Source of the DNA: Morinoia aosen
Lineage: Eukaryota; Arthropoda; Malacostraca; Amphipoda; Talitridae
NCBI GenBank assembly: GCA_030386875.1
Contig: CM059566.1
Location: 43,870,068-43,934,067 of the forward strand
DNA length: 64,000 nucleotides
Direction of reading: 5' to 3'
Of the stretch, positions 1 to 64,000 are shown piece after piece. A program made the translations under genes and the position numbers. The notes beneath the pieces were generated by a model. It saw only the letters and a program-made list of their open reading frames with translations. It was not told the origin of the DNA and searched no databases. Position 1 is the first letter of the stretch; each line of letters starts with the position of its first letter.

Positions 1-1824
1 CTCCATCTTACATTAGGTCTGATTTTGAGTTAGCCTGTCATGTCAAAATTTCAGAAGTCGATTTTGAGAAAATAAGATTTTAATAATAGTTGCTTAATAA
101 TTTTGAGCTAGGCTGGATAGCATCCAATGAGTCTACCTCAAAAATAGTTGGTTAATCAACATAATTGCTGGTTTCAGGTTCCCGTGTTTGCATATTAGTT
201 TTAGCTTTCCTTACACACTATATATATTTCCAAGTGTCATTCCCAATCCTTTTACTTATGCAAACATTTGATTTATCACTTCAATTTCTTCTGATTGATA
301 GTTTTTCGCATTTGGATTTTTGCATTTTCCGTATTTTTACCGCTGATGGGGGCTTGAGGCACAGAATGTTTTATAAATTGATATCATTGGGATTTTTATA
401 ATAATAAACAGAGTGGTTTTACCTTTTGCCATTACTTTTTCCTAAGAACTGCTCTGTAGCCAAAATATTAATTCTATTTTTCAAACGCCTTTCAGCTGAC
501 ACTAGGACGTAATGATAGATTCCTCAGGCCAAGTCCATGTTTATTTCCGGAAAAAGAACTGTGGTTAACAATTCTTTTTTGTAAACAGGTGAAACACCCG
601 GCCTTTAGTGCGTGGTATCGATCACTGTCTCATGGTCTCCAGGGTGTCGTGTTCAAGACCTGTGCGAGGTCTCGAAAGGGGGACGCTCGTGACCACTGGT
701 GATCATTTGTATTCAAGTAAGGTACTATAAATTAACTAGTATTAAAAATAAGTCGAAAACATCAACCACTGCACCTATAGTAGAAATATTTTCGTATAAA
801 TTTCAGCTACTTAAGCAAATATTTCGAGTGCGTCCACGTACTTAGTTTGATATTTCTTTCAGGAAGTACGTGAACTAATTACAATATGGCATCGAGGATT
901 AGATATGCATAGCTAAATTGAGTCTCTCTTGAGCACTAGAGAGGAAAAATTAAACCTAAGCGTTCGATAAATGTTGTCTCTAATACGAGTATGTATACGT
1001 AGGAATGTATCGTATGAACTAGAAATGTATCATATGGAATGTATCGTAAGAATTTACTTAGACGATAACAGTGACGTGAAAGCATTGCGTTGTTGCAAGA
1101 CAGGTATATAGAAACCTAATAAAGGAATTAAACATCTACTGTAATGTATCTTCAGTCAAATGTAAATACAAAAGTTCTCGAGGGAAAATCTAGTCTAAAA
1201 TTAACAGAAACTCGAACGCCATCAAGCGTTGGCGAGGCTATCACCAGGGCAAGCGGTAAGTAAAATTTTACAGTCAGTACTGGAGAGAAATTAAAACCAG
1301 TATGTATAAATATGTATAATCCTAGGCCTTTAAGTTTTTCTCTTCAAAATTTTACCGTATTTAGAAATTGATTTTTTGTATTGAATTTTGATTTGAATTA
1401 CTTCTATACAAGTTTGTGCGAATGATAATGTCACAACGCAAAAGGTCTTGTATCTATAAAGTGCCTCAAAGTATGACTGAAAACGCTCACCTAGAACTGA
1501 ACAGATTTGATAAAAAATTATAATAGGTATAAACACTTTGTAATTAAAGACATACACGCTTAGAGATTATTTCTTGGATTTGCTTGGTGTATTTATCTAC
1601 TGCTAATTCATTTTTCAGCAATATTGGATACTACAGGAAAAAATGAAGAATTCATAAATTTTAGATTCAACAAAGTTCCAAAATTTTTAAGTAGATGAAA
1701 TCAGGCCAATACGCAGACTGGTATCATGGGTGACACAAGAAGTTCGTCGTACGCAGAGGAGGGCATTATATTTTACTAAGCAGTCTTTTATTGAGACCAT
1801 TCATTTCATAACATCCATGACCCA
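1..1824. other. Downstream flank, no gene seen
   Basis: AT-rich sequence with only short chance frames. The possible SINE at 600-735 is the only structured element. Confidence 0.7.
600..735 (+). mobile_element. Possible tRNA-derived SINE remnant
   Basis: GTTCAAGAC at 651-659 fits the RNA polymerase III B box (GWTCRANNC), and TAGTGCGTGG at 606-615 loosely fits an A box at reasonable spacing. No poly-A tail or target duplication was seen, and I could not fold a full tRNA. Weak. Confidence 0.25.
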
Positions 1825-1840
1825 GTGAGTAGAGATCACC

Positions 1841-2790
1841 ATAAGTCACCATTACAAGAGGTACTGTACGAGAGGTCACCACTACAAGAGGTACTGTTCG
1901 AGAGGTCACCAATACATGAGGTACTGCACTATAGAGGTTACAACTACAAGAGGTACGGCACCAGAGGTCAACACTACAAGAGGTACTGCACTAGAGGTCA
2001 ACACTACAAGAGGTACTACACTAGAGGTCAACACTACAAGAGGTACTGCACTAGAGGTCAACACTACAAGAGGTACTACACTAGAGGTCAGCACTACAAG
2101 AGGTACTACTCTAGAGGTCAACACTACAAGAGGTACTACACTAGAGGTCAACACTACAAGAGGTACTACACTAGAGGTCAACACTACAAGAGGTACTACA
2201 CTAGAGGTCAACATTACAAGAGGTACTGCACTAGAGGTCAAAACTGCAAGAGGTACTGCACTAGAGGTCAACACTACAAGAGGTACTACACTAGAGGTCA
2301 ACACTACAAGAGGTACTGCACTAGAGTTCTACACTACAAGAGGTACTACACTAGAGGTCAACACTACAAGAGGTACTTCACTAGAGGTCACCACTACAAG
2401 AGGTACTACACTAGAGGTCAACACTACAAGAGGTACTGCACTAGAGGTCAACAGAACAAGAGGTACTGCACTTGAGGTCAACACTACAAGAGGTACTACA
2501 CTAGAGGTCACCACTACAAGAGGTACTGCACTAGAGGTCAACGCTACAAGAGGTACTACACTAGAGGTCAACACTACAAGAGGTACGGCACTAGAGGTCA
2601 ACACTACAAGAGGTACTACACTAGAGGTCAACACTACAAGAGGTACTTCACTAGAGGTCACCACTACAAGAGGTACTACACTAGAGGTCAACACTACAAG
2701 AGGTACTTCACTAGAGGTCAACAGAACAAGAGGTACTGCACTAGAGGTCACCACTACTAGAGTACTGCATCAGAGGTCAACACTATAAGA
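1841..2790. repeat. 30-bp tandem array (about 31 copies)
   Basis: The core AGGTACTACACTAGAGGTC recurs every 30 bp, joined by AACACTACA. The first three copies and the last two are diverged and the centre is homogeneous, typical of a minisatellite evolving by unequal exchange. The unit length is divisible by 3, so several frames stay open on both strands (for example repeated TRGTTLEVN). There is no plausible start context, no flanking exon and no codon bias, so I call it non-coding. It lies beyond the 3' end of the CaV2 gene. Confidence 0.95.
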
Positions 2791-5700
2791 GATACTGCAA
2801 GTATCTCGTAAATCCATGAAAGGGAAGCGAGATAACCCACTGAATCAGAAATGACGCCTCTCAAAAGAGGCCGGTTTCACAAACCGCCCATGCTGGAAAA
2901 GCAGAGATAGGCAAGGAGGAGATATAAGAACATGGTTCCAAACCCATCACAAACTTAACCCGTGATATGTACTGATTAAACTTTTTTGAACCATTAGGAC
3001 TTTTACTTTATTTTGATAATTTCTCACTGTACACAGACGAAAAGAGTCGTCGCCAATACACTCTTCTCTCTCTCTCTGATAAGAATTCAAGCATCTGACA
3101 TCGCCTCCGGCGACTGCAAAATTCCCAAGATACGGTGGAGAACAGCCCCATCACTGGATTCTTTTGGCGTATCAGGGAAAAAACTTGCATGTACGCATAC
3201 ACATAAACTCATCAAAACCATATTGAAGGGCGACTAAAATTAGAGGAAGTAAAACAAATTTACGAATGAAATTTATTGGAGAATGTTAAGTTTTGTATGA
3301 TGTACGTCGTAGACTTTATATGAGTTTATTTTTGAGATTGAAAGCGAAAGATCTGACCACCATTCTCACACAGCTAAACGAAAGTATTATTTTTTCCGTT
3401 CTGCAACTGAAAAGATAGAATTAATAATTCAATTTTTTGATAGAACGAACGAGTACGACAAAGAAATTAAATATGGACATTGTTGCATAACTGTTACTAG
3501 AGCAATGGAGTGTGCTGTTAAATATAAGAAACATGAACCGGACAAATGATAGCACATATAAGTTAACATTAATCACGCATTTCAAAACTTTACGTCGTGT
3601 ACACGAGTTTCCACAGATTCAGTAAATGCTGAATGATAACAATTCCATAGTTATGAAAAGATGACAATGAAGAAAATTGGTCATCATGGTGGCCATCGAG
3701 ATGCAATTCGAAGAACAACGCGCTTCAGTCTAATACTCGTATGATAAAATATGCACACAGTTTTTAACAGCAAAGCGTTTTAAATTTTGAGGAAAGAAAG
3801 TAGTGTGTATTTGACATGGTGATAGCACCAATCATTATAATGTATTAATAACGGTAATTTTAATGTGAATTTACAATCGTTATACAGCTAAAACACCTCA
3901 CCAACCTATGGCACTACAGATTTTTCGGAATGCTCATTCAGAACTGCCAATAAAGAAAGAATCGAGTACCAAAGCGAGGCTGGTCAGGTGGTACGAGTGA
4001 GTGAAGAACCATCGTGTATACTTATAATCTTTTCTCTTCAGAATAACTAACGAGCTATAGCACACAATGGTGAAAAAGATCTACTGTACATTCACTACAA
4101 CGCCCTTCGAATAATAGCGTCATTGAGAAAGAATAACTGGTATAAAATAGTCATCAAAAGACACCTTAGGGTACAGTGCTGTATTTACAAGATCCAATGA
4201 GCGGCAATGAAAGGCTTTGCACACTTTCACATACATTGCACCCATGCACTCTTAAACAAGACCTATAAAAAGCATCGAGAAAACTTCTCCCCAGAAGTTG
4301 GTCGCTCCAATGCTGGCTTCATCCCAGCAGGCTGCTTCATGAGCAACTTTCTCAAAGTTATGCAAAAAAGTAAGCGCACTGCATACTTCAAATTAAGACG
4401 ATCACCGAACTTTGTCTGTTAAGACAGTTTCAAAGCCTTGTGTGATTAAATTGGAAGGCATATTAATAAAAGGCAGTTGAGGATCTTTGGGACAATGCTA
4501 GTGCCAAAGCGAAAACCAGATCCCATGGAAGAGAGATCGCAATTTTTTCAACTGTCTGTAGCATCGGTGTCTGGCGCGCCGATCAAGCAAGTAATAAAAT
4601 AACTTTAGTTTCCACAGCGCAAGCCTATGATCACGCTCTACATGAGCGTAATTTGAGAACACATTCCCACTTAAAAGAAGGGTGGTGTACTCATGTCGGC
4701 GCATCTGTAGGAGACGTGACTTACCGAATGACCGACCAGTCACGAAACACATCAGTCGAGACAGCTATAAAAGTTTGGCAGCTTCGCGGTGTCCCACACT
4801 AGAGTCACACGCCGTCTACTCATAATATTTAAACAAACAAGTTTGTGGCGATTGAGAGGGCACAGTGTCGCAAGTTTTCGGATACAAAAGCGTACGGACG
4901 TAAATACTGTTCTTGAAATCCTCCAGGACCGAAATAACTCCTTGTAACGACCATATTTCCGTCAGTGCTCAGTTCATCGCCATCGTCGCTGAGCTCCAAC
5001 TTTACTAAAAGAGATGAAAGACACGTAATAATAGTGATACGTAGGTAGTACGATGTGGTCAGCACTCAACAAATACGTTGTAAAGTAAGTAAATTTACAG
5101 ACTACCAAGTCTCACCCGACTGACTGCTTCTAAAACTTTTTCGCTCCTGGAACATGAATTAATGAGGGCTTCTCATTAAAATTGTAAATTTATTCAACCA
5201 CCCCAATTCAAATTAAAACTACACTCGTATGTCTTGACATGACAATCAAGTTCTCACATAATTGCTTGGGCTGGTACCACACCAAAGTAATGACAAAACC
5301 TCGAGAAAGCAGTTGGTAAAATATTTACAACGTCTTTTCTCACTATTTATATTATAGATAGGAAACCAAAACCCTTCTAAGAAGAATGGAAGTATATATT
5401 CTATAGAAATTTATCGCCATAAAAACCTGTCAAAACTCTGGTAAAATTTAAATTAAATAAAGTCTATGCTCCTAATTCCAAAAACTTGTTACGAGGAAAC
5501 TTTTAATAACCATGCTCTTCAACCACTGGTATTTCTAATAATCTCTTCATACAATAACTCATAAACTATTCATAAGAAACATGAATAATTATTTACGTAC
5601 TTTTCTAATAATTGATATATATATAGTGTAATATATCTGATAGAAGACGATGTTTTAACCACGATGGTCTCAATGTACAATACAGATTCTCAAGTGCTAT

Positions 5701-8700
5701 AGTAAAAATGGAAAAATTGACCTCGGAAAAATTTAATTTCACAGGTTTTCACCGAGACAAATTTAGAAAAGCTAGATCATTATCATATAATGGAATTTCG
5801 TGAAACGCATAGAAGTGACAGAAAATCCTAAGAGATCATCTCCCGTACAATGCAGTCTTCAACGAGCGCACCACAAATAAAATTTCGTCTTGAAGTCATA
5901 CTAGTACATTGTGATTCTACCACACGTGAATCTGTTTCACACATTTTAAGTAACCTACGTACCTGAAGCTCAACAGCAAACGAACTCCATGCAGAGATGA
6001 AGTTTCAGTATCAATCTCAGATAAGCTAACGAATTACAAATTTATGTATGCTGATTCTTAAGACTAACGCCATTTGGTGGACGATGGGCCTGTCACTCAT
6101 TCCGAAGAAACGCTGTAACGGGCATGCTGCCCTGCTTAACATTTAAAAGGAGAAAGGGCCTCAGTTGAGAGGCTGTCCGTAACTTTAGCTTCATGCACAG
6201 TAAGGCTTTCAGAAAAATTACATTCATTAGTCAAGGAGGATGCAAAACTTAAGTTTGAGATGAAACAATCAATAGCCAACAGTCTGAGATACTCAGAGAA
6301 AAAAATCCGTAACCATAAGGAGGAAGATCGAACCATGTATACATTAAATAGAAATCATGGGTATAATAATAAGAGAAAATGAGTAATGATTCTAATTTTA
6401 CGCTACGGCTTAAAATTCTATACGTTACGAGGACATTCCAATGATAAGATCACAACGCTATGATGGTGATAGTGATGCTGCAAACCGAACTCCGTTTGGT
6501 CTGCTAGCAAGGGCTTGGTGCAGACACGTCTTTTTTGTTCTTTGCTTTATCTCAAATGATGAATTTTGCTGCACAAAAATGTTTAATGTGGTATGTGCAT
6601 CTTGTCTCAGCAAGTTCATGAAAAATCAATTATTTCTCTAAATAAAGCTGCAAAAAATAATTTTATGGCCAATTGTTCGGAAATTCATTGCATTCTAAAT
6701 GAGTACTTTCTTGTATTTAGAACGGAGGCACGAACACAGGTTGTTCACAATGAATATTTGAGGAAAATAACGCACAACATAACAGAGTGGTTTGCGCAGT
6801 GATCCTGTAAGTGAGAAATCGATATTCAGTGAGAAAAAATGCAAATTCCCCGTTAAAAATAACTAAGTCAAAATTTTTCGATATTACATAGATCATAAAC
6901 TGCGCAATAATGATGTTGAGAATTTAATGCAGGATGCCAGTCAGCATTTGAATTGCGACAGCACTTGTATGAGGAGAGAGAGAGAAAGAGGGAGAGTGAG
7001 AGAGAAAGAGGCACCACTCGTAGTAAGAAAACATCAAGTTTGGCAGTGATAATTCGCCCGTACCGTGTATTATCTCAGTAAACCAGTTCTTTAATGTGCC
7101 GCCTCAATTAAGCAATTCCGACTAAATACCACAGAATAAGAATAATATTTTTCTACGTGTCTGTTTAATCGGCACTCACCCATTATATTTAAGCAAGGAA
7201 ATAAGCTAAAATAATGTTTTTATCCACCACTATTGCAATACCCTAATTGTCCTCATTTCTGGTGATCATTCGCTTTAGTTCAAAAAGATGCCGTTTTTTA
7301 AAATTACTTACGAGTAAGTACGGTGGAAACGCATAAAGTCACACCCGAAAGTTCGCTGAAAGACAAGGCAAGATTGTACGCTCGAGAGCTGACCCTCCAT
7401 AAAGCCGAGTGAGGAATGAAGACCCCTGGTGGGACGAGGGCACTGCCAAGACCCGGCAACGGTGGTGAAATGAACAGTCCTTCTTAAAACAATAAAATCT
7501 GTGCACGTTCGCATCGACAAACGCTCCTCTGCAAAACTTACGGAACAAGTGAGGGGGAAATCATGAAATATTAAAATCCCTGGAGTCAGCAACGCAACCA
7601 AATATCGACGTGACGATTTTTACCAAAGGAAGAATTTGGAACGCGAATGGTGACTCGGTATAAGTTAAACCAAGCTAGGATGCGTTTCATACCTCAAGTA
7701 AATTACGTTTTCATAAATTCATGCATTTTCTGAAAAATGTTTCTACAAAAGTCTTCATGTTTAATCAACAGAAGCGACTTCTGCTTTTTGAACTGTTATT
7801 CAGCCGTTACCATGAAGAAACTGTGTAGTTCTTTTACGATAATAGACTAACCATGCATGAAAATATGGCTAATAGTGAAGGTTAAGATTTAAAGTTAAAA
7901 GTTAATAACTACGATGACATGACTCGAGAGAGGAATGGGCACAGGCCTCTCATTGAAAGACTTAGAACAAGCATTCAGCCTCACCGAAAGGAATTCATAC
8001 AAATGCAACCTAATATTTGAACAATCTAAACTAAAGACTTCCCGTTAGCTATGACGATAATGATGACAATTATAATAGTAATGGACTACATCCTTCTTGA
8101 AGTTAATTAATTGGTCGCGTCTACTTGAGCGGGTCTTCAGTGAGTCTAGGCAACAACGAATGGACTTTAAGAGTAATCGTTCCGGAATGCATTTTATCAG
8201 ATGTGATCAAACGCGTTGGAGCCTTCCACGTACTGAGCGTCTAATTGGCTATCGACGAGGAAGCCGGCATTTTAAATGGCTGCCAATGGCTGCGGGCTGT
8301 GTGAAAAGAAACACTGGCCTTATATCGAATCAAATCGCTTTCCATATTTACCGAATTTTTGGCTCAACTCAATTTTACTTGATTTGGGTAAGGATTTAAC
8401 TTGCCGCAACTCCACCTGTTAACGAATAAGTAGAGTTAAACGTTATTTTTTCTCAAGATTGTAAGATGAGACTCCGTTACGGAACTTATGAGCAGTGTTC
8501 ACTTCGATTTGAAAACTCAATCTAAGATGAGTCATTCAAGTAAACACTTTAAAACTAGCATTTCAGGCGCTCAAAGGGCACCGACACTCTAGTTCAAACG
8601 CACTTTTAAATGAGAAAAAATCCCAAAATATGGACGCCACTAGATCATGCACTGCAAGAGAACTGTTCAGGCAAACTGGTATGGTAACATTGCCGCCTAT

Positions 8701-9366
8701 AATATTGTCAGCTGGGTTGCAGGAGCAACGCTACCTCCAGTCAATTATGATGGCAAACGTCTGCTCTAGAACTACGCGATGATGGCACTCTCAAATAATT
8801 TCTTTAGAAAACTCTTAATGCAAAACAACTGTTTTGAGACGGCTGCTACAGATTTTAAATCTCACTATACGCAAACTAACCACAAGTAAAGGATCCAAAT
8901 AATCTTGTAGGTATTTTAACATAGAGCAGTTAAAGGGTTCAAAGATGGTGGCGACATTTAAATATCACAGATTTCATAGAATATTTGTAGTATGTCAAAT
9001 AAAGCACTCGTAAGGGATATGGTACAAAATTAAATAAGAAGAGAAGGAGTCATCTAGCAGTTGATGTGTTCATAGAATTAGGTAAATCAGAACCTCAATC
9101 ACAGGGCATTGCAAAATTCCTATGCATAGGAGGTCTGTATAACTACATTGTTCGCCGCGACAATTAGTCCGATGCACGGCATCTGTCTAGGGTATGGAGC
9201 AAAGGAGAGACTCACTACCTAGCGAATGCATTTCATGAGTTGCCATTCCCTTCTGGGAACATTCAAAGTACAGTGAAAATGCAACAATCGAAAGAAATAC
9301 ATGAGGCACCGAAAAGATGAATGAAGTGCATTGGCCAGAGTAGATCACCTTTGCTCCTCACAAACC
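2791..9366. other. Downstream flank and possible CaV2 3' UTR, no gene seen
   Basis: Immediately 3' of the CaV2 stop on the minus strand. Open frames up to 100 codons look random: no known motif and no exon context. I could not place a convincing poly-A signal, so the 3' UTR boundary is unknown. Confidence 0.65.
6972..7012. repeat. Purine (GA) tract
   Basis: GAGAGAGAGAAAGAGGGAGAGTGAGAG-type polypurine sequence in the downstream flank of the gene. Confidence 0.85.
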
Positions 9367-10202
9367 CTAGCACCAATCATCTTCATCGCTGTCACTGTGG
9401 CGAGGTCTTCTCACAACTATAGGGGTGGTGGTCGATGGTTGCTGGGGAGGGAGAGGAGGCAGCGCGGACTGTGACGGCGGAGGTTGAGGTAGTCTAGCAG
9501 GGGGTCCACCCCCTCTACCAGGCTTGTAACCGTTTGGCACGGCGGGAGATGGCAGTTGTCGGCTTCCTCTCCCAATAGCGACGGCTTGTTCAAAACTAAG
9601 CGGCTCCTGCATGGGGCGCTCGTACGGATACTGGTCTCGAACAGGAGCGATGGGAGGTCGTCTGGGGCCAGCGGGGGGAAGCACCTTCACTGAAGGGGGA
9701 ATTCTAGGACGTGCACACCCGTCTACGAGAGGAGGAGTTCTGCGCTCTCTCAAGTTTGGGGGCAGGTCTAATTTCGGTATGTGAGTGGGCGATGCGTTCA
9801 GCTTAGGGAAATTGATAGGTTGGCCTCTACCGGGAGATTTAGGAAGTGTATGTCTCTGGGGGAATAGATGCAAGGTGGAGGGCTTGTTGGGGGTCTGTGG
9901 TAGTCGTCTGCCGCCTCCTCTTCTCTGGGGAATGGTTGGGTAGCTGCTACCTGCTCGCTGTCTGTGAGTGGGAGACGGACTGCGGGACCGCCTCTCTAAA
10001 GAAGCAGTGCCGTAGTAATGCAAGAGTCTGCCCCTACGAGTTGCGTGGCTGCTCTCTGGAGAAGGACTACGTGACCTAGCGTCAAGGCGAGTGGTTTGGT
10101 AGTAGCGGTCCGGGCTGTTGGACGCAGATCGAACGTCACGCGCGTTCCAGGGCCGACCTGCGAACAGGTCGCCACCTCGACCTATTGGGCTGGGGCCTCT
10201 CC
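9367..10202 (-). CDS. cac: CaV2 exon 14: terminal coding exon with RIM-BP and PDZ-ligand motifs
   Basis: Two bases complete G, then 277 codons and TAG. The acceptor is GTCCAG. Visible elements are two RSRSPSP motifs, [10 protein letters not shown] at 9880-9909 (the SH3 ligand of RIM-binding protein; vertebrate CaV2.2 has RRQLPQTP), several PxxP stretches, [18 protein letters not shown] and PNGY (matching vertebrate TFEEAVA and PNGY), and the final SDEDDWC. In CaV2 channels the D/E-x-W-C end binds PDZ domains of active-zone scaffolds such as Mint and RIM. The exon is GC-rich and the longest coding exon after exon 10. No AATAAA was convincingly placed downstream, so the 3' UTR end is unknown. 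Confidence 0.96.
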
Positions 10203-13200
10203 CTGGACACGGAATACGCGCCACATTAGTTTAGTCGTTACTTGGCAGTTCATAAAAAGGTTCGTGAACGAATGAAAAAAGGATTAATTTTTCATACTTT
10301 GTGATATGTATGGTTTTCGAAGAAAAGAATAACGAAGGTTGGTGACCAATAAAAATGGAACAGTACTAATTTTTTGCACTTATAGATATGTGGCATTCGT
10401 AAAAAATGATTTTCATATAATTATTGACAGTGCCATCCAAAATAACCTGAAACGTTGAGAAGGGGTGATGAGAGTATGTTATAACAAAAAAGTTATCACG
10501 ATCTTCTCTGCCGGAAAAGCGAGGAAAAGCAAGCTCTGCCATTATATTCATCCAAACAGAACTAAAGAAAAATGCATGTAGTGTTCGTTGTTAATCTCAT
10601 TTTTAGATCCACTTAAAAGAAAAATTTTCTAACATCGAGAATGGTTGGTCAATGGTTAAAATTTTCAAACAGCCCTTAAACTGATGAGTGTGTAACTTTA
10701 GGAATATTGAAAAATTATCATTCAAGGTGAGTTATGCAGCAAACTGCCCTCACAATATAATGAAAACGAGAAATTTCCTCGCCTGGAATTCGTTCCTCTC
10801 CTCGTACAGCAAAAAAGCTGAGTGGAAGTCCCGAAGAAAAGAATACATAAATTGAGTCCAACTTCTAAAGCGTATGATTGGAAAACTCGGGAAATTATCA
10901 CACAGTATAAGCTACACAGAAGACTGCCCACGTAAAGTAATAAAGCTGAACTTAACGTTTTTTGCGAAAATTGTGTAATTGGAACGCATGCGATATTCCA
11001 AGTACAATGTGCTGCTAAGGCTTTAGGAAAAGCTAGTGCGGAGACAATATAGAACATTTTCAGGTTTGAACGATTATGTAATGAAGTTGTTCAGGTATTT
11101 ACTGAATATTGCCTCATTTTTATGAAATTCACCACAAATTATTTTTTTTCTTTCTTTCAAACAGGACAGCGTAGCTTCCAATACTTCACCCATCTGACGT
11201 TGAATAGAGTAGACCTTTCGATGATATATTCACCCATTGATACACGTTTATCTACATTTTTTTTTTCAAATTTCACGTTCATTGACCAATATTATATTGA
11301 CCTGTCTTCGTTCGGAAATAGATTCCATTATCATTGGTGTATCGACATTATTGCATGTAATAATTTTAAAATATGTTCTGTGCGGAGAAGGAAATAATGT
11401 AATTCATGAAGCACGTAGAGATAACAGTAATATTCACTATTATAATGCAACGCATCATCAAAAAAATGGAAATCAAATTTGGGTTTTGAAAACGTGTTCT
11501 AGTTTGAGTGGTAGTTGTTCACGTATGTGGTTGACCAGTTACAAGAGGTTCCAGTTAAAGTGCGTTCCAGTTTCATGAGTTATAGTGTGCTCTACCATGA
11601 TGTGTGGTACTCACATGTAGCAGAAATATCACTAGCAAGTCATTTCTCTAACAGGCCGAGCGAACCTCCAAATTCATATAGAGACTCTGTGAATGATACT
11701 TCCGCGTTTTTGCACGATGGGGACATTATACCGACAGATGTAGCATCAAAACTTTGAAAAAATATCAGATGCATGCTTTGAAAAACATCAAAATATGAGG
11801 AGAAATAACAGCCGCGAACCAAACTCCCCTTAGCATATTGGCTCTTGAACTGAACTTGAACTTGAGGGCCGACAGTGTCGGGGCCTTTGTAACGGCCTAC
11901 AATTCCCTCCACAATTTTCACACAAAGAGTTCAGCGCCTGGTACAAGACTTGTCCACTAAACTACTCAGGATCTACCAATCCTTGTCACAAGCCACCATT
12001 GGATGGCATCCCCGGACAACCAGTGTGTCAAAACACCATCCCCAGGCACATTGGGTCATTACAGCCCACTCTACCTGACTGGCTCATTCCAGTCACTGTC
12101 TCTTACTCCAGGCACGCACAAGAAATACTTTCATAGCCTCAATGATACTCACATTGCACTCCTGATCTAATCCAGCAAGACAGCTCATACCGCAATCATC
12201 TTCAGCACATCTGGCATTCCACTCATTCTCTCCATACTGCTCAAACACCACATTCATAAAACTCTCTCTCTCTCTTGCTCATACTTACTACATTCCAGCA
12301 CAAAATGCTCAATTGTTTCCTCCAATACACTATTACACTGCCAACATAATCTGTTATTATTCTCATTCCATCTCCATGTACGTCTGTTCACACTCAATGA
12401 CTTACATCTCACAGCAAACAAGAGTTGACTTCCAAAACTACCATCATAGAACATCTCAAACTTAGGTGCTTCCTTTTCGTATACCAGCTAAGTGTAGGTT
12501 TCCGCATCATGCTAAGCTTCTACTTATTCAATCCATACTCTTTTGTTTGCCTCTCAATCTCTTTCTTCCACCTCTTGCAGTCCCACTCAGGCCCTACACC
12601 TCCAACAGTTATTAAACTCCAGTCATCCACAGGTCTCCCAATTCTAACATGAATAATTTTTTGCATACTAAGTTTCCTTGCATGCCCCCAACATACTTTC
12701 TCCCAATAGCTTACACTCAGATTCCATTCAAAAATTCGCTTTACCCACCTGCTATTCTGCATTCTTTCAATTCTCACCTTATAATTCAGCACAGCTTTCA
12801 TCATTCTTTCTGAAAATAGGCTCCACCCTAGGTCACCTCTAATGGCTTCTGTAGCTGTCCATTTTGGAGCACCCAATGCTACACGTCCTACCTTATTTTC
12901 TCTGCAAGCCACCTCACCTCTGATCCTCGCTCTCTTGGACACGTCGACAACATCGGACACGGCGTCGCTGAGAGCGTCGTAGCGTCCGCAGGCGCGGGAC
13001 GGGGACGGACTGCGTCGAATTGGGGTAGGTGACCTCGCCCTCCTGTCAGCCAAAATTATTATGGTACAAAGAGCAAACACACGAGGCTACGAAATGCTGA
13101 AATTATCCTCACATTCATGAGTTATTTATAATTCCGTCGATATGGGTAAGAGTTCCGAAAGAAATAAGTACTAGCCGCAGTGGTATAAATTTTAACAAAT

Positions 13201-16200
13201 AGAAAAAGCTGAATGTTTAAAATTTATTGAAGCGAATTTGCCATTGAATCATGGATGAAGCATCAACATATATTTTAATGGATGAAAAAAATGATCGTGC
13301 GTTAGGACACCAAAGTTCACTGGTATGCTAGTCAGCAAGGCGTCGGTGGTTTAGATTAGATCATATGTTAGTTTGAGTCTCCCTAACTACTTAGGAAAAG
13401 CGTTCCGTAGAGAGGAAAGCACCATTTAGTATGAAGATAAGGGAAAGCGGAATCTATACACAAGGGCACAGAAACGGGAAGTTGAGAAACAAGTTTATGA
13501 AACAAAATAAATGTTGATGAAGAAAGTAGTAGGTGTAGTGAACCTAAAAAGTTAGTTCTTAACATAACAAAACAAAAAAAAACTACATTTAAAAATAAGA
13601 ATGCCTACCTAACTCTCAGCTCGGGAGGCAACGGCGGAACTGACCGATGCATTAGAGTGGGGGACTGGAAGCCTCTCGAGGGGGAAGGAGACCGCGACCT
13701 GTTGTACCTGGCGGGGAGCTCGTCAGGCCTGAGGTGCTTGCCGTGGGGCGTCCCAAAGTGAGGGAGGCCGTGGGGACCCGCGCCATCGTCAGAGGCTAAA
13801 GAGCCTCTACGGGAGGCTGCCTGCACCACCTCCGCCAGCTCCAGGCCCATCTGGTCGGATATTGGAGTTATTTCACAGAGTAGCTGGCACACCGCGCTCA
13901 GTTGATATCGGTCCTATTCTAGCTACATTCTATACGACTCTTTTTGGGAATGCTATACTTTCTTCAAATGTTTGAGAACAAACAAATTGAACCCGAATGC
14001 ACAGAAATTTATTACCGACACAGCTAATAGACTTTTATTTTAGCAGAGTGCTCGAGTGAAACGTGAGAAAATCCCTTGATAATACAAATTCTTAAAGGCT
14101 AATTGAGGTCTGTTCAGCTAGTTCAGCTACTAGCTTATCTATAAAGTGCTCCAACAGAATTGAAGGTTATGATAAGTACATTATAAAATTGAAACAAGCC
14201 CGCACATTCTGTAATTTTCATATAACGCAAAGAACGCTGGGTCAATTTCAGTAATAATCCTACCACTGAAAATGACCTTCCTGAAGCCCACTGCAAGAAT
14301 TAGAAAGTAAAACTGGGAATATTTGACGTCGTTCAGTTACAGAAGAACACTCTAAGCTCCGTCACTCAATTGTTAATGTTGAAGAGCGAGCACTGGCGTG
14401 AAACTTGCACACCACTAGATTCATGAGAAATGCACTTCTGAAACTATGAAAATACAATGAAAGTTCTTTCCAACCTCTTCCAACCTTAAATTTTTAATGA
14501 TTGCACATTTTTCCTAGTAAAGTAATACTTGGAATCTATAAAATAATGACCTAACTTGAATTCAAAACAAACTTCGTGATGTATGTAGGTCACACGTGGG
14601 CTGGATGAGGCTCCAGCCAACACAAAAGTAGTAGTACATGAGCATACTAAAACATTAGCACGACACAAAGTTACAAGTAAACAAACGTCACAAGAAATAT
14701 CTAGACGACGCACTCTTGCTTTAGATACTACACAAGCTGTTCACTGGGGGAGGGTTAAGCGTTCACATCATGGACTATTACAAAACGACCTTAAAATACA
14801 GATGACGCACTGGCATGGTTTCCACAACACAGAACTGCACTAACTCGCTGGACAAACGTCAGAAATGGTTTTGAAAATAAAATAAAAATCTAGACATTAA
14901 ACAATGCAACTAATGCGAGTTAGATAGGTACACTTCTTGAGCACCCAAAACACGGTGATCAACTCGTAGCTCGAATTAGTTGAGCTATCGTCTCAGCATC
15001 TACAGGATCTTTAGCCTCACTTTGAGTGTGAGGAGGGTGGCTACGGCTAGCCGTGAACGTAATGTGACTTCATTAATATTAAACTATGCAGTTTGATTTC
15101 TTCTCATTTCACCGTTATTACAAGTACCGTTTATAGACTGTCATGGGTACTAGGTTGCAATAGACGTTAGAATGAGAAACTGCCAAGCAGCTATGTTCTC
15201 CAAAGAACGTATTCACATAAAATTAAAGTAGAAATACTCGTAAAATTCATAAAATCTATTGACGTAGGTGAATTTTTAAATTCAATTTGTCGAAAAAAAG
15301 TCAAGGCTCTCTCAAAAAAATGTATTAGCACGTTCCAAAAAGTCGGAATGCTAATACAGGAAGCAATTTGATAAAAGCAGGGGACGCAAAGTTAAAACTA
15401 GTTATCAAAATAAAAAACTACGTAACCCCTGAATGAAAAGCTCCATTAGATGAAGTATAGTAACGATTAGCCGTAGCCAGGAAAGAAAGTAAAAGTTTAA
15501 TTCTTAACGAGAAGTAAGAAAGACAGATTTAAGGGAACATGGACGAACAATCACAAATACACTTCGGTGCACAGAACTATGACCTAAACGTTCCTTACGA
15601 AACTTCAATATTAAAAATGCGACTTATCCTAACAACAGAGCTATTCGTGAGCGCTAGAAACTTTAGTGAAGACAACCAGGGAGTTTGAACAAACACGAAA
15701 ATTTCACAAAAATCACAACAAAGGGAGTTCTCGTCGATAAGTTGACCTGGTGTAGCCAACTAACTAATTATACTCTAGTTCTAGGTGCAAAAAACAACAA
15801 ACTCTTTTAGTACAAACAAGTTTCGAAAACTTATTCAAGACAAACAGTTTCATAACTCGTTAACACAGAAACTGGGTTGAAATCTTCTAATACGAACACG
15901 CTTCAAAAATGTCTCATCAATAAGACAATCACCGTCATAGTCTTGACAACAAACAGGTCTATAAAATCCAACGATACCGTCATTCTAAATGTTTGAATGT
16001 GAAGCAGAAAGTAAGACAGGAAGATGAAGTTTCACTGTACATGTTTACGAGACGAACGGTGATTTTTAGCGCAAAAGTGACGAACATGAACTGGGGTATT
16101 TGCGATTTCAAAATTTCAAAGCGATTTTTCTTGAAATGTAAGACCATTTTAACACTTCGAAGTAGTGCGTAAAACAACTAGATTATATTTTACTCGAATG

Positions 16201-19200
16201 TACATCTTAAAAAAATTGTGGGAGGTTTCCTTTTAAAAAATTAAGGAAATGGATCATTTACTGGAGGCAATGAGAGTCACTTTTGCACGCAGCTTTGGAC
16301 TGACACAAAGAAGCACTTGAGAAGACTATGTCGGTACGGACTATGAGAACTTGAGAAGACTATGTGCGTATAAGATACGTTGAGGGCCCAGGACTGAGGT
16401 GGCATGACGTGTAACACAACGGATCTCAATCCTAGGGCCTCTTACAATGATTCGTCAATCCATAACTGGAGCTAGATTTTCGAACAATTTAAGTCGTCGT
16501 ACGTTCTTCTGAATTGACTTTCTGACGCTATGTGCTAAAAGCAAGTAGCGTAGCCAAGTTCGCTTAGAAGAACGCGCGCTTCAAGCTGCACCGGTACAAC
16601 GACGAAAAATGTCCGAAAATCTAGCCCTGAGTTCATTGATCGGACCGCATAAAGTCAGTTCCTCTCACAACTCAGAGGAATCTAGGAGACGGCCGTCTAC
16701 AAAACAAAATGTCACGTTGTGTCGACAAAACAAACTAGAACAGCCCAAAAATAAACAAACTCTATGACTAAAATTTCAGATGCACCTCTTGGCACAGCGC
16801 TCGGTGGGCATCTCCAGAATTGTCAAGTGGGTCACTTGTAGGTGAGAACATTTTGGCTCGTGGAACAACACGCTAACGAGGTTGTACATCCAAAGGCTCA
16901 TTTCAAATTCAATCATTCTGAAGTAAACAAGAAAAGCTCGATGAACTTGATGTTAAAAAAATGAGGGTTTGGACGAAGTTAAAATTTTCAAGACAAATTA
17001 AGAAAGATGTCATTGTCAGATAAGCCTTTTTGATTCACAAATTTCGATGACGTGAGTACGGTAAACAAATAGTTAAGGTGTTGTTCCACGTGGAAAAGTT
17101 GTAAAAATCTAAATCTAGTGCGACCAAAAGTAGGGTCTTTCAAAAAATGATCTGAATGCGAAATATCAGCTGTCTATGCTCACAGAGATAGGTAGTATCA
17201 AAATATGCTAACAGTTAATGCTCTACTTTCTCATATTATAGTGAAAACTAGGAACTGCTAAAGAAAAGTATTTCTAGGTAGAGCAAATGCTAAGTAAACA
17301 ACGCCTCTAGGTTTCAAATTATCACTAGGGATTTTTCTATCTTCCTCATTTCGTGCATGTAACTGTCAACACGTAAATATTTTCAATGAGAAAGATTCAA
17401 AACTTCCATTACCCAATTTTCATTCCCAATTTCGGTCTGCCAATTGCGAGTTAGTCTTGAATGCTTTTACCACCCCATTCCTCTCACAAACATGTGAGTA
17501 CAAAACCTCATCGCTGTTTCATCAGCGACTTGAAAACTTCCAAGTTATTGCAGACCATAACAGCATGCGTAAGTCTCGTCTTTGGTTTCAAGGATCAAAC
17601 TCGAATTTGTGCCTTATAGTGAACCCAATCTGGCTGCTGTCAAGAAGGCCAGTTGGCGAGTGCAATCAGTGTTCTTCAAAGAACGCTTATCGTCCAATAC
17701 TAGTGACTTTGAATCGACGGCCATTCTTTGAAATACCATCAATGGAAATGCCATTCAATCCCATGTTTTAGCTTCTTAACAGTCGTTGCACAAAAATGTC
17801 TTTAATTCATAAGATTCACGAAACGAACACTCCATAATGTTGCTAAATTAAATTGTCGCAGAGGATTGATTAAACGGTGCACAACTGCTATGTAGGCATG
17901 CGTCGCTCATGACAACTATGTAAGGTCATGCATTGCTGGCTGCCTGCTACATGAAGCCTGCCTCTGAGGTCACCGCAGTCTCTCTCATCGCAGCGAAAAA
18001 ACGAAAATGACGCCTGAAACTTGAAATCGTAAACATTTTTTCCATTAAGTTCAGCTCCTATTTCATCCGAAAATCCGCCCCAAACAGATCCTTTATTTTT
18101 TTAAATAAAATATAGCCCAAATTTCATAATAAAAATGAGCACCAAACAAACATTCAAATTTATTTCGACAAGTTTTAGCCCCTATTTCGTAAGAAAAATT
18201 TTCACCGAACAGATACTTATTTTTCTTTCGATGAAATTTATCCGCTATTTCATTAGAAAATCCGCCTCGAACAGATCCTTTTTTCTTTTGATGAAATTTA
18301 GGTCATATTTCATGCGATAAGCCCACGCCGAATGGAACGAATTTTGTGAGTAATGTTTGGAAGCAGCATTGGTGATCATTACCCTGCACACACGACAGTC
18401 ATGGCCAGACAACCCTTGGGTGATTGGGTCGCTTGCACCGAGGAATGATCTGAAATAATTTCATCGGTCTTCGTTAAAACTGTGGCGTTTATCAGATATT
18501 TAATGGGGTAAAGAGCAGCAGTCGTACGAATCCTACTCACTTATCTAATTCCAATGCTAAAAATAAATGGCCTTTACATTTTTCTAAAAAGAAATTAGCC
18601 ATCGAAACTGGAGGATTTGATATAGATCTCAGTAAAACTTCACTAAATTGCTGTCGAAAAAAATTAACTATAGTTCATTCTGAACACTCAAGGTTTGCTA
18701 TTTCATCCTCATATATCTTATCGATGACGAGGATACGCCAGATTGATAACTTATTTGTGAATTTTTTTTGTTTTCTGGTTTTATGTCTCTGCTAAATTCA
18801 TGATTTAAACGCGAAAATGACTTATGAATTCATACGTAAAAGTCATAAAAAGTAATCTCATTCGATTGCGATGTACAGATACCGATGTTAAAATACCAGT
18901 GTTTGAGTCATTCGATAGCAAATTTACAACTATTATTACACAAAATTTGTGAAGTGTGTTCATTTCTAGTATATCTGATTTATTTCTCGCACGTGAAGCA
19001 TTGAACCATCGAAAAACTCTTCATCAAATGTAAAGAAAAAAATATGAAATGACTTCAATGAATAAAACCTCCACCTAAGCTGCACCATAAATGAAATGAA
19101 TCCCGCTGTACTTCACCTAAACTGGCAAATTTAGTTTGAACAACCACATTACATTCCTCAAATGACGATGAAAGCTGTGTATTATTGCAATCGTTCGCTC

Positions 19201-22200
19201 GTGAGGGCCAAATTGGACAGCTAAAAAGCCTCAGGTCCAGCTCGGTGAGTGAGAGAGAGACTGCCGCAACGAACTCGAGAGACACGCTTCATTTAACAAA
19301 ACTCAATGGATCTCTAAGCAGCGAGTCCACCATCCAGTGAAGCTAGGGCTGATGCTCCGGGGCCCTCATTGCTGCAGAAGAAAATAAGAAAATGAATTAG
19401 ATTCTGTTCATTTATATAGAGTAAATAATGAAGATATGAGTACGTGTCAGAGGGATTAAAGTCTCTTGAATTTGTATTAGGTTCGAATGGCATATAAAAA
19501 AAGGTCTTCGACGATTATTTGTGGTCGAATATGTGCTCTTATTAGCCTGAAATGGAGACTTTGAAACACGAAATCTGTGACAATTTTTTATTCTTATTAC
19601 CAGTTCTCAGAAGTAGAAAGCTTCATTCCTTAAATTCTAATTATAATATCAGAAAAATGTAAAATATTTTTTTCAATAGAATACAGGTCCATCAAATATA
19701 CTGTCACACTCGATTGATTTCAAATGTAGTTAATATCTTTTGACATTTCTTTTGTGCTTATTTTGATATAATTGCACTGTCCGTCGTTTGCCTTAATAGG
19801 TATACCATTATCCATTGTATTTCCTTGTTATTTTTGAGAAATATGGGGACACGTGAGTCGACCGTCAGCCACCGCCACTACCATCAGGGAACCCTTGGAC
19901 TACTCTGTCTGGAGGATCTTGCACAAGAAGACTTGTGAAGTCCAGCACAAGTTAATGGAATCGTTGAAAGGAGCTCTGCAGTGAACTCTCGAGAAGACCT
20001 GGCATATGTATAAAATTACTTCGAAAATGGTCACGTGTATTTTTAAAAATTTCCGGAAGAGACTCGACGGTTGCATTGCAGCCTGCAGGTGGTAGTCCCA
20101 TTGAAAACCGCTAACCACGTCCTGAGCCAAATTTTAAGTGAATCCTAGTGGTATATAAATTATGACGATTTGTTAATTCGTCGGGGAATTGTTATTTTTT
20201 GTGTGGCGGTATTTCTCGAGGAGCCTGCAATGCTTTAGAAATTCACAGATAACCTTTAATACGTGAAGTTGACGATGATGTTGGATTTGAAGAAACATTT
20301 GTGTCATGCAAATAAAAAAAAGGGAATCTACTTTCCTTCCATTTGCGCATCATTAGTGAGAGCTAAAATCAAAGTCTGGAAGCAATATTCTGTAGGCGGG
20401 AGGGAGCAAAATATTTGATGTTCACTTTCATAAATGCGCTTTAACTTAGAGCTGTGAATTTATTTTCTTAAAAATGATCCCGATAATGTTTTTGACTGAT
20501 GTTCATTTTGAAAAATACGAATCTAAACACAGGCGTATCACGCGAACTTTTCAGGACCTGTTATCATCTTTCATGAAAATGCCCTCTCATTCATTCCAGT
20601 ATGCCGAAATTCAGAGACAGAAAAGCTAGGTCTCGGTCCTCGAAGTGGAAAACGCAGAGGGCAAGAAAAAGACGGAACTAAACACACCTATCTTTCTGAG
20701 GCACGAATAATTTTGGATCGCTCAGGATTTTAATTTTTGTCTCTAAGACGAGTACTGTACATGAAGACCAAGTTTAAGGTTATGGTTTAATTTGGAGCTT
20801 AGGTTCCTAGGTGCTGTAAAAGAGCAATAGTTCAGGCTTCCAAAGCACATAAACAAGCCAGCGCGAGAAAAAAACATGCTCAAAAGCTCTAGGTGCTCGA
20901 GAGAACCTCGGATATTGAATTAGATAAGGATTGGTTTCGGTTTCCCGAAATATGTAATATGTATTCTCAAGAGGGGAAAATATGGCACCATTTAGTGAGG
21001 TCTTTAGAAAACGAGGAATCTATGGGGAAGATGTATTCCCACATAGGATGCCCTACGCTTAGAAACAGCGAGTTCAGAATGAAGAAGTAGAAGATACAGA
21101 GAGGAGATAATGAAGAAAGGTTGAGAACAGAAATAAATAAAGTAGCTACGAAACTGACGAAAAAATGTGAAATGAATTCAACCAACAAAAACTTCACCCA
21201 AGCCCAATCATCATTGAAATGAATCACACTGTACTTCACCTAAACTGGGAGATTTAGTTTGAACAACCACGTTACAACCTTCAAATCGCAATGAAAGTTG
21301 TGTACTTTTCAATCGAAATTATACAAACTGAAAATTTGAACAATTTTTTGTAATAGACAACCTAATTTTTTGTAATAGACAATCTTCCCTAGGAGCAAAG
21401 CGGGGGGTCGAGCTTAGTATAAAGAACAAAGCTAACCTACACCTATTTCCTAACGTTTGAGTGCTACCACCTTTCTATACTCTCACGTGTCGGTCCAGCT
21501 AACTGAACACTACCAAATCGACCGCTCTTATAAAAAGGATGATAAGCTATATGGAATCCTAATATTGATTCTTTTCTATCTTTTCGAATATCTCCGACGT
21601 ATCCATTCACGTACAATTGCGAAGTTTTATGGTACCTTTAAAAGAGCATTTGCAGATAACTGCTCGTGGAAATTTAAACAACTCATCCAAATTTTTACAG
21701 TAATTTTGATGGGTATGTAAGTCGAAGCACCATTTGGAAATCACAAAGATAGAAGTAGCCTCTGCAGCAAAAAAAAATGACAAAAAAAATTATTATTTAC
21801 ACTCAAGTATAATTTAAAATAAATAATTTATCCAATATCACATATAAAGCACAGCAAATTCATTCCAATATTGCAAGTTACACAAGTACAGCGCAGTAAC
21901 TGTTCAATGACTTGACAGTATTATACCGAAACAACTTTAACGTACTTTATAACACCTTAACGACGCTGAAGTCCAACAGCAGAGTGAACATGTTTGACTT
22001 TGAAAAGGAGATCAAAATTTCAGCAATGGAATCAAGTTCAAAACACGGACTCTGGTATTGTATTACATTTGGCTATTTAATTTATTTAATTAGTGTGGGT
22101 GTTGACCCGGTACGGTAGCGAGACCTTGATGTGCTTTGTAGATTAAGAATTTGTACATATTTGATTGCGTGATATGACCTGCGAAATTCCTCTAAATAAC

Positions 22201-25200
22201 AGTGGTAGCTGTCAATGGCAATATTTTAATTCAGCACACAAGAAGAGGTATAAAATTCTTTTGCTACTAACGAGTAGCTATTTTTTATAAACGAGTTTGA
22301 GACACTAGCACTTCTCCGAATTCACGACTTGCTGAGAAGCTTGAGGCTTAGTAACAACAAACGAACCCCGTGCGAGAGACTGTCAGCAATACCTTAAGCC
22401 ACTAAGCCCCAAGAACTCTCAACCCAATTGAAAGAAGAAGGAAAGAAAAACCGTTCATTTCCCCAGAAAAGTTGATACTTTCGATAGTCAATAGTTCAAA
22501 CGTTGATACTTTTGATAGTTGATAGTTCAAACGTTGATACTTTTGACAATTCAAAAGTGGATACTTTCAATATTTCTAAAGTGGATACTTTTGATACTTC
22601 AAAAGTGGATACTTTCGATAGTTCGAAGAATACTTTCAATAGTTCAAAAGTCAATACTTTTCACAGTGCAAAAGTGGATACTTGTTTCAGTTCAAAAGTG
22701 GATACTTTCGATAGTTCAAAAGTTTATACTTTTGACAGTTCAAAAGTGGATACTTTTGTCAGTTCATAAGTGGATACTTTCGATAGTTCAAAAGCTTATA
22801 CTTTTGACAGTTCAAAAGTGGATACTTTTGTCAGTTCATATGTGGATACTTTCGATAGTTCAAAAGTTTATACTTTTGACAGTTCAAAAGTGGATACTTT
22901 TGTCAGGTCAAAAGTGGATACTTTTGTCAGGTCAAAAGTGGATACTTTTGTCAGTTCAAAAGTGGATACTTTCTATTCTTCAAAAGTAGATTCGTTCTAT
23001 TCTTCAAAAGTGGATACTTTCGATACCTCAAAAGTGGATACTTTCGATACCTCAAAAGTGGATACTTTCGATACTTCAAAAGTGGATACTTTCGATACTT
23101 CAAAAGTGGATACTTTCGATACTTCAAGAGTGGATACTTTCGACAGTTCAAAAGTAAATACTTTCGACAGTTCAAAAGTAAATACTTTCGACAGTTCAAA
23201 AGTAGATACTTTCGACAGTTCAAAAGTAGATACTTTCGACAGTTCAATAGTAGATACTTTCGATAGTTCAAAAGTAGATACTTTCGACAGTTCAAAAGTA
23301 AATACTTTCGACAGTTCAAAAGTAGATACTTTCGTCAGTTCAAAAGTAAATACTTTCGACAGTTCAAAAGTAGATACTTTCGACAGTTCAAAAGTAAACA
23401 CTTTCGACGGTTCAAAAGTAGATACTTTCGACAGTTCAAAAGTAGATACTTTCGACAGTTCAAAAGTAGATACTTTCGACAGTTCAAAAGTAAACACTTT
23501 CGACGGTTCAAAAGTAAATACTTTCGACAGTTCAAAAGTAGATACTTTCGACAGTTCAAAAGTAAACACTTTCGACAGTTCAAAAGTAAATACTTTCGAC
23601 AGTTCAAAAGTAAATACTTTCGACAGTTCAAAAGTAAATACTTTCGACAGTTCAAAAGTAAATACTTTCGACAGTTCAAAAGTAAATACTTTCGACAGTT
23701 CAAAAGTAAATACTTTCGTCAGTTCAAAAGTAAATACTTTCGACAGTTCAAAAGTAAATACTTTCGTCAGTTCAAAAGTAAATACTTTCGTCAGTTCAAA
23801 AGTAAATACTTTCGACAGTTCAAAAGTAAATACTTTCGACAGTTCAAAAGTAAATACTTTCGTCAGTTCAAAAGTAGATACTTTCGTCAGTTCAAAAGTA
23901 AATACTTTCGACAGTTCAAAAGTAAATACTTTCGTCAGTTCAAAAGTAAATACTTTCGTCAGTTCAAAAGTAAATACTTTCGACAGTTCAAAAGTAAATA
24001 CTTTCGACAGTTCAAAAGTAAATACTTTCGACAGTTCAAAAGTAAATACTTTCGACAGTTCAAAAGTAAATACTTTCGACAGTTCAAAAGTAAATACTTT
24101 CGACAGTTCAAAAGTAAATACTTTCGACAGTTCAAAAGTAAATACTTTCGTCAGTTCAAAAGTAAATACTTTCGACAGTTCAAAAGTAAATACTTTCGAC
24201 AGTTCAAAAGTAAATACTTTCGACAGTTCAAAAGTAAATACTTTCGTCAGTTCAAAAGTAGATACTTTCGTCAGTTCAAAAGTAAATACTTTCGACAGTT
24301 CAAAAGTAAATACTTTCGTCAGTTCAAAAGTAAATACTTTCGTCAGTTCAAAAGTAAATACTTTCGACAGTTCAAAAGTAAATACTTTCGTCAGTTCAAA
24401 AGTAAATACTTTCGACAGTTCAAAAGTAAATACTTTCGTCAGTTCAAAAGTAAATACTTTCGACAGTTCAAAAGTAAATACTTTCGACAGTTCAAAAGTA
24501 AATACTTTCGACAGTTCAAAAGTAAATACTTTCGTCAGTTCAAAAGTAAATACTTTCGACAGTTCAAAAGTAAATACTTTCGACAGTTCAAAAGTAAATA
24601 CTTTCGACAGTTCAAAAGTAAATACTTTCGACAGTTCAAAAGTAAATACTTTCGACAGTTCAAAAGTAAATACTTTCGTCAGTTCAAAAGTAAATACTTT
24701 CGACAGTTCAAAAGTAAATACTTTCGACAGTTCAAAAGTAAATACTTTCGTCAGTTCAAAAGTAAATACTTTCGACAGTTCAAAAGTAAATACTTTCGAC
24801 AGTTCAAAAGTAAATACTTTCGACAGTTCAAAAGTAAATACTTTCGACAGTTCAAAAGTGGATACTTTTGACAGTTCAAAAGTAAACAATTTCGACAGTT
24901 CAAAAGTGGATACTTTTGACAGTTCAAAAGTTACACAGAACTCATCTGGGCGACTGGCACGGCGAGGTCTCACCTTACGTGGTGAGGCGGCATGTGGCTG
25001 GACTTGCGCGGGTTGTTGGGGCGTCTGGGTTTGGTGCCGGGGGGGCTCTGCTGGTCTTCGTCCTGGGCTAAGGAGTTCCTGGAGGAGGCGGGGGCGCTAC
25101 GCCCAGGTGCCGTGGGCGCCGCAATGCCCATGAGGCGGGCGAACAAACTCGGCTTCTGGTCATTTTTTGGTGCACGTACGTTATTCTAGTGCCGGACATA

Positions 25201-28200
25201 CCGGCACGCTAAGTCTATTGCAATTACCACCTAGTGAATGGTATGCCGACAGACTAGCCGCGTTACAGGGTTACCTAGTAATTGGCGTGTCGTTTGACAC
25301 GTAACACTTGAGTACACTTGATAAAGAAACTTATTCTAACATAATTGTTGCAGGTAAAGTGATACTAAACGGATACCTTAAACATCACGGCAGAAAGGCA
25401 TCGGAAATTGATTTTTGAACTAGGAACTTTATGAAGTAAGTTTCTTGAATTCGAAAATTTCGAATCGAAAAAAAAAGAGTGCTTAAAGAGCCCGTAAAAG
25501 AACATAATTCGCACTAAATGATCAAGTAATGTAAGACAGAACACTATTTTATAGTAGAACCGTCTTCGCACGCTTATGAAAAACGAATTCTGAATAATAC
25601 AAAGAAAAGGATTTATCGGTGAATATGTGGCAGACGTACTTCTCACGTACCGTATTTGGTGTGACTATTCAGAAGCACAGTAAAATCGTTTAAATATAAT
25701 TGCTTCAGGCTTTGTGTCACCCTCTCCAGTTTGTGGTTTGTGATAAAATGAGTTTCCCATCGTCAAATTTCATCAATATTTATGAACCAGTTCGTGAGTA
25801 AGACATATTATCTAAACTGTATTGTAAATCTAAGCTAGAATGAAATATCAAGCAATTTTTGTCGGCAAATTTTAGAACGGTGTTATATTTTTAGTGTTGG
25901 TAATAAAAAATGTAATACCACATTTTCCCTCTATGACATCCATTGAACATATCATTAAATTATGTACGTGTCAATTTCTTATAGTTGGTTCATAAAATAC
26001 CCTTATTTTGTTTGCACGTGTCTTGATTTGGTTACAAGAAACTTCAAGGACATTCTGGGATTTCATAAGGCATTAAATTTCCATTCTACCCGAAATATTG
26101 GCCAGGGTTGTAACTTTGTTGACGCCGTCAATTTTACTCTCACCGGCACTCTCATTCCAAGATTTGATCAACTCCTACTGAACAATTCAGCTCTCACCTT
26201 TTCTAAACTCTCGAAAAAAGAGAAACTCAGCGAGATAAATTTGAGACACGCAAAAAAATATAGTCAGCCTCTACCCCTTAGATGAAACGTTGCCCGAGTT
26301 GAAATTCGCTAGTCTCTTACTCTGTCTGAGAGCAAATAGATGGATGCTCTGGAAGAAATCGTTTCAGATTTAAATATAGCTTTTGAAACAGGGATTTAAC
26401 GAATTCGATCTGAAACTATTGAAAGGGAAGGTTATCAAATTAACATGAGCCCGGGTTCAGGCCACTGATTTATAACCGCAAATTGTAATTATGAAAATTG
26501 CATAATCAAATCAAATACAATTCGAGACAGAATTTTTCCTCGGCATTATTGTCGGGAAGTTTCCGTTTTCTCGGTGCATGGTTACATATACGTGACAAGG
26601 CGTTAATGTATAAACATTCTTTCATTTCAGTTTCTTCGAGATCTGTTCGGTTAAATGAAGTGGTGCCCCTTTGGCGCCTCACGAGGCAACTCAATGTAGG
26701 TGCTCATGTTTTCTCTATTACATAAAAGTCCATTGGGCGCCTATAGATTACATGAATCCTCTCACAGCATACACTTGACTGGTCAACATGGGCAAGAACC
26801 CACTTTCAGAAAATATTTGGTAGAAGGCGACTATAATTTTGAAAATATTCAAAAGGTACCTAAAATTATCGGCAATATCACTTAAAATTTCTCGCTGGGT
26901 GAGAGTTTATGGATAGATCATAAATGCTAACTGCGGAAAACCAGAGTTTTTGATAAATTGTCACCAGAACACTAACCTTTTCGCAGTTATTGACCTCCTT
27001 GAGTCACAGGCAGGGAATGAAAGTATTCATCATGGCTTTTGACTTGGGAGCGTTGTTCGTTGGTGCAAACGAGAGTGAATCACGGCTTATGAAATATTAA
27101 TACTTCTACAGTGACACACACACATGTGTGTGTGTTCGGATGAAATTATCAGAGAACTGAATTTCGACTCCGACAACTTCTTTGTATGCAAAAAATAGGC
27201 CACAAAATGGTTCTCTTATAGAAAAGGCCAGCAGTTGGACTTAAATAGATGCCTATCCATGAGTCCTTACCATGTATCCCCACATAAAGATCGCTAAAAC
27301 GTCAACATATATATATTTCAATTTAAAATATTTTGCTCAGTATTCACAATCTATTTCTAGAAAATTTCTGCAGGAGAACTTATTGTACTCTAACTATGGC
27401 GGCAAGTTGAAGTCAGAGCAACGGAGGCCACAATCATTAAAGTACAGTGGTTTCAGTGCTCTTTCATCGACAAAGAGTGATCTCTTTGATTAAACGTCCA
27501 TTAACACTCGATTGAACAAAAAATCACGGCATGAATCCACGTGGCCGACGTGCATCGTGCGAAGTGTTCGCAAACATCACGATACGGAAGGATTTTGGAG
27601 AGGTTTTCTCTATTTTCATGAATGCAAGGACGTAAAATAGGATGTTGAACTGCGAAGAGCGATAAGCCGAACCAATTTTTGAAGAACGTTCAACAGTAAG
27701 TTAAATTTACCAATTTTAAAAAACAGGCAAGGGTATATTGTAATACTTGAAAGGAAAAAAACTATCAGTGCTGCATTGGAGTATGATGGAGCAAATACAG
27801 TACATCCTTTTTAACTCACCATGATATTTTTGTTACTCAACGAAGTTAACACATGAATTACACGAAGACACATTGCAGCAAAATTCGGTGAGCATAATGC
27901 CCTCAATTCTGAGAACAACGTGGATAAGACACACAATTTACAATTGATGCTGGAGGACTACTAAGAGGTTCAGTGGAGACAAACAACTACCACAAAAAGA
28001 ATTATTTCACGTAGTGGAAACTATTAAATTAAGGGAAGATAGTTCACAATTTTTCACTCAGAAAGAAAAACTTTTGTTACATGCTTTCAGGATTTGTAAA
28101 AAACTCAGCCCATCTGGAATGAATGAGGCTGCCGATGAACCGCAAATCTATCAGTGAAACGAGTACAAGAAAGATTTTCAAGTGATTAATTCTAATTAAA

Positions 28201-31200
28201 AGCCCCTAGATTAACGGAAGTACTTTTCACTGATTGACTCAGAGCCCCATCAGTAGTATACATTCCAGACCGCCGGAAATGAACCACTCACGGGAAAGTC
28301 ATCCGTATCAAAGGTTAGCTGCTTCTTTTGGCAGCTAGAGAAAGCGCATCTATCAAGGACTACTCAATGTCCTTGACTACCCCTTGTCATCTATGTACAA
28401 TTGCTGGGATATTCACTGAGGAAGTTTCACAACATTTAACTTGAAGAGATACGTTTGCAGCATTCCCGGGAACGGCTCAGTGAAACTACATGTTCGGTAC
28501 GCGAGAAATACCCGAACTTCATTCTACAGGAAAGCCACTTGAAAACTAGAGTGAAAGTTAGTAGATAATGCGATGAAGGAGATAAGCTGCAGACCTCCAC
28601 ACGTTGCGAGGTTGTTGCAGGTGTACGATGTACAAAATAAGACAGGTGCAGGTTAGCAAGCTACCTCAGTCGGTACTTCTTCAGAAGCCAGAACTAAAGA
28701 GCACTCAAGTTGATCGAGATACGGAGGCACTATAGGGCAATGTTCCTGTATGATCCATGCCCATCGACTCGCGTACTAAAATGCTAATTGCATGAAGTTA
28801 TGACGTTGAATGCTCTAAAGTGTAGCTTGGGAAAGGATGTTTAAAGGGAAGTCTGCTACTGTAGGTTGGGTGACTACGATAACTCGTGGGAAATTCCAAA
28901 GGAAATATGTTTTTGTGAAGTAGCAAAAAGACACGCTAGCATTCTTGGTGACTAGAGCGTAAGAGCTTCCATATCAGCCAAGAATGAGGTGAAAACTGCA
29001 CTGAAAGAAATAAAATAGGATAAACAAAACAGTACTAACCAAGTAAAACTATCTCTCTGGAAGCAGATGTACGGTATCTTAAAAGTTCACGGAAAATATG
29101 TAGTAAGGCTCATAGCCAATCAATTCGATACTGCGATAATATAGATAGTTCAGTGATCATTTCAAAAGAACGTGAAATTTTGATTTCTGAATCATTCAAC
29201 AGCGCATCAACATGCCTTTTTAAGTTTGAAGCGAAAAAAACTGCAATGAAAAATTGTTTCTTCATTATGAAACTAAATAACAAAACATTTATTGTTTGAT
29301 TCGAAAAGTAAGAATAAGGAATTTCCTTCATTAAAATAAGTTTTCCTACACCTCTGAGTACAAATTACAAAAATATATGGAAAAAATTATACTTTGCGTG
29401 AGAAAAAAATCAGTACAGCGGCTTACGAAGTGTCGGCTCTCCAAAATCAAATCAACGGAAACGCGCAAGTGTAAGCAGAAATGTCATATACAAGAGAATT
29501 GAGAATGTGAAGTGATATTACAAGAGAGGTCGAAAACAGTAAATAAATTGAAGTAGAATCTCAATAATAATAATAAATATAATAAATATAATAATAATAA
29601 AGATACTCGTATAAAAAATGGTTAATACTACCGGATCTATCGGGCATGTTGCAAGCCCCTCCTGTGGGCAGAACAGAAAGCTAGGTCAATGATGACTCGT
29701 TAGTCCCGGCCTGGGCGCGACACAAGCGACACTCACCGTATCAGAAATTCTCGCACCAAACATAAACGATCGCCACTAATGTCTTTTTTGGAGTGGGTGG
29801 TTTATTTCAGTAGAAAACTTTTCATCTGAGGATGATAGGTTTGACGAAACACATTTTTGATAACTTCTAAGAATCATGACTATTTGAACATCGTGGTCTC
29901 TCTTTAATCAGAAAGGAAAAGTCAATCGAATATCCGTAGCAGACTGCGGCGATCTCGTAGATCATCGGCCATTTGAATGAAAGCTTTCGGCGATCAAACT
30001 TTAATTTCTGATAAGGTAGAAAGGGCTCTAGCTCCCCATGCAGTCGTACTTTATCGTTGGAAAGGCGTTAATATGACGGAAAGAACAATACATCGCTCTA
30101 ATGTTCTATTTACTATCGCACAGCTAAGTTCGCCGTCACCGCGATCTCGTACTCGTAATCTGGAGTCATAACAAATATGAAAAAAATGATAAAAATCAAC
30201 TTTGCGTTCATGAAGCAGTCTCTTTCTTGTCTAATATTTATTAAAATAATTTCGAATAGCGTAACGACCAATGAAAGATTGAGTAGGAGTGAATCTTTCT
30301 TTTCGAAACGGGAGTTTCAATTCACCAACGAAAACAAAATCATTGATGAAAATGTAGTTCCCAATTTTCTCATTCGACTCCAACGTCACTTCATAATTTT
30401 AGACTAAACTCTCCGCTATGCAACAATTAGTTATCAGTCACGTAAATTTGGAACAAAATTCTGACACTTAGTGCTTAAAATTGTGTTATTCTGATGCTTC
30501 GGCGTTTACGCTGTTGGCAATGGTGGCGCAAGCTCACAGCATCGTAAATGCGACACGGGCGCTGCAATTGAGTCTGGCAGTCACTATCACAGTTCTGATC
30601 GAAGAGATGAGACAATTTGTCGATGAGAAAGGAAAGTTCAGAGTGAAGCTAGCTAGCACTGTACGATACTCATTTGGCTTGTTGGAAGCCAGATGACTGG
30701 TTTGTAAATCGCGGTCACTACGACAATAATTTTATAATCATTTGAGTCTTCGGCCGTGAATTTAATCTCCATTTTTTCTCTCTCTAAATCGCTCTAGCGA
30801 ACCGCCTGTGCGAGCGTATAACTTTGACTCATGACGTATCACGCCTCAACAACGATAAAGTTGGACTGCAGTACATCTGCCGTGTGGCTGCTAGGTTTAG
30901 TACTCTCATGCTACGGCTGCCGGAAGGGGGACAGACTTGGAGGATCACGTGGGAACGAAAGATTTTAGCATTGAAGAAGAAATTTTTAGCTAGAGAACTT
31001 GAATCAACAGTAACCTTTCTCGGAAATTACGGTAGTAACAATAATGAATTTTCAAAAGCACACATGTGAATAAAGCTGAGTTGATGAAAGGTTGGTACGA
31101 AGATCAATAATTTTGAATACTTTTCATAACAGCGAACACATGAGACGCATCCTCGAAGCCTTCCCGTACAAATTCTTCCTTCACAAAAGGTACCAACTGA

Positions 31201-34200
31201 CCACTGCATGGAAGCACATAAACTAGTTCGGCCACTGTCTCTCTAGTAGGGAGGGTACGCACACTCAAACATGGACATACGACATTGAGGCACAACATCG
31301 ACATGAAGCGACTAAATGGAACTCCCGCAAAAAGTTGCTGCAAAAAACTCCGTCCGATACAATCCGTCATTCAAGAAGCGCTTGGGAGACGTTTTACAAT
31401 ATGTTTTCATAAATGAACAATAAGGAGCTCTTAAGCACGTTGCTTCTTTGTTTACATTGATTTAGTGGTGAGTGCTTTTTTTTTAATTTCAGCTTCAATT
31501 TTCAGCGATAAAAAAGCTGAGAACGCTATTCCCAAACTTCCAGTTGACAGGATTGCAGCAGACGATATCTGTTTGGCTCGGCTCTCAATTTCCGTTGCAC
31601 ATCTTCTAACTTTCATCGTAAATTTTTATTTGACGTTACGCATGTTAACGTAATATGGATAAAACGAAAGAGAAGAGGACTCTGACAACATCACGCCTAT
31701 TAACTAATCAACGTACTCTTGAGAGTACTCATAAATTCTTGCCTGCAACGCGCCAGGTCTGTAATTACCATGTCATCGCTGCTGCACGCTGCGTTCACTC
31801 TCCAGATTGTTTTATTTGGACATTATGCTTGATTTTTTGAGGTAAAATTCCCGCACAAAGAGCACCCAGCATCTCCCAACCTTGAAGGGTGGTAAGAGAT
31901 TGGGTGCTACTTGAAAAAATGAAGATTATCATTAGAAAAAATCTTGTAGCCCTAAGGTGTTTTTTTAAAGCAAAATAGGAGAGAATGATGAAGCGTTTTC
32001 GTGCTTCAAATTAGCGAAAATTTTCGGTCTTTTATAAAATAAAGCCTCGTTCACAGTATAACCGAACATACAGTTAAGCTGGCGCAGTTTTTATAAAGTT
32101 GGTTCGGATTATTCTGAGAAATTGAAACTATAATTTAGCCGCGGAAGTCGAAGATGTGCAGCAGTTCTTAATAATATTAATTATACTCATTACGAAAAAG
32201 CCGCTATGCAGAGCCTGTCAATTTTCTATACCTTCCTAAAGTGTAAAAAATACAATATTTTTCAAAAGTGAAGGTATGTAAGCCTAGCTAAACAATCTAT
32301 TGGATATAAAAGGTTCTACATTAAAAATAGACACTATAACAAGTAATGGTCATCACTGAGAGGTGATCTACATTTGTGCGGCCAACCCATTCTAAACAAG
32401 GTTGGCAAAAATTTGTCCTACTTTCGGAAAGGGCACTACAGGTCGATGATCTACGCAGCTGCACCTTACCCAGCAACATATCACGCAAGTGGAGAGTGGG
32501 CCACCAGGTTTTGTTACTCAGAGCGAAACAAACACGCACCATCGATGGGGAAAATCCAGACAACGAAGAAAGAACAAATATCATGGTTGTTGAAGTTGAG
32601 ACAAACAGTAACAACAATCATATTGGAACAACAGGCGTCGTCATTCATTTCGGAGTGAACGATATCATTATTGAAGTTGGTACGGATAGGCATCGTGTAA
32701 TGGCACAGCTCCAAGTTCCGATGCTGTTATTGCCTTCTTCTCACGGGCCACACCGTGCATAGTACAGCGAGTGATCCGCGAGTCGATGTCATCACGTCAC
32801 GGCAGGAATCATTGCTGATACGACAAGGACCTTCAATACCTTCCCCAGCATTAGGGTCTGCTAGTGAAAATTTTCCATCGTCGATGCATAGATTCAAGCT
32901 CTTCGAACAACAAATGTTAAAACGTCTGACTTCAAACTAATGAATCCTAACCATCACAAAAACTTTCACCCAACAATGAACCACATTCAAGAGCCGCAGA
33001 TCATCATCAAGGACTGCTTCACGGAAAACCACCAGAGCCACAAGACTTAAGTAGTATATTTCTTTCGTTCCAATCACTGAGTAAAAGTAGGTACCGATCT
33101 TGCTGCGTTTCAAAAGCTAACGCATCCCGGTGACACAGATGCAGAGGAATCCAAGCATACTTCAAGCCAAATTCAAGAGCAATACTTTGTAGATGGAAGG
33201 AAATGCATTATTTGGCCCAGGGCGAGTAGAAGCTTTGATGTACGGCTCATAACGGGCGTATTCAAGGACGTCTTCTCTACCGGAGTAAATTGAGGAAAGT
33301 GTCCAGTGCATGGACGTGTTTGCTTGTGAAAAAGAAATTCTCGCACCGTCACATCCAATTTAAGTGCATAAATTTTGTGAAAATAAAGAACAAGACCCTC
33401 TTTCGGTTCAGGTTTCAAGCGAATAGGTAATACTCATTGGCTGAGGGGGCGAGCGAAGGTGTGCATGATATGTATTTAAAAGGAGGGTGTACGCTCTTCA
33501 AGCGAACCGTTGATGAAAGATGGATTCTATTTGTCGTTCTGAGTGGTGACGAGAGGAATTTCCAGCAGTGAAGACCTTTTTAATATCATGAGCGGTGCAA
33601 TAGTCCTGATCTTTCTTGTTTGAAACTGTTATTGTTGTTCAGTAATTGTGGCCTACGTCGGTGAGGAATAAGTCGGAAGCTTGAGAGACAAAATGAGCCG
33701 TCAGATCATACACAACTTGTGAAACTAAAAAAAATAAACTAGAAAATCAGACCAAAATATGACTCAAAAAATAGAGCTGATTTAAAAAATGTCATGTTAA
33801 ATTATTAGCATTTTAAATCAACAATGATAAACTAATGAGGAATAATATAGATTCAAAGAAAATTAATTTAAGAGCAGAATAATCAAATATGCACAAAAAT
33901 ATACTGGGAAACTAACAAAATAAACAATAAATGGTATGAGAGGGATACACAAGCTACGCTCGGCGTGGATAAAATGACTTTTGGGAGCCAAATAAGAGCA
34001 GGATCCTAAGCCCAAAGCTGACGACAGGTAATTCCTTACATTGAGCACTTTCTCATGGACGAGGTTTGGTTTCTTCTTCCTTAAGACGTTAGGGAATTTT
34101 CTGGCGTTGAAGGTACTGCGATATCCAGTAACGTACTGGGGGTTTTCGTACTGGCTCATCCCATTCAAGTGGCGGTAGTCCCTAGCGCTGAGGTTCCCTA

Positions 34201-37200
34201 CAGCATCTCCAGGAAGCATCACGTCAGGACGGCTATCTTGGCGTCTGCCATGTCGGAAGCGCAGGTTTCCGTTGACGGGCTTCAGGTGTCCGTTGCCAAG
34301 ATGATTACGTCCTTCTTGATATGGGTATAAGTTTGGCAGCAAGCGTTCACTCGGTGATGAGAAGCTCTGCAGAGGGAAGTGTTCAGCATTCAAATTTCTT
34401 TCAGCTTCATCCTCATAGTTGAAAGAGATGCGAGTAACATCTTTCTCTTCGGTGTCACCCAGTGGATTCGCTACTATCTTGGTGTCTGGCAACTTTTTGT
34501 GATAAACTCCAATGTATTTCACAGGTTTTCCATGGTGCGATTTATCAAAGTGAGGTAGGTCACCGTTGCAAACGAAAATGTGATGATCGTCGTCGCCGTC
34601 TGTGGGCGATCGCGCGATGTGTCCCAGCCCATATGTCGTAGGAGCTTCATCGTCAGCCATGCTCGGCCATTTTTCGTTCTCAAAGTAAAAGTCAAGAGGC
34701 TGTGGCTCTCTTCGTGAGGGTTCATGAGTTTTGAATAACAGTGGATGCTCTTCATCCTCAGATAACACTTGTTCATCGCTATTCTGTAATTCATCGCTCT
34801 TTTCCTGTTCTCTTGAGTTTTCATCATCTTTGCATTCGTCTTCAACATCGTCATCAACCGAGTGATTCTCATCGAAAAATTGGACATCATCTTCGTTTCC
34901 TTCTGCTCTCTGGTGAGCGAAAGTAATGCGGAGCAAACGAAAGATAAATAAACAATAAAGTATTTATGACTATTGTTGAGAAATAATATCAAACGAGAAA
35001 AATGAAACAATGTGTACGTTAAGTTGAAAAAACAACAAAAGAAACGAGATTTAAGTAAATCGTTTTGAGATTTATTAGTTAATAAACCAAACATTCTCGT
35101 CGCTCATTACACGCTGAAAAATGCTGAAAGATTGTAAAAAGAAAATGGGATGAAATTAGAACTTAACTCACATCTAAGTGAGACTGGGCACATCACAAAA
35201 TTTGTATAAAAAAAATCATCGACTTTAAGAGTATGGTCCCATGAATTACAACTCGTGATTCATGTCTCTCAAATGATGGCCTTACATGGTGCAATCAATA
35301 CGATGAAAGGGATTATGTTTTTAAACTGAACCTAAACCACACTTCATAAATTATTCTTTCCCTTGAGAAAATTTCCTGTTCAGAAACTTTAATGTGTGGG
35401 ACATTATCAGCAGGGCCCAAAGAACACATGAGTCAATATGAATCGAGTACATTCGAGAACCAATATATATTTGGGCAACTGTCAGATTTCATGAAAGCGA
35501 CGTCGAAAACGCGAAAAAGAGGCGAAGCAAAAACCAGAGGAAGAAGACAGACCTTCAACAGTTACTCATAGCTTAGAATCCGCTCACCATTTTCGAAGAC
35601 AATCATAAATTCACAGACATACAGAATTTCCAGAATTATTGCTGAGGGTATGATACCAACTCTTCTGTTGTTGTGAATGCTGGCACATTTGTGACGAGAA
35701 TCCTGTGCACAGCACAACAATCAGAAGCACACCTGCATCCTGGACAAAATGACTGCGTACACCAACACTCAAGAAACCAACTACGATCGATCTTTAAGAA
35801 AGAACTTGAGGATAATTCTGGTCGAGAATGGGAAATTATGTGAACAACTCAGCAAAGTTCCTTAAAGTTTAATACTGGGCAGAAACAATCTTTGATTCAA
35901 GTCGTGTACACTTATGGCTCAAGACTCAAGTTATTATTAATATAACATCCAATTTTCCAATATCATAAGATCAAAATCATCCGAGGTAGCTGTATACTGT
36001 GTTTTTACAACATCAGTTTTCTCTCAAAATTTTTTGTGATACAAAAATGTGACAGTCCTCGAGAAGATCGCTCAAGAAACGCTGGCTGGACAAGGCAAAT
36101 CCAAAATCAACTACCGCCGCTCAGACTCAATTTCACCAGCGACCCCAGAACATCTGAAGCGTGTCAAGTGTTGTTGAAATAGTCCTGGAATTGCAAAGTT
36201 GCGCTCGTCTTGCTCCAAACGGACGCTGTCAATTGTTACAAATTTAAATGCAGGATCACGTTGGAGTTCGAGTTCCAAAGCGTGAAGATACTAGTGACAC
36301 ACCTAGAAGAAATCTCACCAGAAAATATTTCGAGGCTGTAAAATAAGGTATAAAGAAAGATACAGAGATTATGTGTGCATCGCAGAGTGTATACGTAGCA
36401 GAAACGATTAAATGATGTGAATCGAATATTCATTTCGATATTGCTCGAGAATAACGAGCAGGTAATTAATTGAGTACACAAAGGATAAATTGAATATTAT
36501 TGGACGTTGTATTTGATCACTTACGGTCCCGGTGGGCTGAATTTGACCAAAGCGCGTCGTGTTCCAGTTGTCGAGGATGAGGAGACCCGCGTAAATTTTA
36601 CCCACGGTGAGCTTCTCGTACACGAGCTCTGCAAAGACCCGAGTTTAATTTACCAGTTAAAATTGCTAAAAACTCAATCTAGAGCTAGCAAATAATCCGA
36701 CTTTTCAGTCAGATCGGAGACTGTAAGATGGATATTTAACTGTTGGAACCTGATGAACAGCCAGTAAATGACTTCTATTTCCTGACAGCTTATGATGCAC
36801 AGACCTGATTTTTCACAACGCTTGATTGACCTCATTAATGGCCACACCTGGATGCCTGGTTAGTGTTTTTACATGCAAAAATTCCCAAATTAGTCCGAAA
36901 ATGGGGTCAATCTTATACTCATGCAACATCCAGTCCAATAGCTTACCAATTAGTTCAGAAAAAGGGCCAATTTTAGAGCCTCGCAACATCCAGTCCAAAA
37001 GTTTACAAATTAGTCCAGAAAATGGGCCATTCTTATAGCCTCGCAACGTTCACTAGACGACGGGCAAAACAAAAGGTCGAAAAGCAACTCACTGCACACA
37101 ACCCTCACGTCAGGCTAAGATAATGTCTCGATTACCGTTATCAGGAGGGACGAGGTAATCAATGAGTTTTTTGGACTGCATCGGCCAGATCTTCTTGATG

Positions 37201-40200
37201 GTCTGCCTGAGCTCGAAGTCAGCGGTGTCCATCTCGTGAGGCAGCCGCATCTTGATGGCAAGGTTCTCACGTATGAGGGCGAACAGCGTGGTTGTGAAGT
37301 GGACCTGGTGAGCAAAGCGGACGCTAAAATGCTTGCTTCTACGAGTCTATACTTATACCTACTGATACGAGAAAACTTATACTTTTACCATGGTTACTAG
37401 GGAACTTATTTACCTGGTGAACGAAACAAATTTTCAAATGCCCCAGCATATCAGAGACGCTTAATCCTACACGTGTACTTAAGAAAAATTATCATACTAC
37501 CGAACTTGACCGTTGCGATGAGCCATAACCTGCGCAGGCTACGTACAAAATGACGAACCTTCAAGTTCTCATCGAGCGGCTGGTTCATGCGGATGAGTTT
37601 CTTGTAAGCGAGTCTGTGGGGGCACTTGTTGCCGAAGCCGAGGGGAGGGTCCATGTTGCGCAGCATCTCGTACATGTCCGTGTAGTGTATCCTGCCTCTG
37701 CTCAGGCATGAAGCGTTTGAAAGATTTGACAATTTATTTATCACAAGCGATACTGACACATTTGAACAATTTATTTATCATAAGCGATACAGAGACATTT
37801 TTGACAATTTATTTATCACAAGCGATACAGAGACATTTTAACAATTTATTTATCACAAGCGACACCGACACATTTTAACAATTTATTTATCACAAGCGAT
37901 TCAGAGACATTTTAACAATTTATTTATCACAAGCGATACAGAGACATTTTAACAATTTATTTATCACAAGCGATACAGAGACATTTTAACAATTTATTTA
38001 TCACAAGCGACACCGACACATTTTAACAATTTATTTATCACAAGCGATACAGAGACATTTTAACAATTTATTTATCACAAGCGACACCGACACATTTTAA
38101 CAATTTATTTATCATAAGCGATGCAGAGACATTTTAACAATTTATTTATCACAAGCGATACAGAGACATTTTAACAATTTATTTATCACAAGCGATTCAG
38201 AGACATTTTAACAATTTATTTATCACAAGCGATACAGAGACATTTTAACAATTTATTTACCACAAGCGATACAGAGACATTTTAACAATTTATTTATCAC
38301 AAGCGACACCGACACATTTTAACAATTTATTTATCATAAGCGATACAGAGACATTTTAACAATTTATTTATCATAAGCGATACAGAGACATTTTAACAAT
38401 TTATTTATCATAAGCGATACAGAGACATTTTAACAATTTATTTATCACAAGCGACACCGACACATTTTAACAATTTATTTATCAAAGCGATACAGAGACA
38501 TTTTAACAATTTATTTATCACAAGCGATACAGAGACATTTTAACAATTTATTTATCATAAGCGATACAGAGACATTTTAACAATTTATTTATCATAAGCG
38601 ATACAGAGACATTTTAACAATTTATTCATCACAAGCGATACCGACACATTTTAACAATTTATTTATCACAAGCGATACAGAAACATTAAAACAGATTTAA
38701 CAATTTAAACTATTTGTTTACTTCAAGCGGTACAGTAGTGGAGTGTTTCTTGAGTCTAGTACATTGGTTACATTTGAGTATAGCTAACTGTAGCAGTATC
38801 AACTAAGGAAGGCTAATGGATGAATTTTATCAGAGTATAGTCATAGTAATTACTTTGTAAACACCGAGGTAGTTGACCGTTAAGGTGGAAAATTATTGAT
38901 TGATTTTAAGTTAGTTTTAGCCTCCCGTACCCTAACAATGATGTTCAAAGAGAGGAAGGATGAAGGCACCATTTAGTATGGAGTTAAGGGAACGCGGAAT
39001 CTATCCATAAGGTGTGCAAGTATATATGTATTCAATTTGTGTGTAATAACTTTCGCTTCTACTTCTAATCAACATTAATATGAATACGAGCGCAATTTTT
39101 GCAAGCTGTTTATCATCTTAAGATGACTGAATTTTTTAGCTGACTGAAGATAGTTATGAAATAAATTACTCTTTTCATACTCATAACTCGCAGCTGCATT
39201 GGCCGTTTCAGTAAAAGACACAATGAAATCCCGATATCATTATTTTGTTATACTTTACTCGGGGGCAACCGCTGGATGTGTGAGCGTTAGTGGATGGGAA
39301 GAAAATATTCTAGCGATCTAATATGTAAAAAGAAGCAACTTAAACACTGACATACTTGAATTCCATGCTCGTAAATACAAGTGAATTAACTCACAGCTAA
39401 GCTGTGCATGTCTCATCCCTTATGCAACGATAACACAGTGTCGGATAGTTTTCAGAATAGACAAAACTTACAATTTAAAACATCATCGCGTCATTGAAAG
39501 TGATCTCTCACTGGAACTGCTAGCAAAAAACAATTAAAAATTGCTGCTAATCTTTTCTTACATGAAGCGCAGATAAAATGCAATACTTTGATTCAGGTTA
39601 ATCAAAAATACGTCTTTTTAACGCACTTCAATCGTCATAATTAAATCCGTTCGTGCCAACAATCAAATGAAGAGAAATTAACGTCAAGACGTGACTAACT
39701 CAGCACTGAACACAGCGCGTCGGGTCTAATGTAACTTCTCCTTCATTTAATGATCAAAAGTGTATTTTTGATGAAGTCCAGTAGCCTCTCAATAAATAAC
39801 ATATTGTTTTCTTTGAATTGGTTTTCCGATGTTAAATAAATATAGTTGCTTGAATGGCATTCCTAATTTTTCAGTAAGAACATTTCTTGAATCGTTCGTC
39901 TCATGTCTCAGTAAATATGTTGTGCGAATTGTTCGTTTGATGTCTCTATCAAACTGTTCCTTGAGTGTTACGACTGACGTCTCAATCAATTAACTGTTCG
40001 AATGGTGTGTCTGACGCCTCCACCAGTACATTGTTCCAATGTTGTGTGTCTGACGCCTCCACCAGTACATTATTCCAATTGTGTGTCTGACGCCTCCACC
40101 TGTACATTGTTCCAATGGTAGGTGTCTGATGCCTCCACCAGTACATTGTTCCAATGGTGTATCTGACGCCTCCACCAGTACATTGTTCCAATGTTGTGTG

Positions 40201-43200
40201 TCTGACGCCTCCACCAGTACATTGTTCCAATGTTGTGTGTCTGACGCCTCCACCAGTACATTGTTCCAATGTTGTGTGTCTGACGCCTCCACCAGTACAT
40301 TGTTCCAATGGTGTGTCCGACGCCTCCACCAGTACATTGTTCCAATGGTGTGTGTCTGATGCCTCCACCAGTACATTGTTCCAATGGTGTGTCTGACGCC
40401 TCCACCAGTACATTGTTCCAATGTTGTGTGTCTGACGCCTCCACCAGAACATTGTTCCAATGTTGTGTGTCTGACGCCTCCACCAGTACATTGTTCCAAT
40501 GTTGTGTGTCTGACGCCTCCACCAGTACATTGTTCCAATGGTGTGTCTGACGCCTCCACCAGTACATTGTTCCAATGGTGTGTGTCTGACGCCTCCACCA
40601 GTACATTGTTCCAATGGTGTGTGTCTGATGCCTCCACCAGTACATTGTTCCAATGGTGTGTCTGACGCCTCCACCAGTACATTGTTCCAATGTTGTGTGT
40701 CTGACGCCTCCACCAGTACATTGTTCCAATGTTGTGTGTCTGACACTTCCACCAGTACATTGTTCCAATGGTATGTCTGACGCCTCCACCAGTACATTGT
40801 TCCAATGGTGAGTGTCTGACGCCTCCACCAGTACATTGTTCCAATGTTGTGTGTCTGACGCCTCCACCAGTACATTGTTCCAATGGTGTGTGTCTGACGC
40901 CTCCCCAGTACATTGTTTCAATGGTGTGTGTCTGACGCCTCCACCAGTACATTGTTCCAATGTTGTGTGTTTGACGCCTCCACCAGTACATTGTTCCAAT
41001 GTTGTGTGTCTGACGCCTCCACCAGTACATTGTTCCAATGTTGTGTGTCTGACGCCTCCACCAGTACATTGTTCCAATGGTGTGTGTCTGACGCCTCCAC
41101 TCGTACATTGTTCCAATGTTGTGTGTCTGACCCCTCCACCAGTACATTGTTCCAATGGTGTGTGTCTGACGCCTCCCCAGTACATTGTTCCAATGGTGTG
41201 TGTCTGATGCCTCCACCAGTACATTGTTCCAATGGTGTGTCTGACGCCTCCACCAGTACATTGTTCCAATGGTGTGTGTCTGACGCCTCCACCAGTACAT
41301 TGTTCCAATGTTGTGTGTCTGACGCCTCCACCAGTACATTGTTCCAATGGTGTGTGTCTGACGCCTCCACCAGTACATTGTTCCAATGTTGTGTGTCTGA
41401 CGCCTCCACCAGTACATTGTTCCAATGTTGTGTGTCTGACGCCTCCACCAGTACATTGTTCCAATGGTGTGTGTCTGACGCCTCCACCAGTACATTGTTC
41501 CAATGGTGTGTGTCTGACGCCTCCACCAGTACATTGTTCCAATGGTGTGTGTCTGATGCCTCCACCAGTACATTGTTCCAATGGTGTGTCTGACGCCTCC
41601 ACCAGTACATTGTTCCAATGGTGTGTCTGACGCCTCCACCAGTACATTGTTCCAATGGTGTGTGTCTGACCCCTCCACCAGTACATTGTTCCAATGGTGT
41701 GTGTCTGACCCCTCCACCAGTACATTGTTCCAATGTTGTGTGTCTGACGCCTCCACCAGTACATTGTTCCAATGTTGTGTGTCTGACGCCTCCACCAGTA
41801 CATTGTTCCAATGTTGTGTGTCTGACGCCTCCACCAGTACATTGTTCCAATGGTGTGTGTCTGACGCCTCCACCAGTACATTGTTCCAATGGTATGTCTG
41901 ACGCCTCCACCAGTACATTGTTCCAATGGTGTGTCTGACGCTTCCACCAGTACATTGTTCCAATGGTGTGTGTCTGACGCCTCCACCAGTACATTGTTCC
42001 AATGGTGTGTCTGACGCCTCCACCAGTCCATTGTTCCAATGGTGTGTGTCTGACGCCTCCACCAGTACATTGTTCCAATGGTGTGTGTCTGACGCCTCCA
42101 CCAGTACATTGTTCCAATGGCGTGTGTCTGACGCCTCCACCAGTACATTGTTGCAATGGTGTGTGTCTGACGCCACCACCAGTACATTGTTCCAATGGTG
42201 TGTGTCTGACGCCTCCACCAGTACATTGTTCCAATGGCGTGTGTATGACGCCACCACCAGTTCATTGTTCCAATGTTGTGTGTCTGACGCCTCCACCAGT
42301 ACATTGTTCCAATGGTGTGTGTCTGACGCCTCCACCAGTACATTGTTCCAATGGTGTGTGTCTGACGCCTCCACCAGTACATTGTTCCAATGGCGTGTGT
42401 CTGACGCCACCACCAGTTCATTGTTCCAATGTTGTGTGTCTGACGCCTCCACCAGTACATTGTTCCAATGGTGTGTGTCTGACGCCTCCACAAGTACATT
42501 GTTCCAATGTTGTGTGTCTGACGCCTCCACCAGTATACGAGTACTGTTCCAATGGCGTGTGTCTGACGCCTCCACCAGTACATTGTTCCAATGGCGTGTG
42601 TCTGACGCCACCACCAGTACATTGTTCCAATGGCGTGTGTCTGACGCCTCCACCAGTACATTGTTGCAATGGTGTGTGTCTGACGCCACCACCAGTACAT
42701 TGTTTCAATGGCGTGTGTCTGACACCTCCACCAGTACATTGTTCCAATGGCGTGTGTCTGACGCCTCCACCAGTACTTGTTCCAATGGCGTGTGTCTGAC
42801 GCCTCCACCAGTACATTGTTCCAATGGCGTGTGTCTGACGCCACCACCAGTACATTGTTCCAATGGCGTGTGTCTGACGCCTCCACCAGTACATTGTTGC
42901 AATGGTGTGTGTCTGACGCCACCACCAGTACATTGTTTCAATGGCGTGTGTCTGACACCTCCACCAGTACATTGTTCCAATGGCGTGTGTCTGACGCCTC
43001 CACCAGTACTTGTTCCAATGGTGTGTGTCTGACGCCTCCACCAGTACTTGTTCCAATGGTGTGTGTCTGACGCCACCACCATTACATTGTTCCAATGGCG
43101 TGTGTCTGACGCCTCCACCAGTACATTGTTTCAATGGCGTGTGTCTGACGCCACCACCAGTACATTGTTCAAATGGCGTGTGTCTGACGCCACCACCAGT

Positions 43201-46200
43201 ACATTGTTCCAATGGTGTGTGTCTGACGCCACCACCAGTACATTGTTCCAATGGTGTGTGTCTGACGCCTCCACCAGTACATTGTTCCAATGGTGTGTGT
43301 CTGACGCCTCCACCAGTACATTGTTCCAATGGTGTGTGTCTGACGCCTCCACCAGTACATTGTTCCAATAGTGTGTGTCTGACGCCACCACCAGTACATT
43401 GTTCCAATGGTGTGTGTCTGACGCCTCCACCAGTACATTGTTCCAATGGTGTGTGTCTAACGCCTCCACCAGTACATTGTTCCAATGGCGTGTGTCTGAC
43501 GCCTCCACCAGTACATTGTTCCAATGGCGTGTGTCTGACGCCTCCACCAGTACATTGTTCCAATGGTGTGTGTCTGACGCGTGATTCAGTTAAGTGTCGG
43601 GGCAGTAACAGCCCATTGGAATGCAGAAGAGACAAAACTAGCTATCAAAAAAAATAACTGCATCATTTAAATTGATTTTTCATTCCAATTGCTCATACAA
43701 ACAGTTAATAGTAATATTTAGTAAGTAATAATATTTTAATTGAAAGACTCACGTGGCGTTGGGGTCGTACTCGGCCCATATTCTGATGTACTCGTCGAGG
43801 TGGTGGGCGCCCAGGATGGAGGAGTCACGCGTCAGGTAGTCAAAGTTGTCCATGATGACGGCCACGAACAGGTTCAGCATCTGCAACGTGTCATTCAGAT
43901 AAATGATTTCATTGATTATCATTAACCCATAACCGTCAAAGTGGATTTTGAAATCCACTTTATTGATTTCAAACAGCTCTGAAATATTTTATTAGAGCTG
44001 TTTGACAAACAGCTCTAATATAGCAAACAGCTCTAATATAGCCCACCGCTTATTAAAATTAAAAGAAATAATTAGAAAAGTCAGTGATATCCTAAGTTTC
44101 ACAGATAGAAGGAATGTGTGTAATAAAATCAACAGACTATGAGAAAGAAGGCGAAGAATTCACAGATATAAGCAGAAGGCTTGAAATCCAACACAATAAC
44201 AGCTTTCGGGCATCAATAAATATTGGTACATGTAATTAATTTTTTTTTTGTATTGAATTTTAGCATCATTTTACCGCGAGTTGCTAGAAGTGCTTGATCT
44301 TGCTGAATGTATCTGCTTTTACCTCCACACGGATATAAAAATGTTCTAATCATTAGCATTAAATTAAGATGATGTATAGAATGTGTGTTGGTGGCCGCAT
44401 CTGGAGGGAATTTTGAGAAGCAGTGCAGCTTGTCACAGATACGCTCATCACAGACTTTCAGTCGTGTAAGTAATCAGGATGCAACGAACGTTAGGCATGT
44501 AACCAACCAAATCACAAGTTTTACGAGCTTTACCTAATAAAATTGAATGGGACCATAGTTGACAGAAAACAAACACTAATTCATGAGAATAATGAAAACG
44601 ATATGAAATTATTAGGCCCTATGAAAGCTCAATAATCACGAGAAATGAGCAGGAAGGAGACGGTTTAAAACTTACAAGAAATACGAGGGCGTCATGGAAC
44701 CCATAAAGACTTACAAGAATACATAACTCACGAGAAATGCGCTGAAGGCTTAGACTAAACTCACAAGAAATACGAAGTCGTCATGAAACCAATAAAGACT
44801 TACAAGAGTAACTGACGAGAAATGCGCAGAAGGCTTAGACTAAACTCACAAGAATTACGAAGGCATCATGGGAGTAACTCACAAGAAATGAGCAGAAGAA
44901 GATGAAAGACACGAAGTAAGCGTAGGCGATATTTGAGCCGCACGTCTCGTCCTTGTTTTCTGCGAGCGCTCTGGGGTCACAAGGCACCCCAGCGATGCAC
45001 GAGAGCATGATGCTCTGCCAGCTCTCTCCGGTGGCGCATCTGCAGCCCAACACAAGTTAGCGCCTCACTGATTTTGGCTCACCTGCACACCCTTATTTTC
45101 TACCAGCGTAGCATGGATACCCGGCGTGCTTTTGATAATCTGAGCCGCAGGAGAAGATGAAATACAAGGAGCTTTTCCGAGTGTTTGTAGTTTTAGTGGA
45201 ATGCTATAATTGTGATACTCTCTACGTTTATTGAAGGAATTCTCATCTTTGAACATTTTCGCAGGAAACAACGAAGCATCCGTCGAGTCAATGAGGTCAC
45301 GTCGCATGAAGGATTTGATTATTATATGTTTCAGTATATCAAATCGAGAAAATGGAACACTTGAGAATTTCACGTACCCATCCAATGTGAAGTACTTGGT
45401 TTCACTCAGCAAAATAAAGAAAGCGATTAACTGGTGGTCAGGTAAAAACTTATGTGAGCTTAATAACGCCGTTCATTATTGGGTGCTTTTTCAACTCCGA
45501 GATCCAAATAGTTTTGATTTTTTTGCAATTCCTTGATGTTTATATTGCTCTAACTCTTAAACGAAAATTAAAGCTTTGATGTTTTGAATATATTATCACC
45601 GGTGTTTAAAAAACTTGTAAACTTCATCACTTCAATATCGAATGAGATTTACGTACTATCATTAACAAATTTAACGGGGAAATCTTGACGAAAACGTTTG
45701 AGTGCAAAAAAGACCGATGGCCAATTGCAAGTAACGGATGAAGAGAGCATTTCCCAGCATTATGCTCAGAGACAATAGCTGAGACCCGATTTACTGACAG
45801 AGAAAATGATAAAGAGACACCTACCTCCTGGACAAACACGACGTACACAAAAATTGCACATAAGAATAATCACAGCACCGTGACTGAAATTCAACATATT
45901 TCACTTCAAGTACTTGATTTAACAAGACAACAATAAGGATATTTCAAGATTAAATATGTGGCAAAAAATATTTCAATCAACGAAGCTAAAATTAGTTATA
46001 CACTCATGAAATAATTTCATATATTATATCTAAATTGGTAACATCGAAAATAAATTCCCGAAGTATTTACAAGAAAATAAAAACAACAAGCAGAGCGACA
46101 TTAGGCCAGCTAAAGCAAAACGACATTCACAATTATACAAAATAACGTTTTAGAATCTATTGAACTACACCAAACGGTATGATGAGACTCAACTCTAAAG

Positions 46201-49200
46201 TATGTTCATCCCATTGTGTCGTAGGGGAAAACACTGTACAGATAAACTGTAGAAGCGTGCACAAAACAATCAAACGTGTTAAACAAGAGCACTAAAGCTA
46301 TTTTAGGAATACGCTATTCATGCCACTAACGCTCAACAAACGAAAAGCTTCACATATACAAGTAACGGACAAATACGTACGTGCGTGGGATAAGTAGGAA
46401 AATGTGTCTTTGTACAGAAAGAATCACGGAACAATGTGCGTAAATGGAGATTACGGCTCAATATGGGCGCTTCAATTACAAAGAAATTCGGCATACACTC
46501 TCATCGTCTGTGAACAGCGAGACTAATATTCATGAAAGCTACTAGCAGTATTAGACGTGTGTAGTATAGGCACACAACGAACCATATTATCAGTTCAAAA
46601 AGACACATTTCCATTGAAACCAAATGAAAATACCATTTTGCAACGCAACTCAACTCCCGTTGGACGAGTGCTCGCATTGCACAAAAACCAAATATGGAGG
46701 CATTCGCGGTGCTTCAGTGAGGGGGCACTAATACTTTCATTTAGGGTCACAACGATATAGTTAGGCTCTGTCGTTGCAACCATCGTGAACTGGACGACAA
46801 TATATACCGCAACCAGGGGCCTCTTCCATTCTCAGCGCACGCATCCAGGGCTTGGATAGCACTCAGAAGGAAGATAGGCAGCAAATATTGGGCAGCGATG
46901 AGCTCACAGAGAAATATGACGCAAGAACGTAAACTTTCGTACACGTACGTTGTCATCTCTTTGCTTCGCAAAACAAGAATTGAGTCAAGCAAGAAGTTCA
47001 CTTTGCATGCCACAATTGACGCGAGCGCACTTCAAGAACACCATTTTAACGATGCTCAGTCGTAGATTTTGACCTTCGAATTTATTAGCGAGCAATTAAA
47101 CTGAGCTGAACTGAATGGAAGAGGATCATGGTGCGGGTGAAAATAATACGGAGCGCTCCAAAATCCGGGTAGGGGATGAGGGAGATGGTGAGGGGCAGTG
47201 AGAGGCTCACGAGGAAAAGCAAGGTGTGGAGGAGGGAAGGTTCACATAATCACGTTGACGCTTAATCAAATTTTCTTAAGAAGCCGATGCAAAATTAATT
47301 AAGATTTTGTTTAGTTAAAAGGCCTAGGGCTTTCTTCACCTCAGACGGAGAGGTGTAGTAGGGATAGAAGTGAACGGACGTGTGTGTGTGTGTGTGTGTG
47401 TTGTGCGCTAAGTATGTTTTATATGTTTTATAAGGATATATACAAATTTTTTATGTTACTTTCAAGTGATTATAAGAATATAATCTCAGTGGCATTGAAA
47501 TTATTTAGTGTTATTCAAGACTGCTGAAGTATACGGACATTTGGTTATGGAGGGCCCTCGAAAAATAAGAAAGTGCAAATTTTCTCTTCCCCCACAAATG
47601 AAATTAGACACCGAATAAAAATATTTTTTCATCAAAAAATCGAAACAAATGAACACAAACTACCGTTTTTCATGAATACGACCTTACTTGCATTTTGAGC
47701 CTGTGTGGGTTATATTATTAGTTCAATTTTTAAAATAAATTCAAAGTGTAAGCCCTTTATCATAAGAGTTAGCTTCACATAGAAATTTTACGAATATTTT
47801 GCAGCCACAACGTCACACAGTATTCCACACACAAAGAACTCATTGGTAATTAGCGTAAAGTGTATATAAATTCTTCCATCACGTGATGCATGTGTAATTT
47901 TGAATGTATAAACAGAAAATGATGCTGCGAGTTCAAGTAAAATCCTGCGACGTACTCGGGAATAGCAAGATTGCAACTTGCGTATGAACTGCACGAATGT
48001 AGCGTTGCATTGTGATCATAGGGTGTTCGTATGCTTGCTGGCGGAGAGTGTGGTCATTCAAAAGAAGTAAAGCAAAGCAAAACCATAGCTGCAATATTGG
48101 CTTGAAGGGAGCAACCAATGAATGAAACAGACGATTAAAAAAGTATCGGGTACTTGAAATAGTTCGGCAGGACAAGAAATCGGTGCTGTGGCACACAGTT
48201 AATCGTATATCAAATCAATACGACAATATATAGAAGTGGTCCAAGTGATAAGCTTTTGAATAGAGAGAGATATATATATACCACAGGGATAAGAAGGAGA
48301 TTACCTGAACAGTAGCATTAGACCTTGCCAAAAATTCCTAAAGTTGTTGTGACGAGTGTAAGAGGTCATTGGGTCCAAAAGAATAGCCCCAAATACCTGG
48401 CAAAAAAACAACGAAACAACTTAAGAAATGCTCTCTGCTGGGCGATGCTAGAACCGCTCGTTCGGAGGTAGTTCGTAAGCTACGTGATTTGCATGGGCTG
48501 CTTGGAGGGGAGTAGAAGAGGTTAGAAAAGGATTAGTATATGTTAAAGGGTATAATAGTAGAGTACAGGATGCAAATAGATCGAAACTCACTGCAACCAG
48601 ACCATAAAATGATGCAGTGAAGATGTGTGTATTTATATATATAATAAAAGGTAAACATTCTTTCAACAGTTTTGAGGATGTACACGCAGCAGGAACGGGT
48701 TCAGGTTAGAATAAACATGGCGATTATTTCGTTGGTCGGACTCAACTTTTGGGACGGTAACTATATGAAAAGAAACCACAAACACAGGGATAACGGAGAG
48801 GAAAACAAAAGACGATTAGGAGAGAAAGCAAATGAGAGATATTTTTCCTTCTAGCAAGCAAATTTATCCAATTCGATAGTTTAGTTTTGGAGAGAATTTT
48901 ATGGTTGTTAAGACCCGGAAATGGATAGAGCGACTGCAGCTAATGTAACCACACAAACAGATGAGAGGAGAACAAAGTTGGAGGTTGAGCACACAGCCAT
49001 AAGAAGTGGCAGAACCATCATATCGAAAACATCACATGAGCATTCAAATAAACACAAAGCGAACTTTTGGACCTCTGATATCTTTAAATTAATGTTCACA
49101 CAACCAACACGACCATTAAAGTCTAATTTTGCTATGAAACTACGATATGTTCTAAATTCTAAGTCAAGAAATGCATAACGGAACGGAGTCTATGGAAGCA

Positions 49201-50401
49201 ATTAACTACTTGTAGCTGTATTTTTTACAGTGAGTAAAGGTACCGATGACTGTAATTACTGGTGTGTGGCACTGGAGAACACTCTCTGTGGCACACGTTT
49301 GAGATGTCCAACTTAAAGGTTCTCGATGCCAAGGAAAGTAAAAACTATTCTAGAGAGGTTCTAAGCCTTTCTCACATTTCACCATATTTCTTTCAATTAA
49401 AACTTTTTCTTGCGTTCTATAACGGTGCACATATTTTTTTTATCAACTGTGATATGAATGTTGCTTGTATACCCGTTATTAGGGCAGAATCCATTTCTAA
49501 AAAGGCAGGTAATACAATCGTATTTTGGGATAGTGAAATGCGTAGCTCGAGCATACCTGCAAAACGCGATCAAATTTAAAACCTGGTTTGCGAGAAAAAT
49601 TTTTGTGTCTCTCAATATCATTCGACCCATCAATTAATTTGTGGAAAGAAAGAAAATACTAATTCATTATAGAAAGTCACCTCACCTTGAACTTAAAATA
49701 TTTTCAGTGCGCCTAAAGACGTACAGTGGCTCTCAAAGTAAGCCTTAACATTTCGGTTGAGCGTCGTGCAGCCAATGGCTTCCCATACTTGGGTTCCAAT
49801 TAAGAATGTTGTAACCTAACATTGAGAGACTTGCAGATCTGGCAAATAAATGCTTGCAGACATTCGGAATGCTCTTCAGGGAAGTTGAATAGCTATGACG
49901 GTGTTTGTCGGTTTTGAGCAACAAAAATGTTATATGAATGACTATCGCAGACATAACATCTCACTCGGTACGAGTACTTGTGCGGCTGGTATTTTTGAAC
50001 GTTTCTGATTGCAGAACATCCAGCTATTTGTGTATGAATTTAAAGGAACTATTCCAAGAACTGTTAAACCAACAATAACGGTGAAAATACCTTTTTGCGT
50101 TTGAATCAAGCATCATGAAAGAGCTCTTTCTGATATTCTGAAGTATTATTCTATATTAAAGTAAGAAGGAACCATTGCCACAGTGGTATGCTTTGTTTAT
50201 CCACCCGTAGCTATCATTTTATCGTTCCGGACACCAAAAATACCCTATTCTGTTTGAAAGAAATGAATTAACTGCTCTTTAATAGCGAATTTTCAGAAAA
50301 AATAATAACTCAGATGAAAATGCAATGTATTTATGACTGTTATTTAGGTCAGATGGGGTAAGTGCGCATCTGAAAAAGTACGAAAATACTTTCAATACAA
50401 C

Positions 50402-50446
<45 letters not shown>

Positions 50447-53400
50447 ATAGACATGGTACCAACGAACAGCAAGAAAGTTAAGAACGGAACAAACAATCTC
50501 TGTTAAACAGTAACCACTCAACAGGACCACAGAGAGGCAGGTTAAGGGGAAATGTGACCTTTCGGAACCATCATTTTTAAATTCATTTGCAATCCCTGAC
50601 GAGCGTGAGCACATTTTCTCGCAAGTTACGTAGAATTTTCCTTTATTTTCAGGTAACCGCGGGAGAAATTTAGATGGCTCAATTTTGGTGCATGTTATAT
50701 TGGCGATCGTTCAGTGGACTTAAAAAGATTGGTCCTGATAAATCAGTACTGAAGTTGACTGAATAAACTATACTTCAAAAGACTCATTGAAAGCGCCTCT
50801 CACGGTTGTAAAATCTTTGAATATATACATGAGGCTTTGGGTCTTATTTTCTTCCACTATTTGAAAATATTGGTTGGGTTTGACTTGAGCTCATGAGCGA
50901 AAAGCGAATTTGTTATGCAATTCCAAGAGGCCATTATGAACAAGGAGGACTGGAGGGACTCGTGGGATAAAGAGGAAGAAAAGAGAAAGACGAAGGCATG
51001 AAAACGAACAACTAGGAAGCTATAGAGTCCATGTGTTTAGTTCTGACGAGCAGCTAAGATTCCGCGACGGAACTCTAAGGAAGAAAAATAAGAGGCTTGC
51101 TCTATGCGGGCTCCAGTTTCATAACAACTCGAACAAACTCACCGAAACAAGAGCAATAGTGCTGCGAAGAAAGACTGAAAGTTGTTATGTCTGTTAAAAT
51201 CGGTGTCTGGGTCAAATTTCATATTGCCAAAAACCTGGAAGCGGTAGCCCGGTCGCGAGAAAGAAAGAAGAAACTTGATCAGGACTGGTCATACGCAACA
51301 CAAGTTTGAAGAAGTGCAGCAGTTAAGAATTGCAACGCTATCGTTAGGGTCAGCTCACAGAGAATTCAGCATCAGTGGGACGGATTCAAAGGAAATATGC
51401 AGGAACAAAAGGAAGTAGAATAATATCCTAAGAGTGACAGGTACACAAAATCTTTGGGTCAGCGATTTCTCTAGAATATGATGGCACGCGCATCGCTTAT
51501 AGTTTCATAAAAAAAAAATTCTTGTCATTAGCAGAAATTTTCTTGAGATCTCAACAGTCTTTGCTAAGATTACGTTAACGTTGGTCTCACAGATATTGTT
51601 CAATTGCATTTTGAAGGCGCCACTTAATGGTCGACTTTTGGTACACCAAGTTCTAAACCAAATAACCCAAGTCTGAGGTAATACAAATTTCAGGTGTTAT
51701 TCCTCAAATGAATTTGACAGCAATGGGTACAACAATCACTTTATAGAAAATATTGATAATACTACAAAATATTGATAAATATTGATAATGATATAGAAAA
51801 TATTGATAAAATATTGATAACAGACAATTGAAAAAACTTTACGCAGCTCACTTTTAAACGTCTTTTTCGCTCACTCGAAAATCTTCCCTACAGTCAAAAA
51901 GATAAATAGCAGACAGAAAAGGAGCATGATTCTGAAGGTAATTCCGTCATAACTGGTGAAAGGATTTCTCGCGCAATGGAAGCAGAATTCTTAGTTTCTA
52001 AAAATACATGAAATGAGACTTTGAGATAGATATTCACAGGAAACGAAATTAGAAAAAGTATAATTGCAAGAATATTGGTATCAAATTTTAATTTCCTCTT
52101 TATTGAAGCTTCTGAAAAATAAACGCAGGAGTAATTACAAGCAGAGTATATGTGTGTGTGTGAGGCAGGGCTGTAGAACACCGTGCTGCTGAGGCTGGGA
52201 GAACACCTTATTGAACACATCGTCAAATTTTGAACACGACATGAAATTTAATAATAGACCTCCTAGCATACGAGGTCACTTAACACGTCTCCTATTAAGG
52301 GCCCACCGGTGGTTACTAAGGGTATTTTCATAATGCTGCTGACCGATCAGCAGCCACTGACTCAATTTTCATAAATACTGCATGCAAACTGAATGAAGGC
52401 TCGGCTTATTAAACGTTAGTAATCCTAGAAAATGATGTATGAAATTGGCTCTAATTTGATTTGAATATTGAACATCAGTTTAACCGGCCGCAGTTAACGT
52501 GTAAAACTATAACAATTATTCTACGACTGAAAACAGACACAAAGGTTCCTCAATAGGAAGTTTGGCAGCTACGGAGGAAGCTCGTAAGGGGAAGATTTGG
52601 TAGCCTGACAGTATGGAATCAACCATGTCATGAAATAAATGTAATTATTTCACTAATTCGATACGTCAGAACTTGCAGCCCCTAGAAAGTCATACCTAAC
52701 GTCTTAAACATTTTTACCTTACTAGTACATTGCATGTTTACAATTTATTAATTCGGTGGTCAAACGTCGTATATAACATTAATAATGCCATTTATTATTA
52801 CGGTATCGGGATATCTGAACCTGATGAACCCGTTCAAAATTCAACCAATGATCAGACTGGATTTAAGCGCCCGTGAAGAGTCGTACGTGGGAGCTGAGCT
52901 ACTGACTGTAGGACTTGACTTAACTATTGATGTCAAACACGAAAGACTGACATAACAGTTCATTATTGATGTCAAATACAAAAGATTGACATAACAGTTC
53001 ATTATTGATGTCAAACACGAAAGATTTACATAACAGTTTTTCCAATGAGAGAGAATTTCGCGTTTGGGTCGGGTCTCCGTGGGACAAAAGTACATTTTAA
53101 ATATGTGCATTTGCTTCTTGACTTTGACAAGAATGCTTTGGCGCATCGCAGAAATTTGGATGCCTGAAGTGCTAAATGATTCGCAACAGGAAAAAAATTC
53201 GAGGAAACTAAGTTGCAGAGAGTTAGTTGCCATGTAACTTTCTAAGGCACTCACTAAAAATAGTTGTTTTTTCTTATCTCTTTTTCGCTCATTTACTAGG
53301 GGAATATGAACAGAAATCTATTTAATCTTCACGCAAGCAAAATTAAAATGAAGGAAGTTATTTATTGAAAATAGGTGAAGTTTTTGTGTAGTTAAGTCAA

Positions 53401-56400
53401 CATTTCTTAGAGTGCAATCGCGGGAGTAGAATTTGAGCTGGGATATAAGCTAGGGTTAGTCTCCTAACATTTTATCAACATATCATTGCTCCTCAGTATC
53501 AACACGTCATTGATTCAGAATATCAACACATTATTGCTCTAGATTGGTCTAGAATATCAACACTTTGTTACTCTAGAATACCATTGTATTATTGCTCTAG
53601 AATATCAGCACGTTATTGTTCTAGAATATCAACACATTATTGGTCCAGAATATCAACCCATTATTGGTCCAGAATATCAACACATTGTTGCTCCAGAATG
53701 TCAACCCATTATTGGTCCAGAATATCAATACATTATTGGTCTAGAATATCAACACATTGTTGCTCCAGAATGTCAACCCATTATTGGTCCAGAATATCAA
53801 TACATTATTGGTCTAGAATACCAACACATTGTTGCTCCAGAATGTCAACACATTGTTGCTCCAGAATATCAGCACGTTATTGTTCTAGAATATCAACACA
53901 TTGTTGCTCCAGAATGTCAACCCATTATTGGTCCAGAATATCAATACATTATTGGTCCAGAATATCAACACATTGTTGCTCCAGAATGTCAACCCATTAT
54001 TGGTCCAGAATATCAATACATTATTGGTCCAGAATATCAACACATTGTTGCTCCAGAATGTCAACACATTATTGGTCCAGAATATCAATACATTATTGGT
54101 CTAGAATATCAACACATTGTTGCTCCAGAATGTCAACACATTGTTGCTCCAGAATATCAGCACGTTATTGTTCTAGAATATCAACACATTGTTGCTCCAG
54201 AATGTCAACCCATTATTGGTCCAGAATATCAATACATTATTGGTCCAGAATATCAACACATTGTTGCTCCAGAATGTCAACCCATTATTGGTCCAGAATA
54301 TCAATACATTATTGGTCCAGAATATCAACACATTGTTGCTCCAGAATGTCAACACATTATTGGTCCAGAATATCAATACATTATTGGTCTAGAATATCAA
54401 CACATTGTTGCTCCAGAATGTCAACACATTGTTGCTCCAGAATATCAGCACGTTATTGTTCTAGAATATCAACACATTGTTGCTCCAGAATGTCAACACA
54501 TTGTTGCTCCAGAATATCAGCACGTTATTGTTCTAGAATATCAACACATTATTGCTCCAGAATATCAACCCATTATTGGTCCAGAATATCAAAACATTAT
54601 TGGTCCAGAATATCAATACATTATTGGTCCAGAATATCAACACATTGTTGCTACAGAATATCAGCACGTTATTGTTCTAGAATATCAACACATTATTGCC
54701 CCAAAGTACCCCTACAAATGAACAAAATAAAATGGCAATCAATGAATGCGCTTGCTACGAAGCACGTGTTTAGATTAATTTTTCTTCGATTAGTAAAATT
54801 CGGGGAGACGAGCGCTGATAAAATTTCAATACCTACTAAAACGATGGGAGAAATTAACGATCGCGTCACGCCTGCAAGACTCGCACTTTGGCTTTAGGGG
54901 AAATTAAATGAGCGAGTTTTGGTTGAACGTCGGAGCTCATTTACCTCAGAATATATATAAAACATGAACAGCAAAACCAACAACGCACCATTTGAAAGTT
55001 TGCATTGGTACATCAAACTGTAGATGCTGGAGCAATGTAGCATGTGCGTTCTATGGTACGTTTAAATGGGAACAATGAATGACATGTCAACAATGAGCGT
55101 TTGTGAATACTCCTACGAATCTTCAGGCTTAATGAAGCACTAAAATATGAGGTATTGTCATAGGAGGCTATCAGATCAGTTAAGTTTAGGATGGCTTCCT
55201 CACCTGCATGCCGATAATTGCGTAGATGAAGAACAGGATGACGATAAGCAAGCAAACGTAAGGAAGCGCCTGAAAAGAGAAAAAACATCAGAACAAGACG
55301 TCAACGTTACACCAAGTTCGTATTCGAAGAAATGTTCGTCACGCAAGCTGGCGAAAGGGAGAAAATAAGCGGAAACAGTTTATTTCCATAAAATGGATAC
55401 GAAAAATGTACAACACGGGTTTCTAAAAATGTCTTAACATAAATATATCAAAATAGCACTGTCCATGGTTGAACGAAAGAGTGAGAGAAAAATATGGAAA
55501 TATATTCCCTTGCTTGAGTTATGCTAAGAGTGAGAAAGCTTATAATTACTGGCGAGAAAAGAGAAGACGGTGACAAAATGATGAAGAACGTCTTCACATA
55601 CTTAGACACGCAAGCTTAGGCTGCTGTAGCAGTTCCTATCATTGTTCAAAGTATAATGAGTGAAAAAAATGCTTCTACATGTACATAAAACTAAAAGGAC
55701 AACTGCACGAATAGAAAAACAAAAGACGATCAGGAGAGAGCAAATGATAGGAGCCCCTGGGGTTTGATCGAACTCAAGTTAAGAACCACTGTGCTAGAGG
55801 ATGTTGTACAGAGCCTCCTCATGTGGCGGCTCATTGAGCACGACAGAGCAACACCCCACACACCAGCGCATGAGCTACGTTCTAAAAGAACCAATTTCTC
55901 GGAGGTTCTTTGCGTTATTACAAGAAGTATGTGGCTTTTAATCAAAGGAACGATTTAGTTAGATTTTGACTTACAAGCCATTCAAGGATAAGAGTAAATT
56001 TGTAGCTATATTCTCAGGTTCCATCTAACTGAAATTGTATGCAGTGGCCTGAGACACACTCACAATACACGTATTCAAATATTTCCTGACATCGACGTGC
56101 TACTTACTTTGAAAGATTGAATGAAAGTCCAAAGTAAGATTCGGATGGTGTTTCCTTGTCTCAGGAGTTTGATGAGACGAGCGGCACGAAAGAGTCGTAG
56201 AAATCTCAGGTTGATGTAGTTGTTCGACTGCAAAAGTTACAAAGTTTTAGAAAACTCAATAAGCGATGCCTAAACAAAAAATTCTTCCTAATTTTAATTT
56301 TGTCTCTTTTCAGTTGTGTCTGTAATGGTAAAGTGACCGAGTGTCACTCGACATCCATGTAGTGTGGCCGTCAACTATTACGGAACTAATCGCGTAAAAA

Positions 56401-59400
56401 AATTAAATGTGTCTGTTTCTCAGTCAATAAGGAAGAGAATCTGATGAAAAATTATGTGCCGCAGATAATTCTTTCTGACAATGTAGTTCGTGCTGCCTCA
56501 GGGCTTGCACCGCTCAACACAAGTTGTTGCAGATGGTAGTTGTCATTAGCAAGAATCTAGGGACGATGTGCACAAAACGTCCACAAGTTAGACTCATCGT
56601 GTTTGTGATGTTTTAGGTATACACGAAACATATTTTCCGTAATTTTTCGTTCAGGATTTCAATAAATGCCTCACAATATCTTTCAAGACTAAACGTAGGC
56701 GCAAAAATTCACCATTATTTCGTACGCGCCAAAATTCACCATTATTTCAAGCCAGTACTGTTAATCCAAACAACTAAGAGCATATCACTGTCTAAAACAA
56801 ACTAGGCAGCGCAGATGCGGCCGCACTGAGCTCGGACACGACAACATTCAAATGCTTTGGATTCCTTTCAATGCTTTGCTAAGGAATGCAGAAGAAATCA
56901 CTATGCAGAACAGTGAATAGCGGAATCAGAGAATGAAGAATGAACTTGGGAACTTTGCATTCAAAACTCTCAGGACTAGGTAAAAACCATCGACCTCAAA
57001 AAATGTTCATCTCAGGTTAATTTGAATGTACAATTCTAATGCGTGACAAAAGTTTTGCCAATTCGCATGCAAAAACTTCTTTCAAGATAATATATTTGTT
57101 CATGCACCAGAAGAGTTACGGTCAGTCACGAAAACAGGCCATTATAAAGCTACGGGAACAACATTTAACATTTGCGAAGTAAACCAACCTTGAGTTTCTG
57201 ACAATATTTTCGAACAATCTATTTTAAGACGCAGTGCATATTTATTATTTATTATTTATTTGCTTTCCTAAGTATTAATGCACCTCTAAATCTTAGTGAT
57301 TATTAGATTACAGTGAAACGAAATTTACATCATGCTCAAAAATTTGCAAATCAATTAAAAAAAACTTTTATGAAAAATGTATAGAAAACAGGAAGCAATC
57401 CAAAACAAGAGTCACTTCGCTCGAGCAGCCTTGTAATATTCATCACACCGATAAGCGAGATGCGAGTAGCGCTGATTTCCTCGATCCAGAATGAGTACAA
57501 GTGGGTGATGAAGAATTGAGAAACTACAGCTCATTATTTATTAAAAAGTAGGGTTCTCTACTTAAAAAAAGTATTAAGGCACCAGTCTAACTACTGAAAA
57601 AACCGCTGAACTATGACAGCGGTTTCAGACTCGCAACAGAGAAGAAGTGTACGTTGCCTTTCGTAAAGTGTGTGGCTCGCATCGTAGCGTTTTAATACAC
57701 GGTGGTGATAAGGGTCTAGCTATACTGAGTTGGTTCGTTAAGTGTTTATGCTGAGGTCTACGTGAAGGGAAGTTTCTCCAGCCGCCCTCGCCACAGCAAA
57801 GTTAAACGTCCGTCCCAAAGCGGCCGAACCGACTAGTAAGGCGATCTAATCCTAATGAGGGTTGGTTTGTGAGCTCCCTTATTCGTAAGCTCTTAATTCA
57901 ACAATGAATTTTTGAGATTAGGTAGGCCTGTTACGAAGAAATATTGGCCCTCAAATTCTGGTGTTTCCTAAAATTTGTTCTCCCAAATCCAAGCAGAACT
58001 GGCTAGGCAGTTATAAAGTTATAAAGTTCTGAACGTCGTAGACCAAACCACACACAAAAAATCCCCAGTTCTAAGCAATGGAAATTAAATACCGTTTCAA
58101 TTGAATCAAAACGGTGTTTGTCACCCGATGACAAGTCAAGCAACTTCTAAAATTGAAATTCAATCGTTCACTGATCGAAAGCAGCACAGACGGCTAACAT
58201 ACGACGAACGTTCAACAGCTTTGAAAGGCGGCTGATGCATGAAGTGTAAAGATTACTCGGAAGACTGAGAAGCATGCTTCATTGAATGAATAGTGAGTAG
58301 AGACGCAACTGCGGTCTGTAGATAGACGTGAAAGTTACCACAGAGCTTTGTCATCAGAAGAAGGCGTCTGCACGCTCTGTAGAAACTCAACACATCAACG
58401 CGCGCATCGTCTGCAATTGTATTCTCGACTCCAGTTAGCTGACCATGTCGCAGAATCGGAGACTGGCAATGTCCGTATGCAAGCAACTGATGTCCAAAAT
58501 ACTTTTTTCTTGAAAAAAATAAATTAGAGCGCACGCAAAGTTTAACACACGCAGCCATCTGTTTACCACGGTACATGAGAAATATGAGCAAAATTAGCAA
58601 GAAGCGTTTCATTCAAAGTGAAGACATATTTTTTCCCTAGATTTTCCACTAAGAGCACTGCACGAAATCCGTACCGGCTATAATTTGATTAAATTTTCAG
58701 TCGAAATTACAACCAATAACATTTACCAGCCTTTACACTTATCTGGACATCATATATATGGAATTGGAAGCAGTAATTCCAAGACCTTAAAAGTTACCCC
58801 TAAATAAGAGGTACATTTGAGGACACGGATTCTGCTACACGAGAATATAATTGCAGACGAACGCCCGCCAATTGTTCAATAGAAGTTTCACCGCAGTTAA
58901 GCCGTCTCGTGTGACGGAAGAAGAGCTTAAGACTATCAAATAAAGTCTGGCACTTAAGCTTTACAGTGAACCATCTCTCTTACCGTGACGTCTGCGCCCT
59001 CCGCACGCTGTACGACGAGGTGCAAAAAATCGAGAAAGGTTCGAATATGCAGTGAGAAAAGCGAGCCATGGAACCCAGCATTGCTCAACCTTTAGGACAG
59101 CGACATGGCTTGTAAAGGTCCATGGCTAACTCATTATGCTACACACACGCTGCGAACCTGTGCGAGCTTATCCATGCCGACCTCCGTGAACTACAGTGAC
59201 CTTAATTCTCAGTTCATTAGTACATCATTATCATCCTAATGTATGGATGGATAAAAGGACATTGAATGGTGATCATAAGATGCTCTGTGAATACAAATAA
59301 AAGTCATGAAGGAAAGGAATCTGATCAACGTAACCAGATCAAGCATTTTGTCATATTGATTGAGGTCTCGGCTGCAAGGTTGAGTAATGCTGGCATAACC

Positions 59401-62015
59401 AATTGGGAACCAGAGAAAACATCAGAATAATAATAATAATAATAATAATAATGGTAATGGTAATAAGAGTAATAATATTGGCAACAATTGGCAAGTCACT
59501 CAGGCCGGAAGCAGTAATTGTCAATGAGATGATTCACACAGGCTAAAAGTAATAAATATCTAAAATGTAAAGAAAAATTTAGATCCCAGACTAGGAACAA
59601 TGTTTCACTGGGCATTCATGAACGCGATATATTACCATAGCAAAACAAAAGAACAATAGAAAAGGTCCGGTTGAGGCATAGCTCGCATCCCAGGGTTGCA
59701 TAGCTCCTACATGCTTCTCGTGTTCAAAGCAAACTTCATTGATTGCCTTTCTTCCCGCTGAACCATTCTAATTTATTTATTTTGTTGTGTCTAAAAATGT
59801 GGATGAGTTCAGTGAAGTTTATTCGAAGATTTTTTTCCCATTTTTCACAGTGACACCACTGGTTCACCTCAAGACATTTCAAGATATATTTAAAAGTTTG
59901 GTAGTGAAATGAAGTATTGTATCCAAAGATACAGAGTTTTCGGTTTCCTCAGAATGAAAAAATTATCTTACAACCCATGTTCCAGTTTTGCATAAAATAA
60001 AAACACGTTGCAGTATTGTTAATAACATTTGAAAGCAAAGGTCTGCATTGAGCATGATTGTCTGTAAATTAAGTAAAAACTTGTTTTTAATTCTTGCAGT
60101 AAGTAGTCATCACTCAAAGTAAATGAAAATGTCGATAAAGTAGAATTGTTTGGGGAAACTATCATTTAAAATCGATGCACAGAGAACATGAGTAGTGTCC
60201 AAAGAGTAAATTTGTGCTGACCAAATTCAAGTAATTAAATTGATTAAATTGTACAAACCAAAGACTAAATTTGATCAGATCATCCCACTACATGGGCCCA
60301 CTACGCATCCAGATTGGCTTGCTAAATATGAACTTGCGACGCTAGCTCTAAGGAGCCCGTCTCTTGGCAGCAACCAAACTCCGGTCCGCTGTGTGGCAGC
60401 CAGGTTTGTTCGTCACTGACCGCCGGGAGGCAAAACCAACTCATTATGTTACCCATGATTGGCAAAGAAAACAAATGCACGTAAAAATGCATGGAGGAAT
60501 TAGATTGATAAATTGCATATCGTCATTCTTCTCCAAAACTTTTTTCATGCAATGTGAGCTACACTGCGTAGAAAAATGATGAGATGAATTAAAACTATGA
60601 GTTCCATCTGAAACAAATTGTAAGTTACGTATTCAGAAGGTGCGTTTCCCAAAAATGAATTAAAATGCAGAAAAAGAAGTGCATCACAGAAGACATTTGC
60701 ATCATAAAAAGCAATCGGCGCATTCATTCGATCCAACGATGGACTATGATAAATAGGTGCTATAGAAAGATAATAGCAGAGCAGCAAAGGAAAAAATCAT
60801 CCCTGCAACATTAAAATATAGAATAGAAAAGATAATATTAGAACGCAGATGTACTTAAACTCAACTCCAAGTTGCAGCATGATGCCACCAATGTATGAGA
60901 TTACATTATAAAACTAAACTTATCAATGCTTCATTGCAGTTTCAAAAAACTAAAAAGTGCTCCAAAACTACTAGAAAAAGCCATTCGAGTTGGACTTGTG
61001 CGTCGCGAGAACCAACTCATATTAAGCACCGACGTCTTCGACCAAAGTCATTCTAGATATGAGAAAGAAAACGTAAGCAAGACCGTGTGCAAGAAAATAT
61101 GCATATAAATCGAAGTATTTATATTTAACACGCAACCTTACATCTTGACGGCTGCTTTGATTCCGGCTGGGTTCTGCACTCTGGATGGACCAAATTAAGA
61201 ACTGCGTGATAAGTTACTCTAAGTTACACTAAGAACACAAAAAAATAAGTTTTGAGGGGCCCTGCAGTGCACCATGTGCCATGGAACATGGATCGGTCGT
61301 ACAGGGCACACGCGGAGCAAGCAACCTCTCACTCTTCGTCAAAACATTGTCATTCTCATTGCTCACTAATTTCGTAAAATTACACCAATACCACCAGAAT
61401 TATTATACAAGAAGTACATCCCACTCCAAATGTAGTTTAGATTTCGACATTGACATTATTTTTCTTTAATTAAACCCTTTCAAGTTAGGGACAGCCATAA
61501 CTGCTGTACCATCCGATCCATGCGATCAGCAAAAGAAACGTTCAATTTCACCAGAAGGCAGAACAGGACACAGCCAAACTCCCGTGACCTCGGTTAACGT
61601 TAGAGCCAAAAAAAGAGTCGTAATAAGTTTTCAGAGTAGCTCCGTAATTGAACGTTTCTTCTGGAAGTCCGTTAAAAATCCGTTATTCTCGCAGCTGTCG
61701 AGAACTGTGTTGTGCAAAATATGAATGAATAAAATGAAATGTATGTGAAACTTGCTAAGTTACTGAAAAGATATGACCGATAGTTTGCATCAGGCATCAG
61801 ACTTGTAAAATCAGTCCGAGCATTTACTTCATGAGGTGATGAAAGACTCCGAGAAGAACGGGTTTACAGCTCTGAGATGAATGGATACACCGACTTCCTT
61901 GAACAAAGAAGAACTGTAGCGAATCACTTACCCCCAGCTCGACGACGAGCACATCTATCACTGATCCAACAACAGTGATGAAGTCGAACGTGTTCCAGTT
62001 GTCCTTGAAATAATT
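9367..62015 (-). CDS. cac: CaV2 voltage-gated calcium channel alpha-1 subunit, 3' part (spliced gene model)
   Basis: This is the pore-forming subunit of a presynaptic P/Q/N-type calcium channel, which opens on depolarisation and triggers transmitter release. I joined 14 exon positions by eye on the minus strand: 62015-61932, 56227-56108, 55269-55204, (51234-51143 or 48396-48305), 45039-44883, 43880-43753, 37697-37559, 37304-37136, 36628-36525, 34909-34040, 25155-24979, 13850-13609, 13042-12918 and 10202-9367. All phases match and the joined frame is open for about 1,102 residues. It covers IVS3 to the C-terminus. CaV2 rather than CaV1 or CaV3 is shown by ATGESW in the pore, the EF-hand and IQ sequence, a SFEQAVA..PNGY block near the end matching vertebrate SFEEAVA/PNGY, the RRLPQTP RIM-BP-type site and the final DDWC. 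The 5' part is outside the window. cac is the Drosophila name. Confidence 0.95.
9370..9381 (-). other. C-terminal DDWC PDZ ligand
   Basis: The last four codons before TAG read D-D-W-C. This is the CaV2-specific D/E-x-W-C terminus; human CaV2.2 ends DHWC. It confirms that this is the true protein end and not a truncated isoform. Confidence 0.9.
9880..9909 (-). other. RIM-binding-protein SH3 ligand motif in CaV2 tail
   Basis: The encoded peptide [10 protein letters not shown] matches the R-x-L-P-x-T-P class of ligands by which CaV2 channels bind the SH3 domains of RIM-BP at the active zone. The match is seen directly; the binding is family knowledge. Confidence 0.8.
10203..11829 (-). other. 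CaV2 intron 13, part without recognised elements
   Basis: Between exon 14 and the LINE. Only short AT-rich open frames are present, and none has splice support. Confidence 0.75.
11830..12912 (-). mobile_element. 5'-truncated LINE (non-LTR retrotransposon) fragment, sense in CaV2 intron 13
   Basis: The minus strand encodes the end of a reverse-transcriptase [23 protein letters not shown] near 12900, a central part ending at a TAG near 12520, and then, after a 1-nt frameshift near 12475, [15 protein letters not shown] and a CCHC-like zinc knuckle [20 protein letters not shown] second frameshift near 12250 precedes QYGENEWNA and [14 protein letters not shown]. The 3' end carries a TTCAAGTTCAAGTTCA-like tail near 11845. 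The endonuclease and RT catalytic core are missing. The copy is dead. Jockey-like clades have this layout; the exact clade is not determined. Confidence 0.85.
12455..12912 (-). pseudogene. Reverse-transcriptase C-terminal remnant, in frame with CaV2 exon 13
   Basis: From the exon 13 donor the same reading frame continues for 132 codons through LINE sequence ([32 protein letters not shown]) to TAG near 12520. Beyond it a frameshift near 12475 breaks the RT frame. It starts within about 10 bp of the splice donor. As a protein it can only be made by retention of intron 13. Confidence 0.75.
12918..13042 (-). CDS. cac: CaV2 exon 13: short Arg/Ser/Pro exon next to a LINE fragment
   Basis: This exon has 125 nt: one base completing R, 41 codons, then one base. 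It reads [20 protein letters not shown], then [20 protein letters not shown]. The acceptor is GACAG and the donor AGAG|GTGAGG. The phases fit exons 12 and 14 exactly. The frame stays open beyond the donor into a LINE reverse-transcriptase frame for 132 more codons, so intron retention would give a chimeric tail instead of the normal ending. Confidence 0.85.
13043..13608 (-). other. CaV2 intron 12
   Basis: A 566-bp intron containing short dispersed repeat copy A and no gene. Confidence 0.8.
13415..13462. repeat. Short dispersed repeat, copy A
   Basis: AGCACCATTTAGTATGAAG and GGGAAAGCGGAATCTAT closely match 38968-39008. It lies in intron 12. Confidence 0.6.
13609..13850 (-). CDS. cac: CaV2 exon 12: Ser/Pro/Arg-rich C-terminal tail
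   Basis: This exon has 80 codons plus two bases. It starts [20 protein letters not shown] and ends with a proline-rich PPLPPELRV. It includes the first RSRSPSP motif ([11 protein letters not shown]). The donor is GTTAG|GTAGGC. The acceptor used here is GACCAG at 13851. An alternative in-phase acceptor at 13884 would add 11 residues ([11 protein letters not shown]), and neither has a strong pyrimidine tract. The phase to exon 13 is correct. Confidence 0.85.
15321..15358. repeat. Inverted repeat with one 2-nt bulge
   Basis: TGTATTAGCA, bulge CG, TTCC pairs with GGAATGCTAATACA across an 8-nt loop, giving 14 base pairs. It lies in intron 11. It could be a terminal-inverted-repeat remnant or a stem-loop; nothing nearby suggests a miRNA. 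Confidence 0.6.
18036..18335. repeat. Degenerate ~62-bp tandem repeat, about five copies
   Basis: A CCGAACAGATCCTT motif, then an oligo-T run, then GATGAAATTTA and CTATTTCAT recur at 61-63 bp spacing with substantial divergence. It lies in intron 11. Confidence 0.75.
19035..19193. repeat. Dispersed repeat, copy 1
   Basis: This is about 160 bp similar to 21160-21317. Shared blocks include TGTACTTCACCTAAACTGG and ATTTAGTTTGAACAACCAC. The two copies are diverged by small indels and substitutions. Probably an old SINE or MITE copy; no terminal repeats are recognisable. Confidence 0.75.
21160..21317. repeat. Dispersed repeat, copy 2
   Basis: Same orientation as copy 1 at 19035, sharing GAAATGAATC, TGTACTTCACCTAAACTGG, ATTTAGTTTGAACAACCAC and a closing CAATCG. 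Confidence 0.75.
22465..24936. repeat. 24-bp self-complementary tandem array (about 103 copies), CaV2 intron 11
   Basis: The core AAAGTAAATACTTTCGACAG recurs every 24 bp. Each unit contains the short palindrome AAAGTA-AA-TACTTT. The left 600 bp has mixed variants (GTGGATAC, GTTTATAC, GTCAGG) and the right 1.8 kb is nearly uniform, with a two-state GACAG/GTCAG polymorphism. Units are divisible by 3, so long open frames exist on both strands. It ends about 40 bp from the exon 11 donor. I judge it non-coding. Confidence 0.95.
24979..25155 (-). CDS. cac: CaV2 exon 11: proline/serine-rich C-terminal tail
   Basis: This exon has 59 codons in phase 0. It starts [20 protein letters not shown] and ends [10 protein letters not shown]. 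It is GC-rich against an AT-rich background, as expected for coding sequence. The acceptor is ACCAG and the donor CAC|GTAAGG. If the intron is retained, the frame stops at the third codon (GTA AGG TGA). A 24-bp tandem array starts about 40 bp past the donor. The assignment rests on phase, composition and position between certain CaV2 exons, plus a KPSLF start that fits invertebrate CaV2 tails as I recall them. Confidence 0.82.
27113..27136. repeat. Palindromic CA/TG microsatellite
   Basis: An ACACACACACA tract is followed directly by TGTGTGTGTGT, making an almost perfect palindrome in intron 10. Confidence 0.8.
29562..29612. repeat. AAT-rich microsatellite
   Basis: AATAATAATAATAAATATAATAA-type runs in intron 10. 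Confidence 0.85.
32376..32762 (+). other. Unassigned 128-codon open frame in intron 10
   Basis: This is an antisense open frame with a fairly protein-like stretch ([46 protein letters not shown]) and an overlapping frame with a similar start. I do not recognise it. It could be a decayed transposon or processed-gene fragment, or chance. No splice-site or promoter evidence. Confidence 0.2.
34040..34909 (-). CDS. cac: CaV2 exon 10: large acidic, disordered C-terminal exon
   Basis: This exon has 290 codons in phase 0 at both ends. The acceptor is CACCAG and the donor AAT|GTAAGG at 34039. The first quarter is very acidic (runs such as [13 protein letters not shown] and SEDEEHP). The middle is rich in H, P and N, and the end is basic ([11 protein letters not shown]). 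I recognise no domain. It is assigned to CaV2 by phase, strand, position and an open frame of about 870 nt. If the donor is not used, the frame continues 59 codons into a hydrophobic tail and stops at 33863, a possible alternative C-terminus. Acidic low-complexity tails are common in invertebrate CaV2 but poorly conserved. Confidence 0.82.
34910..36524 (-). other. CaV2 intron 9
   Basis: 1.6 kb between the IQ exon and the acidic exon. I see no gene or repeat family in it. Confidence 0.75.
36525..36628 (-). CDS. cac: CaV2 exon 9: IQ motif, calmodulin-binding
   Basis: Two bases complete a glutamate and 34 codons follow. [18 protein letters not shown] is the IQ/IM motif that binds calmodulin in the CaV C-terminus and mediates calcium-dependent regulation. 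It is followed by [12 protein letters not shown]. The acceptor is TTTGCAG and the donor ACC|GTAAGT, in phase 0. Confidence 0.95.
36887..37050. repeat. 60-bp tandem repeat, three copies, CaV2 intron 8
   Basis: AATTAGTCC recurs at about 36888, 36948 and 37008, each time followed by GAAAA.GGG and GCAACATCCAGTCC. The units are about 80% similar and fill much of the 507-bp intron between exons 8 and 9. Confidence 0.85.
37136..37304 (-). CDS. cac: CaV2 exon 8: pre-IQ region
   Basis: This exon has 56 codons plus one base. It starts [20 protein letters not shown] and ends [12 protein letters not shown]. This is the pre-IQ helix that leads into the calmodulin-binding IQ motif. VHFT(T/S)TLxALIR is strongly conserved between invertebrate and vertebrate CaV2. 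The acceptor is CACCAG and the donor GTAATC. It is separated from exon 7 by the shortest intron in the model, 254 bp. Confidence 0.95.
37559..37697 (-). CDS. cac: CaV2 exon 7: EF-hand second half
   Basis: This exon has 46 codons after one completing base. It reads [20 protein letters not shown] and continues [18 protein letters not shown], the second half of the CaV2 EF-hand region. Vertebrate CaV2 genes have alternative exons 37a/37b in this region; I see only one copy here. The acceptor is GAGCAG. The donor is AAG|GTTCGT, a weak match to GTAAGT, which could make this junction a regulated site. The acceptor is about 20 bp from the edge of the 37-bp tandem array. Confidence 0.94.
37718..38702. 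repeat. 37-bp tandem array (about 26 copies) next to the exon 7 acceptor
   Basis: The unit contains ACAATTTATTTATCACAAG followed by CGATACAGAGACATTTTA. Variant classes include CGACACCGACAC and TCATAAGCG. Because 37 is not divisible by 3, no long open frame results. This contrasts with the other arrays and supports the view that their open frames are arithmetic accidents. The array edge is about 20 bp from the exon 7 3' splice site at 37697. Confidence 0.95.
38703..39984 (-). other. Middle of CaV2 intron 6
   Basis: The spacer between the 37-bp and 39-bp arrays, containing short dispersed repeat copy B and no gene. Confidence 0.75.
38955..39012. repeat. Short dispersed repeat, copy B
   Basis: GGCACCATTTAGTATGGAG and GGGAACGCGGAATCTAT match copy A in intron 12 in the same orientation. 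It lies in intron 6 between the two tandem arrays. Confidence 0.6.
39985..43582. repeat. 37/39-bp tandem array (about 93 copies), CaV2 intron 6
   Basis: The core GACGCCTCCACCAGTACAT is followed by TGTTCCAATG and a GT-rich stretch of variable length (GTGTGTCT or TGTGTGTCT). This gives 39-bp units (13 codons) and 37-bp units mixed together, and occasional copies have internal 2-3 bp deletions. The right third carries GGCG and CCACCACC variants, a separate homogenisation domain. Frames up to 951 codons are open on the minus strand and 368 on the plus strand, with frame switches inside. It ends 170 bp from the exon 6 donor. Non-coding. Confidence 0.95.
43753..43880 (-). CDS. cac: CaV2 exon 6: end of IVS6 and EF-hand start
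   Basis: This exon has 42 codons plus two bases. [19 protein letters not shown] is the near-invariant S6 end and proximal C-terminus of CaV channels. The first part of the EF-hand follows ([20 protein letters not shown]). The acceptor is TTGCAG and the donor GTGAGT. Splicing to 37697 completes the threonine of NATGRIHY. Confidence 0.96.
43938..43961. repeat. 11-bp inverted repeat, 2-nt loop
   Basis: AAAGTGGATTT, TG, AAATCCACTTT form a perfect hairpin about 60 bp upstream (in gene sense) of the exon 6 acceptor, within reach of its branch-point region. Confidence 0.85.
43990..44020. repeat. 15-bp inverted repeat, 1-nt loop, with direct repeats
   Basis: TATTAGAGCTGTTTG, A, CAAACAGCTCTAATA are exact reverse complements. 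The arm motif AAACAGCTCT occurs again at about 43971 and 44024, so one arm was also tandemly duplicated. It is in intron 5, about 110 bp from the exon 6 acceptor. Confidence 0.88.
44660..44882 (-). repeat. Tandem duplication of the exon 5 donor region (decoy 5' splice sites)
   Basis: Units of about 85-89 bp repeat the last ~15 bases of exon 5 (TTCTGCTCATTTCTT) plus the donor and some intron. On the minus strand GTRAGT hexamers start at 44882 (the authentic site), 44849, 44803, 44764, 44731, 44714 and 44675, and a damaged GTCAGT starts at 44816. The copies differ by a few substitutions. Using the site at 44849 would add exactly 33 nt, 11 in-frame residues ([11 protein letters not shown]), in the middle of S6. 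Confidence 0.75.
44883..45039 (-). CDS. cac: CaV2 exon 5: domain IV P-loop and S6
   Basis: This exon begins with one base completing R, then 52 codons. [18 protein letters not shown] is the domain IV selectivity loop, and the glutamate of TGE is the fourth locus of the EEEE ring. Three extracellular cysteines follow, in LSC, PCD and ETCG, and then S6 begins with [15 protein letters not shown]. The acceptor is CTGCAG and the donor CTT|GTGAGT. The last 15 or so bases and the donor region are repeated several times in the adjacent intron (see the decoy-donor repeat). Confidence 0.95.
45040..48304 (-). other. CaV2 intron between exon 4b and exon 5
   Basis: 3.3 kb. It includes a GT microsatellite at 47380. 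I looked for a third turret exon (RHNNF, LLFR) and found none. Confidence 0.7.
47380..47402. repeat. GT dinucleotide microsatellite
   Basis: About ten GT units, in intron 4 downstream (in gene sense) of exon 4b. Confidence 0.9.
48305..48396 (-). CDS. cac: CaV2 exon 4b: domain IV S5-P turret and pore-helix start, version b (mutually exclusive)
   Basis: This is a second 92-nt exon with the same phases as exon 4a, 2,746 bp further along the gene. It encodes [14 protein letters not shown], then RHNNF and the pore-helix start FWQGLMLLF. The acceptor is CCAG and the donor TTCAG|GTAA. Relative to version a it lacks acidic residues 10 and 12 and lysine 6, and gains arginine at 20. The net charge of the first 30 residues goes from about -1 to +1, not counting histidine. 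The frame is intact and the splice sites are good, so a decayed duplicate is unlikely. Using both exons, or neither, would shift the frame of the pore exon. Confidence 0.92.
48397..51142 (-). other. Intron between alternative turret exons 4a and 4b
   Basis: 2.7 kb. It includes the AT palindromic microsatellite at 50399. At this length, steric block between splice sites cannot enforce exclusivity, so frame-dependent decay or regulators would have to. Confidence 0.7.
50399..50452. repeat. AT dinucleotide microsatellite with palindromic structure
   Basis: Alternating TATATA is interrupted by AAAT and ATTT so that the whole 54 bp is close to self-complementary. It lies in the intron between turret exons 4a and 4b. 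Confidence 0.85.
51143..51234 (-). CDS. cac: CaV2 exon 4a: domain IV S5-P turret and pore-helix start, version a (mutually exclusive)
   Basis: This exon has 92 nt, starts in phase 0 and ends two bases into a codon. It encodes [13 protein letters not shown], then RHNNF and a pore-helix start FFAALLLLF. The acceptor is CCAG and the donor TTTCG|GTGAG. It resembles the usual CaV2 turret, with acidic residues at positions 8, 10 and 12. Splicing to 45039 creates the R of RCATGESW. It has the same length, phases and position as exon 4b and matches it at 16 of 30 residues, which is what an alternative-exon pair should look like. That the exons are mutually exclusive is inferred from phase, not from transcripts. 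Confidence 0.92.
51235..53469 (-). other. CaV2 intron 3, part outside the large array
   Basis: Contains the 39-bp triplication at 52918 and short AAAATATTGAT repeats near 51745-51825; no gene. The 24-bp array and about 490 bp of plain sequence complete the intron up to 55203. Confidence 0.7.
52918..53038. repeat. 39-bp tandem repeat, three copies
   Basis: ATTGATGTCAAACACGAAAG followed by ACTGACATAACAGTTC is present three times in a row with few changes, in intron 3. Confidence 0.9.
53470..54713. repeat. 24-bp tandem array with 72- and 288-bp higher-order repeats, CaV2 intron 3
   Basis: The basic unit CCAGAATATCAACACATT plus GTTGCT or ATTGGT spans 24 bp, about 51 copies. Three-unit blocks of 72 bp recur, and a 12-unit block of 288 bp is duplicated: the stretch at 53901-54104 encodes exactly the same peptide as 54189-54392. 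The first 150 bp is degenerate. A 437-codon plus-strand frame runs through it and past its end but has no exon-like features. Confidence 0.93.
55204..55269 (-). CDS. cac: CaV2 exon 3 of window: domain IV S5 helix
   Basis: This exon has 22 codons in phase 0, beginning [14 protein letters not shown] and ending IYAIIGMQ. It is the outer pore helix S5 of domain IV and ends exactly where the extracellular turret begins. The donor is GTGAGG. The next exon must start VFG in phase 0, and two alternative exons downstream satisfy this (51143-51234 and 48305-48396). Confidence 0.94.
56108..56227 (-). CDS. cac: CaV2 exon 2 of window: domain IV S4 voltage sensor
   Basis: This exon has 40 codons in phase 0. 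It contains the arginine-rich voltage sensor [18 protein letters not shown], with a basic residue every third position, followed by the S4-S5 linker ending in WTFIQSFK. The charge spacing is the standard gating-charge array of domain IV. The donor is GTAAGT and the acceptor ends in GCAG. Vertebrate and insect CaV2 usually have QGYTIRILLW here; this protein has [10 protein letters not shown], a single N for Y difference in the linker. Confidence 0.95.
56228..61931 (-). other. CaV2 intron 1 of window (IVS3 to IVS4 exons)
   Basis: 5.7 kb with the TAA microsatellite at 59427. No second voltage-sensor exon (RLFRAAR) was found, so there is no sign of alternative IVS4 exons here. Confidence 0.7.
59427..59478. 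repeat. TAA trinucleotide microsatellite
   Basis: At least nine AAT units decay into AATGGT and AAGAGT variants. It lies in intron 1 of the window. Confidence 0.9.
61932..62015 (-). CDS. cac: CaV2 exon 1 of window: domain IV S3 segment
   Basis: This exon has 28 codons and starts and ends in phase 0. It reads [18 protein letters not shown] and then a hydrophobic stretch ending VVELG. NYF(K/R)DxWNxFDF is the hallmark start of IVS3 in CaV channels. The acceptor is TGTAG and the donor is GTAAGT. It joins directly to the SNNYINLRF start of the next exon. The short S3-S4 linker contains no visible optional cassette in this model. The preceding IVS1-S2 exon was not found between here and 64000. Confidence 0.93.
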
Positions 62016-62983
62016 CTACAGAAAAGAGTGACACATTAATAAGAATATCTAAGGGACTAACTTTTTGGTGGCTTTCGCTGTGCTTTGGTTAGAGACCACA
62101 ATAAAGATCTTTATTCAACACTATCGGAAAATTTTAGCAAGTGGCTTAGAGTGCCTCTAAAACTGACTCAAGGAAGTGCACGAAAATTGAGCTGAGATAA
62201 AAGACTGAAGCCAGCAATCGTTGTACGTCATTAAATCTTCATGAAAGGGAACTTCCACAGTGCCAATTTATTAATTTTCAATGATGAGTTAGAGTGGCGC
62301 CCTCATGTGAAGGTAGATTCAATTGTCGTATCAACGTTCTCAGGGAATTGAATGATGAACAAATAAGGTGTGCTTTTGAGAATACGAAAAATTACCCATG
62401 CTGAGCTAAATTATGTTGCTGGGTTCAGACAAACATGACCTTTTTCGAGAAGCAAATAAATTTTGACGGCTAATTTTCATTCAAATTGATTTTATAATAG
62501 AAATTTTGGAAACTTTCAAAGTCAGTACTAATGAGGACACAAAATTGGCGTTCCTGTCTTCGATTTGTTCTCAATCAGAATATTCACGTGATAAAATTTG
62601 AAGTATTTCATTTTTTTGGAACGGGATTTTGGTCTTTGAAATTTAGCATTTTTGTCTACCCATTGTTTAAAACTTGACCAAGAAATAAGCAGAATGAATT
62701 TAATTTGAAATTCTGAGTATTCTGAGTAACATTCTGACATTCTGAGTGACATATTTTCAGCCTGAAAATTATGCAGGCCTTTCAGATTTCAATCTCCTAC
62801 ATCAATGATATCAAATCCAAATTTTAGATTTTTTTTTTTACCTGCCCACAGACTTCATAGAGTGTCTAATGTGAGCGGGCAAAATTAATGTAAACATATA
62901 ACTCACTTTTGTGTCTCGTGCCTCACCCAGAAATACTGGACGAACACGTATCTCGTTTCCCAGTCTACCTTTATCGCTGGAGC

Positions 62984-63040
62984 ATGCATGTTTTTCGCCG
63001 CCCAAGCGATTTAATTACTTGGGCGGCGAAAAACATGCAT
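62984..63040. repeat. Perfect 23-bp inverted repeat (foldback)
   Basis: Arms 62984-63006 and 63018-63040 are exact reverse complements (the central part reads ATGTTTTTCGCCGCCC), with an 11-nt loop. A third partial copy, GGCGGCGAAAAA, follows at 63044. The GC-rich arms stand out from AT-rich surroundings. It may be a foldback transposon remnant or a cruciform/hairpin site. Confidence 0.9.
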
Positions 63041-63546
63041 TCAGGCGGCGAAAAAGTTAGACCTGGTTTGGAGGAGACTGGATAATGATGAGAAACTTTG
63101 CTTTCCTATGTCCATCATTTCTTTATACACTCCTGACCATGATTATTTGTACAAATTTCAATACATATAAAATGTCTACATGTAGGATATTTATCATACT
63201 AAATATTTGAGTTGAACATAATATTCTTGCGTTTTGTTTTGTATACCGCGCTGAGTAGATGAATGTCAAAACTCTCGAACTAAATCACGATTTTGAGATG
63301 CTTTATTGGGATTCCCTTCTTATCACATTTACTGCCAAATGGTACAAATCACCGAATCAGAAACACCTCAGAATTCCAAACTGTGATATATTAAAATATA
63401 TATGATATATCATTTCAAACTGATAACCACAGCACAGCGAGAGCGCACATCAATCCTTACCACATGAAATAAGATTTTCCTACAACTAATATTTAAAAAT
63501 TTATCAGAATATTTCACTCAAAGTCTGCAATATATCCAGGATAAAA

Positions 63547-63612
63547 ACTAATATTAGTCATGAACATTATTTTCAATAAATTACTAATATTAGTCATGAA
63601 CATTATTTTCAA
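63547..63612. repeat. 36-bp tandem duplication
   Basis: CTAATATTAGTCATGAACAT plus TATTTTCAA occurs at 63548 and again at 63584. Confidence 0.85.
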
Positions 63613-64000
63613 AAATTTTGCTGGATTACTGAACTATATTTCACAAAACCTAGCATTTCAATATGAACAAGCTTTAGAAAAAGATACCTGAATGCCTTCT
63701 TATGAACTAGAGATATTGTGGGGAGGGAAAGTGTGCATCGTCAAAGGGGGAAAGAAAGAAATAAAGAGAGGACATGCAAGGCAAATGATATCATAAGTAT
63801 TAAAAGCCTGATGAAAATATTGATAAAAACATAAATGAATCGGAGCTGTATGAAAATACGAGAAAAGGGGTTGAAAAAATGAAAACCTCGAAAAATAATT
63901 CTGCGAGTCTCATGTTCAGCGATAATTTTCGATTTGGAAGCATTTGAATAGCAACTATCCACACTGGGCCTCCGTCTCGAGACACAGATCGAACGATATA

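What the first reader, a model, noticed from the sequence alone, without database searches (positions are those of the whole stretch)
48305..51234. Mutually exclusive exons rewrite the domain IV S5-P turret of a CaV2 channel
Two exons of exactly 92 nt, with the same phases and good splice sites, both bridge IVS5 (..IIGMQ) and the selectivity loop (RCATGESW). They match at 16 of 30 residues. Version a ([13 protein letters not shown]) carries D at 10 and 12 and K at 6. Version b ([14 protein letters not shown]) lacks these and has R at 20, and their pore-helix starts differ (FFAALLLLF against FWQGLMLLF). Using both or neither breaks the frame, so the gene can build two outer pore mouths. The CaV2 alternative exons I know of are elsewhere: in Drosophila the IS4 and I-II linker pairs, in vertebrates 37a/37b in the EF-hand. 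In mollusc T-type channels, alternative S5-P turrets change sodium against calcium permeability, so an analogous switch in a presynaptic channel would matter. I do not know of a published description for CaV2.
Basis: partly seen in the sequence, partly recalled or inferred. Interest (0 to 1): 0.88.

Follow-up and report, generated by a model that had tools for sequence, protein, structure and literature searches.

The report
Swappable pore exon in arthropod CaV2
This crustacean's main presynaptic calcium-channel gene carries two interchangeable versions of a 30-residue piece of the channel's outer pore, and the same choice turns up in predicted channels of shrimp, water fleas, mosquitoes and fruit flies, so it looks like an old, little-studied way of making two kinds of pore from one gene.

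Summary
On the minus strand of a CaV2 gene, two tandem 92-nt exons (a 51143-51234, b 48305-48396) have equal phases, GT-AG sites and 16/30 residues alike. Either joins IVS5 to the filter in frame; both or neither gives an early stop. The best full-length match, the amphipod Hyalella, carries exon a letter for letter. The pair is not peculiar to this animal: 219 of 219 listed hexapod and crustacean CaV2 proteins carry exactly one form (37 a, 182 b). Twelve species have both on contigs of equal length; in Penaeus japonicus and Daphnia pulex two isoform models differ only here. Ten exons compared from five species are each nearer to an exon of another order than to their sister, so the duplication is probably old. 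The charge story and sodium/calcium analogy are not supported: charges vary between lineages. The conserved contrast is N14 against mostly T14, and A/G24 against Q/E/D24, at the pore helix. In ten literature searches I saw no paper placing a pair here; a 2022 survey counts three cacophony events, the third not located in the section read.

The parts
61932..62015 (-). CaV2 exon, domain IV S2-S3 region ([28 protein letters not shown])
   Evidence: aligns to Hyalella P0114 from residue 1127
56108..56227 (-). CaV2 exon, IVS3-S4 and S4-S5 linker
55204..55269 (-). CaV2 exon, IVS5 ([22 protein letters not shown]), 66 nt, phase 0 to 0
51143..51234 (-). alternative exon a, 92 nt, [30 protein letters not shown] + 2 nt
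   Evidence: identical to Hyalella P0114; type-a residues N14, Q20, A24, A25, LL26-27
48305..48396 (-). alternative exon b, 92 nt, [30 protein letters not shown] + 2 nt
   Evidence: type-b residues T14, R20, Q24, G25, LM26-27 (compare); 23/30 identical to Penaeus japonicus b
44883..45039 (-). CaV2 exon, selectivity loop CATGESW, P2, IVS6 start; 157 nt
43753..43880 (-). CaV2 exon, IVS6 end and EF-hand start ([42 protein letters not shown])
37559..37697 (-). CaV2 C-terminal exon ([26 protein letters not shown]..), GPHH region
37136..37304 (-). CaV2 C-terminal exon ([15 protein letters not shown]..), IQ-associated
36523..36628 (-). CaV2 IQ-domain exon ([22 protein letters not shown]..); 3' end approximate
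24937..25155 (-). CaV2 distal C-terminal exon ([14 protein letters not shown]..); limits from the protein match only, which runs through a stop codon near its end
13644..13850 (-). CaV2 distal C-terminal exon ([17 protein letters not shown]..); limits from the protein match only
12916..13044 (-). CaV2 distal C-terminal exon ([16 protein letters not shown]..); limits from the protein match only
9370..10203 (-). last CaV2 coding exon, [13 protein letters not shown] motif and terminal [10 protein letters not shown]
   Evidence: 93% identical to Hyalella P0114 over 278 residues

Best explanation
Exons a and b are a tandem-duplicated, mutually exclusive pair in the CaV2 (cacophony-type) gene of an amphipod-like crustacean, inherited from an early pancrustacean ancestor. 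Each transcript takes one of them to build the domain IV turret and pore helix (P1) in front of the unchanged TGE filter. Shown here: the pair, its frames, its occurrence in annotated channels of crustaceans and insects, and residues that tell the two types apart. Inferred: a splicing choice by cell type or stage, with transcripts holding both or neither stopping early and being degraded. Also inferred: the choice changes how the domain IV pore helix packs behind the filter (N14 and a small residue 24 in a; [quoted passage not shown] I put the structural claim at about 0.95, the old age of the pair at about 0.85, and a change of permeation or block at about 0.45.
For: Exon anatomy and frames. 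CaV2 identity: Ion_trans, GPHH and Ca_chan_IQ domains, DSSILG and terminal DDWC, Hyalella type A alpha-1 as top full-length match at 89%. Both types on contigs of equal length in 12 species: P. japonicus, D. pulex, An. funestus, An. maculipalpis, An. darlingi, An. aquasalis, Anastrepha ludens, Eurosta solidaginis, D. albomicans, D. navojoa, D. hydei, D. virilis. P. japonicus X8 against X7 and D. pulex X10 against X11 differ nowhere else. 221 of 221 fetched long proteins carry exactly one such segment. For 10 of 10 exons of five species (window, P. japonicus, An. funestus, D. pulex, D. virilis) the best match in another species (21-29 of 30) beats the sister exon (16-19); Daphnia a ties between a exons and one b exon at 21. 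Residue 14 is N in 6/6 distinct a exons and in 1/30 b; residue 27 is M in 30/30 b and 1/6 a (types were called by residue 24). AlphaFold model of a b-type fragment: exon residues 13-42 = end of S5, loop 15-33, most of P1 helix 34-46, matching CaV2.2, CaV2.1 and CaV2.3 first in the PDB.
Against: No RNA reads could be examined; the isoforms are database models, and such pipelines favour in-frame ones. The listed Hyalella model has only exon a, and the listed barnacle, Periplaneta and Cherax models only b (clusters hide member isoforms), so use of both is not shown in every lineage. Window exon b has residues seen in none of the 30 other distinct b exons (A4, Y13, W23), compatible with relaxed constraint. 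The exon is 30 residues, so the tree is weak, and it places a Schistosoma channel among the a exons. No functional data of any kind.
Confidence: 0.86

Rival explanations
1. One exon (most likely b) is a decaying relic in this species: both exist in the DNA, but only a is used.
For: Window b has A4, Y13 and W23, seen in none of the 30 other distinct b exons; the listed Hyalella model carries only a.
Against: Open frame, pyrimidine-rich acceptor, GT donor, exact 92 nt, and b-type residues T14, Q24, G25, LM26-27 and R20 (R20 itself is in 17 of 30 b exons) are kept. A dead 92-nt exon would be expected to lose these.
Confidence: 0.08
2. The exons switch ion preference (sodium against calcium), as exons 12a/12b do in mollusc CaV3, through turret charges.
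For: Same kind of site (S5 to P1) in a related channel; here, and in Daphnia, the two exons differ by two net charges.
Against: The charge difference is absent in Penaeus and small in Anopheles and D. virilis, and K6 does not sort with type; no cysteines; domain IV, not II; the filter glutamate is in the common exon.
Confidence: 0.07
3. Assembly artefact or collapsed haplotypes: the second exon is a misplaced copy.
For: Repeat-rich region.
Against: Only 60% base identity; no second significant match to the eight other exons tested; both types exist in 12 other species.
Confidence: 0.01

Closest known systems
cacophony (Drosophila CaV2) IS4 and I-II linker exon pairs (PMC11828482, abstract and passages seen; PMC12370356, passages)
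   Same: Same gene family; tandem, equal-length, in-frame alternative exons chosen one at a time in an invertebrate CaV2.
   Different: Those pairs change the domain I voltage sensor and the beta/G-beta-gamma linker; this one changes the domain IV outer pore. The eLife paper states that only two mutually exclusive sites exist in cac; models of several Drosophila species carry a third variable segment at IV S5-P.
Three tandem-exon events counted for cacophony (PMC9741552, section 16 read whole, passages)
   Same: Tandem duplicated exons in arthropod CaV2; the third, unlocated event could be this pair. Among the listed Drosophila models IS4, I-II and IV S5-P vary and IVS1-S2 comes in one type.
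   Different: Of the cacophony events section 16 describes only the beta-binding (I-II) one; the others are not placed in it, the figure is not held and the supplement could not be looked up.
CaV3 (T-type) exons 12a/12b (PMC4436565, passages)
   Same: Alternative exons running from S5 to the pore helix just before the filter.
   Different: Domain II, cysteine-rich, different lengths (about 41 and 52 residues), sodium/calcium effect reported; here domain IV, equal length, no cysteine, effect unknown.
Vertebrate CaV2 exon 37a/37b (PMC6880636, start of abstract in the listing; EF-hand position recalled)
   Same: Mutually exclusive pair in CaV2.
   Different: Different protein region and different lineage.

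Membership tests
CaV2 alpha-1 subunit | Ion_trans pore with GPHH and IQ domains in order | tested here: met
   173.7 (a) and 168.9 (b), 101.7 and 96.7 bits, above the curated cut-offs
CaV2 alpha-1 subunit | domain IV filter glutamate (TGE) | tested here: met
   RCATGESW
CaV2 alpha-1 subunit | CaV2-like rather than CaV1-like tail (DSSILG; terminal DDWC; diagnostic value recalled) | tested here: met
   best full-length matches are named type A alpha-1
CaV2 alpha-1 subunit | domains I-III of the same gene | not testable with these tools
   outside the window; own-genome search not answered in 7 tries
mutually exclusive tandem exons | homologous neighbours of equal phase between the same two constant exons | tested here: met
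mutually exclusive tandem exons | one alone gives an open frame; both or neither does not | tested here: met
mutually exclusive tandem exons | isoforms with either exon from one gene | tested here: met
   met in relatives, as database models; not seen for the window's own species
mutually exclusive tandem exons | RNA showing exclusive use | not testable with these tools
   no transcriptome collection
CaV3-type S5-P selectivity switch | domain II position | tested here: not met
   domain IV: best stretch is CaV2.3 residues 1606-1707; fold search
CaV3-type S5-P selectivity switch | cysteine-rich loops of unequal length | tested here: not met
   both exons 92 nt, no cysteine
CaV3-type S5-P selectivity switch | turret charge that sorts with exon type across species | tested here: not met

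The most novel reading that the evidence does not exclude
Arthropods with one CaV2 gene have kept, since before crustaceans and insects parted, a third and in many lineages a fourth (IVS1-S2) exon choice that gives presynaptic channels different outer pores and sensors, chosen independently of one another, and so get from splicing the channel diversity that vertebrates get from three CaV2 genes.
Probability: 0.4. Interest if true: 0.8.

Novelty: new variant of a known kind. Interest (0 to 1): 0.62.

Why it matters
The fly papers seen here treat cac diversity as two exclusive sites. A pore-facing pair that is conserved over this depth, present in Drosophila species and testable by the same exon-removal methods, would be a direct handle on how one CaV2 gene makes functionally different synapses, and on whether outer-pore blockers see two kinds of arthropod channel.

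Tried and rejected
Charge-switch and sodium/calcium readings: rejected on cross-species comparison. Assembly duplication: rejected. Further duplicated exons of this gene inside the window: none for the eight other exons tested, and single matches for the distal exons. RNA pairing that could enforce exclusivity: inverted repeats over 45040-55203 (75 pairs, the 25 longest shown) are mostly TA-rich or minisatellite matches, uninformative. Steric exclusion: the a-b intron is 2,746 nt, too long; the splice sites of both exons are GT-AG. GCATG motifs: 4 between 45000 and 55300, none next to a or b. ORF 33866-34963, part of the length padding in two searches, has no Pfam match and no match to the fetched proteins; it is not counted as part of the gene. 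A first concatenation used a P/S6 end one base too long and gave a false stop; corrected.

Limits of the counts. Proportions of a and b mean nothing: one search was asked with a b sequence, with an a sequence; each lists the best 120 of 5,496 and of 6,740 matches, as clusters that may stand for up to 720 members. The 221 proteins are all that these two calls fetched as new; the 113 shorter ones were not typed systematically (named examples: Diploptera a-like, Timema b-like). The 12 species with both types rest on equal contig lengths, not on contig names. In one search one residue was left out of the Daphnia b and of the D. virilis b exon so as to compare 30 positions. The model used 20 of the 113 fragments and has mean pLDDT 72 (mean 50 over residues 21-30). 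The literature listings show 10 of 134 and 12 of 415 papers.
Full report
What is there. The window's minus strand carries the 3' part of a CaV2 calcium-channel gene, from the domain IV S2-S3 exon at 62015 to the last coding exon ending [10 protein letters not shown] at 9370. Its translation matches Hyalella azteca type A alpha-1 (P0114) exon by exon, 89% over the 352 residues searched, and P0114 carries exon a letter for letter. Hyalella is an amphipod, so the source is probably an amphipod or close relative; that is inference from one protein.

The pair. Between the IVS5 exon (55269-55204) and the filter exon (45039-44883) lie two 92-nt exons, a (51234-51143) and b (48396-48305). They have the same phases, share 16/30 residues and 55/92 bases, and have GT-AG splice sites; a has its pyrimidine tract set further back, b one next to the AG. 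The introns are 3,969, 2,746 and 3,265 nt. Each exon alone gives an open frame across 444 nt; both together stop at nt 187 and neither stops at nt 127. So a working channel needs exactly one of them, and nonsense-mediated decay would be expected (inference) to remove the other products. What sets the choice is not visible: no steric constraint, no informative pairing.

What the segment is. Against solved structures, the a form scores best with human CaV2.3 (172.1 bits; CaV1.1 167.9) and the b form with CaV1.1 (153.9; CaV2.3 144.1). An AlphaFold model of a b-type fragment (P0009; mean pLDDT 72, mean 50 over residues 21-30) has S5 helix 2-14, loop 15-33, P1 helix 34-46, P2 50-56 and S6 from 78; the exon is residues 13-42. 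The model matches CaV2.2 first (TM 0.76 on the query, 70% identity). The exon is therefore turret plus most of P1, and the filter glutamate is in the constant exon.

Relatives. Two full-length searches listed 120 proteins each and brought in 221 distinct new ones; 221 of 221 have exactly one such segment. Leaving out a Schistosoma and a mammalian protein, 219 remain, by their listed names hexapods and crustaceans: 37 of type a (6 distinct) and 182 of type b (30 distinct), called by residue 24. Residue 14 is N in 6/6 a and T/S/Y/H in 29/30 b; residue 27 is L in 5/6 a and M in 30/30 b; residue 20 is Q in 6/6 a but R in only 17/30 b. Twelve species show both types on contigs of equal length. P. 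japonicus X8 and X7, and D. pulex X10 and X11, differ only at this exon. In P. japonicus all four combinations with the IVS1-S2 alternatives occur among the isoforms (P0117, P0119, P0122, P0123), so the two choices look independent. Ten exons from five species are each closer to an exon of another order than to their sister (Daphnia a matches several a exons and one b exon equally, 21 of 30). Against this: several listed species show one type only, the 30-residue tree is weak, a Schistosoma exon falls among the a exons, and the tree has rows from fragments without species names.

Mechanism. What differs consistently is the start of, and sites inside, the pore helix, not turret charge: net charge a/b is -1/+1 here, -1/-1 in Penaeus, 0/-1 in Anopheles, -1/+1 in Daphnia and 0/+1 in D. 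virilis. I therefore think that the choice alters packing of P1 against its neighbours and so filter stability, conductance, inactivation or blocker access. This is inference from position; nothing was measured.

What is known. Fly papers describe two exclusive pairs, IS4 and I-II, and one says that there are only two. A survey counts three tandem-exon events in cacophony without placing the third in the section read. Among the listed Drosophila models IVS1-S2 comes in one exon type and IV S5-P in two, so the third may be this pair; no listed row is named D. melanogaster. CaV3 exons 12a/12b are the analogue by site, but are in domain II and cysteine-rich. Ten literature searches listed no paper that I could identify, from title, abstract start or the passages read, as describing a CaV2 domain IV S5-P pair. 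Only open-licence papers are held, some listings were capped, and four papers were seen in part (PMC9741552, PMC4436565, PMC11828482, PMC12370356).

Verdict. A real and apparently old alternative-exon pair, already present in database isoform models but not, as far as I could find, described. Its existence is close to certain, its function open.

Noticed in passing
P0117 against P0122 (Penaeus japonicus), residues about 1153-1188; other CaV2 models: Domain IV S1-S2 also comes in two clearly different types within one species' models (P. japonicus, Anopheles maculipalpis, Chironomus tepperi, Daphnia carinata), but in one type in the listed higher flies; Cherax and Arctia rows show only the rarer type. 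One An. funestus model (P0221) seems to hold both in a row. The corresponding exon lies upstream of this window.
   Followed up: partly
window 40005-43580, 22524-24931, 53544-54703, 37725-38699, 1845-2799: Large tandem arrays (units 39, 24, 72, 37 and 30 nt; up to 100 copies): the first four lie in introns of this gene, the last beyond its 3' end.
   Followed up: no
window 33866-34963, minus strand: A 366-codon stop-to-stop open frame with an acidic stretch, inside the CaV2 intron after the IQ exon; no Pfam match and no match to the fetched proteins. Could be a nested gene, an unannotated exon or chance.
   Followed up: partly
window 56108-56227: S4-S5 linker reads [13 protein letters not shown] where the other arthropod models printed have [13 protein letters not shown] and Hyalella [13 protein letters not shown].
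   Followed up: no
exon b, 48305-48396: With exon b the S5-S6 segment scores higher with L-type CaV1.1 than with any CaV2 chain in the structure database; with exon a CaV2.3 comes first, though CaV1.1 still exceeds CaV2.2 and CaV2.1.
   Followed up: no
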